45,155 nt of DNA from a virus, in IMG/VR virus record IMGVR_UViG_3300044630_001916, positions 1 to 45,155 of that record. One strand, 5' to 3'. The notes under the pieces are model-generated. The model saw nothing but the letters and a program-made list of their open reading frames with translations. It was not told where the DNA came from and ran no database searches. Position numbers and translations under genes: made by a program. Positions 1 through 45,155 of this stretch are shown here, piece by piece; positions within the stretch are counted from its first letter, which is position 1, and the number at the start of each line of letters is the position of its first letter.

Positions 1-1892
1 ATACTGTCTGATTTTGGACCACCAGGTCCTATTACAAGACCACCATCTGCATAGTTTCTACCAAGATTTGATGCACTTGCACCACTTGCTGATGATGAGC
101 TTCCACCACTTTCACCTGCAAATTCAGTCTTTTTAATATTTTTGATTTGAATTGCAGTTGTAATACCTAAAGCTAAAGCGTTTGCGGTCTTTACAATCCA
201 ATCAAATGGTGACGGTAAAGTAGATGGTTGTGTCAATATTTGTATAACACCCGAAGCTGCTGACATTAATGCGGTTGCGACTTGAAGTTTCTTTCTTTGT
301 TCAAACGCCTTTTTACTTGTCTTAGCCTCTTCATCATATCCTGCAGCTAAAGCACCTGTAATTGCGGCAAATGAGTTGATTGTTGCTGATGCAACTTCAC
401 CATATGCTGCAATTTCTTGTCTTTTTAAATTCCTTTTATCCTTTTGATATTTATTTTCAATTTCTAATAGTAATTCAGCATTACCTTTTGCAAGTAACTT
501 TTCCTTTTCGTAAGCCTTAGTTAATATCTCTCGTTGATTACGGAAATATTCCTGAGTATTTCTATTTAAAATTTGTCCTCTTAATTCTAATAATTTTAAT
601 TGGTCATCTAATGTTTTTGCATCTTTTTCTAATTGTTTCTTTCTTGCGTCTTCTTCAATCTTTTCTTTATCCATTAGATATTTCTTATCTAATGCAAGTA
701 ATGCTTTGTTCTTCTCCTCCTCACTTGCTTTGGATTGTTCTATAGTCTTTTTCTGTCTATCAAAGTTTATCTTTAATAGTTCTTCAGCTTTCTTCTTTTC
801 GTCTTTTATTAGTTCAACCGTTAGGTCTTCAGCTAATTTGATTAATTCTTTATTCGCGTCTTCTCTCTCTTTTGTTTCTTGCTTTCTTCTTTCATCATCA
901 ATCTGTTGAACTTTTAGATTGTATAGTTTTTTTGCTTGTGCAATTAATTCACCTTTTCTTTTCTCAGTAATTAATAATGCGTTGATTGCTTTCTCTTCTG
1001 CTGCAAGTTCTTGTCTAAGTTTGATTTTATTTCCCTCATCCTGACTTTTAGCGGACAATACTTCAAACTCATTTTGTGCATCTAAAAGTTTTTGGTCTGC
1101 TGTCTTATTATCTTCAGCAACCTTCTTTCTATGTTCTTCTTGTTGTTGTCTCCTTTTTTCTAATGCGGCCTTTTCTTGCTCTTGTCTCTTTGCTAATTCC
1201 TCTTTCTCTTTTGCAGTTAGTTCTTTTGTACCACTTACAAAGTTCTTTTGTGCTTCATCGTATCTTTTACCGAAACCAGTTACTGCATCACCTGCGTCTT
1301 GCCAAGCACCTGCAAAATCTCCTGTAATGAATTTTGCAACTGCTCTACCCAATAACCCAATACCTTGAAGTACTGATGATAACGCGGAATATACAACACT
1401 AAACGCCTCTGATACTAATGGTAACGCTTTTACTGCTAAGTCAACTAATATATTGAAAACAGGTTCAATTGCTCTAAATACACCCTGTAAAATTTTCTGT
1501 AATCCTTGGAATAATGGTTCTAACTTTTTACCTGCTTCTTCTGATTGTGCAAATGCAGCAGCAAGACCAGCAACCAAAGACACAATTAAACCAATACCTG
1601 TAGCTTTAAGTGCCGCTCCCCAAGACTTTGTTGCAAGTTCTACCGATTTAATACCTCTACCTAACGCACCTAATGGACCTGGTGCAGCTTCAAGTAATCC
1701 TTTTAAGTCTTCACTTGATTGACCAGCACTTTCTAAAGCATCCTCAACATCACGAATTTGATTTTTAATCTTATTCCATTCAGCCGTTCCTGCAGGTACA
1801 TCTCTTAACGCAGCTTTTAAAGCTCTTAAATTTTTTGTACTTTCAACGACATTACCTGTTACGTCTACTTCTATTTCTACTTTCTTAGCCAT
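1..1892 (-). CDS. Tape measure protein, module A (3' end cut by window edge)
   Basis: Tape measure proteins span the tail lumen and set tail length. The reading frame opens at the ATG at 1892 and is still open at the left edge, giving about 630 residues; by comparison with the module B copy (791 aa) roughly 90 C-terminal residues are missing. An N-terminal segment starting MAKKVEIEVDV resembles the B copy. It is followed by a hydrophobic stretch near residues 97-115, a long charged Lys/Glu/Gln-rich coiled-coil region, a second hydrophobic region, and a Gly/Ser-rich tail with NLGRNYADGG that matches NLGRNYEEGG in copy B. The middle differs strongly from copy B. The start overlaps the end of the 51-aa gene by 8 nt. 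Identification rests on architecture, position and the homologous copy. Confidence 0.8.
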   Translation of the reverse strand, partial: MAKKVEIEVDVTGNVVESTKNLRALKAALRDVPAGTAEWNKIKNQIRDVEDALESAGQSSEDLKGLLEAAPGPLGALGRGIKSVELATKSWGAALKATGIGLIVSLVAGLAAAFAQSEEAGKKLEPLFQGLQKILQGVFRAIEPVFNILVDLAVKALPLVSEAFSVVYSALSSVLQGIGLLGRAVAKFITGDFAGAWQDAGDAVTGFGKRYDEAQKNFVSGTKELTAKEKEELAKRQEQEKAALEKRRQQQEEHRKKVAEDNKTADQKLLDAQNEFEVLSAKSQDEGNKIKLRQELAAEEKAINALLITEKRKGELIAQAKKLYNLKVQQIDDERRKQETKEREDANKELIKLAEDLTVELIKDEKKKAEELLKINFDRQKKTIEQSKASEEEKNKALLALDKKYLMDKEKIEEDARKKQLEKDAKTLDDQLKLLELRGQILNRNTQEYFRNQREILTKAYEKEKLLAKGNAELLLEIENKYQKDKRNLKRQEIAAYGEVASATINSFAAITGALAAGYDEEAKTSKKAFEQRKKLQVATALMSAASGVIQILTQPSTLPSPFDWIVKTANALALGITTAIQIKNIKKTEFAGESGGSSSSASGASASNLGRNYADGGLVIGPGGPKSDS

Positions 1893-2040
1893 TTAACAAT
1901 TCGTTTTTTGTCTCTTGGAATAAATCACCCAAAAGTTTTTTATTACCCTTAAGTTTTCCAATCATACCGAAGTTTAATTGAAATTTTTCTAAGGTTTCTT
2001 TCTGTTTCTTAAGTTCTTTTATAATTTGTTTCTTAGTCAT
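1885..2040 (-). CDS. Small protein upstream of tape measure (module A)
   Basis: A 51-residue Lys/Glu-rich, probably helical protein. I chose the ATG at 2040 (MTKKQIIKELKK) rather than an upstream ATG at 2103, because the longer version would run into the 158-aa gene and its extra residues look like read-through. Its C-terminal LKGNKKLLGDLF matches LKGNKELLHKSF in the 67-aa gene at the same place in module B, so the two are counterparts. The position directly before the tape measure recalls tail-assembly helper proteins, but nothing in the sequence proves that function. Confidence 0.6.
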   Translation of the reverse strand: MTKKQIIKELKKQKETLEKFQLNFGMIGKLKGNKKLLGDLFQETKNELLNG

Positions 2041-2047
2041 AAGTATT

Positions 2048-2524
2048 TTATAATGAACTGATTGTATATTGTACACAAATAGGGTCAACCGCAAGGTGTC
2101 CAATAAATCTTATTTCAAAGTAATATATTCCATTAACAAATGAAGATAACCCAAACTGTGACGGTGTTATCGTAAATGTATTGGTCCCTGAATATTGTGA
2201 TAAAAATGTTGGTGATTCTGTTATAGTATCAACAACCCTCCAAGGTTTATAGTATAATTGATTTGGAATCATCGCGTGAACTGATAAAATACCCAATTCA
2301 TTTGAATTTCTAATCCAAGGAACAGCATTATTTAATTCCCATCTATAAAAATGTGAGAATGTTATACCTGTAGTTGTAACGGTAGTTGCTGTAAATCCTG
2401 TAACCGTACCATTTACAGTATTTGAATTTATATCTTGAATTAATTCAATATCATATTCAGATACTTCATTATTTGGATAGACAAAATCACGATTTATTAT
2501 TTGTCTTATATATTTTCTACTCAT
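2048..2524 (-). CDS. Tail-tip adhesin base protein, module A (no C-terminal extension)
   Basis: A 158-residue Thr/Gly/Tyr-rich, beta-looking protein starting MSRKYIRQIINRDFVYPNN. It matches the first ~157 residues of the 294-aa protein of module B (MSRKYIPQINNLDFVYPNN), with shared landmarks such as the WRxV segment and a YYFEVRxIG stretch near the end. In module B this domain continues into a Pro-Thr linker and a Cys-containing domain; here it stops after the base domain. It probably forms part of the distal tail or a carrier for an adhesin. The exact role is unknown; the domain-loss comparison is direct. Confidence 0.65.
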   Translation of the reverse strand: MSRKYIRQIINRDFVYPNNEVSEYDIELIQDINSNTVNGTVTGFTATTVTTTGITFSHFYRWELNNAVPWIRNSNELGILSVHAMIPNQLYYKPWRVVDTITESPTFLSQYSGTNTFTITPSQFGLSSFVNGIYYFEIRFIGHLAVDPICVQYTISSL

Positions 2525-2539
2525 ATTATTAAATATGTT

Positions 2540-5407
2540 TTAATCAATTATTTCAACTCTTTTCCAATATCCATTTGGACCATTACTTGACCAACTTACA
2601 CCATAATCTGTTGAAACGTATGGTGTTGTATTATATCTTGCAACTACCATATTTTGACCACTGTTTGAAACCGCAACATCTCTTATATCCGATATTGCTG
2701 TCGCTGTCCAAGTTGAACCATAATTACTTGACACATATACATTTCCACCTCCATATGTTGCTTGATATTGACCATTAGATGACATTGACATTCTTGTCCA
2801 ATCTTGATTACCAACACCTTTAGTCACACCTGTGAAAGTAACACCATAATCATTTGAAAGATATACGTTACTACCATTTGTACCTACAGTTACATATTGT
2901 CCTGTCGATGAAATTGCCGATTCTAAAACTGTACTAATACTTCCACCTGTTAATAATGTGTCTGTCCAAGTCACACCATAATCATTTGAAACTGACACAC
3001 GAACAAAATCTCTTGAAGCTACAACATATTGACCTGTTGAGTTTGTTGCTATATAGAAATAACTACTTGTTGTTCCTGTCAATAATGACCAAGTTGAACC
3101 ATAATTTGATGATTTAAATGTACCACCATTTGATGTTGCATATTGATATTGTCCATCATATGAACAAGTAATGTTATACCAACCTCTACTTCCTGCTCCA
3201 CTAATAATTGTAAATGTATTTCCTGAATCAGATGTTCTATACATAAAACCAGGATTTACAATTGCAGTTTGATATGTTGCACCTGTTGAAGAACATATAT
3301 CAAAAAAGTTTCTATTACCTGCATTTAGATTTTGATACCATCCACCAAAATTATCTAAACTTGTATATATATAACCTGGTGTTCCTGTTGAATCAATATC
3401 ATTAACCGCTAATGCAAATGTTCCTAACGGTAACGGAGTTGGGGTTGGTGTAGGTGTTGGAGTCGGTGTAGGTGTTGGAGTCGGTGTAGGACATTGAATT
3501 AATGTTTGACTTGTTCCACCACTAATACGTACCGCTAAACTACCATCACTATACCAATCATTACCACCATCAAATAAAACTAATGGTATTGTAGGTCCAC
3601 TTATTGTTCCTTGATAATATTGTGCAGGACTTGTTAATGTTGAATTATAAGACCATATATATGTATCTTTTGTAAATATTCCACTACAAGCATTTTGGTA
3701 AATTCCAGCACCTACTCCATTAACAAGATGTGAATATGTTGGAGGAGGTAAAGGTGTAGGAGTCGGAGTTGGTGTTGGAGTTGGGTTAGGGTCAGGACAC
3801 ATAAAGTCATAACCATTTGGATATGTTTTAACCACATCTGCAATAGTTTGACCATTGTATTTATTTAAATCATTACCACCCATAATCATATAATCATTTG
3901 GTAGTACTAAAACTTTATTTACAATGGAACTTGGTGGACTATTATTAAATCCATTATTAATTAACCCCGCACCTGCTTTAACTTCAAATGTACTATCATA
4001 TGTACCATCTGAATTAAACCTTAATACTCTATATGCACTATCGGCACCTGAATCACCGTAATTATCTAATTTACCAGCTGCAACTATTTTTCCATCAGAT
4101 TGGATTCCAATTGTATTACAAGAACCCCATAAACCATCACCGAATGCATAATTCAATATGTTTTGTGTAAATCCTGTATCTTCAGAACCATTTGTATTTA
4201 ATCTATTTAATGATAAACGAACACCCGCAGGTAATCCAGTTCTTATATTTGAACCAACTAATATTTTACCATCAGATTGTATTGCTAATGAATATATTTC
4301 AATTGTTGATACCTGAAAAATAGAACAGTTAAATGTTCCATCCACTGTACCATTTGTGTTTAATCTGTAAATTGAATTTACTCCACCAAATGTACCCATC
4401 TTACCACCAACAATCAATTTACCATCAGCTTGTTGTACAACTGCATACATTACATCAGAACCTGTTCCACCTGTAAATGTTGTATCAATTAAACCATTAG
4501 GATTAATTCTCATAACTCTTTGTGTGTTATAATAACCACTACCAAAACCAGTATTTGTTAATACAACTTTACCATCTGACTGGATACAACCTGAAATTAA
4601 ATCTGATGATGCTATTCCTCCTGGATAAATTGGATATATAAATGTTGAATCAATATTACCCGTGCTTAAATCTACTTTTATAACATCATTTTCAATCGAT
4701 GAACCATTAGGTGCTTCATAAGAACCTAAATAGTTTTTAATAATATAAAGTTTATTATTTGTTCTATCTACTAACATTTTCTTAACGGCACTACCTCTTG
4801 GGGTAAAAACTGGCCCCATATTACCGAAGTTTGATGTTATGATATTACCATTTTTATCAGTTTTAAGAATATCACGATACCCATCATTTGGTGAATATGG
4901 AATATAAAAATCACCACCAAAATATATGTTACCACTACTATCGTAATCAATATCATTTATATTATCTAATTCTACAGTCCAACATAAATCAGGAACAGGT
5001 GTTGGAGTCGGTGTTGGTGGAAGCTGTGATTTTATATCTACATTAAATCTATATTCAAAATCGTAAGCATCGGGTCTTGTTGTTGCAGTAAAAGTTTGAC
5101 TACATACTGTAAAACCCGTACTTACTCCAGTAAATCCTGTTACTATTGTATCTATAATTCCATTATTATCATCTGTATTATCAACAGTATAATCCCTTCT
5201 TGATAAATCAAAAGAATATGTTGTTCCTGTAAAAATAAATCCATAACATATATAAAATGTGTCATTTAAATCCACATATGTTGTATATAAATTTGTTGTA
5301 TCTGTAAAATGTCTATTTCTGTGTTCACCATTTACATATACATCAAAATAAGAACCGCCAAGTGTATCTGTTAATTCATTAAAAGTTACGATTATTGAAC
5401 CTCTCAT
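2540..5407 (-). CDS. Modular tail adhesin: delta-60 propeller, Cys domain and BNR propeller joined by Pro-Thr linkers
   Basis: A 955-residue multi-domain protein. Residues 1 to ~130 (MRGSIIVTFNE...) form an anchoring domain shared with the 504-aa protein of module B. After a short PTPTPTP linker, residues ~140-540 carry delta-60 type repeats (QSDGKxxVxG followed by RxNxNGxxDxTF), expected to fold as a beta-propeller. A second Pro-Thr linker (~540-555) leads to a small domain with cysteines (~556-638). A third, long linker (~639-658) leads to a C-terminal propeller of BNR-type repeats (SNDYGVTWT, SSNYGSTWT). The likely role is a surface-exposed receptor- or glycan-binding protein at the tail tip. 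The module B counterpart lacks everything after the first propeller. Confidence 0.75.
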   Translation of the reverse strand: MRGSIIVTFNELTDTLGGSYFDVYVNGEHRNRHFTDTTNLYTTYVDLNDTFYICYGFIFTGTTYSFDLSRRDYTVDNTDDNNGIIDTIVTGFTGVSTGFTVCSQTFTATTRPDAYDFEYRFNVDIKSQLPPTPTPTPVPDLCWTVELDNINDIDYDSSGNIYFGGDFYIPYSPNDGYRDILKTDKNGNIITSNFGNMGPVFTPRGSAVKKMLVDRTNNKLYIIKNYLGSYEAPNGSSIENDVIKVDLSTGNIDSTFIYPIYPGGIASSDLISGCIQSDGKVVLTNTGFGSGYYNTQRVMRINPNGLIDTTFTGGTGSDVMYAVVQQADGKLIVGGKMGTFGGVNSIYRLNTNGTVDGTFNCSIFQVSTIEIYSLAIQSDGKILVGSNIRTGLPAGVRLSLNRLNTNGSEDTGFTQNILNYAFGDGLWGSCNTIGIQSDGKIVAAGKLDNYGDSGADSAYRVLRFNSDGTYDSTFEVKAGAGLINNGFNNSPPSSIVNKVLVLPNDYMIMGGNDLNKYNGQTIADVVKTYPNGYDFMCPDPNPTPTPTPTPTPLPPPTYSHLVNGVGAGIYQNACSGIFTKDTYIWSYNSTLTSPAQYYQGTISGPTIPLVLFDGGNDWYSDGSLAVRISGGTSQTLIQCPTPTPTPTPTPTPTPTPTPLPLGTFALAVNDIDSTGTPGYIYTSLDNFGGWYQNLNAGNRNFFDICSSTGATYQTAIVNPGFMYRTSDSGNTFTIISGAGSRGWYNITCSYDGQYQYATSNGGTFKSSNYGSTWSLLTGTTSSYFYIATNSTGQYVVASRDFVRVSVSNDYGVTWTDTLLTGGSISTVLESAISSTGQYVTVGTNGSNVYLSNDYGVTFTGVTKGVGNQDWTRMSMSSNGQYQATYGGGNVYVSSNYGSTWTATAISDIRDVAVSNSGQNMVVARYNTTPYVSTDYGVSWSSNGPNGYWKRVEIID
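3432..3490. repeat. Pro-Thr linker repeat DNA in the 955-aa adhesin
   Basis: Short tandem repeat encoding PTPTPTP on the minus strand. An 18-nt unit, ggtgtaggtgttggagtc, occurs twice exactly plus a partial copy. Related tracts occur at about 3750-3792, 4996-5018, 11400-11493, 35780-35898 and 44290-44369, always between protein domains. Confidence 0.85.
3750..3792. repeat. Second Pro-Thr linker repeat in the 955-aa adhesin
   Basis: GT-rich tract coding NPTPTPTPTPTPLPPP on the minus strand, between the delta-60 propeller and the small Cys domain. It is closely related in base sequence to the other linker tracts of the window. Confidence 0.8.
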
Positions 5408-5421
5408 ATATTATAAATAGT

Positions 5422-8400
5422 TTAAGGACACGGAGAACCGCAATCTACTACGGTCCAAGTTGCTAAATCAGCAAATGGATACGCAAATCTTATTGATGAA
5501 CAATCCGCACAATCAGGAATATCTTGATTACCCAAACTACCAAAATATCTATATACTGTTTCTACAGCTGTGTCATATTTAATCCATCCTGTGTCTGTTA
5601 CGTTTATGGTAATACCTGAATGGTAGATTGAGACTGGTGGTGCACCAATTGGTGTTCCAACTGATATACCATAAGTTGAAGCAGTAGTTGTAAAATCCGT
5701 ACAATTTGCCCAAAGATTTATCCCTGTATGTGTTAATGAGTACCAAACAGGAAGAAAGGCGTTAAGAACATCAAGAGGAACATCTAAAACAACATTTGGG
5801 TCATATGTACTTCCTGTTGTATTATATATTTGTTCATTTATTTCATATACTGTAAAAGGTAAAAATACACTTCCACCAAACTGTGCAAATGAACTTGTAA
5901 AACCTGATACATTTCCACCTAACAAACCAACATTATAATCATACCAATTACTAAAATAAAAATATGATTGTAACATATTTGGATTGGTAAATTCTGCTTT
6001 AATATTGTATAAGCTATTAGGTGCTGCACAATAATAATATTGGAAATATCTTACAGGATATGTACTTGGGTTATTATCTATCTGAACTAACTCAACTTTG
6101 GTTAATTCAGGATTACTCATATTAAATTCAATAATCTTATTCCAACTAAAATACTGTTCTTTAATTTTAATAATATCTCTCGGTGATAAATTTTTTATAT
6201 CACTTTGTTTTAACCAAAAATTACCACTTAAAAAACGAGTATTTGGGTCATAAAGATTATTTATTCTATTTTCATAAAATAATTTATATACATCTTGTTC
6301 TGTATATGCATTAATTGCATTATAAGTTTCTACACCAACATCTGTTGGTTCTTCACTGTTAAACAAAATACAAATATTGTCATTTGATATTTTATTACTA
6401 TCAGGATTACCCAACGGCATCGTATTAGAAATGATAGGTACTCTTACAGGACTTAAATAATCAGTCTCGTTACTATTCATTATATAAAAACTATATGTGT
6501 TAGCAGTATAACTTAAAGTATAAGCCTCACCAATTGTATTTAAGAATGGATTTTGATTACCCAAATAGTAAAATAATTTTGGTTTTGTTTTAACACCTTT
6601 ATAAGTCCATTTAACTTTTTCTGTACCACCTGTTGATTCAGTTGAGTTTGCACTAACATAATTAATACCTAATGGTATTGCAACATTATCATCCCACTTC
6701 CTTGTTACCTGTGGTGAGAATATTGTTTCAATTTTCTTTTCTTGTGATTTAAAATCTGTTTGTTTGAAAACAAAATTTTGTCCATATATCCTATTATTTC
6801 TATCTTTGAATTGTTTGTTTCCGTCATCTCCATCTTCCAAATCTGTTAATATCAATTCACTCTCCACATAATTTTGTGCTGGCTCCACACTAAAACCTTG
6901 GTCCCAACTTAACTTATCTGTCCAATCATATATGGAACCTGTTCCAACATAATATTGATATGGTTCAATTATAATTTGATTTGAAACTTCAGGGTCAGGA
7001 ACAAAGATTAAATTAAATTTCTTTGCAATTGATGATAGTAAATCAATTTGTTTTAGTTGTTCATTTATAATTAAATTAAAATCAACATAATCCCCATCCT
7101 CAAAAAATATTGTAGTATTAGGTGGTATTTTATATGAAAATTTAGTTGTGTCACTATTAAAATAACCATACATATACAGACCTTTCATCCAAGGCGTGTT
7201 CATAAAATCAGACTTAATGGTATATCCATATGTCTTGAACATTAATTGAATTAAAGCCCAAACGTTTAATGATGGTTTTAATTGATTGTCTAATATTCCT
7301 CTACTTGGAACATTAATTCTATAATCTTTTACACCCGCAGCATACATTGCTGCTGTTGTGGAATATCCACTAATTGGTGCAGATGTTGTATATAATCTTG
7401 TTTGACCTGAAAGGGTTGAACCACTTAAATTAACTGTATCTCCTGAATATTCATATCCATTATGTGTAATTGGATACATATATGTTCTTGGATTACCACT
7501 ATAACTAAAACCTAATGGATTCCAACTACTTGAAATATTGAATAGGTCAAAATTGTGATTGAACATTAATGCGGGGTCATTAAATGGTAAATCTTTTAAT
7601 AGATTGTTACCAATCTTACCAAACAAATCCCCGATATTGGAAAATAATGTTACATCATATTCAATCTTAGAATTTTGAATATTGATTTTATTTAGTTTTA
7701 AATAGCCGTTAAAATAAACTTCATCGTTAATTAAAACTGATGCTGGTGTTCTAAGTAATGGATTGAAATATAATGTGTCAACATCCACATCAAAGAAACT
7801 TTCAAAAAACGCATTATTGGTTTTTGAACCAGGTAATTGTAATCCTATTGAATAATCTGAGTTACGTTTCCCAATATCTTGTAATTCTGCAAATGATTTA
7901 TTTATTTTAATTGGAATGTCTGTATATAAATCTAAAATTTCTGTCTCATAAACAGTAGTATCAGAAGCGTTAGATGTTATATATAAAGAATTGATAGCAA
8001 CTCCTGTTATTTGAGCATAAATTTCAACTATATCACCTTGCAAAACAGGAAATTCACCTGTTATTGTTGGATTTTTACTTGAAGTTGTTCTCACAATAGG
8101 AGAAAGAGTTTCACCATTTCTTATTACAGAAACTTCTGCTATTTTAATTGGTGTTGATGAATAATTACCTGTGCAACTATAAGTAACAATCCCATTATTA
8201 TTAGTCACTAAAAATCCTGCACCCGCTAAAGTTGTACCCGTGTTAGTGCCAACATATGGATTATCTGTTGTACCTGAACCCGTTATGTACATTATATATG
8301 TTCCACCAGTTAATACTTCTAATGATGCGTCAGGAATATTAAATGTATCTAATGGTTTGTTTGTTTGTACTCTAAGTACTGTCTGTTGTTGTTGGGCCAT
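5422..8400 (-). CDS. Tail hub/baseplate-like structural protein, module A
   Basis: A 992-residue protein beginning MAQQQQTVLRVQTN. A variable N-terminal region (~15-150) is followed by a conserved core that starts with LDLYTDIPIKINKSFAELQD and a LQLPGSK motif, a pattern I associate with large distal-tail proteins of Bacteroidota phages. The C-terminus (CADCSSIRFAYPFADL...) is also nearly the same as in the 1118-aa module B copy. It lies between the 526-aa tail protein and the adhesin genes, so it probably forms the tail hub or baseplate that carries adhesins. The name rests on context and my memory of the family; no catalytic motif is visible. It ends 14 nt before the downstream adhesin gene. 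Confidence 0.6.
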   Translation of the reverse strand: MAQQQQTVLRVQTNKPLDTFNIPDASLEVLTGGTYIMYITGSGTTDNPYVGTNTGTTLAGAGFLVTNNNGIVTYSCTGNYSSTPIKIAEVSVIRNGETLSPIVRTTSSKNPTITGEFPVLQGDIVEIYAQITGVAINSLYITSNASDTTVYETEILDLYTDIPIKINKSFAELQDIGKRNSDYSIGLQLPGSKTNNAFFESFFDVDVDTLYFNPLLRTPASVLINDEVYFNGYLKLNKINIQNSKIEYDVTLFSNIGDLFGKIGNNLLKDLPFNDPALMFNHNFDLFNISSSWNPLGFSYSGNPRTYMYPITHNGYEYSGDTVNLSGSTLSGQTRLYTTSAPISGYSTTAAMYAAGVKDYRINVPSRGILDNQLKPSLNVWALIQLMFKTYGYTIKSDFMNTPWMKGLYMYGYFNSDTTKFSYKIPPNTTIFFEDGDYVDFNLIINEQLKQIDLLSSIAKKFNLIFVPDPEVSNQIIIEPYQYYVGTGSIYDWTDKLSWDQGFSVEPAQNYVESELILTDLEDGDDGNKQFKDRNNRIYGQNFVFKQTDFKSQEKKIETIFSPQVTRKWDDNVAIPLGINYVSANSTESTGGTEKVKWTYKGVKTKPKLFYYLGNQNPFLNTIGEAYTLSYTANTYSFYIMNSNETDYLSPVRVPIISNTMPLGNPDSNKISNDNICILFNSEEPTDVGVETYNAINAYTEQDVYKLFYENRINNLYDPNTRFLSGNFWLKQSDIKNLSPRDIIKIKEQYFSWNKIIEFNMSNPELTKVELVQIDNNPSTYPVRYFQYYYCAAPNSLYNIKAEFTNPNMLQSYFYFSNWYDYNVGLLGGNVSGFTSSFAQFGGSVFLPFTVYEINEQIYNTTGSTYDPNVVLDVPLDVLNAFLPVWYSLTHTGINLWANCTDFTTTASTYGISVGTPIGAPPVSIYHSGITINVTDTGWIKYDTAVETVYRYFGSLGNQDIPDCADCSSIRFAYPFADLATWTVVDCGSPCP

Positions 8401-8401
8401 A

Positions 8402-9982
8402 TTAGAAACCTTTGTTTACAAAGAAGCCATCGGCATACTTACAAGTTATTCTATACTTGTTTAGTTTTTTATGTTTTGTGTTTATGGTTTCAACTTCTGT
8501 TGAAAGAATTTGTATTGGTCTTAAATCTTTATATACTTTATCCTGTCTATCAAGTGGTGAAATAAAATCTTCTTTTATTTCATAAACCTGAGGTGAGTAG
8601 AACAATTGTTCCAACCAATTACCCATAGGTTCACTTAGAAAATCACTTTCCAAAACAAATTCCCTTTGAACATCAGTATCAAAAGTTTTAACTGTTCTAC
8701 CGACATTTCTGTCAGGAGAAGAAAGACTGGTAGCATAATATCTATTGTCATAAGTCTCTCTTTTTATTTTCTTTATATCTTGTCTATATTTCGTGAATGT
8801 ATAATAATCATATCCGCCACGGTTATTTAAAAACCCAAGTCTTGTATCTTCAGGTCCACAATTATCATATAAATAAAAGTAGAACGCTTCTGATACAGGT
8901 CCAACTGGTCCTGCTGTTGTTCTTCCTGAAAAATTTGTTGGCCATCCATAAAATAATTGAACGCGATAATATGAAACACCCGACCAAGGAATTGTTGCAA
9001 ATAAATTATCAATATCTTTAGGTCCACACGGTAAAGCAAATATTTTTAATGTATCTGTATTACCTGTTGGTGATTCATAAGTTGTACCTGAGAAATTTAA
9101 TATTTGTTCAAAGTAGGTTCCTGCCACTTGGTTATTACTATCATCAAAAAATTCAAAGACCGCCCAATCTGCTTCAATTACTTGTCTATCCCCTGTTTGT
9201 CCGTTTAAATAATATAATACATAATTTTCCTTTGATTGTATATATTGGATACGTGGTGAATCAGTCAAAAATCTTGATGTTTCACTCATCTCTGGCAGTG
9301 TTGGATAATCAAACAAATACTGTGACATTGGTGACAATCGTCTGTTAATATCTATAGTATTAATTGTTAAACCTGTTCCTACAACTGTTCCTAACTCTTG
9401 GTCAAAATTGGATAAGAAATATTTCTCATCACCCATTTGTAATGTACCACCTACGTAATTAAAATAATTTCCTGTGTTTGTAAAACCACTTGCAGTAAAT
9501 CCTGTTGATGTTATACAATTTGGTATATCGGTATAATGATTATAGTCTGTATATCCTGTTGCACCTGTATATTGTACTCCACTAAAATATTGATACTTGT
9601 ATTTAAAATTAACTTTTAAAATATTTGGATATGGATTATTCCAATTGATTGATTCGGTTGTTGTGTACCAATCATTCAACCAATAATATTGGTAATGTTC
9701 AGATTTAATATAGTTGGACATATAATCATATGGTCTCACATTAAATCTATAAGTGTAGGTTGAACCTGATTGTGTTATATTATATGGTACAACGGACATT
9801 AATCCTACTTTTCTATCTTCTGAATATAATTCTACACTCAGTTCCATACTTGGTTGATAAGATGTACCAGTCAATACAACTTCGTAAGTTCCACCTCTTT
9901 GGTAAACCATATCTGTGGACCTTCTTAATTGGGTATTACTATTTAACCCATTACTGTATAATGTTTGATAACCGAAACTCAT
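8402..9982 (-). CDS. Tail-tip structural protein, module A
   Basis: A 526-residue Tyr/Asn/Thr-rich, beta-looking protein with no motif I recognise. I placed the start at MSFGYQTLYSNGLNS (9982): an ATG five codons upstream exists, but the module B copy begins at the equivalent MSFGY and both then follow the preceding stop with the same spacing. The two copies stay similar along their whole length, including LRRSTDMVYQRGG near the start, LPCGPKDI in the middle and DKVYKDLRPIQILSTEVETI near the end. The stop is 1 nt before the 992-aa gene, so translation is probably coupled. It is probably part of the distal tail complex. Confidence 0.6.
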   Translation of the reverse strand: MSFGYQTLYSNGLNSNTQLRRSTDMVYQRGGTYEVVLTGTSYQPSMELSVELYSEDRKVGLMSVVPYNITQSGSTYTYRFNVRPYDYMSNYIKSEHYQYYWLNDWYTTTESINWNNPYPNILKVNFKYKYQYFSGVQYTGATGYTDYNHYTDIPNCITSTGFTASGFTNTGNYFNYVGGTLQMGDEKYFLSNFDQELGTVVGTGLTINTIDINRRLSPMSQYLFDYPTLPEMSETSRFLTDSPRIQYIQSKENYVLYYLNGQTGDRQVIEADWAVFEFFDDSNNQVAGTYFEQILNFSGTTYESPTGNTDTLKIFALPCGPKDIDNLFATIPWSGVSYYRVQLFYGWPTNFSGRTTAGPVGPVSEAFYFYLYDNCGPEDTRLGFLNNRGGYDYYTFTKYRQDIKKIKRETYDNRYYATSLSSPDRNVGRTVKTFDTDVQREFVLESDFLSEPMGNWLEQLFYSPQVYEIKEDFISPLDRQDKVYKDLRPIQILSTEVETINTKHKKLNKYRITCKYADGFFVNKGF

Positions 9983-9983
9983 A

Positions 9984-10472
9984 TTATATACCTTCAATTA
10001 AATCTACTAATTCTTCAAAAGCCGCTTCCCCAATTGCGTCAACAATTCTTTGGTCTTGTGCCAAATCTTCTATTGCAACATCAAGGAAATTTGCTGGTCT
10101 TATTCCGAATTTTTTTATGTTTGTTTGTATTGCAAAAGCAAAGCTTCTACGTTTTATATATCTACCCTTCTTGTCTCTTCCCTGTAATCCTCTACTCTTA
10201 ATCCAATCTTCAATTGCTGAAATTGGAACACCTTTCTTACCAGGTAATCTTCCTGATTGTACAAATTGAAAGTAATCCTCAGCAAGAACTTGAATGGTGG
10301 GTTTGTCTGTGTTATTATTTTTAACAACAACACTAATACTATCTCTCAACTTACCACTAGCTACTTTATTACCTATACCCCTTTTCTTGGCAAATCCAAA
10401 TGGATACCTTTTCTGTTCAAGAACTTTTTGTAATTCTGTTTGTAGTATAGGCGCTATTGCTTCTAAATCCAT
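9984..10472 (-). CDS. HK97 gp10-like connector/tail completion protein, module A
   Basis: A 162-residue basic protein. The layout GKLRDSI, then a VLAEDYFQFVQSGRLPGKKG segment, then AIEDWIKSRG, FAFAIQTNIKKFGIRP and NFLDVA is the typical pattern of HK97 gp10-like head-tail connector or minor tail proteins. The module B copy (161 aa) shares this pattern almost throughout. It sits between the 85-aa protein and the large tail-tip proteins. The family call is from recognised motif order, not a database search. Placement among tail-tip genes instead of head genes is unusual for the family. Confidence 0.6.
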   Translation of the reverse strand: MDLEAIAPILQTELQKVLEQKRYPFGFAKKRGIGNKVASGKLRDSISVVVKNNNTDKPTIQVLAEDYFQFVQSGRLPGKKGVPISAIEDWIKSRGLQGRDKKGRYIKRRSFAFAIQTNIKKFGIRPANFLDVAIEDLAQDQRIVDAIGEAAFEELVDLIEGI

Positions 10473-10474
10473 AA

Positions 10475-10732
10475 TTAATTGGTTGTACCACTAATTGGGT
10501 TATAATCATTCCATTCATCACTGTCAAGAATAATTAACATCTGTTCTTTATTATAAATAGTTGATTTTGTTGTTAAATCGGAAATGAATGATGGTTCATC
10601 CCCAATCCATTTAACAAATGTTTTTGTTCCATCTGTTGAGTATCTTAATGTTTCTAAAGATGTTTCCAATACTTGATTAAAGTCTATTAAATTTAACTCA
10701 GAAACATTAAAAAATATATATTTAATATCCAT
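10475..10732 (-). CDS. Conserved 85-aa protein, module A
   Basis: Small acidic protein of unknown function (MDIKYIFFNVSELNLIDFNQ...). The module B copy at 43372-43629 is about 90 percent identical by eye, one of the best conserved pairs in the two modules. Its start overlaps the end of the LamG adhesin gene by 11 nt, and its stop is 2 nt before the gp10-like gene, so it is embedded in the tail operon. Mixed Ile/Thr/Trp content suggests a compact fold. No signal peptide or membrane segment is visible. Confidence 0.6.
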   Translation of the reverse strand: MDIKYIFFNVSELNLIDFNQVLETSLETLRYSTDGTKTFVKWIGDEPSFISDLTTKSTIYNKEQMLIILDSDEWNDYNPISGTTN

Positions 10733-11540
10733 ATGTTGATTTTTGTGCGTCGTAGTTATTTAATATTTCTGTGTCAGATAGTGCTCTATTATACATATTG
10801 AATGTTGAGATATTTCCTGAGTAAAGTAATGGTAAACCAGATGTAAATCTTCCCATTCTCCAACCAGCGGTTGAACTTCTTAAAGTTGTTCTTGTTGTAG
10901 TTGTTGTTTTTACTAAAGAACCATTCACGTATAATTTTAAACTTGAACCACTTGTCCAAACACCATATACTTGAATCCAAGTATTATGTGTAAATGTATT
11001 TGGATTATCAGCAGTAACTTCAGCACCATCCACAACAGCTGCCGCTCTTAAAATATTTGTTGTCTTTTTGTTAATCATAAGAGACCATCCACTTCCTGAA
11101 CCATCTTCACCTCTTAAGAAACATATTTGTTCTGTTGCACCTGTCGTTGGTGCAATCCATCCACCGAATGTATAATTTCCTGTATTACTTCCCGCAGTTC
11201 CTGCAACAAATGTTGCATAATCATTTGTACCATCAAAATCAAAATAGTCAGGTGTTCCACTAACAAATGTTGGACTATTAACTAATGTTGCGTCATAATC
11301 ATTGGCCGTTAAATCAAACCAAGTACTTCCTGTGCCAGGATATGATGCACTATCATTAGCGTCCACATTAATGGTTAGACCACTTGTTGTAAATGGAATT
11401 GGTGTTGGACTCGGTGTAGGAGTTGGTGTTGGTGTTGCAGTCGGAGTTGGTGTTGCGGTTGATGTAGGCGTAGGAGTAGGTGTGGGAGTTGGTCCCACAC
11501 TTTCTACAATATTTTGAAATGCAAAGGGTGCAAAATTCAT
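10722..11540 (-). CDS. LamG-domain adhesin with Pro-Thr linker, module A
   Basis: A 272-residue protein in three parts: a 16-residue N-terminal anchor (MNFAPFAFQNIVESVG), a Pro-Thr(-Ala/Ser) linker at residues ~17-47, and a concanavalin-A-like LamG (laminin G type 3) domain. LamG landmarks are STWFDLTANDYDATLVNSPT, FDGTNDYATF, a YTFGGWI strand, LKLYVNGSLV and the terminal YNRALSDTEILNNY. Such domains bind carbohydrate, so this is a plausible receptor-binding protein. Anchor and first LamG strands are almost identical to the module B copy, while the domain core differs, as expected if the binding surface is under selection. It overlaps the fibre gene by 1 nt. Confidence 0.75.
   Translation of the reverse strand: MNFAPFAFQNIVESVGPTPTPTPTPTSTATPTPTATPTPTPTPSPTPIPFTTSGLTINVDANDSASYPGTGSTWFDLTANDYDATLVNSPTFVSGTPDYFDFDGTNDYATFVAGTAGSNTGNYTFGGWIAPTTGATEQICFLRGEDGSGSGWSLMINKKTTNILRAAAVVDGAEVTADNPNTFTHNTWIQVYGVWTSGSSLKLYVNGSLVKTTTTTRTTLRSSTAGWRMGRFTSGLPLLYSGNISTFNMYNRALSDTEILNNYDAQKSTYGY
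11400..11493. repeat. Pro-Thr linker repeat DNA in the LamG adhesin A
   Basis: GT-rich tract coding PTPTPTPTSTATPTPTATP on the minus strand. It is about 18 nt longer than the matching tract of module B (44290-44369), a length change typical of slippage or unequal crossing-over. Exact identity between the modules begins at its right end, at 11463. Confidence 0.8.
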
Positions 11541-12279
11541 TATACTAAATTCTTAACATTTGCAAGGTATAGGTCTGTATTATCAAACGATACCAAGGTT
11601 ATTACGTCAACACTTGTTGTTGTAGTTGGAACATATGGTGAACCACTTACTTGTTTAACAGATGCAGGGAAAGATACTGTTGCACTTCCTGTTGTGTTAA
11701 GTTTAATATTAATAGTTTGTCCTGCTGCAATTGATGTAGGTTCTATTCTTGTATCTGTTCCTTCCACCAATTGAAGTGTGAAGAAATTACCCTTACTTAA
11801 ATCAAGTGATGCGGTATTTGATGCAATTGTTAATGTACTAACGTTTCCTTTAACAGAACCTGTTGCTACAATTGAACCTGATACCGTTAATCCATTGGAT
11901 ACTAATAATGAACCAGTTACTTGTGTATTATATCCAATTTGTAATGGTGCTCCACCATTATCTTTATGGAATATTCTACTATCTGCTTGTGTACCTAATT
12001 CAAACTTACTATCAAATATAGAACCTGATGGATAAGATGTTGAACCTAATAATATACTACCAAAACCACCTGCGTGTCCACTATGTGAACCAATAAAGAT
12101 GTTATTAGAACCAGAGATAAAGTCATCACCTGCACCTTGAATAATTACGTTATTTGAACCTGTTGAGAATGGTGTAAAGAAACCATTCAATATCATATTC
12201 TTTTCAGAACTTCCAAAGAATCCGTTGTCCACACCTGCTACGTTACCAATAACGGTATTGTAGTTAGAACTATTTCTAT
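11463..12279. repeat. Long direct repeat, internal copy
   Basis: These 817 bases recur at 44339-45155 (offset 32,876). I found no difference on reading both, and translations in more than one frame agree. The first mismatch to the left is at 11462 (a) against 44338 (g). The right end of the identity is unknown because the window stops there. Confidence 0.9.
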
Positions 12280-15262
12280 ATAACCAATTACTACCACCAT
12301 AGGTATTAATTTTACCAACATTGTTTTCTGTACCAACTTGTAATGGTGAAGAACCTGATATTCTTAAAGTACCCAAAATAGTTTGAGTACCAGCTAATGA
12401 ACCTGTTGTAATTAAATTACTTGGTAGGTTAAAGTTTTGTGCAAATGATGCAGTTAATGCTTGTGAAGCGTATGATGCGGTTCCTTGTAAAGAACCTGTG
12501 AAACCTGCGGTTGATGTTGCTGAACCTGTAATGTTCAACGCACCTGATACGTTGGTAAACGAACCACTATCAATCCAAAATCCTGTTCTTCTATTACCTG
12601 GCGTACCTGTACCTACTGCAAATACAATATTTTGTGAACTATCTAAACCATTATCAATTCCATTAAATCTACCCAAGAACGCTGAACCACCTGTGTTGTT
12701 TGCATTTGATGCAGATACTATTAACTGATAACCTAATATTGCGGTATAGTTTAAGTGTGCATTGTTTGAAGCAACAGCTGAAGAAGATACCGAGTTACCA
12801 TTACCAACAATTATGTTACCATTAAATTGTCTTGTTTGTGCTGATGAAGCTGAACCCGATACAAAGAACGCATTACTTGAACCTGCAAAAATGTTTGCGT
12901 TGAATGTTGTACCATTTGTAGCCGTACTAAATGAACTTGATACAAAGTTATTTATTGTTAAACCACCTGCAATATTATTATTAAATGTAATTGATGAACT
13001 TTGATGGTTTAAAGTATTTGTATTATATAAAATATTACTTGAGATAAAAGCAGCTGCTTTACCTGGCGTAAGTTGTTGAGTTGAAGTTACTCCTGCAATA
13101 ACAACGTTATTATTAAAATTAATAGAACCAGATTGATGGTTTAGTGTTACAGTTCCATTTATATTATTGTTTCCTATACTTGATGGACCAAGTGAACTTG
13201 TTGTAAACCCTAAAGCTAAACCAGCTTGTATAAAGTTATTATTGATAGCTGGTAAAGTTGCTGAACTTGTTGTTAATGTTGGAATTGTTGAAACATAGTT
13301 GGTACTACCCCCAATATAACCATAAGTTCCTTGAGGAATTGAATTTGTTCTATTTGATGAAAACAATATATTATTTGAACCTGATATTACAATTGAACCT
13401 GTTTGACCTGCCGCAATAGGGTTTTGCCCATTTTGTCCATTAGGATTTGAAAATATCACATTTGATTGTGATACAGGTGATGATTGTGTAATATATGCAC
13501 CAGGTTGAACTGGTCCAACATATGATGTATTACTAAACAATCTTAAATTATCTGTTATACTTGAAGAACCAGATACGTTCAAACTACCTGTTATAGTTGT
13601 ATCACCTTTAACATCTAATTCAACACCAGCTGAACCACTTAGTATTACACTACCTGTGATAGTTTGATTACCTATAAAGTTATTTGAACCTGTTGTTGCA
13701 AAATAACTTACATCAGGCATAGGTGCAAAAGATGCTGACAATGCGTTGGTTGCAAATGATGCTGTACCTTCTAATGACCCTGTGAATGAACCAATAAAAG
13801 AACCTGTGAATGAACCTGTATTACTTAAGAATTGGTCAACTCTATTTGCAGTTGCAATAACTGATGGAATGCCAGGATGTAAACTTGATGATGGTTCAGC
13901 AAATAATCTCATACCTGTATCGGCTGATGACCATATAAGTTGATAATAATCATTGGTTGCTGATTGAACAAACCAGTTCCAAGCTGCAACTACTTTAGTG
14001 TTATTATTTTGTAAAGTTAATTTTGTTCCTGTATCTACAAGGTCAATCCCATTTTTTCTAATCCAAATATCAATTTCATCTGTACCACTATCTGTCTTTT
14101 CTACTTGTGCTGAAAATTGAATATTATATGTACCAGCGTCTTCTGTTTTAATATATGTGTTAAATGGACTTACACTACCACTTATTGATACACCATTTGT
14201 AATAGCAGTATTATTAAATGACATAGAATTAGGTGTATTTGCTACAGGATTTGTTTGTATAGTTGTATCATAGAAACTACCATACGAACCTGTTGCAGTA
14301 TTAAAACTACCAGTACCTGTTCCTGTTGAAGAAATGGTAACTTGTCCTATACCACTTATTGGTGATAATGTAATGTTTGGACCTGCTAATAATTGTGTTA
14401 CACCACCATTTAAAGCAACCGATGCGGTTTGTGCAAATGATGCGGTCCCTTGTAATGAACCTGTAAAACCTCCTGTTGAAGTTACAGAACCTGTTACAAC
14501 TAATGGTCCTGATGGTAAGTTAACAGTACCCCATAATGTTTGTGTATCGTTTGATGCGTCACCAAATTGGTTTGAACCGCTTGAGTAGATTACTGAAGCA
14601 GTTTCGTAAACTGTGTTTACGTATGTGAACGATGCCGATGTTGCACTGATTGTACCTTCAACATTTAAACTTCCTGTTATTGATTGTGTGCCACCAATAG
14701 AACCTGTGGTGATTAGACCATTTCTATTGATAGACCCTGTAACACCTTCTAATGCGGTTAATCTATTGTTTTGACCTAAATCAGTTGTTGCTATGCTTTG
14801 CGAAAGCGAAGTAAGCGATGAAGTAGTAGCATAAGAACCAGTGCTAGCGATAAGACTATTAACCTTGCTATCATTTGAACTTGTATATGAATTAAAGGAA
14901 CTTGTTTGTAAGAATCCTAAATCTATTATTTGTTGTGAACCTGATATTGTTCCTGATGGGACTGAACCTGTATTAACAGTCAAATTAAATGTTGAACCAT
15001 CTCCTTTTGTGAATGTTAAAACATTTCCCGCAACACTACCTGTCTTCATTAAAGAACCAGTGTCTGTACCACCAACAGGTGCACCATTTACGGTGAATGT
15101 ACCTGTAATGTTAACCTGTGTTTTACTTATTTGTAATGCCGTATTATTACCAAGACCATCCTGCACATATTGTAATGTGGATGTCACTCCTGTTGTACTA
15201 TCAGCAAGTTTTAATAATCCTTGGTAAGATTCTGATACATATAGATTGGTTAATTGTCCCAT
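11540..15262 (-). CDS. Long repetitive tail fibre protein
   Basis: A 1240-residue Ser/Thr/Gly-rich protein. It has an N-terminal domain (MGQLTNLYVSESYQG...), many short repeats of the type TGSLQGTASFAQTA that fit a trimeric beta-structured shaft, and a globular insertion at residues ~325-475 (YNIQFSAQVEKTDSGTDEID...) that resembles a C1q/TNF-like jelly roll. Runs of SGSxN / INFNNN repeats follow, then a conserved C-terminal domain ending FDNTDLYLANVKNLV. It is the only complete fibre gene in the window. Its last ~246 codons are identical to the partial fibre at the right end. It heads the tail-tip gene cluster and follows the neck-like gene by 20 nt. Confidence 0.75.
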   Translation of the reverse strand: MGQLTNLYVSESYQGLLKLADSTTGVTSTLQYVQDGLGNNTALQISKTQVNITGTFTVNGAPVGGTDTGSLMKTGSVAGNVLTFTKGDGSTFNLTVNTGSVPSGTISGSQQIIDLGFLQTSSFNSYTSSNDSKVNSLIASTGSYATTSSLTSLSQSIATTDLGQNNRLTALEGVTGSINRNGLITTGSIGGTQSITGSLNVEGTISATSASFTYVNTVYETASVIYSSGSNQFGDASNDTQTLWGTVNLPSGPLVVTGSVTSTGGFTGSLQGTASFAQTASVALNGGVTQLLAGPNITLSPISGIGQVTISSTGTGTGSFNTATGSYGSFYDTTIQTNPVANTPNSMSFNNTAITNGVSISGSVSPFNTYIKTEDAGTYNIQFSAQVEKTDSGTDEIDIWIRKNGIDLVDTGTKLTLQNNNTKVVAAWNWFVQSATNDYYQLIWSSADTGMRLFAEPSSSLHPGIPSVIATANRVDQFLSNTGSFTGSFIGSFTGSLEGTASFATNALSASFAPMPDVSYFATTGSNNFIGNQTITGSVILSGSAGVELDVKGDTTITGSLNVSGSSSITDNLRLFSNTSYVGPVQPGAYITQSSPVSQSNVIFSNPNGQNGQNPIAAGQTGSIVISGSNNILFSSNRTNSIPQGTYGYIGGSTNYVSTIPTLTTSSATLPAINNNFIQAGLALGFTTSSLGPSSIGNNNINGTVTLNHQSGSINFNNNVVIAGVTSTQQLTPGKAAAFISSNILYNTNTLNHQSSSITFNNNIAGGLTINNFVSSSFSTATNGTTFNANIFAGSSNAFFVSGSASSAQTRQFNGNIIVGNGNSVSSSAVASNNAHLNYTAILGYQLIVSASNANNTGGSAFLGRFNGIDNGLDSSQNIVFAVGTGTPGNRRTGFWIDSGSFTNVSGALNITGSATSTAGFTGSLQGTASYASQALTASFAQNFNLPSNLITTGSLAGTQTILGTLRISGSSPLQVGTENNVGKINTYGGSNWLYRNSSNYNTVIGNVAGVDNGFFGSSEKNMILNGFFTPFSTGSNNVIIQGAGDDFISGSNNIFIGSHSGHAGGFGSILLGSTSYPSGSIFDSKFELGTQADSRIFHKDNGGAPLQIGYNTQVTGSLLVSNGLTVSGSIVATGSVKGNVSTLTIASNTASLDLSKGNFFTLQLVEGTDTRIEPTSIAAGQTINIKLNTTGSATVSFPASVKQVSGSPYVPTTTTSVDVITLVSFDNTDLYLANVKNLV

Positions 15263-15282
15263 AGTTTATATAAATATTTTTG

Positions 15283-16302
15283 TTATACGTTTTTCCAGTC
15301 TTTTGAAACGTTTTTCCATAATTCAGAAACCTCAGCCCAAGTAAGTCCTTTGGTGAATGGTAATTCAGGAAGTACACATCTGTTGTAATCAAATTTCTGT
15401 ATAAAGTGAAAATCAATTATCCATCCTGCTAAGATTGTTTCAGTCTTTTCATAGAATGGTTCAACAGTTGCGTCCCAACCAGATTCAAAATCTGATAAAT
15501 ATAGTTTTGCAAAAAAGTCTTTAACAATTTCTAATTGGTCAGATAAAACATCTGCAAAGTTTGAAATATCATTATTTAACTTATCTACAAAAAATACTTT
15601 CCAACCTAAATGTATGTGACTTGTATAGAAATGTGTACTATCAGGTAAAACATACATACGTGGGTATAATGGTTCTTTTTTTGTTATTATATCATTTGTT
15701 AATTGTTCTACATCCCCAAAACCATACGAATTAACTTGTTGATGTAAATCAGCAAATTCTTCAAATTGTGACAATACATATTTGTAACTATTGAATGGTT
15801 GGTCTTCAGGGAATCGGAAGTTATTTAATACTGGTGGTGTACAATCATTGTAATCAAATGCTACTTGAAATGATAAATTTAATGTCCACCCACCCAAGAT
15901 AGTTTCAAATCTTTCTAAAAATGGAAATACGTCAGGACCATCATTAACTGTTATGTCCCAACTGAAATCACCTTGTTGTGCTGTGTATGATTGTAAAAGG
16001 ATGGTATAAACATCCATAAGAATAGCCAATGTATCTGACATCACATCAGTTTGATTAGATTGGTCTTCCTCAACTTTATCCATAACAATTATGGAAAAAT
16101 TGTAAACAAGATGATTCTCATCAAGTCTAACCTGACCAGGTACAACGTACATTCTTGTATATTTGGGTTCCTGCTTAGTTTGAATGTCATTAGTACATTG
16201 TGCAAGGTCACCAAACCCATAAGATTTTATCTGTGGGTGACGGTAAGCGATTGAACCTAAATCGGCTAGTAACTGTTTATAATTAATTGAACTTGTAATC
16301 AT
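15283..16302 (-). CDS. Neck/tail-terminator-like protein made of two tandem copies of one domain
   Basis: A 339-residue protein with an internal duplication. Residues ~8-158 and ~172-315 align: SYGFGDLAQCTNDIQTKQEP against SYGFGDVEQLTNDIITKKEP, then RMYVVP against RMYVLP, DVMSDTLAIL against DVLSDQLEIV, ERFETILGGW against EKTETILAGW, and FDYNDCTPP against FDYNRCVLP. A short tail with WKNVSKDWKNV follows. The size and alpha/beta character of each unit, and the location between the tail-assembly and fibre genes, suggest a neck or tail-terminator role. That role is inference; the duplication is directly visible. Confidence 0.6.
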   Translation of the reverse strand: MITSSINYKQLLADLGSIAYRHPQIKSYGFGDLAQCTNDIQTKQEPKYTRMYVVPGQVRLDENHLVYNFSIIVMDKVEEDQSNQTDVMSDTLAILMDVYTILLQSYTAQQGDFSWDITVNDGPDVFPFLERFETILGGWTLNLSFQVAFDYNDCTPPVLNNFRFPEDQPFNSYKYVLSQFEEFADLHQQVNSYGFGDVEQLTNDIITKKEPLYPRMYVLPDSTHFYTSHIHLGWKVFFVDKLNNDISNFADVLSDQLEIVKDFFAKLYLSDFESGWDATVEPFYEKTETILAGWIIDFHFIQKFDYNRCVLPELPFTKGLTWAEVSELWKNVSKDWKNV

Positions 16303-16343
16303 CCTATCTTTAAATATAAATTTATTCAGATTGTTACTTAAAA

Positions 16344-17164
16344 TTATAAAATTTGTCCTAAGGATTTCCTCCTCAGTCTTTCCTGTTCAATGTCGTAAGA
16401 AATTAAGAAGCTTAATTGATTTAAGACTTCCATTATCTTTTTTTGATAGACAAATTCGTGTTTCGTAAAATCGTTTCCAGTAATTCTGTTGAGGACAAGG
16501 AACCAACCGAACGCTTTTTGAAAATTAGAACCCATATCATCCTCCTCATACTCCATAGAATTTTCAATTTGGTCCATAGTGAGATTTTCGGGATTGAAGA
16601 TAGTTGGATATAGCTTGAATATCTCTTTGCGAATTTGATAAAAAAAAACTGAGCCCCTAAAATATACTTCACATCTAATTTCTTTTTAAACAACTCTGCT
16701 CTCTCTTGCATTGTATCCACGTTATATTTCTCTATTTTAAAATCGTGCTTTGACTTTTCTTCTATGATTGGTCTATACATAATCGATGCAAGGATGTGTA
16801 ACATATCCAATAACTCATCAGGTTTCTTTGTTGAGATGGTATCCATATCAATATATTCTGCAAATGTTAAATCCTTCCAATTTGGAAAGAAACCATATTG
16901 TACCCCATCCAATTCAAATCTATCTTTGAATGGTGGTTTTTCAATCGGTAACAATTCCATAATATATGATGACATATAATTTACCTGTTGAAAATCAGAT
17001 TCTAATAAATCTTCAATCGGTGCATCAGATACAATGTTAATTAGTCTTGCAGCAAAGTAATCATCAGAGAATAAATCTTTTACCTTATAAATCTTGCTGT
17101 AATGTTCAATAGATATAAACTGTGGTAGTTTATATTCTTTGTCTTCTATTTTAAATTTAATCAT
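16344..17164 (-). CDS. Tail assembly protein read through a -1 frameshift
   Basis: The zero frame runs from the ATG at 17164 and would give 243 residues ending at 16433. Up to FFF (residues 173-175) it is a coherent acidic protein (EHYSKIYKVKDLFSDDYFAA..., ELDGVQYGFFPNWKDLTFAEY). After a run of nine T on the coding strand, the -1 frame continues sensibly as YQIRKEIFKLYPTIFNPENLT and into an acidic helical region ending at 16344, giving about 273 residues. The zero-frame continuation is low-quality Lys/Ser/Ile/Trp-rich sequence. Either ribosomal or transcriptional slippage, or a one-base homopolymer error, explains this. Position after the large terminase and the frameshift recall G/GT-type tail assembly chaperones; the function is inferred. 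Confidence 0.65.
16640..16648 (-). other. Slippery T9 run (-1 frameshift site)
   Basis: Nine consecutive A on the plus strand (T9 on the coding strand) at codons 173-175. T TTT TTT fits the X XXY YYZ slippery pattern. Slipping back by one base joins the two halves of the tail assembly protein. A true run of ten T would do the same, so an assembly error cannot be excluded. Confidence 0.6.
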
Positions 17165-17179
17165 ATATATGTATATATT

Positions 17180-18511
17180 TTATCCAACAAATGCAATGGA
17201 ATATCTTCCTGTTGCTTTCATACTTTTTATTTCAGGTAACATTCTCATCATTAGACAATCTGAAAGGTCAGGTGATTTACCCAATACTCTTTTCATTTCA
17301 TCCTTTGATTGAACTGCAACCTTATTATCTTTATCTATGTCTTTTAATTTAACTGCTAGTAACTCTTGTGTCAAGTCATCAATTAAAGTTGATTCAAGTA
17401 GATTTATACTAATCTTTCCCTCCCTAAACAAATCAGATAACTTAACATAACATTGGGATTTTAGATTAGAAAAGTTCTGTCCGTGTAATGGTGATGAATT
17501 GTTAATAAAGTTTGTTGCTCTAATTTGGTCTGCAACTCCACCTCCAACGCCATCACTATCCACAACACATTGATTGGGATGGATTCCGTGTGACCTCATT
17601 AGGTCCTGAATTTGGGACGATAATTCAACGGTTGATAGTTTCCTATACACGTGACATTCTACGACAACCAGACCCACCCAAATCATTACTACGGACCTGT
17701 CATCACCAAACCTTGCTACGTCTATTGTCATATACTTCTTATCCTGTGTATTTGGAATTGATTTAAATATGGATGCAGATATTTCATCAAACTTGAATAG
17801 ACTATCTGACTCATCCAAATAATCCCAATCACCTTCTAACAATCTTCTTCTTTGTTGTGGAGGTAACTCCTTTAACATTTCAATATAGGATTGTGGTAAA
17901 TGTGGATTATCCATTGGAAGAGAAGGGATGAACACCTTGTTCTCTTCTAACTTTCCTTGTATGTGTGGTAAATAAAAATCTTTCTTAATCCAATTGTTAG
18001 ATGGGTTACAGGTCATCAATAGTTTTGGTATAAGATTATATTCATTTAGTTTATATCTTATACGAGACTTAACTATGTTGTAAGCCAATGATGTTACCTG
18101 TGCGGCTTCATCAATAAACCCTGCGGTAATTTCTAACGAACCTAAACTATCGTAGTTTGGGTCTGATGGATTGTATTGTAAATCTTTGAATATAATCTCT
18201 GATTTGTTATAGAATGTAAGAACGTTTGACTGACCATTGTAATTGAAATGTTCACCACTCTTAAATCCCATAGTACTGAGTAAATCAAATAACGTATTGA
18301 GTGTGGTTAATCTAAGTTGTGTTAATACTGCACGACCAATTAAAAATCTAATACCTTTATATTGTAAACATAATGTCACAGCCCACAGTGCTCCAACCCA
18401 ACTCTTACCTCCACCAGCAGACCCACCAAATAATACAACGTTAGTCTTATTGTCTGTTAGATAACGCCAAGCTTCTGATTGTCTTTTGGTTGGATTAATT
18501 GTTATTTCCAT
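17180..18511 (-). CDS. terL: Terminase large subunit (packaging ATPase-nuclease)
   Basis: A 443-residue packaging motor. The ATPase half shows Walker A GGSAGGGKS at residues 29-37, Walker B with FIDEA at 132-136, and the coupling motif TCNPS at 167-171. The RNase H-like nuclease half shows the first acidic motif IDVARFGDD at ~263-271, a second at VVDSDGVGGG (~316-325) and a third at DLSD (~415-418). Length and motif order are normal for the family, so the enzyme looks intact. The gene overlaps the end of the DNA methyltransferase gene by 17 nt, indicating one transcript with the small terminase upstream. Confidence 0.95.
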   Translation of the reverse strand: MEITINPTKRQSEAWRYLTDNKTNVVLFGGSAGGGKSWVGALWAVTLCLQYKGIRFLIGRAVLTQLRLTTLNTLFDLLSTMGFKSGEHFNYNGQSNVLTFYNKSEIIFKDLQYNPSDPNYDSLGSLEITAGFIDEAAQVTSLAYNIVKSRIRYKLNEYNLIPKLLMTCNPSNNWIKKDFYLPHIQGKLEENKVFIPSLPMDNPHLPQSYIEMLKELPPQQRRRLLEGDWDYLDESDSLFKFDEISASIFKSIPNTQDKKYMTIDVARFGDDRSVVMIWVGLVVVECHVYRKLSTVELSSQIQDLMRSHGIHPNQCVVDSDGVGGGVADQIRATNFINNSSPLHGQNFSNLKSQCYVKLSDLFREGKISINLLESTLIDDLTQELLAVKLKDIDKDNKVAVQSKDEMKRVLGKSPDLSDCLMMRMLPEIKSMKATGRYSIAFVG

Positions 18512-19517
18512 ATTCGTTTTCTATTCTTGATTGTGCTATCTTTAGATATTCTTCTTCCTTTTCAATTCCTATAAAGTCAAATCTACCTCTGATTGCTGCT
18601 TTACCTGTTGAACCACTACCCATAAAAGGTTCAAGTACGGTACCACCTTTTGGTGTTACAAGTTTGATTAGGTATAACATTAGTTCAGTTGGTTTAACTG
18701 TTGGGTGATTGTTCATATCACCTCTATCCTTTTTATTTATTTTAGGGTGATAGAAGAATTTACTCCAAGGTTCTTCACTTTCATCAAAGATTATGTTTGC
18801 TGGCCATCTACCTGTATTGTTTGGTTCCCAATCTTCTAATCTTCCTTTATCTAATTCAACTCCCCATCCTGTTAAATCGTTACCTTGATTAATAACTTTT
18901 AAACTTGGTTTATCATCCTTATATTCAATTCTACAATCATCAATGTTTAATCCACCAGTTCCCCATTTTAATATGTTCTCTTTGTTATTCTTTTCACTTA
19001 ATGGTTTTCTTGCCATAACAATCGGTTCGTGTGCTGGTTTAAGTGCTGTACCTATACCATTACCTAAGTTTAAAGATTTAGGGAACCCTGAACCAAATAT
19101 CCACATCAATTGGTCTCTTATTTCAAATCCCGCATCTTCTAATCCACTAGTCATTCTATGATAAGTTCTTGGTGCTGAAAATGATAGTAGATAACCACCA
19201 GGTTTTAATACTCTTAAACATTCACGTCCCCATTCTTCACACCATTCTTGAAACCATCTACCTTCTTTTGCTCCACCAATTGCTAATCCTGGTTGAACAC
19301 CTTTACTAAATCCACCATTTGCTGGTGACTTACCCTGTTCAAATCTTTCTTGTGAACGTATCTTTTCTCTCTCAATAAGTTCTCTGTGTTTAGATGGATT
19401 ATCCCATTCCTTATTCATAAATCCAATCCCATAAGGTGGGTCTGTTACAACGCTGTCAACACTATTATCAGGTAACTCCTTCAATTTTTCTAAACAATCT
19501 CCTAAAATTAATCTCAT
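18495..19517 (-). CDS. Orphan DNA adenine/cytosine-N4 methyltransferase (beta-class layout)
   Basis: A 340-residue SAM-dependent DNA methyltransferase. The catalytic motif DPPY is at residues 26-29 and the SAM-binding FMGSGSTG at ~298-305, with the catalytic motif first, as in beta-class enzymes. DPPY is most often N6-adenine, though N4-cytosine cannot be excluded. NHPTVKPTELM before the SAM motif is also typical. No restriction endonuclease lies beside it, so it is an orphan enzyme, perhaps protecting phage DNA from host restriction or marking packaged DNA. It sits between the two terminase genes and overlaps the large subunit. Confidence 0.9.
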   Translation of the reverse strand: MRLILGDCLEKLKELPDNSVDSVVTDPPYGIGFMNKEWDNPSKHRELIEREKIRSQERFEQGKSPANGGFSKGVQPGLAIGGAKEGRWFQEWCEEWGRECLRVLKPGGYLLSFSAPRTYHRMTSGLEDAGFEIRDQLMWIFGSGFPKSLNLGNGIGTALKPAHEPIVMARKPLSEKNNKENILKWGTGGLNIDDCRIEYKDDKPSLKVINQGNDLTGWGVELDKGRLEDWEPNNTGRWPANIIFDESEEPWSKFFYHPKINKKDRGDMNNHPTVKPTELMLYLIKLVTPKGGTVLEPFMGSGSTGKAAIRGRFDFIGIEKEEEYLKIAQSRIENEYGNNN

Positions 19518-19571
19518 ATTCTATTGGGTAACCTAAAAACGAAGTTTTACGCGTAGTCAGGTTAAATTTTT
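19518..19571. other. Hairpin between small terminase and methyltransferase genes
   Basis: A 54-nt gap with an imperfect nested inverted repeat: taacct at ~19529-19534 against aggtta at ~19559-19564, enclosing taaaaacgaagtttta, itself nearly self-complementary. It is the only sizeable gap in the packaging operon. It could be an RNA element controlling the methyltransferase or part of a packaging recognition site. Both ideas are speculative. Confidence 0.3.
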
Positions 19572-19976
19572 TTAATCTTGTAGGTTTATGTTAATACTGA
19601 TTGGTTCACCACCTGATGTAATATCAATCTTTCTTTGTTCCAATCCGTATAGTTTATTTATATCTGCTAAGGTTTCACGTTCCACCCTTTTATTGTTGTC
19701 AGCTCTGGCCCTAGCAAGTAAGTCAAAGTACCTAGATAATTGTTCTGTGATAATCTCTTCGGTCTTTTCTTCAAATCTTGATTTAAGTCTATCTTTGCAA
19801 TCTTTCCAAATAGTTTCAGCTGCACGTTCTGTGATGTTCCATCTCTTGGCTCCTTGTTGTCTAAATTCTGTGTAGCTGAGTTTTTCATACAATATCATTT
19901 CCAATGCTTCAGGAATCCTTTCTTCGTATGTTGCAATACTGGATTTTCTTCCACCTTTATTTATTTTCTCTTCCAT
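19572..19976 (-). CDS. terS: Terminase small subunit
   Basis: A 134-residue protein with the usual small-terminase layout: an N-terminal helix-turn-helix-like region (ALEMILYEKLSYTEFRQQGAK...), a charged helical oligomerisation stretch, and a C-terminal tail with LYGLEQRKIDITSGGEPISI, a signature I associate with small terminases. It would recognise the packaging site and hand DNA to the large subunit. It shares one base with the end of the preceding gene. The methyltransferase gene is inserted between it and terL, which are more usually adjacent. Confidence 0.8.
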   Translation of the reverse strand: MEEKINKGGRKSSIATYEERIPEALEMILYEKLSYTEFRQQGAKRWNITERAAETIWKDCKDRLKSRFEEKTEEIITEQLSRYFDLLARARADNNKRVERETLADINKLYGLEQRKIDITSGGEPISININLQD

Positions 19977-20341
19977 TACATTTTTACTTTTAATTCGTAT
20001 TTGAGGTAGTTATACAATCTTCTTGATTGTGTGTTTGCACAACTCTTACAAGTGAAATCAAACTCCTCATTAAATAACGCCATATAAACGTTATTGATAA
20101 ATACTTTCTCTTCTTCCTTTACGTAAGCCAAATAGTCATACGCCTTTTTTATTTCTTCTACCGTTGGTATATAAAAAATTTCCAATGGTGGTAGTTTCTC
20201 TGTTATTTCTTTTTTCTTCTTACAACTTGAACATCCTTTTTTCTTCTTGCCAGGATTTTCAATTGCTTCTTGTTTTAACTTTTCTAATCTATCCAATTCA
20301 TTCTCCATTGTCATCTGTTTTAATGTCATTTGTTTGTTCAA
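19976..20341 (-). CDS. Small zinc-ribbon-like protein upstream of terminase
   Basis: A 121-residue Lys/Glu-rich protein. It contains two CxxC knuckles, GCSSCKKKK near residue 37 and CKSCANTQSRRLYNYL near the C-terminus, separated by ~60 residues, consistent with one zinc site. A central PPLEIFYIPTVEEIKKAYDYL segment separates them. Its start lies inside the 3' end of the preceding 53-aa gene, and its stop overlaps the small terminase start by one base. Function is unknown; location suggests a link to packaging or late regulation. Confidence 0.6.
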   Translation of the reverse strand: MNKQMTLKQMTMENELDRLEKLKQEAIENPGKKKKGCSSCKKKKEITEKLPPLEIFYIPTVEEIKKAYDYLAYVKEEEKVFINNVYMALFNEEFDFTCKSCANTQSRRLYNYLKYELKVKM

Positions 20342-20459
20342 GATTATTATACCATTCGTTTAATTCTTTTGAATGTAACTCATCTGGTGTTTTGATTGGT
20401 TCAGGAGTTGGTGTTAGTACAGCCTGAACATTCTTTGGTTTCTTACATCCACATCCCAT
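20298..20459 (-). CDS. Small Cys-rich N-terminus protein (MGCGCKK)
   Basis: A 53-residue open frame from the ATG at 20459 to a TGA at 20298. It starts MGCGCKKPKNVQAV, followed by a Pro/Thr segment (TPTPEPIKTPDE) and an acidic tail. It fills the otherwise empty 120 nt between its neighbours, starts 3 nt after the stop of the 76-aa gene, and overlaps the 121-aa gene by 44 nt in another frame. The GCGC motif could bind a metal. I support it by gap filling, codon sense and tight spacing; no function is recognised. Confidence 0.55.
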   Translation of the reverse strand: MGCGCKKPKNVQAVLTPTPEPIKTPDELHSKELNEWYNNLEQTNDIKTDDNGE

Positions 20460-20461
20460 AG

Positions 20462-20692
20462 TTAAAATATTTTATCTTTATTAAGTCTATCTTCTTCCTC
20501 TTTTAACAATCTCTCATCTTCTTTCATCTGTTCCATCAATTCAAATAACATCATTAGTTGAGAACGTTCAGGTTCAGGATGTTTGTTTATTTTATCCAAT
20601 GTATCTTGTCTAATCTTATCTTTCTTTTTCTTTTGTTCTTCTATGAATTTTTCATTCATCTTTCTTATTCTTCTTGCGTGTGACTGTGCCAT
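20462..20692 (-). CDS. Small coiled-coil protein
   Basis: A 76-residue, highly charged protein, almost certainly one long helix or coiled coil (KMNEKFIEEQKKKKDK, MEQMKEDERLLKEEEDRL). There is no signal peptide or membrane segment. It is translationally coupled to the FkbM methyltransferase gene by a one-base stop/start overlap at 20692. Function unknown. Confidence 0.55.
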   Translation of the reverse strand: MAQSHARRIRKMNEKFIEEQKKKKDKIRQDTLDKINKHPEPERSQLMMLFELMEQMKEDERLLKEEEDRLNKDKIF

Positions 20693-21234
20693 TATATTTT
20701 CATTTTTTTATATGTTATATTTTTCTTTGACCCATATATCACACCTTGGTAATCAATATCAAGATGTGGGAACTTATAATATTCTATTTCATATCCGTTT
20801 TCTTTGAACAGATGTTCACAGGCTAGTAGACAAGACAGGTTGTGGTACTCAATACCGATGTGTCTTACCGTTTCTAATGATTCAGGTTTTAATCCCATAA
20901 GGAATATCTCAGAACCTTCCACATCAATCTTTACAACATCAGGTTTAACTGCATCAAAATAGAAACTAAACTTTTCTAATCGGTCAACCCAATCACAGAT
21001 TTGAACAAAGTTCTTTACGTTGAAGTTTTGTTTATACCAATTATAACTTTCTTGTGATGGGTCAACACCATAAACCATCTTGGCTTCTTTCTGAATCCAA
21101 TACATAGGTGTTGGTGTATATTCTGAATTGATACCTGAACCAAGGTCTAATACAACCTGTGATTGAATTGGTAAAAACCTCCAATGGTCGGAGGGGTTTT
21201 CTGAATTAATTAATCCTTTAATTTCTCTTGCCAT
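20692..21234 (-). CDS. FkbM-family SAM methyltransferase
   Basis: A 180-residue protein with the SAM-binding motif LDLGSGIN at residues ~29-36, an acidic end of strand 2 in VYGVDPS (~54-60), and the FkbM signature VVKIDVEGSEIFL at ~100-112, followed by HIGIEYHN. FkbM-family enzymes O-methylate small molecules or sugars. It lies between a sigma-like gene and small genes leading to the terminase, coupled on both sides by one-base overlaps, so it is part of the phage operon and not a stray host gene. Its substrate is unknown; glycan or virion decoration is a guess. Confidence 0.8.
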   Translation of the reverse strand: MAREIKGLINSENPSDHWRFLPIQSQVVLDLGSGINSEYTPTPMYWIQKEAKMVYGVDPSQESYNWYKQNFNVKNFVQICDWVDRLEKFSFYFDAVKPDVVKIDVEGSEIFLMGLKPESLETVRHIGIEYHNLSCLLACEHLFKENGYEIEYYKFPHLDIDYQGVIYGSKKNITYKKMKI

Positions 21235-21755
21235 TATTTATTTAAATTTAGAATGATGTTTCTCCTTATCTGTTCTTTTCCTTCTTTAATATAACGAGAA
21301 ATACTTGTTAAGGGAATAGTTGTTTTTCTTGATACCGCCTTGAGTGAGTTGAGTGTTAGATACATATCCAACAGAGATTTTCTAAACCAATCCAATTCAC
21401 AATATTCTTCTTCTAATAGTTGGAATAACTCTTCTGTTTCAAATATTTCCTGTTCTGATTCCATATTCATTACTTCTGTCAAATCAGTATATTTCTGTCT
21501 CTCTTTCCTAATTCTATAATGATAAGGACTGGTGCTTGAATAGTAATTAATTCTCATTATTGATGTGAGATAATACCTTAGATTGTCGTCTGTATATTCC
21601 TTTAACTTGATTTCATCCCTATTGTATATTTGGAATAAACATTCGTGCAGCAACTCCCTTGAAGTTTCAATATCAGATTTGGTAATACTTTTAGATATTT
21701 TTAATAACTGATGGTAATTTCTCGTTATGTAACAATCAAATATCTTCCTCATCAA
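21234..21755 (-). CDS. Sigma-factor-like regulatory protein
   Basis: A 173-residue protein with the shape of a small sigma factor: an N-terminal helical region (TRNYHQLLKISKSITKSDIETSRELLHEC), an acidic linker, and a C-terminal helix-turn-helix (SLKAVSRKTTIPLTSISRYIKEGKEQIRR) like region 4. Such proteins in Bacteroidota phages are commonly annotated as sigma-like. It could direct host RNA polymerase to late phage promoters, including the long leftward virion operon downstream. Its start lies 20 nt inside the 88-aa gene; M1 or M2 could be used. Family assignment is from pattern only. Confidence 0.65.
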   Translation of the reverse strand: MMRKIFDCYITRNYHQLLKISKSITKSDIETSRELLHECLFQIYNRDEIKLKEYTDDNLRYYLTSIMRINYYSSTSPYHYRIRKERQKYTDLTEVMNMESEQEIFETEELFQLLEEEYCELDWFRKSLLDMYLTLNSLKAVSRKTTIPLTSISRYIKEGKEQIRRNIILNLNK

Positions 21756-22002
21756 TAATTTTTCTAATATCTTTCAGTACCTGACATACTTCGTAATTCT
21801 CATCCATTTCGTTTGTTACTAATGAAGATTCTATAAGTTTCTTAAATATATATAATCTGTCCAAATCAGGTCTTACTTGCTTATCTAGTATTGTTAATAT
21901 ACTATCAATTATGGTCAAACAAAATACTGTCTTCTCACCCTCACTAATAGACCAATAATCCATTGGAACTTCTATTTCACCAACCTTAACTACTTTTGGC
22001 AT
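21736..22002 (-). CDS. Hypothetical 88-aa protein
   Basis: An acidic, mostly helical protein (MPKVVKVGEIEVPMDYWSIS..., DSILTILDKQVRPDLDRLY..., ending IIDEEDI). I recognise no family. It overlaps the end of the Zn/HTH gene by 17 nt and the start of the sigma-like gene by 20 nt, so the three are read from one transcript. It might act with the sigma-like protein, but this is positional inference only. Confidence 0.55.
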   Translation of the reverse strand: MPKVVKVGEIEVPMDYWSISEGEKTVFCLTIIDSILTILDKQVRPDLDRLYIFKKLIESSLVTNEMDENYEVCQVLKDIRKIIDEEDI

Positions 22003-22693
22003 TTGAATAAGTTTTTAATATTTTATATACAGAATTTTCACTTATACCAACTTGATTGATAATGTCTACCATTTTAACATTATTTTTTCTTAATTGTAAT
22101 ACTTGATTGATAATCTGCATAGTTACCATTGTACTTTTCTTTCTTTGTTTTTTATTTTTTATATCAAAAAAAACTATTTTACCATCTACTAATTCTTTTA
22201 CACCAGGTTTAGTCCATATACCAGTTTCTTCATCATATAAATATCCAAGAACTTTTAAAACGTCAAATACACATTCTTTTTGATATTCATCGGTGTAATG
22301 ATTTGGTTTTGCGTGCACGAAATCACTGCCGCAATTTTCTTTGAGGTATTGTTGTCTTTCTTTTCTATCCTTGTTGTTGCAACATTCCTTGCACATATAG
22401 AAGTTTATTCTTCCATTAATAAGGTAATATTCTGTTTTATGCCTCCAATTGGAACATTGTTTACACAAATCATATTCAGGATTGGTTGAATAATCAATAG
22501 ATGGGTCTGGTTGCAATTCTGTGACCTCTGGTTGAATTATTTCTTTCATATTGATGGTTTTCCTGTATTTCTTTTTTTGCTCGTTGAAACAGGTCTTACA
22601 ATACTTTCTAGTTCTAGTTTTCTGTTGAGTAGAATGCCAGTACGTTTGGTATTGGTCCAATGGTTTATCTATACTACATTTAGTACATATCAT
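21986..22693 (-). CDS. Zinc-finger and helix-turn-helix DNA-binding protein
   Basis: A 235-residue protein with two CxxC...CxxC zinc modules (Cys 3/6/32/35 and Cys 77/80/101/104) and a C-terminal helix-turn-helix (MVDIINQVGISENSVYKILKTY, ~206-227). I chose the ATG at 22693: an in-frame ATG exists at 22768, but that longer version would translate through the terminator at 22718-22756, and the zinc module begins right at residue 3 of the shorter form. It is the first gene of the leftward packaging operon and is a good candidate for its activator. HNH-like zinc proteins are an alternative, but no HNH catalytic motif is visible. Confidence 0.65.
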   Translation of the reverse strand: MICTKCSIDKPLDQYQTYWHSTQQKTRTRKYCKTCFNEQKKKYRKTINMKEIIQPEVTELQPDPSIDYSTNPEYDLCKQCSNWRHKTEYYLINGRINFYMCKECCNNKDRKERQQYLKENCGSDFVHAKPNHYTDEYQKECVFDVLKVLGYLYDEETGIWTKPGVKELVDGKIVFFDIKNKKQRKKSTMVTMQIINQVLQLRKNNVKMVDIINQVGISENSVYKILKTYSNAKSS

Positions 22694-22717
22694 ATAAATA
22701 GTCTGGTTTAAACAAAA

Positions 22718-22756
22718 AAAATCCCGCTGGCTAAAATGGGAAAGACCAACGGGATA
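22718..22756 (-). terminator. Intrinsic terminator ending the 53-aa/61-aa leftward unit
   Basis: On the minus strand atcccgttgg pairs with ccagcgggat around a 14-15 nt loop, followed by a T-run. The 10-bp stem has one G-T pair. It separates the short upstream genes from the Zn/HTH operon and argues against the longer start of the latter. Confidence 0.8.
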
Positions 22757-22815
22757 TAGATGAATCAAAAATCTATTATAAATATAATCAAGAAGATTGT
22801 TGAAGTAAAGATAAA

Positions 22816-23001
22816 TTATTCCTCTAGCACCAGTATTTCTAGTTGATTAACACCAACTGAATTAAATTTGAGGATATGTTTATCAATACTAGTTCTATTT
22901 TGTTCTGGTATTGAAAGCAACCAAATGATATAAGTATTTTTATCTGACTGGTGCAAGATATCAAATTCCGATATTGATAATTTTTCTAATTCAATATTCA
23001 T
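22816..23001 (-). CDS. Hypothetical 61-aa protein
   Basis: A small acidic protein (MNIELEKLSISEFDILHQSD..., ending LEILVLEE) with no recognised family. It lies downstream of the 53-aa gene and upstream of a strong terminator, so the two probably form a short leftward transcript from the promoter at 23230-23261. The amino-acid mix is ordinary for a soluble protein. Confidence 0.55.
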   Translation of the reverse strand: MNIELEKLSISEFDILHQSDKNTYIIWLLSIPEQNRTSIDKHILKFNSVGVNQLEILVLEE

Positions 23002-23042
23002 ACTGGTTAAGTTTATATATAAATAAATATATACATATTTAT

Positions 23043-23204
23043 TTAATTATAAAAATTTTTACCTATTTTTTTGTTCTTTATAATACATTTACTTCTTTTT
23101 TTTCTAAATTTTCTAGTAGTAATTTGTTGTTCTTGATAGTTCAACGGTTTAGCTTCTGGTAAGTATAGAACACCATTTACTAGAACTCCTTCTTTGTTTT
23201 TCAT
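23043..23204 (-). CDS. Small basic protein, first gene of a short leftward unit
   Basis: A 53-residue open frame from the ATG at 23204 to a TAA at 23043. It begins MKNKEGVLVNGVLYLPEAKPL and ends in a strongly basic stretch (TTRKFRKKRSKC...). The N-terminus looks like real protein and not random AT-rich sequence, and a good promoter match (23230-23261) lies 26 nt upstream. The basic tail could bind nucleic acid. Function unknown; length makes the call uncertain. Confidence 0.5.
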   Translation of the reverse strand: MKNKEGVLVNGVLYLPEAKPLNYQEQQITTRKFRKKRSKCIIKNKKIGKNFYN

Positions 23205-23224
23205 TTGTTTTGTTTTTATGTTTG
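23193..23224 (+). promoter_or_regulatory. Bacteroidota-type promoter, rightward
   Basis: TTTG at 23193-23196, exactly 20 nt, then TATGTTTG at 23217-23224: a full match to TTTG-N19-21-TAnnTTTG. Transcription would start near 23231 and run into the structured non-coding stretch. It overlaps the start of the leftward 53-aa gene. Confidence 0.5.
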
Positions 23225-23229
23225 CACAA

Positions 23230-23261
23230 TAAAGGTATATAAAGATTTTTCAATTCCCAAA
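23230..23261 (-). promoter_or_regulatory. Promoter for the leftward 53-aa/61-aa unit
   Basis: On the minus strand TTTG (plus 23258-23261), 20 nt, then TACCTTTA (plus 23230-23237), one base from TAnnTTTG. The same TTTG-N20-TACCTTTA arrangement precedes the 104-aa gene at 24575-24606, suggesting a shared promoter class. Confidence 0.5.
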
Positions 23262-23470
23262 TAGTATTTCAATTTGGTACTGTCCTGATGTTTAATCTAA
23301 CATACCGATTTTCGGCCAAAAAACTCCTACACACTCAAGACCAACTCCCAGCTGCTTCGTCTGGCTATTGGGTAAGACTTACTATTTCTTACTAGGACCC
23401 ATCAGGTGGATTTTGTAGTGATATACCGCACTACGAGATAAACGGTTATAGTAATAAATACATATTTTTT
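23231..23470 (+). ncRNA. Candidate structured non-coding RNA or long leader
   Basis: The 348 nt from 23205 to 23552 hold no convincing gene, yet 23281-23440 is richer in G+C (69 of 160 by my count) than the AT-rich flanks. CCTGATG (23284-23290) can pair with CATCAGG (23400-23406). Inside are a CCGA/TCGG hairpin (23305-23315) and a two-part stem CCAA/TTGG plus CCAG/CTGG (23341-23371). A GTAGTG/CACTAC hairpin (23415-23434) follows. A consensus promoter lies directly upstream. No known RNA family is recognised, and the 3' end is uncertain since no clear terminator follows. It may act as the leader of the 58-aa gene. Confidence 0.45.
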
Positions 23471-23495
23471 TCGTTAAATCCAAATCTCAAATAAA

Positions 23496-23527
23496 TTTTT
23501 TTTTATGAGTTCTTTTGCGTATATTTG
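23496..23527 (+). promoter_or_regulatory. Promoter for the 58-aa/80-aa rightward unit
   Basis: TTTT at 23496-23499, 20 nt, TATATTTG at 23520-23527. The -7 box is a full match and the -33 is 3 of 4. It lies upstream of the ATG at 23553 but inside a longer reading frame from 23505, which favours the 23553 start. The same pattern recurs at 24132-24163. Confidence 0.5.
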
Positions 23528-23552
23528 TAATATCAACAAAAAAAATAATAAT

Positions 23553-23729
23553 ATGGCACACAAAACAAGTATTGAGCTACCCATTATCTTCAAAAATGAT
23601 GAGAATGGAAATCAGTTAATTGACAGAGAAAAGACCTTAGAGTCCGCTTACGTTATTTTAGAAAAACTAAAATTAATGAAAGATAACGGAACTGACTTTT
23701 CTCAATTTTTAACAATTAAACCTAATTAA
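23553..23729 (+). CDS. Hypothetical 58-aa protein (rightward)
   Basis: A small protein starting MAHKTSIELPIIFKNDENG and ending FLTIKPN. I prefer the ATG at 23553 over 23505, because the promoter-like -7 box falls between them and the extra residues are poor. Predicted mixed strand and helix; no known family. It is followed after one base by the 80-aa gene and forms a two-gene rightward operon that ends at the 23999-24036 terminator, opposite in direction to the virion genes. Confidence 0.6.
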   Translation: MAHKTSIELPIIFKNDENGNQLIDREKTLESAYVILEKLKLMKDNGTDFSQFLTIKPN

Positions 23730-23730
23730 T

Positions 23731-23973
23731 ATGGCTACTGACTACCAAAAAAATCAAGAAAGTATTGTTCGTCAGAGTACTCTTAAGTTTGTAGGAGAGT
23801 ACTGCAGAATGATTGGTACACCTTTAACAATTCACGAAATTGTTAGAATGACAAACGTATTAACAGATTATTGTCAAAATGGTTATCATTATATTGATAG
23901 CAAAGGTATGACGATGAAAGATAGATTAGAGGCTATTGATGGTCATATAGCTAAAAAATTTGAGGAAGTTTAA
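23731..23973 (+). CDS. Hypothetical 80-aa helical protein (rightward)
   Basis: A soluble, mostly helical protein (MATDYQKNQESIVRQSTLKF..., TIHEIVRMTNVLTDYCQNGY). The LTIHEIVRMTNVLTDYC segment with its spacing could be a helical DNA- or protein-binding unit, but I do not recognise a family. It begins one base after the stop of the 58-aa gene and ends 25 nt before a strong terminator. It may be an early regulator or anti-host protein by position only. Confidence 0.6.
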   Translation: MATDYQKNQESIVRQSTLKFVGEYCRMIGTPLTIHEIVRMTNVLTDYCQNGYHYIDSKGMTMKDRLEAIDGHIAKKFEEV

Positions 23974-23998
23974 TTTTTTCCATTTTTATATATAAACG

Positions 23999-24036
23999 AG
24001 GGGATTTGGTCGGTTATCCATTTCCCCTTTTTTTTT
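23999..24036 (+). terminator. Intrinsic terminator of the 58-aa/80-aa unit
   Basis: AGGGGA (23999-24004) pairs with TCCCCT (24023-24028), with an inner TGG/CCA extension across a 2x2 loop, followed by a run of T. The T-run also sits where the -33 box of the next promoter-like element would be. Confidence 0.8.
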
Positions 24037-24059
24037 ATACATACATTTCCTATATTTAT
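24028..24059 (+). promoter_or_regulatory. Promoter-like element before small RNA candidate 1
   Basis: TTTT at 24028-24031, 20 nt, TATATTTA at 24052-24059, near-consensus. The block tttcctatattt-tatta recurs at ~24151-24168 around the next -7 box, so this is a repeated element. Confidence 0.35.
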
Positions 24060-24061
24060 AT

Positions 24062-24138
24062 TAGGGGGGAAGTTGAGTCATTTATTCTTATAATTGCCAT
24101 TTATTGTTTCCTTGAATTTCTCTTCCCCCTATTTTTTT
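24062..24138 (+). ncRNA. Small RNA candidate 1 (hairpin ending in T-run)
   Basis: An inverted repeat of TAGGGGG(G)AAG (24062-24072) with CTTCCCCCTA (~24122-24131), a loop near 50 nt, then a T-run at 24132-24138. No gene fits inside. With the promoter-like box upstream it could be a ~75-nt transcript; alternatively it is only a second terminator. Confidence 0.35.
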
Positions 24139-24163
24139 ATTTCAAAATTTTTTCCTATATTTG
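24132..24163 (+). promoter_or_regulatory. Promoter before small RNA candidate 2
   Basis: TTTT at 24132-24135, 20 nt, TATATTTG at 24156-24163. It is the same arrangement as the promoter at 23496-23527, and its -33 position coincides with the T-run of the preceding hairpin. Confidence 0.45.
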
Positions 24164-24169
24164 TATTAT

Positions 24170-24236
24170 TATCTTATCATATAGATATGTAATTCAATCA
24201 ACGTAACCCCCGACTATTCTTGGTTGGGGGTTTTTT
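24170..24236 (+). ncRNA. Small RNA candidate 2
   Basis: A ~67-nt stretch between a full -7 box and a strong intrinsic terminator: AACCCCC (24205-24211) pairs with GGGGGTT (24226-24232), followed by T residues. The only ATG inside is followed directly by a stop, so it does not code for protein. This is the compact promoter-to-terminator layout of a small regulatory RNA. Confidence 0.45.
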
Positions 24237-24243
24237 ATGCACA
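24235..24243 (+). promoter_or_regulatory. DnaA-box-like site 1
   Basis: TTATGCACA fits the DnaA consensus TTATNCACA. It lies between the small RNA terminator and the 70-aa gene, 317 nt from a perfect TTATCCACA. A chance match is possible in AT-rich DNA. Confidence 0.3.
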
Positions 24244-24264
24244 AAAAAAGGGGTTTCCCCCTTT
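24243..24264 (-). terminator. Intrinsic terminator of the 70-aa gene
   Basis: On the minus strand AAAGGGG, GAAA loop, CCCCTTT, then a T-run: a perfect 7-bp stem capped by a GNRA-type tetraloop. It lies 3 nt past the stop of the 70-aa gene. Confidence 0.85.
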
Positions 24265-24266
24265 CT

Positions 24267-24479
24267 TTAAATTAATTCCCAAGTATATTTCGTACTGTTC
24301 ATCGGACTGATTAATTCTGTCTCTGAACCACCAGGACAACTATTTGGTATTATGTTGTCCCATTTGATTTGATAGTGATTAATCTTGTCAATCATAATTG
24401 GTCCTTTGGTGATAGTCCCTGTGTTTAAAATTTGGTCCCATTTTTTAAAAGCCACTCTGTCGTTGATACTTAAGTTCAT
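24267..24479 (-). CDS. Small SH3-like protein (leftward)
   Basis: A 70-residue protein, MNLSINDRVAFKKWDQ..., with TGTITKGP, YQIKWDN and ETELI segments. This alternation of short strands (a basic start, GTI turn, YxIKWD strand, exposed ETELI) resembles small SH3/KOW-like beta barrels, but I cannot name a family. It is a single-gene transcript with its own strong promoter at 24514-24545 and terminator at 24243-24264, in the middle of the control region. It may be a small regulator. Confidence 0.6.
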   Translation of the reverse strand: MNLSINDRVAFKKWDQILNTGTITKGPIMIDKINHYQIKWDNIIPNSCPGGSETELISPMNSTKYTWELI

Positions 24480-24500
24480 TTTGTTTTTATTTAAATTGTT

Positions 24501-24521
24501 TAACTTTGTGGAACAAAGTTA
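24501..24521. promoter_or_regulatory. Inverted repeat over the -7 box of the leftward promoter
   Basis: TAACTTTG, TGGAA, CAAAGTTA: a perfect 8-bp inverted repeat. Each arm read outward is itself a TAnnTTTG box, and the right arm is the -7 box of the 70-aa promoter. A dimeric repressor site is a natural reading. Confidence 0.5.
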
Positions 24522-24545
24522 AAAAGAATATTTCAATCCACCAAA
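24514..24545 (-). promoter_or_regulatory. Strong Bacteroidota-type promoter for the 70-aa gene
   Basis: On the minus strand TTTG (plus 24542-24545), 20 nt, TAACTTTG (plus 24514-24521): a full consensus match. The start codon lies 34 nt downstream of the -7 box. Confidence 0.65.
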
Positions 24546-24551
24546 AAAAAG

Positions 24552-24560
24552 TTATCCACA
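24552..24560 (+). promoter_or_regulatory. Perfect DnaA-box sequence
   Basis: TTATCCACA, the classical high-affinity DnaA box, located between the two divergent promoters in AT-rich non-coding DNA. It may mark a host-DnaA-dependent origin or a DnaA-controlled promoter. Confidence 0.4.
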
Positions 24561-24562
24561 TA

Positions 24563-24581
24563 TTTCAAAGCTTTTTTGAAA
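24563..24581. promoter_or_regulatory. Inverted repeat over the -33 box of the rightward promoter
   Basis: TTTCAAA (24563-24569) and TTTGAAA (24575-24581) with a 5-nt spacer. The right arm contains the TTTG of the 104-aa promoter. Different sequence from the repeat at 24501-24521, so probably a different binding protein. Confidence 0.4.
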
Positions 24582-24606
24582 TTACTAATATTTATTAATA
24601 CCTTTA
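24575..24606 (+). promoter_or_regulatory. Promoter for the 104-aa gene
   Basis: TTTG at 24575-24578, 20 nt, TACCTTTA at 24599-24606. One base from consensus in the -7 box, identical in layout to the promoter at 23230-23261. The ATG at 24626 would be only about 13 nt from the start of transcription. Confidence 0.55.
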
Positions 24607-24625
24607 TAAAATAAAAGGAAAAACT

Positions 24626-24940
24626 ATGGCAACAACAACAAAGAAAATTTTAAATCTACAAGACAAGGTTGAAATACTTTTAATCAAATATCCATCTCTT
24701 AGAGATTGTGATAAATTATTGTCCTCTAAGATGTGGGATATCGAGTTAAGAAAATTAAACCTTAATCCAAAGACAACCCCAACCGAAATATTTTTTTCTT
24801 TATATCAGAAAGGTTCATTATCCAACGCAGAACTTATTGGTAGGGCAAGACGTAAACTTCAAAAAGAAAAGGAAGAACTACGTGGTGAAACTTGGTATGA
24901 TAGACATACTGAAGCTGAACATACAAGAAGAACAATATAA
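24626..24940 (+). CDS. Putative regulatory protein, single rightward gene
   Basis: A 104-residue basic, helical protein: NLQDKVEILLIKYPSLRDCD, then KLLSSKMWDIELRKL, a FFSLYQKGSLSNAELIGRAR segment and RRKLQKEKEELRGETW near the end. The pattern of YPxxRDxDKLL...SxxxxxRARRKLQ...LRG resembles a family of small phage proteins I have met without a settled function; the SNAELIGRARRKLQ part could be the recognition helix of an HTH. It has its own promoter and a shared bidirectional terminator, and faces the 70-aa gene across the control region. Confidence 0.65.
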   Translation: MATTTKKILNLQDKVEILLIKYPSLRDCDKLLSSKMWDIELRKLNLNPKTTPTEIFFSLYQKGSLSNAELIGRARRKLQKEKEELRGETWYDRHTEAEHTRRTI

Positions 24941-24973
24941 AAAAAGGGTTCCACGTGGAACCCATTTTTATTT
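24941..24973. terminator. Bidirectional terminator between converging genes
   Basis: An 18-nt perfect palindrome, GGGTTCCACGTGGAACCC (24946-24963), flanked by A5 on the left and ATTTTTATTT on the right. It serves the rightward 104-aa gene and the leftward 152-aa gene that converge here. Confidence 0.85.
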
Positions 24974-24991
24974 GTGTTTGGTACGTTTAGT

Positions 24992-25450
24992 TTATTTTTC
25001 AAGTTGAGCGTAACACACGGCTAACGCTTGTTCTTGTGTATCATATTCATTTCCAATAGATTGCATACATCTTGAGATGTATTTGTCCTTTTCTTCACCA
25101 CTTTCAGGTGATGGGATAGGAAAACCTTCTTTCTTAATTTTCATTTCTTCTTTTACAGGAACACAATTTGGAACCATTCTACCATCAAGTTCTTTTAGAC
25201 CCACGGCTTCATAACCTGGCCAACAAGCACCTTCCAAACTATCTCCTTCAGCAAATGTCTTTTTCATACCCGCCTTGATTGCACCACATACCCTCTTTGC
25301 AATTTCCTCATCACCATATCTTCCCATTTGGTCAGCCATACACTCATCCCAAGGATAAGCTTCCATTTCCTGATTTTCAAAGTTATTACTTTTTTTGGTA
25401 TCACCAAATCTTAATTTGATAATCTTTGCTAATTTATCTTGGTTGTTCAT
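24992..25450 (-). CDS. Cys-rich virion-associated protein at the end of the head operon
   Basis: A 152-residue acidic protein with motifs I associate with genes around phage protease and capsid clusters: YPWDECMADQMGRYGDEEIA followed by KRVCGAIKAG, WPGYEAVGLKELDGRMVPNC, and YISRCMQSIGNEYDTQEQAL ending AVCYAQLEK. The paired Cys residues may form disulphides or bind metal. It overlaps the 69-aa gene by 4 nt and is the last gene of the leftward head operon before the terminator. Function is unknown; I infer a minor structural role. Confidence 0.55.
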   Translation of the reverse strand: MNNQDKLAKIIKLRFGDTKKSNNFENQEMEAYPWDECMADQMGRYGDEEIAKRVCGAIKAGMKKTFAEGDSLEGACWPGYEAVGLKELDGRMVPNCVPVKEEMKIKKEGFPIPSPESGEEKDKYISRCMQSIGNEYDTQEQALAVCYAQLEK

Positions 25451-25656
25451 ACTGATAGTTTTTTTAATTGTTGTATGTTGATTGATTTATTATAAAGAAA
25501 AACACTAGAATAATTATGATTAACCCAATCCAAAAATTGTTTTTGGGTCATCTTATATTTCTTCTCATAGTCAATTTCTAACATCCTTTCGTAATAAAGG
25601 CTTTTATTATAGGGTGCAAGTTCTTGTTCATTAGGTCGTGGTAATTCCAATATCAT
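25447..25656 (-). CDS. Hypothetical 69-aa protein
   Basis: A small soluble protein, MILELPRPNEQELAPYNKSL..., containing YKMTQKQFLDWVNHNY. No family recognised. It overlaps both neighbours by 4 nt, which shows tight translational coupling in the head operon. No membrane or signal segment is visible. Confidence 0.55.
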   Translation of the reverse strand: MILELPRPNEQELAPYNKSLYYERMLEIDYEKKYKMTQKQFLDWVNHNYSSVFLYNKSINIQQLKKLSV

Positions 25657-25913
25657 AATCTGTTTTTGTTTTTTAAATTTCTATTCTCATCCATCAAAAT
25701 TTCAACTTTCTTTTCAAGTTGTTGAATTTTATTATTTAGTTCGTGTATCTCTGTTTTTAAATCGTCAATAATATTCTTATAGATATTAATTGATAATTCA
25801 AGGTTACGCAATACTTGATTGTCTGTATCGGCTTGTTGTTTACGTTTACCAACAAACCAACCAGCAATACCTGTTAGTGCGTTTGAAATGATAAGTAATA
25901 ATTCTGTGTTCAT
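25653..25913 (-). CDS. Small membrane protein with coiled coil (holin- or spanin-like?)
   Basis: An 86-residue protein with a short N-terminal membrane-like segment (LLLIISNALTGIAGWFVG, residues ~5-22), a basic patch (KRKQQ) and a long coiled coil (LELSINIYKNIIDDLKTEIH onward, rich in Lys/Glu/Leu/Asn). One transmembrane helix plus coiled coil is seen in inner-membrane spanins and some holin-associated proteins, and this is the only lysis-type candidate in the window. No lipobox partner or endolysin is visible, so the lysis role is tentative. Confidence 0.5.
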   Translation of the reverse strand: MNTELLLIISNALTGIAGWFVGKRKQQADTDNQVLRNLELSINIYKNIIDDLKTEIHELNNKIQQLEKKVEILMDENRNLKNKNRL

Positions 25914-25914
25914 A

Positions 25915-26535
25915 TTAATAGCAGTCTGAACAAGGTGGGTTCTCGTGTTCTAATTCAGAGTAAGATTGTAATCCACTTCTCCAAACATCTTTTTTAGAGT
26001 AACCTTTTCTTGTTGTGTGTCTTAAGAAAATACCATTATTATATTTTTGACTACGGTCTGGTATCATACCATCAATCGTAGATTGTGTATTGTATTGTGG
26101 GAATTTATTCTGACCTCTACCAATTAATAAATAATCTTGTAGTCTGGTCATATAAAAATCTGCACGTTGTTTTTGTACATTACGTAGATACTTCATTGTT
26201 TCAATGTCAACAGATGTTGCATTTTCCATCATACCTTCAACGATACCTCTGTTCATTGTTCTGTAATGTAAATGCGGTATGGCGTTGAAGTAAGCTGTTT
26301 GAATTAAGAATGGTTGGATATAATCATCTACCAAAGTTTTTTCATCGGCATTGAATGTATTACCTGTTGAAGATACTTGGTTCATAAGATGTTCATAGAA
26401 TAATGTACCCAATATTGTTTGAAGGTCAATATCCTGTGCAATTTGAATTTCTGCTTTCAAAACATCCATATCAACATTCTTATTGATATTAGTGAATGCT
26501 TTTAATTTTGTTTCTGATATTAATAATACACCCAT
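25915..26535 (-). CDS. Head-tail connector/adaptor-like protein
   Basis: A 206-residue protein (MGVLLISETKLKAFTNINKN...), helical with IQIAQDIDLQTILGTLFYEH, a YIQPFLIQTAYFNAIPHLHY stretch and a Cys-containing end (PPCSDCY). The composition and the position directly after the portal match adaptor-type proteins of Bacteroidota phages that bridge portal and tail. I recall a family of this type but cannot confirm it without a search. It starts 2 nt after the portal stop. Confidence 0.55.
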   Translation of the reverse strand: MGVLLISETKLKAFTNINKNVDMDVLKAEIQIAQDIDLQTILGTLFYEHLMNQVSSTGNTFNADEKTLVDDYIQPFLIQTAYFNAIPHLHYRTMNRGIVEGMMENATSVDIETMKYLRNVQKQRADFYMTRLQDYLLIGRGQNKFPQYNTQSTIDGMIPDRSQKYNNGIFLRHTTRKGYSKKDVWRSGLQSYSELEHENPPCSDCY

Positions 26536-26537
26536 TG

Positions 26538-27890
26538 TTAGTTATAATTTAATTCTTCTTCACCTAACCACGCGTTGCATTGTTCTTCGGTTAATCCATA
26601 ACCAGCCATTAACATCTGCATTGCCTGTGCTCTATTTATTTTTTCTTTATTATACTCACGTACAATTCTTAATAAACCCTGATATTCTCTCCCCTTCAAT
26701 CCTTTGATATTCTCGTTGATTGCAGGTCCTTCTGATTCTGCTTCAACAGATGTAACAGGTTTATCAACCACAGCAGGATTTTGTGTTACATCACCAGTAA
26801 CAAATAAACTCAATGGTTTAATTTCAAATGTAGTTGGAACATTAAACTTTAATGAAACCAATTTATTAAATGTTGGTAACATTTCATTTTGATATGGTTG
26901 TATAACCATTTTACGGAAATATTCTGAATGTTCAACAATCTCATTTCCACCACCTAATTTTCCTGATGTTGCAATACCGAATAATTCAGCAGATGAAACT
27001 CTATGTGCTGATAAGATTGAACGTGTAATATCATCATTTAATGATTGATAATAGTTGTCGTTATCGTTACGTGGTATTTGGATAATTTCAGGAGATTGTT
27101 CCTTACTCTCGTTGAATGATATAATTGCTTGTCCTGCGTTGTCAGTTCCACCATATTGTGCTTCCAATGCACGAACCAAAGTTCTTTGTTCTTCTTCACC
27201 AGGTATTCCATTTGTATAGTTAATCCAAAGTGACGGGACCATACCCTTACGAAGATTATTCATATGGAAATTTTTAGCCTCTATGTCTGTTTCAATTGAA
27301 CGTTGACCAGCAGACCAATCAGGGATTGGATAGTAAGTTAATGATGGTTGATAAGCTTTAAAGTAATAAATTTGTGAACCACCTTTCTCTTGACTGAATG
27401 CTGGATATTCTTCTGGTGGATATTTTTTAACATAACTCCAATCAGCAGAATAGAAATAAGTGTCAATCTCATCTTTATCATTTAATTTAGCACTACGAAC
27501 TCTACTGAAGTCCAAATGGTAAATTTCTGCAATTTGTTTTTTATCTTTTGTCCATACAACATTTAAACTAAATCCACCAAATAACATAAAATCCAAAGCA
27601 CATTTTCTCATTACTTCTGCAACATTCTCTTTTGGATTGATAAGATTGACTGACGCCATTGGGTTATTTAATGATACAATACCATCACCCATTATTTGGT
27701 TTACTTTAGATGTAACTACTGCTTTATGAATTGCACAGTTATCATATAAACCTATAAAGTATTGTGGAAGTAAGTTGTTCTCACCATAAAAAACCCAGGG
27801 GTATCTTTGCAAAACCTCGGAGAAAATAGGTAATGAAGCCTTTTCAAACTTAATACTTTTAAATTCTGATTTTTTTATTTCTTCACTCAT
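26538..27890 (-). CDS. Portal protein
   Basis: A 450-residue protein with the HK97/PBSX-like portal pattern. It has an N-terminal region with VFYGENNLLPQYFIGLY, then NCAIHKAVVTSKVNQIMGDG. A LDFMLFGGFSLNVVW segment follows and later HLDFSRVR. Near residue ~300 is a SILSAHRVSSAELFGIATSG segment, followed by EYFRKMVIQPYQNEMLPTFN. The portal forms the ring through which DNA is packaged and to which the neck attaches. Unusually it lies 3' of the capsid gene and far from terminase. It is coupled to the connector downstream and to the 124-aa gene upstream (2 nt spacing). Confidence 0.85.
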   Translation of the reverse strand: MSEEIKKSEFKSIKFEKASLPIFSEVLQRYPWVFYGENNLLPQYFIGLYDNCAIHKAVVTSKVNQIMGDGIVSLNNPMASVNLINPKENVAEVMRKCALDFMLFGGFSLNVVWTKDKKQIAEIYHLDFSRVRSAKLNDKDEIDTYFYSADWSYVKKYPPEEYPAFSQEKGGSQIYYFKAYQPSLTYYPIPDWSAGQRSIETDIEAKNFHMNNLRKGMVPSLWINYTNGIPGEEEQRTLVRALEAQYGGTDNAGQAIISFNESKEQSPEIIQIPRNDNDNYYQSLNDDITRSILSAHRVSSAELFGIATSGKLGGGNEIVEHSEYFRKMVIQPYQNEMLPTFNKLVSLKFNVPTTFEIKPLSLFVTGDVTQNPAVVDKPVTSVEAESEGPAINENIKGLKGREYQGLLRIVREYNKEKINRAQAMQMLMAGYGLTEEQCNAWLGEEELNYN

Positions 27891-27892
27891 AA

Positions 27893-28267
27893 TTAATCTT
27901 GTATGTATATATAATTTTCATTTACTTCATTAGGTGATTCATAAGTTGTAAATAGTGGTTCTTCCTCATTTCCTTCAAGTATAGCAATACCCGTAAAAAC
28001 AAGTTCAGTTCCATTACCATAAATCTTTAATTGATATTCACCTTCGTAATTTAAGTCTTGTCCAGCGTCTTGTAAATTCAATATTATCTCACAGTATCTT
28101 ATGTTTTGTGCATATTCAGCAGGGTCAGCAGTATCAACTGTATAACTCTTAACCTCTTGTGACATAATGTGTGTGAAAGTCAACGTATAAGCACTAAATG
28201 AAGTTGTAGTGTTATTGTTGATATTCATCACTAATTCGTTTTGTTGTCCTTTTTGTAGATATAGCAT
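27893..28267 (-). CDS. Small beta-rich virion protein
   Basis: A 124-residue protein (MLYLQKGQQNELVMNINNNT...) with strand-rich content: SAYTLTFTHIMSQEVKSYTV, RYCEIILNL and YEGEYQLKIYG, then an acidic tail. This layout of GQxN, a Thr/Ser beta segment and a YxLxIYGNG strand is familiar from Bacteroidota phage virion clusters, where it is a structural protein of unknown role. It is the first gene after the tandem terminator that follows the capsid unit, and precedes the portal by 2 nt. Confidence 0.55.
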   Translation of the reverse strand: MLYLQKGQQNELVMNINNNTTTSFSAYTLTFTHIMSQEVKSYTVDTADPAEYAQNIRYCEIILNLQDAGQDLNYEGEYQLKIYGNGTELVFTGIAILEGNEEEPLFTTYESPNEVNENYIYIQD

Positions 28268-28299
28268 AATATAATCCCTATATAACTAAATATAAAAAA

Positions 28300-28352
28300 A
28301 ACCAAATTGAATTGGTAGTTATAAAAAAAGGGGACAAAAGTCCCCCCTCTTT
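28300..28352 (-). terminator. Strong intrinsic terminator after the capsid unit
   Basis: On the minus strand GGGGAC, TTTT loop, GTCCCC (plus 28330-28345), followed by a T-run. A second weaker hairpin (ACCAA/TTGGT near 28301-28317) with its own T-run follows. Together they separate highly expressed capsid genes from portal genes. Confidence 0.8.
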
Positions 28353-28402
28353 TTTGATTTAGATATAGAAATTCAGTCCACAACAGACCTACTGTTTTCT
28401 AA

Positions 28403-28945
28403 TTAATCGTTAAAACCACCCGCAGTGAAGATTGATGTTAAAACACCATCAACTACACTTGCTGGTTGTGGTTCTTGACCAGTAAAGATTAATTCAAATC
28501 CGTTTCTGTCACCATAAGCAGTACCAGTAGCGGCAGAACCACCACTTAAATACATACCATTAACTTGACCTAAATAGTATTGAACATCGTTTTGGTCTAT
28601 GGCAATAATTTGTATTTGGTCGTTTTGACCTAATACTTTCAATTGGTTTCTCTTGTCTTGGTCGTACTTGAAAAGAACAGCAGTTAAAACTTGTTCCCAA
28701 AAGATTGTACCATTTTCAAAGTTCTTTGTAGTATTTTGAGCTAAAGAAGAAGTGTTTCTTTTTAACTCAAATTGGAACCAAGTACCAGCACCAGTAATAC
28801 CAGTAATTGCACCATCACCATCTATAGCTATTGAAGCCACAGAAGGTTCAGTTGAACCTGTAGCACCTAACACCCAAATGGATTTAATACCACCAATTCC
28901 GTCAGAACATCCTAATTGAACACCTGAAGATATATAACAACTCAT
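28403..28945 (-). CDS. Major structural protein next to capsid (tail tube or head decoration)
   Basis: A 180-residue protein that opens with MSCYISSGVQLGCSDGIGGI, then AIDGDGAITGITGAGTWFQF and ENGTIFWEQVLTAVLFKYDQ, and has a C-terminal NGFELIFTGQEPQPASVV. This pattern (Cys pair, GITG, ENGT, later FTGQEP) recurs in Bacteroidota phages beside the major capsid gene. Its size, beta content and place between capsid and portal genes fit a tail tube or decoration protein. Its own small transcription unit with the capsid gene, closed by a strong terminator, suggests high expression. Which of the two roles is open. Confidence 0.6.
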   Translation of the reverse strand: MSCYISSGVQLGCSDGIGGIKSIWVLGATGSTEPSVASIAIDGDGAITGITGAGTWFQFELKRNTSSLAQNTTKNFENGTIFWEQVLTAVLFKYDQDKRNQLKVLGQNDQIQIIAIDQNDVQYYLGQVNGMYLSGGSAATGTAYGDRNGFELIFTGQEPQPASVVDGVLTSIFTAGGFND

Positions 28946-28983
28946 ATTATTTATATTAATTTGTTTCTGTTTATTTTAAAATT

Positions 28984-29002
28984 GTGGGGCCTTTCACCCC
29001 AC
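28984..29002 (-). terminator. Hairpin after the capsid gene (weak terminator or attenuator)
   Basis: GTGGGG and CCCCAC around a 7-nt loop, 16 nt past the capsid stop codon. On the minus strand it is followed by AATTTTAAAAT rather than a clean T-run, so it probably stabilises the capsid message or reduces read-through into the 180-aa gene. Confidence 0.5.
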
Positions 29003-29017
29003 AGGTTTTTAGTGATA

Positions 29018-30001
29018 TTAAGCTAAGTTATTTGTTGCGAAATAAGCTGTTGAACCAAACAATGCAATTTGTGCACCGTAGTTGTAGTTAGCTCTCAAAC
29101 GTAACTCATCGAAATCTTTTGAGTACCAGATAACTAATTTTTCGTGGTCGCTCATCAAGTCAAAACCAACAACCATATATTGTGCAGGTCCGATAACAAC
29201 TTGGTTAGAACCAGCTAATCCGATTGTAGGGATTACCTTAACATTTGAGTTTGGATGCATTACTAACATTGCACCGTCTCCACCGATTTGTTTTGCACCA
29301 TCGATGTAGTTAGCGAAGAAGTTAGCTCTTGTTAAAGCCTGTAAATACAGCCTATAGTTGGCGAATGACATAAATACTAACAAATCTTCACGAGATTGTG
29401 CATCATCAGAAAGTGAGTTGATTAATTTATCAACTTCTGTGATTGGGTTACCAGATACACCGTAAGCTGCAGATGAACTGAATGCTACACCACCTGAGTT
29501 AGCAACACCAGTTGTACCTGTTGAGATTAATCTTTTGAAACCATCAAAACAATCAGCAGAAGCAACAGTTGTAGCTTGCCACAATTTTTGTTCAATTCTT
29601 TGTTGAATTTGTTTTACTTTAAGGTCAGCAATTTGTTGTTCAAATGGAACAGTTTCTTGAGTTTGACCTGGAGCCATTAACATTGACTGATATGTATCAT
29701 ATAAGTCTTGGTAACAAAGTGCTTCATTATATTTTTCAGCACAAGTTGTAATACTTCTTTGAGTGAAAGTTGTAGTAGTACCTGAATTTGGGTTCCATCC
29801 ACACTCACCTGCTTGGAACTCAACATTTGAATTTAATAGGTTCAATGCTTGTGTACCTTTAATACCCAATCTTACGTTAGTATATTTTGGGGTTGTAGCA
29901 CCTACAAGTGCTTTTGCTAATAATTCTCCACCAACTTGGTCAACGTATCCACCGATAGTTGCTACGTCATATGAGAATTGTTCACGAGATAAAATTTTCA
30001 T
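29018..30001 (-). CDS. Major capsid protein (HK97-like fold expected)
   Basis: A 327-residue protein directly downstream of protease and scaffold genes, the usual place for a capsid gene. Landmarks: ECGWNPNSGTTTTFTQRSIT, EKYNEALCYQDLYDTYQSML, QQIADLKVKQIQQRIEQKLW and a C-terminal part with MVVGFDLMSDHEKLVIWYSK. This combination is typical of capsid proteins in Bacteroidota siphoviruses. The upstream leader is A/T-only with no Shine-Dalgarno, as expected for that phylum. It is followed by a hairpin and the 180-aa structural gene, a likely high-expression unit. The fold is inferred, not shown. Confidence 0.8.
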   Translation of the reverse strand: MKILSREQFSYDVATIGGYVDQVGGELLAKALVGATTPKYTNVRLGIKGTQALNLLNSNVEFQAGECGWNPNSGTTTTFTQRSITTCAEKYNEALCYQDLYDTYQSMLMAPGQTQETVPFEQQIADLKVKQIQQRIEQKLWQATTVASADCFDGFKRLISTGTTGVANSGGVAFSSSAAYGVSGNPITEVDKLINSLSDDAQSREDLLVFMSFANYRLYLQALTRANFFANYIDGAKQIGGDGAMLVMHPNSNVKVIPTIGLAGSNQVVIGPAQYMVVGFDLMSDHEKLVIWYSKDFDELRLRANYNYGAQIALFGSTAYFATNNLA

Positions 30002-30025
30002 AATTTTAATTTTTTATTTTTTTTT

Positions 30026-30778
30026 TTAATTATTTGATTTTCTTAATGACATTATTTTTGAAATCTTTGAATCAATATTGTCATCTATTTCTTGTTTATT
30101 AAAATCAGTTTTTCCATTAGCAATAGGTCTTGCTGATGGTTCTTTTTTGAAAGAGTTAAATTCATTTTTAACACTCTCTAATTGAGTTTCCATAGCGGCC
30201 ATCTTCTCAGACATTTTCTTTACAAAGTCCTTCAATAGACCCATTACTTCATCTTCAATTATAACTTCTTTATTTACAGGTGCTTTTGGTTCACCTTCTG
30301 GTAAAGGTTCTCCTTCACCTTCTTCTTCCATAGCTTCTTCAACAGAAACGATAACTCCGTCTTTGGTTTCAACCTTAGTCGTGTCTTCAAGTTCGTGTTT
30401 TCCATCAGGTGCAGGTACTTCTGCATCAGGTGTAACAACAACAACTTTAGCACCAGGTACTAATTCTTCACCTTCAACTTTGATTTCAGTTCCATCAACA
30501 AGCTTAGCAGAAATAAAGATTTCTTTTACAGATTTAATTTCACCATCTTTTACCTCTATGTTGAAATTCTCAACAAGACGATATGAACCAGTCTCTAATG
30601 CAACTCTATTAAACTCATCATTAAGTTTAGTGATTTTCTCACCAGCCTTTAATTCAGGGGTTTCAACGATTGTATTATCTTCTAATTTGAAAGATTTTAG
30701 AGTAGGTTCGTCAGACATAAAACCAAATTGTAACATCAATTTCTTAATTTCAGCGATTGCGGTTTTTGATTTTGACAT
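30026..30778 (-). CDS. Capsid scaffold protein
   Basis: A 250-residue acidic protein. The central part has repeated beta units of the form LEDxTxVxxxxLxxGxxV (KLEDNTIVETPELKAGEKIT, LVDGTEIKVEGEELVPGAKV) and VTPDAEVPAPDGKHELEDTT. An acidic EEEGEGEPLPEGEPKAP linker follows, then a C-terminal coiled coil (MGLLKDFVKKMSEKMAAMET) and a basic tail. This order is typical of scaffold proteins in Bacteroidota phages and fits its place between protease and capsid. The basic C-terminal end probably contacts capsid subunits during assembly. Confidence 0.75.
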   Translation of the reverse strand: MSKSKTAIAEIKKLMLQFGFMSDEPTLKSFKLEDNTIVETPELKAGEKITKLNDEFNRVALETGSYRLVENFNIEVKDGEIKSVKEIFISAKLVDGTEIKVEGEELVPGAKVVVVTPDAEVPAPDGKHELEDTTKVETKDGVIVSVEEAMEEEGEGEPLPEGEPKAPVNKEVIIEDEVMGLLKDFVKKMSEKMAAMETQLESVKNEFNSFKKEPSARPIANGKTDFNKQEIDDNIDSKISKIMSLRKSNN

Positions 30779-30815
30779 AATTTCTAAATTGTTTTTTATT
30801 TATTTGTTCTATTAT

Positions 30816-30845
30816 TAAATATACTTTTTTATATATATTACCAAA
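30816..30845 (-). promoter_or_regulatory. Possible promoter for the scaffold-capsid unit
   Basis: On the minus strand TTTG (plus 30842-30845), 18 nt, TATATTTA (plus 30816-30823). Spacing is shorter than usual and the region is AT-rich, so chance is possible; position 38 nt before the scaffold start codon is suitable. Confidence 0.3.
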
Positions 30846-32735
30846 TTAGTCTTGAACATTCTTTAAAATTTCTGCGACTCTCTGTAAAAACATCTCCTCA
30901 CGACAGAACTCAGCTATTTGTTCAAAATATCCTGATACACTAAATCCATTTAATTTACCTTCTTTTACCTTCTTCCAAGTATCTTCGTTTCTTACTTTCA
31001 TAGAAACAAACCAAGTACCTATAGGTAAATCCTGATAACCATATATATTGGATTTATCTTCCTCACTCTCTTTTATCCAACTTTCAATAACATATACATC
31101 TGATACGGCTTTACCGTTATGCATCTCATCGTTATTGTCAATATATTTGTTTCTCATATATTTTTCAGCAATCATCTTAATTGTTGAAGCACTGAAAAAT
31201 ACATAGTATGGATTACCTAATCCATCTTTACGGAATATCTTTAAGTCAGGAATCATAGCAGGACCAACGACAATTTTCTTCTCATCATCGGTTTGGAACT
31301 TTTGTTTTGACATACTCTTTCTTCTGATACTTTCTAATTTACCTGAGGCCCATTCTACACCTGTTGTTCCACCCCATCCTAACCAAGCTACATATCCTGC
31401 ATCTTTCCAAGGTGTTGATTCAAATTCAGGTGCCACATCTGCATTCCTTCTATGTCTTGCAAACGCAGCCATTCTTGCAATAGTTTGTTCTGAAATGTTT
31501 TCACCACTACATAATTGATTAGCACGTGTCCATCCCACTCTTGTCATTCCCTTAACCTCATCACCGTGTTCGTCTCTCCATCTTAATACCTTACAAGCGT
31601 TGTTCTTTGCCGCTTCAGGATAATCGTTATATGTTTCAAATGAAATAGATTTTTCAATTGTTTCACCTGATACTTGGTCCACATAAGATGGTAAACCAGT
31701 AACATCATATCCTAATTCTTCTTTAACATAACTCTTAATCTTTTCAATATGTCCATCCATAAATGATACATCGTGTATCATTCCTACTTCTTCATCAATC
31801 TCGTGTATAATATCTTTAAAGTCTTCTGCGAGAATATATGCTTCCATAAATTGGTCAGGTGTTGCAACCTCTGCTTTGATAATCTCTTCTTCCATTCTGA
31901 AAACATTATCAGCAACTTGTGCTGCACTTCTAACCATTCCCACGACTTCTTCATCCATTTCCATAGATGTTAGGTGTTTGAACAATTCAATTGCAACAGG
32001 ACACATATGGAAATATTTTGGTTTAAAACCAAATATGTTTATCTCTTCAAACTTTTCTTTGGAAAATGATGGATGTGATGTTCTTGTGTCAGGTTGACCA
32101 TATCCCAATACATCCAATGTTGGTTCCATATCAGTTGGAAATACTCCTCCTTCTCCTAATACTTTTCCTTTGTTTACAGACGCCTTGTTTACAATAGTAG
32201 TGTCTTTCTTATATAATATTTTACTCCAAGAATGACGACAGTTATATCCACCTCTCCATACTAATGCAGAGTCTCCTTCATCATTGGTTAATCTATCCAT
32301 ATCTTCAATACGAAATACCATATTACGATTGATTAGACTTTTACAGAATTGTCTTGTAGTATCTTCGATAGCACGTTGACCTGAAGCTTCAGGATTTAAT
32401 ACGTACTTATATCTAATCAAATATTCATCTGTGTTCCATTCTGATTGTGCGTTTGGATAAGTATCAAAGAACTTCTCTACATTGAAATTTCCAACAGAAT
32501 GAACTTTATATCCACTTTCCAATAATTCGTTTTCAGATTGTCCGTATTGTTCTAATTTCATCAAATATTTCTCATCTTCACCGTCAGGAATATGAAATTC
32601 ATATTGTTTTTCTTTATTGAAAAACATCCAATTTACCTCTATGGCTGGTTCATCAACAAGTGATATACTATCAATACCTGATAGTTCATCTTCATCATCA
32701 ATTTTTAGTTCGTATATTTTTTCGTTCTTTATCAT
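30846..32735 (-). CDS. XkdF-like (S78-type) maturation protease fused to additional head domains
   Basis: A 629-residue multi-domain protein. The N-terminus (DELSGIDSISLVDEPAIEVN) is a typical start of prohead protease genes. Residues ~100-200 hold a Cys/His-containing domain (TRQFCKSLINRNMVFRIEDM, GGYNCRHSW). Residues ~370-470 form a domain with YPEAAKNNACKVLRWRDEHG, TRVGWTRANQL and YVAWLGWGGTTGVEW. From ~487 comes a complete XkdF/Peptidase_S78_2-like domain (VVGPAMIPDLKIFRKDG, VYVIESWIKESEEDKS, GTWFVSMKV, GFSVSGYF); catalytic candidates are His ~539 and Ser ~599 or 601. It would process scaffold and capsid. The extra domains and large size are unusual compared with simple proteases of ~200-250 aa. 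Confidence 0.8.
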   Translation of the reverse strand: MIKNEKIYELKIDDEDELSGIDSISLVDEPAIEVNWMFFNKEKQYEFHIPDGEDEKYLMKLEQYGQSENELLESGYKVHSVGNFNVEKFFDTYPNAQSEWNTDEYLIRYKYVLNPEASGQRAIEDTTRQFCKSLINRNMVFRIEDMDRLTNDEGDSALVWRGGYNCRHSWSKILYKKDTTIVNKASVNKGKVLGEGGVFPTDMEPTLDVLGYGQPDTRTSHPSFSKEKFEEINIFGFKPKYFHMCPVAIELFKHLTSMEMDEEVVGMVRSAAQVADNVFRMEEEIIKAEVATPDQFMEAYILAEDFKDIIHEIDEEVGMIHDVSFMDGHIEKIKSYVKEELGYDVTGLPSYVDQVSGETIEKSISFETYNDYPEAAKNNACKVLRWRDEHGDEVKGMTRVGWTRANQLCSGENISEQTIARMAAFARHRRNADVAPEFESTPWKDAGYVAWLGWGGTTGVEWASGKLESIRRKSMSKQKFQTDDEKKIVVGPAMIPDLKIFRKDGLGNPYYVFFSASTIKMIAEKYMRNKYIDNNDEMHNGKAVSDVYVIESWIKESEEDKSNIYGYQDLPIGTWFVSMKVRNEDTWKKVKEGKLNGFSVSGYFEQIAEFCREEMFLQRVAEILKNVQD

Positions 32736-32757
32736 ATATGTAAATATAAAAAATTAG

Positions 32758-32886
32758 TTATCGGCCCTGTCCGCGATACTTTTTAGGTTTCTGAGACTTA
32801 GGTCCGTATGACTTTTTACCATTTGGTTGAGATTTTCTCTTACCAAAAGATACTTTTCTGTTTTCACTTTTTGAAGATTTTTTCAT
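32758..32886 (-). CDS. Very small basic protein
   Basis: A 42-residue open frame from the ATG at 32886 to a TAA at 32758, filling the gap between tape measure and protease genes with 2 nt spacing to the former. It is almost entirely Lys/Arg/Ser/Gly (MKKSSKSENRKVSFGKRKS..., ending KKYRGQGR), resembling DNA- or RNA-binding basic tails. No family can be assigned at this length. Spacing and composition make it a likely real gene. Confidence 0.5.
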   Translation of the reverse strand: MKKSSKSENRKVSFGKRKSQPNGKKSYGPKSQKPKKYRGQGR

Positions 32887-32888
32887 AA

Positions 32889-35264
32889 TTAAAGGGTTGA
32901 TAGGTCTTTCAATCGAGCTTGTTTTTCAACCTCGGTTGTTAGTTCATTTGAAACCACATAGGTTTTCATTATTATAGGTTGTTGAGTTGCTGCAGGATTA
33001 TCGGTTATTGGATTATCAGGTCTTGCTCCACCTGTTGCACCAGTTGAAAAGGATGTTCCACCACCAGCTTGATTTAGAGCTGATAATAACGGTGCAAACA
33101 TTGTTACTGCACCTCTTGTCATTACCGCCTCACCACCTTCAGCATTAATTAACACACCACCTTGTGCGTGTCTTGGTCCTTTAATCATTCCGCCTTCTTC
33201 ATAGTTTCTACCTAAATTAGCGGCTGATGCTCCACTACCTCCACCTGAACTTCCACCACCTTCAAATTGAGTTTCTTTAATTTTTTTAATTTGAGCACCT
33301 GTTTGTAAAATAACTGCTCCAATTCTTAAACCTTTTAATATACCATCTAAGATAACATTACCCGTAGGTGGTGCTGCTAATACATTTATAATTGCAGATG
33401 CTCCACCTATTATTGCGGATGCAATTTGTAATTTCTTTCTTTTTTCAAATGCTTCTTTACTTGTCTTTGCTTCCTCATCATATAGACTTGCCAAACCTGA
33501 TGCAATTTGACCAACAGTATCAATCATTTGTGATACTTGCATTGCAATTGCTTGAACTTCTTGTCTTCTTAAATCTTCATTTAACTTTGCATATTTTTGT
33601 CTAATTGCAAGTTTCATTTCTTCAGTAAGAGTAACATCAGCAAGTTCTCTTTCCTCAGATGCTTTTAATATTTCTCTCTGATTGTCATAGAACTGTTGTG
33701 TTCCCTGTCTTAATGCTTCACCCTTAATTTGAAGGAATCTGAGTTCGTCATCAAGTTTCTTAAGTCTCTTATCTTGGTCTTCTTTAGTCTTATCATCATC
33801 AATCTTTTTCTCAGCAGCGGCTAAAGCCATTTGAAGATTTATAATTGCTTGATTATATTGTTCTTGACTTATTTTCTTATCTTCCAAAGCTTTATCTAAA
33901 TCTGCTTTGGTATTGTCATAACCTTTTTTAAGTTCAGCTTTTTCTCTTTCTTGTTGATTTTGAATAGCCGTAATTCTAATGTCTTCTAATTTATCAGCCC
34001 ATTCTTTAGCTGATTTTGCATCTTCTTCACCTCTCTTATTATTTAGGTCATTTTGTTTAGCATTATATTTTGTTGCTATTTGGTCTAATATAAGTCTTTT
34101 CTTATCTTCAGATATTTGTAATTGTTTAATCTTATCTTCCTCAGCAAGTTTCTGATTTTCAAGTTCTTTATCTTCTCTTTTTCTTTGGTCTTGTATTGCA
34201 AGTACGGCATTCTCTCTTTGTAAATCTAATAAAGCTTCGTTAGCTGCTTTATTATCTTGTGCAATCTTTTCTTGTTTTTGTTTGTTGGCATCAATAGATT
34301 TTTGACCTGCAGCTTTTTGGTCTGCAAGTTCTGCAGCTTGTGCATTTCTACCTGTTACAATATAGTTTGAATATGCGTCTTTTCTTGCTTCTTCTTTCTT
34401 TGCAAGGTCGTCTCCTAATTTTTTTAAGTCTTCTGCACTTGCTTTTCCTAAATTAGCGTTATAAAGTTTTCTTGATTGTTCTTCCGCATCAAATGCATCG
34501 GAATAATCTTTATAAGCCATATCAATCTGTGCCTTCCTAATGTCAGCTTCAGATTTACCTTGTGCTTTCATTAAAGCAAGGGTTTCAGCGTTTCTACGTT
34601 TTGCAGCTTTTTGATTTAAATCTAATAATTGATTTTGACTCTCAAGTTCTCTATTTAATCTTGCTGATGCTTCTGCAGCCTCATCTTCACCTGTTGCTAA
34701 ATCATATAAAGCTGAAGCCGCTAAACCCAATAGGACAATCAAAGCACCTATACCTGTTGCGGTAAGTGCTGCCGCAAACGCCCTAGCACCTGCAGCCGCT
34801 GCGGCTTCACCTGCACCAACAGCAACAAATGACTTAGCCAATGCGTTGTTTAAAACTGTATATACTTTGGTAATACCTGTAGCCTTACCAATATTGCTTG
34901 CAATATCCTTAAAGTCGTTTAAGGTTTCACCTAATTGGAATTTAAGGTCTTTTAAGTTAAATGATGAGAATAATTTCAAACTACTAATTGCACCATCAAC
35001 TTGACCAGCAAATGCACCGACAGGACCAGGTAGTAATGATAAACTACCAAATAAGTCTCTTGACTTAGCGGTAGTAGTTTCCATTCTATCCCTTACATCA
35101 CCCAATTTAGTTGATAGTAACTCAAATTCCTTTGTACCTTCTTTGGTTCTATTGAGTTCCTTTGTTAACTCTCTAAACTGTTGTTTGAGGTTCATTGTAG
35201 CATCAATTGCTACATCTATTGGTTTACCATCAACATCTAATATAATTTGTATTTTCTTAGCCAT
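32889..35264 (-). CDS. Tape measure protein, module B (complete)
   Basis: A complete 791-residue protein. The N-terminal segment MAKKIQIILDVDGKP is followed by a helical region, an Ala-rich hydrophobic stretch at ~161-190 (possibly a membrane-penetrating segment), a very long charged coiled coil to ~590, a second hydrophobic stretch at ~625-675, and a Gly/Ser-rich tail with NLGRNYEEGGMIKGP. At the usual ~0.15 nm per residue for tape measures the tail would be near 120 nm. It matches module A at both ends but not in the middle. It follows the 67-aa gene by 4 nt. Confidence 0.85.
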   Translation of the reverse strand: MAKKIQIILDVDGKPIDVAIDATMNLKQQFRELTKELNRTKEGTKEFELLSTKLGDVRDRMETTTAKSRDLFGSLSLLPGPVGAFAGQVDGAISSLKLFSSFNLKDLKFQLGETLNDFKDIASNIGKATGITKVYTVLNNALAKSFVAVGAGEAAAAAGARAFAAALTATGIGALIVLLGLAASALYDLATGEDEAAEASARLNRELESQNQLLDLNQKAAKRRNAETLALMKAQGKSEADIRKAQIDMAYKDYSDAFDAEEQSRKLYNANLGKASAEDLKKLGDDLAKKEEARKDAYSNYIVTGRNAQAAELADQKAAGQKSIDANKQKQEKIAQDNKAANEALLDLQRENAVLAIQDQRKREDKELENQKLAEEDKIKQLQISEDKKRLILDQIATKYNAKQNDLNNKRGEEDAKSAKEWADKLEDIRITAIQNQQEREKAELKKGYDNTKADLDKALEDKKISQEQYNQAIINLQMALAAAEKKIDDDKTKEDQDKRLKKLDDELRFLQIKGEALRQGTQQFYDNQREILKASEERELADVTLTEEMKLAIRQKYAKLNEDLRRQEVQAIAMQVSQMIDTVGQIASGLASLYDEEAKTSKEAFEKRKKLQIASAIIGGASAIINVLAAPPTGNVILDGILKGLRIGAVILQTGAQIKKIKETQFEGGGSSGGGSGASAANLGRNYEEGGMIKGPRHAQGGVLINAEGGEAVMTRGAVTMFAPLLSALNQAGGGTSFSTGATGGARPDNPITDNPAATQQPIIMKTYVVSNELTTEVEKQARLKDLSTL

Positions 35265-35268
35265 AGCT

Positions 35269-35472
35269 TTACAGGTTTAAACTTTCAACCATTTCATTTA
35301 TAAAAGATTTATGTAATAATTCCTTATTACCTTTTAATGTAGATATTGAACTAAAATCCAATTTGGTATTTGAAAATTGTTCTTTAATATCTTGTGTCTT
35401 TTTGTTAAAGTCTGTTTGTGATATATTCTTTATATCAAGTTTTTCGTTATCTAAATAAATTTCTATATTCAT
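35269..35472 (-). CDS. Small protein upstream of tape measure (module B)
   Basis: A 67-residue protein (MNIEIYLDNEKLDIKNISQT...), the counterpart of the 51-aa gene of module A. The two share the C-terminal LKGNKELLHKSF / LKGNKKLLGDLF but differ at the N-terminus, where this copy is longer and strand-like. Its place before the tape measure is conserved in both modules, suggesting a role in tail assembly, though no motif confirms it. Confidence 0.55.
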   Translation of the reverse strand: MNIEIYLDNEKLDIKNISQTDFNKKTQDIKEQFSNTKLDFSSISTLKGNKELLHKSFINEMVESLNL

Positions 35473-35488
35473 ATTTTTAATATTTTAA

Positions 35489-36373
35489 TTACAATGGGAT
35501 ACAACTTCCTCCTGAACAAACATAGATTCCAAGTATCTCACCAGTACCATCAATATCCGCAATTCTGAATGGACCTGTGTCTGTATCTGTACTTACGTTT
35601 GAATATGCTAAATATCCACTTTGACCTGAGTAACCATATATAAAGTCACCGATTGTTAATGACGCATAAGCCTCACTTGATGTATCTACAGTTTGTATTA
35701 AATAATTTGTTTCACCACAATAATCTGCACAAGTAGCTCTAATTGCTCCGTGTGTGTATATTGAGAAACCTGTTGGTGTAGGACTTGGTGTTGGAGTTAT
35801 AGTTGGACCACCAGGCGTTGGAGTTGGTGTAGATGTGGGTGTTGGTGTAGGTGTAGAAGTCGGTGTAGGTGTTGGTGTTGGAGTTGGAGTTGGCGTTGGT
35901 ACAATAATTGATAATGTAACACATATTGGATATACACATTTTTTTCCAATCATTCTAACTTCAAAGTAATATGTACCATCTGTAAAACCAGTAAGTCCCA
36001 AATCAGATGGTAATGCTGTAAAATTTTCATTAATTGTTATATATGTGTTTGTCAGACCTGTTGATGTTATGTTATGAACTAATCTCCAAGGTCTAAAATA
36101 AGATTGACTTGGACCCATCATATGAATAGACGCTACACTCAAAAATCCACCATCAATATCAACGTAAGGTTGAGCATTATTTAATGACCAATCTCCCTGT
36201 ATATTAAAGGTAATTCCCGTTGAAGATATTGTTGTAGCACTGAAAACTGTCACATTTCCTGATACACAATTGTCATTAATATTGTGTATTATCTCCAAAT
36301 CATATTCTGCAGTAAAATTATTTGGATAAACAAAATCCAAATTATTTATCTGTGGTATATATTTTCTACTCAT
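35489..36373 (-). CDS. Tail-tip adhesin with Pro-Thr linker and Cys-rich C-terminal domain, module B
   Basis: A 294-residue protein. Residues 1 to ~157 match the complete 158-aa protein of module A. A long Pro-Thr(-Ser/Gly) linker follows (~160-198), then a C-terminal domain of ~95 residues with Cys pairs (ATCADYCGETNYLIQ, YVCSGGSCIPL). That domain resembles in layout the small Cys domain inside the module A 955-aa adhesin (short Cys-flanked beta unit after a Pro-Thr linker). It is probably an exposed binding domain. The comparison with module A shows that linker and head were added or lost as a unit. Confidence 0.7.
   Translation of the reverse strand: MSRKYIPQINNLDFVYPNNFTAEYDLEIIHNINDNCVSGNVTVFSATTISSTGITFNIQGDWSLNNAQPYVDIDGGFLSVASIHMMGPSQSYFRPWRLVHNITSTGLTNTYITINENFTALPSDLGLTGFTDGTYYFEVRMIGKKCVYPICVTLSIIVPTPTPTPTPTPTPTSTPTPTPTSTPTPTPGGPTITPTPSPTPTGFSIYTHGAIRATCADYCGETNYLIQTVDTSSEAYASLTIGDFIYGYSGQSGYLAYSNVSTDTDTGPFRIADIDGTGEILGIYVCSGGSCIPL
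35780..35898. repeat. Longest Pro-Thr linker repeat (294-aa adhesin)
   Basis: About 119 nt of GT-rich tandem repeat coding PTPTPTPTPTPTPTSTPTP and similar on the minus strand. It is the same repeat type as the tracts at 3432, 3750, 4996, 11400 and 44290. On the plus strand it gives a Val-Gly frame that is not a gene. Confidence 0.85.
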
Positions 36374-36406
36374 ATTATTAAATATAAATTAATTTTAAAT
36401 CAATTA

Positions 36407-37921
36407 TCAACATAAAAACGGTGTTCCGTTATTTCTTATCTTCATTATATTTTGACTGATTGTGGTGAGATTATAATAAAAAATAAAAGTACCACCAACA
36501 TATAAAGAACCTGTTTTAGTTAGAGTTAATGCTCTCGGTTGACCTGGTATTGTTATGTTTATTGTACCAAATCCATTACCGTCACTAAATGTACTATCTG
36601 CCGTACCATCAGAGTTTAATCTAGTTAAAGATGGTACTGTTACACCTGAATAAACTAAACTTGTACCACATATATAAGTTCTATCTAAATGGTCTACTAA
36701 TATATCAGCCACTTGTTTATACAAGGTAGGTGAAAGTGATAATGCGGTATTTGGAAAAGATGTATCCAAAGAACCATCAGGATTAAGACGAACTAATTTT
36801 TTATTAGTATCACCATTATATCCACCAGAATCGTTATAAAACATTATTTTACCATCTGATAAAATCTCAACTTCCCATCCATCAACATTTGTACTAGTAT
36901 TTCTAATAAAAGAAGTATCTAAAGAACCATCAGGATTTAATCTTATAAGACCTGGAGAATTTAATGTAACACCATTATAAGTATTAAATGTACCACCAGC
37001 CACTAATATTTTACCGTCAGGTTGAATGCATATATCTCTAACAATTGCGTTTGTTGTAAATCCAGTACCGAATTGATTAAATGTTGTATCTATTGTACCG
37101 TTTGGATTTAATCTTACAATAGCGGTTTTTGTTGATGTTTGACCAGCAGAAGTATATGTACTAAATCCTCCTGAGAATAATATCTTACCATCAGATTGTA
37201 TTTCAATAACCTCTTCTTCACTTGATATTTGTATATTAAAACTACCAATATTAAATGTAGTATCTAATTGACCATTTGATTTAATCTTACCTACTCTAAA
37301 TGATTGTATCCTTGCGATAATATCACCATCAGGTAATAATTTCATATCACCCACACCAAAACCTGATGTTGCTTGTGTATAATTAAAAGTAGTATCTAAT
37401 GTACCGTCAGCATTTAATCTACATATATTATTTACACTAGTTCCACTATATTGGGTAAATATACCACTACAAAGTATTTTACCATCAGGTTGCGCTTCAA
37501 CATCATATACTTGACCATTGAAGGCCACGGCGTTATTTGGGAAACAACCATCAGTATAACATTCTATTTTATATTCAAAACCATATGCGTCAGGTCTTGT
37601 TGTTGCGGTAAAACTATAACTTGTTCCACCTGATACAACAATATCTTCACCAATATATGTTTGTTTAACACCATTATCACCACTTACATCATCTGTGGTG
37701 TAATCTATTCTATTAACAAGAATTCTACTAGAAAGTTGAGGACTTGGTGTTGCTGATAATGTAATGCTACAAACCTCACCTGTATTGATTGGTGTAGTAT
37801 ATATTCTACTACTATCAATAAATCTAATGTATCTTTCTTGTCCTGCAACATTAATTGTTATTCCATCAAATCCTAAATCATTAATAGCTTCATCAAATGT
37901 TAATAATACCGAACCTCTCAT
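36407..37921 (-). CDS. Delta-60 propeller tail adhesin, module B (short form)
   Basis: A 504-residue protein. Residues 1 to ~130 (MRGSVLLTFDEAINDLG..., with FTATTRPDAYGFEYK) match the anchoring domain of the 955-aa module A protein. Residues ~135-504 are delta-60 repeats: about six units of xxQPDGKILVAGxF / RLNPDGSLDTSF, expected to close into one beta-propeller. No Pro-Thr linker, Cys domain or BNR propeller follows. It is likely an exposed binding protein. The short form probably keeps attachment but has a different receptor range from the A form. Confidence 0.75.
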   Translation of the reverse strand: MRGSVLLTFDEAINDLGFDGITINVAGQERYIRFIDSSRIYTTPINTGEVCSITLSATPSPQLSSRILVNRIDYTTDDVSGDNGVKQTYIGEDIVVSGGTSYSFTATTRPDAYGFEYKIECYTDGCFPNNAVAFNGQVYDVEAQPDGKILCSGIFTQYSGTSVNNICRLNADGTLDTTFNYTQATSGFGVGDMKLLPDGDIIARIQSFRVGKIKSNGQLDTTFNIGSFNIQISSEEEVIEIQSDGKILFSGGFSTYTSAGQTSTKTAIVRLNPNGTIDTTFNQFGTGFTTNAIVRDICIQPDGKILVAGGTFNTYNGVTLNSPGLIRLNPDGSLDTSFIRNTSTNVDGWEVEILSDGKIMFYNDSGGYNGDTNKKLVRLNPDGSLDTSFPNTALSLSPTLYKQVADILVDHLDRTYICGTSLVYSGVTVPSLTRLNSDGTADSTFSDGNGFGTINITIPGQPRALTLTKTGSLYVGGTFIFYYNLTTISQNIMKIRNNGTPFLC

Positions 37922-37946
37922 ATATATGTATATATTTTAATTATTT

Positions 37947-40900
37947 TTATGGACAAGGACTTCCACAGTCCACAACGGTCCAATTTGCTAAATCAGCAAA
38001 TGGGAATGCATATCTTATTGATGAACATTGTGCACAATCAGGTATATCTTGATTACCTAAGCTACCAAAATAGGTATATACTGTACCTGATGCGGTGTCG
38101 TATTTAATCCAACCTGTATCAGTTACGTTTATCGTGATTCCTGAATTATATATTGAAGTGGGTGTTCCACCGCTTGGTGATGCTACTGTAATTCCATATG
38201 TTGATGCTGTTGATGTAAATCCTGAACATTGACTCCATAAATTAAGACCTGTAGAACCAGTAGTTAACCAATAACTTCTAAGTGCATAATTAATGTCATC
38301 GATATCATCCCAATCAATATTAGGGTCATCTGTGTATATATCACCTGTTGTATTATATGTATTTTCTGTTACTTCGTACATTCTAAATGGAAGATATTCA
38401 CCAAAATCAATTCTGAATGATGATGTTAATCCACTAACAGTACCTCCTAATAAACCAACATTATAATCATACCAGTTACTCACATAAAAATGTGATAAAT
38501 TCATTTTAGAATTTGTAAAATCTGTTTTAATCTTATAGATTGTTGCAGAGTCTGCACAATAAAAATATTGAAAATATCTTGTTGGATATATACTTGGGTT
38601 ATTATCAATTTGAATTAATTCTACTTTGGTTAATTCAGGATTGGTCATATTATAACCATCAATCTTATTCCAACTAAAATATTGTTCTTTAATTTTAATA
38701 ACATCTCTTGGACTTAAATTTCTAATATCACTTTGTTTCAACCAAAAATAACCATTTAAAAAACGCGTATTTGGATTATAAAGATTGTTAATTCTTTCTT
38801 CGTAAAACAAATTATACATATCTTGTTCCGTATATGCGTTGATACCATTAAAGGTTTCTACACCTACATCTGTTGGTTGTTCACTATTAAATAAGATACA
38901 TATACTATCGTTATTGATTTTATTATCATCAGAGTTTCCCAACGGCATTGTATTAGAAATTACTGGTGCATCAATTGAATTACCTTGACTTAGTCCATCA
39001 GAAGACATAATACTAAATGTATATGTTTGAAATAAGTAATTAGAATTATATACCGTAGAAACGTTATTCAAAAATGGTGACCTATTTCCTAAATAATAAA
39101 ATAATTTAGGTTTAGTTTTAATACCTTTATAAGTCCATTTTACTTTTTCTGACGACCCTGAATCATCTGGTGAGTTTGAACTAACGTAATTAATACCTAA
39201 TGGAATGCCTACGTTATTATCCCATTTCCTCATCACTTGTGGTGAGAATATGGTTTCAATCTTTTTTGTTTGTGATTTAAAATCTGTTTGATTAAACACA
39301 AAGTTCTGACCATATAAACGATTATTCCTATCTTTAAATTGTTTATTACCATCATCACCATCATCTTGGTCAGTTAATATTATTTCACTTTCAATCAAAT
39401 TCAATGCTGGCTGAACAGAAAAACCTTTATCATAAGATAATTTATCTGTCCAATCATATATTGAACCTGTACCAATATAATATTGATATGGTTCTATAAT
39501 AATTTGATTTGGAACTTCGGGGTCAGGAACAAATACTAAATTAAATTTCTTTGCAATTGATGATAGAAAATCAATTTGTTTTAATTGGTCATTAATGATT
39601 AAATTAAAATCAACAAATGACCCATCGAATATTGGATATGTACGAGGTGCATTACTAACAGAATATTCAAATATATTTGAGTTAGCAGGATTTAAACCAT
39701 AATTTTGTCTATATTCTAAAGCACATCCTGATGGGCACGGTACAAATCTATTACTAATCCAACTATATGTAGTACCTGTTGTACCTGCTGGTATTACTAA
39801 ATTAATTGCATATGGTTGAGTTCCACCTGAACAGGGAAAGAAAGCGTAATCTAAACAAACTGTATAAGGTTGTGTAGATGTTTCCGCTACACCTGTTTTA
39901 GAATTAACAACTCTAATTGTATAAGTTCTCGTTGTAATAATCTGTGGTGAACATACTACGCTTGGAGTATCAACAAATGTTTCAGTTAATGTAACTGATT
40001 GTGTATTACCTGAATATCTTGAAGGGTTAGTTGTATAACTAAATTTTGTTGTATCACTATTAAAATAACCATACATATACAATCCTTTCATCCAAGGTGT
40101 TTTCATAAACTCGGATTTGATTGTATAACCATAAGTTTTAAACAATAATTGAATTATAGACCACACATTTATTGACGGTTTTAATTGATTGTCTAATAAA
40201 CCTGTTCTTGGAGTATTACTTCTATATGGTTTTACACCAGCAGCATACATTGCACTTTCATTATTGAATGTTCCAATTGGTGCCGATGTTGTAAATAATC
40301 TTGTTTGACCAGTTACACTTGCATAAGTTGTACCACTTAATTGTACTGTATCTCCTGAATAATTATACCCATTATGTGTTATTGGGTACATATAAGTATT
40401 TGGATTTTCATCATAATTAAATCCTAAATCATTCCAACTACGGTATATTGAGAACAATTCAAAATTATGATTGAATAACATTGTTGGGTCACCATATGGT
40501 AAATCTTTTAATAGATTATTACCTATCTTACCAAACAAGTCAGAAATATTAGAAAATAAAGTTACATCATATTCTACTTTAGAATTTAACATACTTACTT
40601 TATTCAATTTCATATATCCTTCAAAATAGACTTCATCGTTAATCAAAACAGTTGATGGTACTCTTAATAAAGGATTGAAATATAATGTATCAACGTCTAC
40701 ATTAAAATAACTTTCAAAAAAGGCGTTGTTGTTTTTTGAACCAGGTAATTGTAATCCAATAGAAAAATCTGAATTACGTTTTGCAATATCTTGTAGTTCT
40801 GCAAAAGACTTGTTAATCTTAATTGGTATGTCTGTATATAAATCTAAATCTCGTGTTTCATAAACAACTGAAGTTGATTCATTTGGAACAAAATATAAAT

Positions 40901-41303
40901 AAGCAATTCTTCCCGCATTATTTCGTGTATCTACATAAATTTGTTGACCAGCATTAACATTAATCTCCCCAAAAATAACTGCGTTGTAAGTATTTGTTCT
41001 TCTTGCTTCATATTGAACATCCCCTATTCTTAAATATATAAAAGCAGGGTCCCATAAAGCATTAGGGTCATAAGTTTGACCACTTACCATATAATAAACA
41101 GTACCACCATTATTATTAATATTAAACAATGCATAACTACCTACACCAGCAGCACTTGTAAAAGGATTAGCTGTCGTACCTGTACCAGATATTGTCATAT
41201 CAGTACCACCTCCAACAACAGTCATTGTTCCTGTAGGTAATGTATATGATGCTGATTCTATATTCGTTTGTACTCTAAGTACTGTCTGTTGTTGTTGCGC
41301 CAT
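37947..41303 (-). CDS. Tail hub/baseplate-like structural protein, module B (with insertion domain)
   Basis: An 1118-residue counterpart of the 992-aa protein in module A, with the same first 14 residues (MAQQQQTVLRVQTN), the same LDLYTDIPIKINKSFAELQD core and almost the same C-terminus. The N-terminal region after residue 14 has diverged beyond easy alignment. At residues ~424-553 (about 39640-40035) a Cys-containing insertion is present that replaces only ~12 residues in copy A, between TTKFSY and DFNLII. Apart from these two zones the protein aligns along its length. Role inferred as hub or baseplate platform. Confidence 0.6.
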   Translation of the reverse strand: MAQQQQTVLRVQTNIESASYTLPTGTMTVVGGGTDMTISGTGTTANPFTSAAGVGSYALFNINNNGGTVYYMVSGQTYDPNALWDPAFIYLRIGDVQYEARRTNTYNAVIFGEINVNAGQQIYVDTRNNAGRIAYLYFVPNESTSVVYETRDLDLYTDIPIKINKSFAELQDIAKRNSDFSIGLQLPGSKNNNAFFESYFNVDVDTLYFNPLLRVPSTVLINDEVYFEGYMKLNKVSMLNSKVEYDVTLFSNISDLFGKIGNNLLKDLPYGDPTMLFNHNFELFSIYRSWNDLGFNYDENPNTYMYPITHNGYNYSGDTVQLSGTTYASVTGQTRLFTTSAPIGTFNNESAMYAAGVKPYRSNTPRTGLLDNQLKPSINVWSIIQLLFKTYGYTIKSEFMKTPWMKGLYMYGYFNSDTTKFSYTTNPSRYSGNTQSVTLTETFVDTPSVVCSPQIITTRTYTIRVVNSKTGVAETSTQPYTVCLDYAFFPCSGGTQPYAINLVIPAGTTGTTYSWISNRFVPCPSGCALEYRQNYGLNPANSNIFEYSVSNAPRTYPIFDGSFVDFNLIINDQLKQIDFLSSIAKKFNLVFVPDPEVPNQIIIEPYQYYIGTGSIYDWTDKLSYDKGFSVQPALNLIESEIILTDQDDGDDGNKQFKDRNNRLYGQNFVFNQTDFKSQTKKIETIFSPQVMRKWDNNVGIPLGINYVSSNSPDDSGSSEKVKWTYKGIKTKPKLFYYLGNRSPFLNNVSTVYNSNYLFQTYTFSIMSSDGLSQGNSIDAPVISNTMPLGNSDDNKINNDSICILFNSEQPTDVGVETFNGINAYTEQDMYNLFYEERINNLYNPNTRFLNGYFWLKQSDIRNLSPRDVIKIKEQYFSWNKIDGYNMTNPELTKVELIQIDNNPSIYPTRYFQYFYCADSATIYKIKTDFTNSKMNLSHFYVSNWYDYNVGLLGGTVSGLTSSFRIDFGEYLPFRMYEVTENTYNTTGDIYTDDPNIDWDDIDDINYALRSYWLTTGSTGLNLWSQCSGFTSTASTYGITVASPSGGTPTSIYNSGITINVTDTGWIKYDTASGTVYTYFGSLGNQDIPDCAQCSSIRYAFPFADLANWTVVDCGSPCP

Positions 41304-41304
41304 A

Positions 41305-42882
41305 TTAGAAACCTTTACTTACGAAGTAGCCATCGGCATACTTACAAGTTATTCTATACTTGTTTAATTTTCTATGTTTTTTATTAATTGTCTCAACCTC
41401 TGTTGAAAGAATTTGAATAGGTCTTAAATCTTTATAAACCTTATCTTGTCTATCAAGTGGTGAAATGAAATCTTCTTTCATTTCATATACTTGTGGTGAA
41501 TAGAATAATTGTTCTAACCAATTACCCATAGGTTCACTTAAATAATCAGTTTCAATCACAAATTCTCTATCCACATTGGTATCAAACGTTTTAATTGTTC
41601 TACCCACATTTCTATCAGGTGATTGTTGTGATGTACTATAATATCTGTTATCAAAGGTTTGTCTTGTTATTTTTTTAGTATCTTGTCTATAAGATGTAAA
41701 TGTATAATAGTCATATCCGCCCCTTTGATTTAAGAATGCTATTCTTGTATTTTCAGGTTTACAATTATTATATAAATAAAAGTAAAAACATTCTGATGAT
41801 GGTCCTACTGGTCCAACATTAATTCTTTCAGCATTCATATTTGTTGGATATGAATAATATATCTGTACAGTATAATATGCAACAGTATTAAAATCAATTC
41901 CATCAAATATGTTATTTATATCTTTTGGTCCACACGGTAACGCAAATATTCTTAATGTATTTGTATTACCTGTTGGTGATTCATATGTTGTACCACTAAA
42001 ATTGATTTCTTGATTGTATCCACCTATTCGTGTATTACTTTCATCAAAATATTCAAAGACCACATAATCAGCTTCAATAACTTGTCTATCTCCTGTTTGT
42101 CCGTTTAAGTAATATAATACGTAATTTTCGTCTTCTTGTATATATTGGATACGTGGTGCATCAGTTAAAAATCTTGATGTTTCACTCATCTCAGGAACGG
42201 TTGGATAATCAAACAAATACTGAGACATTGGTGATAATAATCTATATCTGTCTATTGTATTAATAGTAAATCCTGTACCCATTACAGTACCAACTTCTTG
42301 GTCAAAGTTTGGAAGGTAATATTTGTCTGTACCCATTTGAAAACTACCACCAACATAGTTGAAATAGTTTCCTGTATTTGTAAAACCACTTGCAGTAAAT
42401 CCTGTTGATGTTGCACAATATGGTATGTCAGTATAATGATTATAATCAGTAAAACCTGTTGCACCTGTATATTGTACACCATCATAATACTGATATTTGT
42501 ATTTTACATTAATCTTGTTAATGTTCGGATATGGATTGTTAATGTTGATTGTCTCGTTTGTTGAGTACCAATCATTTAACGAATAATATTCGTAGTGTTG
42601 TGACTTGATATAATTTGATAAATAATCATAAGGTCTAATATGAAACTTATACGTATATGTTGAACCTGATTGTGATATGTTATAAGGAACAATAGACATC
42701 AAACCTACTTGTCTATCTTCATTATATAATTGAACTTGTATTTCCATAGATGATTGGTATGTTGTACCAGTCAGTATGACTTCATATTCACCACCTCTTT
42801 GATAAACCATATCGGTGCTTCTTCTCAATTGAGAATTGCTGTTTAATCCATTAGGATATTGTATTGGGTATCCGAAACTCAT
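41305..42882 (-). CDS. Tail-tip structural protein, module B
   Basis: A 525-residue counterpart of the 526-aa protein in module A, starting MSFGYPIQYPNGLNSNSQLR. Similarity extends through the whole protein, with the last ~100 residues (MGNWLEQLFYSPQVYEMKED..., LNKYRITCKYADGYFVSKGF) nearly unchanged and the middle more variable. It fixes the start choice of copy A. The stop is 1 nt before the hub gene. No catalytic motif; probably a structural partner of the hub. Confidence 0.6.
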   Translation of the reverse strand: MSFGYPIQYPNGLNSNSQLRRSTDMVYQRGGEYEVILTGTTYQSSMEIQVQLYNEDRQVGLMSIVPYNISQSGSTYTYKFHIRPYDYLSNYIKSQHYEYYSLNDWYSTNETININNPYPNINKINVKYKYQYYDGVQYTGATGFTDYNHYTDIPYCATSTGFTASGFTNTGNYFNYVGGSFQMGTDKYYLPNFDQEVGTVMGTGFTINTIDRYRLLSPMSQYLFDYPTVPEMSETSRFLTDAPRIQYIQEDENYVLYYLNGQTGDRQVIEADYVVFEYFDESNTRIGGYNQEINFSGTTYESPTGNTNTLRIFALPCGPKDINNIFDGIDFNTVAYYTVQIYYSYPTNMNAERINVGPVGPSSECFYFYLYNNCKPENTRIAFLNQRGGYDYYTFTSYRQDTKKITRQTFDNRYYSTSQQSPDRNVGRTIKTFDTNVDREFVIETDYLSEPMGNWLEQLFYSPQVYEMKEDFISPLDRQDKVYKDLRPIQILSTEVETINKKHRKLNKYRITCKYADGYFVSKGF

Positions 42883-42883
42883 A

Positions 42884-43369
42884 TTAAATTCCTTCTATTA
42901 AATCTATCAATTCTTCATAAGCACCGTCTTCAATTAATTCCATAATCCTTGGGTCTTCACCTATTGTTTCCAATGCGACATCTAAAAAGTTAGATGGTCT
43001 TATTCCGAATTTTTTTATGTTTGATTGTATTGCAAACGCAAAACGTTTTCTTTCTATAAATCTTCCTCTTTTATCTCTTCCCTGTAATCCTCTCTCCCTA
43101 ATCCATCTTTCTAGTGCTGCAATTGGAACTCCTTTCTTGCCAGGCAATCTTCCTGATTGTACCCATTGAGAATATTGTTCTGCAAGAACTTGTATTATAG
43201 TATGGTCTTGTTCTTGAACCACTTTTACTTGGATACTATCTCTTAATCTACCCGATGCGACTTTATTTCCAACACCTCTAAATTTGGCAAACCCAAATGG
43301 ATAACGTTTTTGTTCTAACGTTTTTTTGAGTATCTCCTCAATAATCGGTGCTATTCTTTCTAAGTCCAT
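42884..43369 (-). CDS. HK97 gp10-like connector/tail completion protein, module B
   Basis: A 161-residue counterpart of the 162-aa protein in module A. Shared motifs are RYPFGFAK, GRLRDSIQV, VLAEQYSQWVQSGRLPGKKG, ALERWIRERGLQGRDKRG and FAFAIQSNIKKFGIRPSNFL. The N- and C-terminal helices vary most. Conservation of the basic core in both modules supports a structural contact that does not change when adhesins change. Confidence 0.6.
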   Translation of the reverse strand: MDLERIAPIIEEILKKTLEQKRYPFGFAKFRGVGNKVASGRLRDSIQVKVVQEQDHTIIQVLAEQYSQWVQSGRLPGKKGVPIAALERWIRERGLQGRDKRGRFIERKRFAFAIQSNIKKFGIRPSNFLDVALETIGEDPRIMELIEDGAYEELIDLIEGI

Positions 43370-43371
43370 AA

Positions 43372-43629
43372 TTAATCGGTTGTTCCACTAATTGGTTTAT
43401 AGTCATTCCATTCATCACTATGAAGAATAACTAACATCTCTTCTTTATTATATATAATACTTTTTGAAGTCAACGCTGAAATGAATGATGGTTCATCCCC
43501 AATCCATTTGACAAATGTTTTTGTTCCATCTATTGAGTATCTTAATGTTTCTAAAGAGGTTTCTAATACTTGATTAAAGTCTATTAAATTTAACTCAGAA
43601 ACATTAAAAAATATATATTTAATATCCAT
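43372..43629 (-). CDS. Conserved 85-aa protein, module B
   Basis: The counterpart of the 85-aa gene in module A, with only about eight substitutions (for example LETLRYS-I-DG in place of T, and D to H at the ILxSDEWNDY segment). It has the same 11-nt overlap with the LamG adhesin and the same 2-nt spacing to the gp10-like gene. Function unknown. Its strong conservation between otherwise diverged modules suggests a contact with an invariant partner. Confidence 0.6.
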   Translation of the reverse strand: MDIKYIFFNVSELNLIDFNQVLETSLETLRYSIDGTKTFVKWIGDEPSFISALTSKSIIYNKEEMLVILHSDEWNDYKPISGTTD

Positions 43630-44416
43630 ATGTTGATTTTTGTGCGTTGTAGTTATTCAATATTTCTGTGTCAGATAATGCTCTATCATACAAAGTAAAT
43701 GTTGATATTTTACCTGTCCAATATAGTGGTAGAGGTGCATAAAATCTACCCATAAACCAACCTTCTGTTGCATTTCTTAATCCATTATTTGAAGTATTGG
43801 TTGTTGTGATTAATGAACCATTTATATATAATTTTAAACTTGTTGCATTTGTCCAAACACCATATACTTGATACCAAGCACCATTTGTAAATGTTGATGG
43901 TGAATTGGCTGATACTTCACTTCCTCCCGCAACAGCCGCACATCTTAAAACATTTGATGGTTGGGCGTTAATCATTAATGACCATCCACCTGTTGAGTCA
44001 GTTCCTCGTTGAAATGCTATCTGAAAATCTGTACCAGTCTTTGGTGCAATCCATCCACCGAATGTGTAATTTGATGTATTACTTCCTCTTGTGGCATTTA
44101 CAAATGTTGCATAATCATTTGTACCATCAAATTGAAAAAAGTCAGGTGTTCCACTATTAAATGTTGGACTATTAACTAATGTTGCGTCATAATCATTGGC
44201 CGTTAAATCAAACCAAGTGCTTCCTGTACCAGGATATGATGCACTATCATTAGCATCCACATTAATGGTTAGACCACTTGTTGTAAATGGAATTGGTGTT
44301 GGACTCGGTGTAGGAGTTGGTGTTGGTGTTGCGGTTGGTGTAGGCGTAGGAGTAGGTGTGGGAGTTGGTCCCACACTTTCTACAATATTTTGAAATGCAA
44401 AGGGTGCAAAATTCAT
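43619..44416 (-). CDS. LamG-domain adhesin with Pro-Thr linker, module B
   Basis: A 265-residue counterpart of the 272-aa adhesin of module A. The anchor (MNFAPFAFQNIVESVG) is identical, the Pro-Thr linker is ~6 residues shorter, and the first LamG strands up to LVNSPTF are the same. The domain core then diverges (for example NATRGSNTSNYTFGGWIAPK; SLKLYINGSLITTTN) before the common ending ALSDTEILNNYNAQKSTYGY. The substitutions concentrate in loops and strands expected to shape the carbohydrate site, so receptor specificity may differ between the two forms. Confidence 0.75.
   Translation of the reverse strand: MNFAPFAFQNIVESVGPTPTPTPTPTPTATPTPTPTPSPTPIPFTTSGLTINVDANDSASYPGTGSTWFDLTANDYDATLVNSPTFNSGTPDFFQFDGTNDYATFVNATRGSNTSNYTFGGWIAPKTGTDFQIAFQRGTDSTGGWSLMINAQPSNVLRCAAVAGGSEVSANSPSTFTNGAWYQVYGVWTNATSLKLYINGSLITTTNTSNNGLRNATEGWFMGRFYAPLPLYWTGKISTFTLYDRALSDTEILNNYNAQKSTYGY
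44290..44369. repeat. Pro-Thr linker repeat DNA in the LamG adhesin B
   Basis: GT-rich tract coding PTPTPTPTPTATPTPTPTP on the minus strand. It is shorter than the module A tract by one unit of about 18 nt. Exact identity to module A starts at 44339, within the tract. Confidence 0.8.
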
Positions 44417-45155
44417 TATACTAAATTCTTAACATTTGCAAGGTATAGGTCTGTATTATCAAACGATACCAAGGTTATTACGTCAACACTTGTTGTTGTA
44501 GTTGGAACATATGGTGAACCACTTACTTGTTTAACAGATGCAGGGAAAGATACTGTTGCACTTCCTGTTGTGTTAAGTTTAATATTAATAGTTTGTCCTG
44601 CTGCAATTGATGTAGGTTCTATTCTTGTATCTGTTCCTTCCACCAATTGAAGTGTGAAGAAATTACCCTTACTTAAATCAAGTGATGCGGTATTTGATGC
44701 AATTGTTAATGTACTAACGTTTCCTTTAACAGAACCTGTTGCTACAATTGAACCTGATACCGTTAATCCATTGGATACTAATAATGAACCAGTTACTTGT
44801 GTATTATATCCAATTTGTAATGGTGCTCCACCATTATCTTTATGGAATATTCTACTATCTGCTTGTGTACCTAATTCAAACTTACTATCAAATATAGAAC
44901 CTGATGGATAAGATGTTGAACCTAATAATATACTACCAAAACCACCTGCGTGTCCACTATGTGAACCAATAAAGATGTTATTAGAACCAGAGATAAAGTC
45001 ATCACCTGCACCTTGAATAATTACGTTATTTGAACCTGTTGAGAATGGTGTAAAGAAACCATTCAATATCATATTCTTTTCAGAACTTCCAAAGAATCCG
45101 TTGTCCACACCTGCTACGTTACCAATAACGGTATTGTAGTTAGAACTATTTCTAT
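44339..45155. repeat. Long direct repeat, terminal copy
   Basis: Repeats 11463-12279 at an offset of 32,876, with no difference I can find over 817 bases. It covers the N-terminal part of the LamG adhesin and the C-terminal ~246 codons of the fibre. The right end is set by the window edge, so the true repeat may be longer. Confidence 0.9.
44416..45155 (-). CDS. Tail fibre C-terminus (5' part beyond window)
   Basis: The last ~246 codons of a fibre gene identical to the 3' end of the 1240-aa fibre gene at 11540-15262. An internal ATG at 45108 is not a real start: the frame stays open to the window edge in the same register as the full fibre. It contains the FGSSEKNMILNGFFTPFSTG segment, the repeats, and the conserved C-terminal domain ending YLANVKNLV. 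If the contig closes on itself this is the same gene as the full-length one. Confidence 0.85.
   Translation of the reverse strand, partial: RNSSNYNTVIGNVAGVDNGFFGSSEKNMILNGFFTPFSTGSNNVIIQGAGDDFISGSNNIFIGSHSGHAGGFGSILLGSTSYPSGSIFDSKFELGTQADSRIFHKDNGGAPLQIGYNTQVTGSLLVSNGLTVSGSIVATGSVKGNVSTLTIASNTASLDLSKGNFFTLQLVEGTDTRIEPTSIAAGQTINIKLNTTGSATVSFPASVKQVSGSPYVPTTTTSVDVITLVSFDNTDLYLANVKNLV

Follow-up and report, generated by a model that had tools for sequence, protein, structure and literature searches.

The 45,155-nt IMG/VR record IMGVR_UViG_3300044630_001916, analysed over its whole length and referred to here as the window, very probably represents one complete circular-mapping genome of approximately 32.9 kb (12280–45155), to which a truncated tail module of a second strain is fused at a shared segment. 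The presence of two tail-tip modules in this contig is best read as an ordinary outcome of assembly and not as a sign of one phage with two host-binding sets. The contig would be rho-shaped, with a short arm formed by module A of one strain (1–11462) leading into a closed loop (12280–45155), and this loop of 32,876 bp would be the entire genome, circular or circularly permuted, of a related virus whose tail module is B. A segment exchanged recently between the two strains, with near-identity from approximately 11265 and an exact match over 11463–12279, would be where the assembler entered the loop from strain A, before going once round via B and halting on its return to the shared segment. We infer that module A was joined to the core during assembly and not in a physical molecule, and that one sample contained both strains.

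Terminal repeat of the contig

Self-comparison identified an exact repeat of 817 bp, with 11463–12279 identical to 44339–45155 (817/817 bases, no mismatches) at an offset of 32,876 bases. This repeat had already been described in the initial annotation and was borne out in full. The first copy holds the 3' end of a 1240-aa gene and the start of a LamG gene, while the second extends to the last base of the contig, 45155, where the match terminates (neither copy is assigned a strand). As the A and B DNA flanking the repeat is only ~77–84% identical, an exact run of 817 bases is not attributable to chance. The repeat being a mere conserved segment was also ruled out, the closest relative over this stretch having only 83% identical DNA. 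In the alignment of A and B, near-identity begins before the exact run, at ~11265, below which divergence sets in. Along the approach to the repeat (11265–11462, unstranded), three SNPs come first, then a Thr-Pro linker repeat whose length differs by 18 bases between A and B, and lastly a fourth SNP at 11462. The segment 11463–12279 is the likely crossing point between the strains.

A simple two-strain loop leaves the stop at 12279 unexplained, and a second branch or a change in coverage must be assumed. Given that the terminal repeat is longer than the usual assembler k-mers, it is likely that the assembly graph also branched at 12279/12280, perhaps into strain A's own core.

Thr-Pro repeat linkers with similar DNA are found at 11401–11451, 44307–44369, 3435–3491 and 35814–35900, within the LamG, propeller and 294-aa tail genes, and the boundary between A and B lies near one of them. 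These recurring linkers could act as recombination sites for domain swaps. A megablast search with window positions 1–25000 gave no DNA match to named phages, and no match was found in Rfam.

Comparison of the two tail-tip modules

Module A (1–11462), assigned to the second related strain and truncated in its tape-measure gene, and module B (32889–44416), the tail-tip module of the closed unit, running from the tape measure to the LamG protein, share the same gene order and both lie on the minus strand, as do the module genes given below. That they are alike in order and orientation and differ in sequence had been noted from the letters alone, and gene sizes and protein identities agree with this. 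The LamG-domain protein has 272 aa in A (10722–11540; Laminin_G_3, with a TP-rich linker) and 265 aa in B (43619–44416), with 78% identity. It is accompanied by a protein of 85 aa in both modules (89%) and one of 162 aa in A and 161 aa in B (70%). The tail protein of 531 aa in A (8402–9997), a conserved marker across the family, shares 79% identity with its 525-aa counterpart in B (41305–42882), and the hub-like proteins (992 aa, 5422–8400 in A; 1118 aa, 37947–41303 in B) share 69%. Similarity is much lower for the DUF5122 beta-propeller proteins (955 aa, 2540–5407 in A; 504 aa, 36407–37921 in B; 34%), for a protein of 158 aa in A and 294 aa in B (51%), for a small gene product of about 51 aa in A and 67 aa in B (34%) and for the tape-measure-like proteins (36%). 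Protein identity thus drops from 69–89% between LamG and hub to 34–51% between propeller and tape.

The tape-measure-like gene of B is complete (791 aa, 32889–35264), whereas that of A (3–1892) runs off the start of the window after 630 aa, leaving module A incomplete. The A tape ends shortly before a conserved C-terminus common to B and to the relative L134. In L134 an A-like tape gene possesses this C-terminus and the core protease follows directly after it, which suggests that A would join its own core if the contig continued. No exact k-mer overlap was found between the first bases of the window and the B tape gene, the longest match being 13 bases, and the far side of the A/B bubble is thus not visible.

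Genome unit and core genes

Relatives were gathered by scanning IMG/VR with three proteins, and were found to cluster at 29–35 kb. Five of them close exactly through direct end overlaps of 87–123 bases, giving units of 31,886–33,769 bp, and two others (G015 and G026) nearly close. Overlaps of 99 bases are typical of assembler k-mers (CheckV, PMC8116208). Each closed relative has one tail module, and although opened at different genes they follow one circular gene order, which is shared with 12280–45155. Exact closure at 31.9–33.8 kb combined with the different opening genes indicates a circular or circularly permuted unit of ~33 kb, and on this unit size the spacing of 32,876 bases between A and B corresponds to the genome length. 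The exact 817-base repeat between the end and the interior of the window sits at this same unit distance. The region 12280–45155 (unstranded) is accordingly taken as one complete phage genome unit of 32,876 bp with a circular or circularly permuted map, and its closure from 45155 to 12280 lies inside the 1240-aa gene. The initial annotation had proposed just such a genome, followed into the tail module of an alternative strain, and this proposal gains support from the five closed single-module relatives, from the terminal re-entry of a second over-long record and from the separate ancestry of A and B, both described below.

The genes of the core include that of the 1240-aa protein (11540–15262), which lies upstream of the tail module, spans the closure point and is without a Pfam or PHROG family, together with those of the terminase large subunit (17180–18511), the portal protein (26538–27890; 26% to Nonlabens phages) and a head maturation protease with Peptidase_S78_2 (30846–32735), the first core gene after the tail module; all four are on the minus strand. 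A gene for an N6/N4 DNA methyltransferase (18495–19517) adjoins that of the terminase and is patchy among the relatives. The genome is otherwise one-directional, with few long reading frames and a change in GC skew at 22980–24990, inside which there is a 46-base inverted self-match (24932–24975). By terminase, the closest named relative is Flavobacterium phage 11b (44%), which is also similar in genome size (36,012 bp), although no DNA-level similarity to window positions 1–25000 was found in the phage collection. Judged from sequence, the virus is most likely Flavobacterium-phage-like.

Records exceeding one genome unit

Among the large records with a strong match, those of 29–35 kb possess a single copy of the 525-aa tail protein, with two copies present in the window, G020 and G025. 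These three records (45.2, 57.0 and 47.6 kb, respectively) exceed one unit, and in each the duplicated stretch is as long as the surplus beyond one unit, irrespective of its gene content. Its length is ~12.3 kb for the window, ~15 kb for G025 (with capsid-side genes and the tail) and ~24.5 kb for G020 (with the portal, the protease and the tail). A real module duplication would duplicate the module itself; as the duplicated extent follows the excess instead, such a reading is unsupported. No gene-defined duplication boundary recurs in the relatives, the extent varying with record length.

In G025 (also L136; IMGVR_UViG_3300020042_006843, 47,553 bp), positions 15088–15258 are identical to 47383–47553 over 171 bases. 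This exact terminal re-entry has a period of 32,295 bases, which is the probable unit of this genome, and falls in the same tail region as the repeat of the window. G020 (also L095; IMGVR_UViG_3300027759_000109, 57,002 bp) consists of two divergent units head to tail with 70–94% DNA identity where aligned, the second differing along its whole length, and no exact re-entry was found at its end. The right ends of all three records occur in the same neighbourhood, from the 85-aa gene to the 1240-aa gene, which suggests a common break point of strain diversity there.

Ancestry of the modules and alternative explanations

When 28 copies of the 525-aa protein were placed in a maximum-likelihood tree, A clustered with L003 and G005 (support 98/97), and the partners of B were L013, L083, G025 and G018 (100/100); in none of 200 bootstrap trees were A and B paired on one side of a branch. 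The two are not sisters, as a tandem duplication within the lineage would have them, and each groups with a different single-module relative, which argues that A derives from another strain or is a foreign copy. Duplication at the DNA level with later divergence was ruled out by this tree.

The affinities of the remaining genes are mixed. L013 is closest to the core genes adjoining the closure (339 aa and 243 aa; 85 and 83%) as well as to B's 525-aa protein (82%), and B's 161-aa protein is L013-like. The A-like L003 reaches 52 and 63% with the same two core genes. In both modules the LamG and 85-aa genes are L003-like, L003 is also closest over the repeat and over the 3' portion of the 1240-aa gene (DNA 83–89%), and the terminase is nearer to A-like relatives (86–88%, against 71% in L013). 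Compared gene by gene, these genomes are mosaic, a pattern consistent with two co-occurring strains having recently exchanged a segment. Exact patterns of 24–28 bases from the repeat and the core gave no second record in the scanned IMG/VR set, which may lack the nearest records, and the exact A and B patterns retrieved known relatives only, with neither strain found alone.

This mosaicism bears on a mixture of another kind, in which the core would belong to strain A, with module A, the 817-bp repeat and the core forming one genome, B fused on the other side and the closed B circle chimeric. The repeat, the 3' part of the 1240-aa gene and the terminase all lean towards A-like relatives, as this would require. 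However, B's own LamG and 85-aa genes are L003-like too, marking the segment as mosaic in both strains, and in the contig a complete B tape gene leads on to the core protease. The core genes at the closure resemble L013, as B does, making B the likelier native partner of the core despite the A-like terminase, and we regard a core native to strain A as unlikely. A physical head-to-tail concatemer of two strains, arising as a replication intermediate in a mixed infection, or two related prophages in tandem would yield the same order and offset, and the second unit of G020 does differ over its whole length. Such molecules should be rare relative to packaged monomers, though, the genes scanned included no recognisable integrase or host gene, and a loop in an assembly graph gives just the kind of exact re-entry with which two of the records end; an origin of either sort is very improbable.

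The more striking option raised in the initial annotation was a real tandem duplication giving two receptor-binding sets, which would mean a phage genome of 45 kb or more that acquired its two tail-tip modules in tandem. In its favour, the open reading frames of both modules are long, the only truncation being that of A at the start of the window, and one contig joins the two. Against this, their spacing equals the unit genome size of the closed relatives, every one of which has a single module; in two other records the spacing is the same but the duplication takes in further genes; A and B do not pair in the tree; and the last gene of module A is incomplete. The option found no support and is very unlikely. 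There is similarly very little chance that the window records a real molecule with two heterologous modules, divergent and one genome length apart, be it a phage or a hybrid dimer that is packaged or integrated. Were it so, the molecule could switch modules by recombination at the identical 817-base segment.

Comparison with known systems

Under the preferred reading of a strain mixture joined in assembly, this analysis yields the probable complete genome of an uncultured Flavobacterium-phage-like group, along with two naturally occurring alternatives of the tail module whose junctions lie near identical DNA, with their boundary near the Thr-Pro linker of the LamG gene. Chimeric contigs are known to arise in benchmarks of co-existing similar viruses (PMC5610896), and CheckV reported IMG/VR contigs with the same genome repeated as "probably artifacts of metagenomic assembly" (PMC8116208). 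The window resembles these over-length contigs in exceeding its unit genome and in its repeated content. They were, however, repeats of the same genome counted by k-mer frequency, whereas the extra part of the window is that of a divergent strain except for the last 817 bases and would largely be missed by a k-mer test. Over-length contigs fusing divergent strains would therefore largely pass through k-mer duplication checks unnoticed and look like duplicated tail modules.

That related phage cores occur with different host-recognition modules is biology of an already known kind. In metaviromic islands (PMC3909814), as here, related phages vary most at lectin-like and tail-fibre genes, with the difference that the variability in the present case is deduced from assembled relatives and from the comparison of A with B, and not from read recruitment.

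Follow-up and report, generated by a model that had tools for sequence, protein, structure and literature searches.

Putative tail-tip alleles and the probable replacement of C-terminal heads between phages, on homologous and non-homologous carriers

Introduction

Exchange of the T-even gp37/gp38 adhesins, in which C-terminal segments are replaced at conserved repeated motifs, was reportedly worked out by Tetart in 1998 and Trojet in 2011, and Ig-like domains on virion proteins are said by Fraser in 2007 to be promiscuous. The T-even work is cited in PMC3797505 and PMC12529663, the former also citing the work on Ig-like virion domains, and modular Ig-like adhesins of gut phages are treated in PMC13370021. 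According to Smug et al. 2023 (PMC10684548), phage receptor-binding proteins share fragments of at least 50% identity within otherwise different tail proteins. Receptor-protein mosaicism as such is already known.

The locus described here lies in an uncultivated phage, and the window is the whole 45,155-nucleotide stretch of virus record IMGVR_UViG_3300044630_001916. We consider it very probable that the window contains alleles of a tail-tip locus and that small heads at this locus are replaced between phages, reaching non-homologous carriers as well. As in T-even phages, breakpoints fall largely at repeated motifs, here the linkers; T-even phages, on the other hand, exchange variants of one locus and have Gly-rich spacers, whereas here the carriers are non-homologous and the spacers are rich in Pro and Thr. 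A constant base with a variable C-terminal segment, and stretches of 50% identity or more in otherwise dissimilar proteins, recall the mosaicism in PMC10684548, although the phage group and head families are different, the junctions are followed here at the DNA level, and the word 'linker' is absent from that main text. Like the Ig-like virion domains, the heads are small surface domains spread across unrelated structural proteins, but they are short, often Cys-containing and without Pfam assignment, and only the MSRKYI carrier is Ig/FnIII-like. A diversity-generating retroelement or invertase cassette would have flanking inverted repeats, which self-blastn, covering matches of more than 40 columns, did not show at the heads. 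The open-licence literature, in its accessible parts, yielded no account of this phage group or of Pro-Thr linkers as exchange points.

The window and its two modules

An 817-bp sequence at 11463-12279 recurs identically, at an offset of 32,876, at 44339-45155, which is the right contig end (neither copy is assigned a strand). Because of this exact repeat, the 45,155-bp record is most likely a contig that wraps round a circular genome some 32.9 kb in length. A conserved 531-aa tail-module protein (8402-9997, minus strand) was used to find relatives and count copies. Its gene is single-copy in 54 of 57 records, including two (G046 and G049) in which it is split over the contig ends, i.e. circularly permuted; the longest single-copy record has 35,283 bp, and near-complete relatives hold one copy. 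Two full copies occur in the other 3 of the 57, with lengths of 45,155, 47,553 and 57,002 bp and copy spacings of 32.9, 32.4 and 32.5 kb, that is, one genome length. The presence of both modules in one genome was rejected as unlikely since the copies stand one genome length apart in wrap-around contigs. Modules A and B are thus most likely two alleles of one putative tail-tip locus rather than parts of one virus carrying both, and the window would be assembled from mixed strains and wrap round a circularly permuted phage genome of that size. Copy number and spacing are read directly from the records, and we infer from them alleles rather than a duplication. Paired 'modules' in an over-length viral contig, it should be cautioned, can be strain alleles.

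All carrier genes lie on the minus strand, and the arrangement given in the preliminary description, with MRGS proteins of 955 and 504 aa and MSRKYI proteins of 158 and 294 aa, was confirmed. Module A follows a putative tape-measure gene cut off by the contig start (3-1892, minus strand) and comprises a bare MSRKYI carrier of 158 aa (2048-2524), assigned by family membership; an MRGS carrier of 955 aa (2540-5407) with an MRGS domain, linkers, a DUF5122 propeller, a Cys segment and a propeller-like C-terminus; a g992 carrier of 992 aa (5422-8400) ending in head F2 (aa 926-991, 5428-5625); and a LamG-type protein of 272 aa (10722-11540; Laminin_G_3, E 2e-18). In module B, a putative tape-measure gene (32889-35264), recognised by position and composition and lacking a Pfam match, is followed by an MSRKYI carrier of 294 aa with linker and head F10 (35489-36373; head at aa 202-291, 35501-35770), an MRGS carrier of 504 aa (36407-37921), a g992 carrier of 1118 aa that also ends in F2 (37947-41303) and a LamG-type protein of 265 aa (43619-44416), all again on the minus strand. 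The MSRKYI domain is accordingly bare in A and carries a linker and Cys head in B, as had been described, and the MRGS protein of B does carry the delta-60 propeller only (DUF5122, E 2e-57). Of the three domains claimed for the MRGS protein of A, the delta-60 propeller (DUF5122 in Pfam, E 2e-23) and a Cys-containing segment stood; the BNR domain is represented by a weak BNR_6 match (E 0.007) under the Pfam cut-off. A Pfam scan of 20 window proteins revealed no reverse transcriptase or invertase among them; an HTH_7 match was weak (E 0.009) and below cut-off.

The preliminary description also had one small Cys domain on different carriers, and for these two genes this failed. In the set, the 955-aa protein's Cys segment (aa 554-639, 3491-3748, minus strand) hit nothing but itself, hhalign gave it a probability of 0.15% against the Cys head on the 294-aa protein, and identity of the two domains was rejected for want of a profile match (the all-vs-all hhalign took in 13 families). 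The idea holds for that head of the 294-aa protein, F10, to which the end of an MRGS protein in locus L010 is 52% identical.

Six Pro-Thr linkers with repetitive DNA, similar to one another, had been claimed, and six were found: the 955-aa protein has three, both LamG-type proteins have one apiece, and the last lies in the 294-aa protein (35765-35908, minus strand). The linker at 3438-3490 (minus strand) of the 955-aa protein is a tandem repeat of period 18/6, and several tracts are 80-87% alike over 50-63 bp (blastn). The LamG linker of allele A lies near 11393-11489 on the minus strand, and that of allele B is 18 bp shorter. An ungapped comparison had made this linker a candidate crossover within the window; it was rejected, as a gapped comparison shows an 18-bp repeat indel, the only difference in the linker, with about 98% identity beyond, and divergence begins in the lectin domain.

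The terminase is nearest to that of Flavobacterium phage 11b (44%). Neither the 531-aa and 294-aa proteins nor the heads F1 and F3 had a match in the phages collection, and a search of genome contigs with g992 gave 274 candidate stretches with no relative among them.

Heads on different carriers

The carriers g992, MRGS and MSRKYI were named and the rest left unclassified. Before counting, redundant ORFs (duplicates, or ORFs lying wholly within another) and post-linker segments above 200 or below 35 aa were left out; cluster F6 was dropped for its low complexity and F16 because a single protein supplied both its members, F0 was split by motif into MRGS domains and F0b, and 22 singleton heads were not counted as families. 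Eight of the 15 head families occur on at least two named carriers, and 10 of 15 when unclassified carriers are counted, so the same heads are indeed found on unrelated carriers in homologous clusters, as had been anticipated. The highest protein identities across carriers are 93% for F7, 88% for F4, 87% for F1 and 85% for F3, with 95% for F12, whose other carrier is unclassified; F1, F2, F3, F4, F7, F10 and F14 reach 52-93% between different carriers, so that otherwise dissimilar proteins have stretches above the 50% mark in common. In L089 and L112, two loci with 95% identity around the locus, F3 and its linker end MRGS in one and g992 in the other, and the shared F3 DNA is 84% identical over 423 bp, from within the linker to the stop codon. 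Head swapping between carriers across genomes is thus well supported by these comparisons.

The distribution extends to a further type of carrier. F1 ends two proteins, L144 and L145, that match PF25731, the Crassvirus muzzle protein (42.3 and 41.2 bits; cut-off 27), described for crAss-like phages in PMC10172136; these carriers are unrelated to ours, and no Pro-Thr linker precedes the head. On the MSRKYI base, F2 stands behind a linker in 20 proteins of relatives, and 17 of the complete MSRKYI proteins compared have neither linker nor head family. Of 62 modules, 21 have F2 on g992 alone, 15 have it on MSRKYI alone, 1 has it on both carriers and 25 have it on neither of them (Fisher P 0.005); a comparison of independent pairs on the tree did not reach significance, and we make no claim of carrier exclusivity.

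Breakpoints and rate of exchange

The breakpoint test reduced 98 loci to 22 disjoint pairs at 80-98% identity, and the counts come from the 12 pairs at 85% or above that have a counted breakpoint. DNA homology ends in linkers in 14 of 21 cases, where 1.7 are expected, and inside domains in 6 of 21; it restarts at gene boundaries in 11 of 15, where 0.4 are expected. As breakpoints from the same pair depend on one another, the binomial P values come out too small. Beyond the linker, 9 of the 14 ends have no detectable similarity and 3 have partial similarity of 31-36%, the remaining two being an insertion of two heads and a case with nothing left to compare. Linker-to-linker cassettes are present as well.

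The MSRKYI base has 10 head states, bare included, besides unassigned ones, in the 61 rows of the g992-core tree, from which the L069 row was left out. Its terminal heads changed at least 27 times on this tree, and shuffled labels gave a mean of 40. Exchange is not fast, however, because all six pairs with a g992-core distance below 0.1 kept the same head.

How heads may be replaced

We propose that g992, MRGS and MSRKYI are three fixed bases in this phage group, on which small C-terminal heads, mostly borne on flexible Pro-Thr linkers, would be replaced in the course of evolution when these phages recombine with others. What is exchanged would usually run from the linker as far as the stop codon or a second linker, and since all carriers would accept a linker and an independently folded head, heads could land on non-homologous carriers too. 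The exchangeable unit in this uncultivated group would then be the head with its linker, not the gene, and would not be bound to one base protein. The preliminary description had instead placed both modules in one phage, with internal shuffling at repetitive linker DNA that acts as a recombination hinge. The similarity among the linker tracts, the breaks within them and the linker-to-linker cassettes are in its favour, but we regard it as very unlikely: the two-copy records are wrap-around contigs, and six pairs of same-family heads, each pair from a single genome, are 20-39% identical, a low identity that dates no transfer. Because of these divergent within-genome copies, exchange appears to take place between phages and not inside one genome. 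About as unlikely is the reading in which heads are ancient paralogues whose distribution was made by differential loss. Median cross-carrier identities of 32-50% for F1, F2 and F10 do suggest that several families are old, yet the 93% F7 pair joins distant genomes (L028 and L100), and DNA homology is confined to head and linker.

Within the replacement of heads between phages that we favour, the role of the linker can be read in more than one way. That head replacements break at linkers was borne out; a dedicated DNA hinge is unproven, because Thr/Pro codon use in linkers equals background (homozygosity 0.404 against 0.427 and 0.445 against 0.457) and F1 is found behind Thr-only linkers, or behind no linker, as well; both observations also count against internal shuffling. 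Selection for functional domain boundaries accounts for the break positions equally well. There is a little under an even chance that recombination, illegitimate or homologous, occurs anywhere, that only domain-boundary chimeras survive and that linkers are no recombination sites. The restarts at gene boundaries without linker repeats, F2 on g992 (linker-preceded in 0 of 23), the linkerless F1 of the muzzle-type proteins and the codon use free of DNA-level constraint are what this would give, while in 8 of 10 cross-carrier pairs the DNA homology takes in part of the upstream linker, as expected of homology-assisted exchange, although generic linker similarity would produce the same. It is possible, if rather doubtful, that Bacteroidota-type phages share a portable head pool moving as DNA cassettes across non-homologous carriers and lineages, up to phages with crAss-type muzzles, with low-complexity linkers as degenerate homology arms; one phage could then acquire another's head on a different base. 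The cassette in such a pool would consist of part of the low-complexity linker and the head, reaching the stop codon or the linker that follows. With both strands compared by self-blastn (E up to 1e-5, more than 40 columns), one inverted repeat was seen, at 24932-24975, away from the heads.

Predicted structure and putative function

The heads are likely adhesins, judging from their context and a sub-threshold CBM_56 match, and their likely job would be to bind host-surface glycans or proteins. F3 shows a weak resemblance to CBM_56, which 8 of its 11 members match at E of 1 or below (best E 5e-4), and the whole L161 protein scores 19.2 bits where the Pfam cut-off for membership is 27. If the heads do bind receptors, host range may be predictable from heads rather than from whole tail genes. 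Profile searches of the PDB gave nothing better than E 0.02 for g992, 0.8 for F1 and 0.1 for F3. The structure prediction for g992 has a mean pLDDT of 52, and F10 is of low confidence in the model of the 294-aa protein. The MSRKYI carrier domain is predicted to form an Ig/FnIII-like sandwich, with Foldseek/VIA matches, of a common arrangement, at Z up to 8.6.

Heads on different carriers

In relatives of the window, small C-terminal heads of the same family are borne by different carrier proteins. IMG/VR was scanned with the conserved 531-aa tail-module protein (57 loci) and with an alignment of the MSRKYI carrier (62 loci), and linker-bearing proteins number 152, from 81 loci (L003–L123 and the window). 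With redundancy removed, the post-linker segments no longer than 200 aa numbered 170 and gave 18 families and 22 singletons; profiles of 15 head families were run against all ORFs, and F1 and F3, as queries of further scans, matched 24 and 20 loci respectively. The preliminary description had suggested looking in related phages for the same heads on different carriers, and several families, F1, F3 and F7 among them, do cross. F1 is carried by MSRKYI (14), MRGS (3), g992 (2), a fused g992+MRGS protein (1) and unclassified proteins (4); F3 by MSRKYI (7), g992 (2), MRGS (1) and a fused protein (1); F4 by MSRKYI (5), g992 (3) and others (2); F7 by MSRKYI (3) and g992 (2); and F10, which ends the 294-aa protein of the window, by MSRKYI (2), MRGS (1) and a fused protein (1). 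F11 and F14 cross as well, F12 and F17 to unclassified carriers only, and F5, F8, F9, F13 and F15, searched against all ORFs, are confined to one carrier class each. The highest cross-carrier protein identities are 93% (F7), 88% (F4), 87% (F1), 85% (F3), 68% (F2), 52% (F10 and F14) and 36% (F11), and F12 shares 95% with its copy on an unclassified carrier.

F2 (window 5428–5625 and 37953–38150) ends 23 g992 proteins, in none of which a linker precedes it, and 20 MSRKYI proteins, in all of which one does; both placements occur in 1 of 62 modules, an either-or pattern that is not significant after the tree is taken into account. In many relatives the MRGS domain is itself fused behind g992, the two window genes being one gene in L016, L018, L021, L024, L038, L039, L054 and others.

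For the window itself, the protein set and sizes described earlier, the count of six Pro-Thr linkers and DUF5122 in both MRGS proteins all hold, and Laminin_G_3 is matched in the module A LamG protein. In the 955-aa MRGS protein DUF5122 stands and the BNR assignment is weak. The proposed likeness of two Cys domains fails: the Cys segment of this protein matches F10 with a profile probability of 0.15% and has no relative among the set searched.

Junctions of probable head exchange

Loci L089 and L112 share 95% identity both in the g992 core and in the surroundings of MSRKYI, and they carry F3 and its linker on different genes: at the end of MRGS in L089 and at the end of g992 in L112, with 84% identity over 423 bp. 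The g992 tract common to both breaks off at base 1573 of L112, 1 base short of the L112 linker. L028 and L029, 95.6% identical as far as the g992 linker, are distinguished by two heads (F7, F12) lying between linkers. Among 10 cross-carrier head pairs compared at the DNA level, the homologous tract starts within the upstream linker in 8 (F7, F4 twice, F12, F3 three times and F1 in L077/L113) and its other end lies near the stop (once about 70 bp beyond), where the domain ends, or at or within the following linker. The others are F1 in L095/L016, with a 1.9-kb tract lacking an upstream linker, and F10 in the window and L010, where the match is limited to part of the head.

Among 22 disjoint pairs of 80–98% identity drawn from 98 loci, homology breaks at 78 points; 21 of these breakpoints lie within query-genome linkers, with 7.5% expected per breakpoint. 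In the 12 pairs of at least 85% identity having a breakpoint, 14 of 21 homology ends lie within a linker, against 1.7 expected, and 11 of 15 restarts lie at a gene boundary, against 0.4 expected, the expectations being simple length fractions and the breakpoints of one pair non-independent; 11 of the 21 ends lie in a linker of both genomes. Beyond the 14 linker breaks, similarity is undetectable in 9 and partial (31–36%) in 3, with an insertion in 1 and nothing to compare in 1.

Tempo, source and the role of the linker

The MSRKYI terminal head changed at least 27 times on the g992-core tree (61 rows; mean 40 with shuffled labels). Pairs keep the same head in 6/6 cases at tree distances below 0.1, 6/11 at 0.1–0.25 and 154/1311 above 1.0. 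Heads are thus passed on by descent over short times and give way to others over longer ones. The preliminary description had envisaged shuffling within one phage. Same-family heads within one genome (six pairs, one within a single protein) are, however, only 20–39% identical, which suggests that the heads come from other phages. Two more same-record pairs (88% and 53%) are alleles of wrap-around records.

It had further been proposed that the linker DNA could act as a recombination hinge. Across 3,669 Thr and 3,068 Pro codons, linkers show the same codon usage as background, and their DNA similarity therefore derives from the peptide and codon bias. The linkers of the window LamG pair differ by 18 bp, as expected from repeat slippage. 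Furthermore, F1 follows Thr-only linkers in L134 and L137 (Thr runs with AAP in place of Pro-Thr) and, with no linker before it, ends two proteins of 63–66 kb records (L144, 2503–6228; L145, 2425–6228); both proteins are matches to the crassvirus muzzle family. Linkers therefore appear to be mainly flexible tethers, sites where replacement is tolerated, and a recombination role for their DNA is possible. The L144 head lacks the usual F1 cysteines.

Modules A and B

The window spans an entire IMG/VR virus record (45,155 bp) and holds module A (3–11540) and module B (32889–44416), all genes discussed being on the minus strand. Both run in the order putative tape measure, MSRKYI, MRGS, g992, 531/525 aa, 162/161 aa, 85 aa and LamG protein, with 77–84% identity across the larger aligned blocks, and 11463–12279 is an exact copy of the window's final 817 bp, at an offset of 32,876. 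The 531-aa gene is present once in 42 and twice in 2 of 44 records (window and 43 relatives); among 13 additional records it is single in 10, split over contig ends in 2 (G046, G049) and double in 1 (47,553 bp). Copies in the three two-copy records lie 32.9, 32.5 and 32.4 kb apart, and single-copy records reach 35,283 bp. These copy numbers and spacing are what results when a circularly permuted genome of about 33 kb is assembled from mixed strains, and modules A and B are thus most likely alleles. The 57,002-bp record (G016; L060–L062), whose copies are 70–94% identical in aligned parts, has no exact end repeat. It and the 47,553-bp record (L106/L120) are also over-length, their two diverged copies being spaced by one genome length; records of this kind can pass wrongly for genomes with duplicated modules.

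Function and other features

The MSRKYI base is a predicted Ig/FnIII-like sandwich, an arrangement that is common (Z up to 8.6 over aligned residues 35–159), and the likeness of F3 to CBM_56 is below cut-off. Muzzle-type proteins form the tail end in phicrAss001 (PMC10172136). The probable role is that of an adhesin at the end of the tail, given that the gene cluster also encodes LamG and propeller domains and that a head is shared with muzzle-type proteins.

An N6/N4 DNA methylase gene (window 18495–19517; E 7e-38) adjoins the terminase. A self-complementary inverted repeat at 24932–24975 (87% over 46 aligned columns), in the single-copy core, is possibly a terminator.
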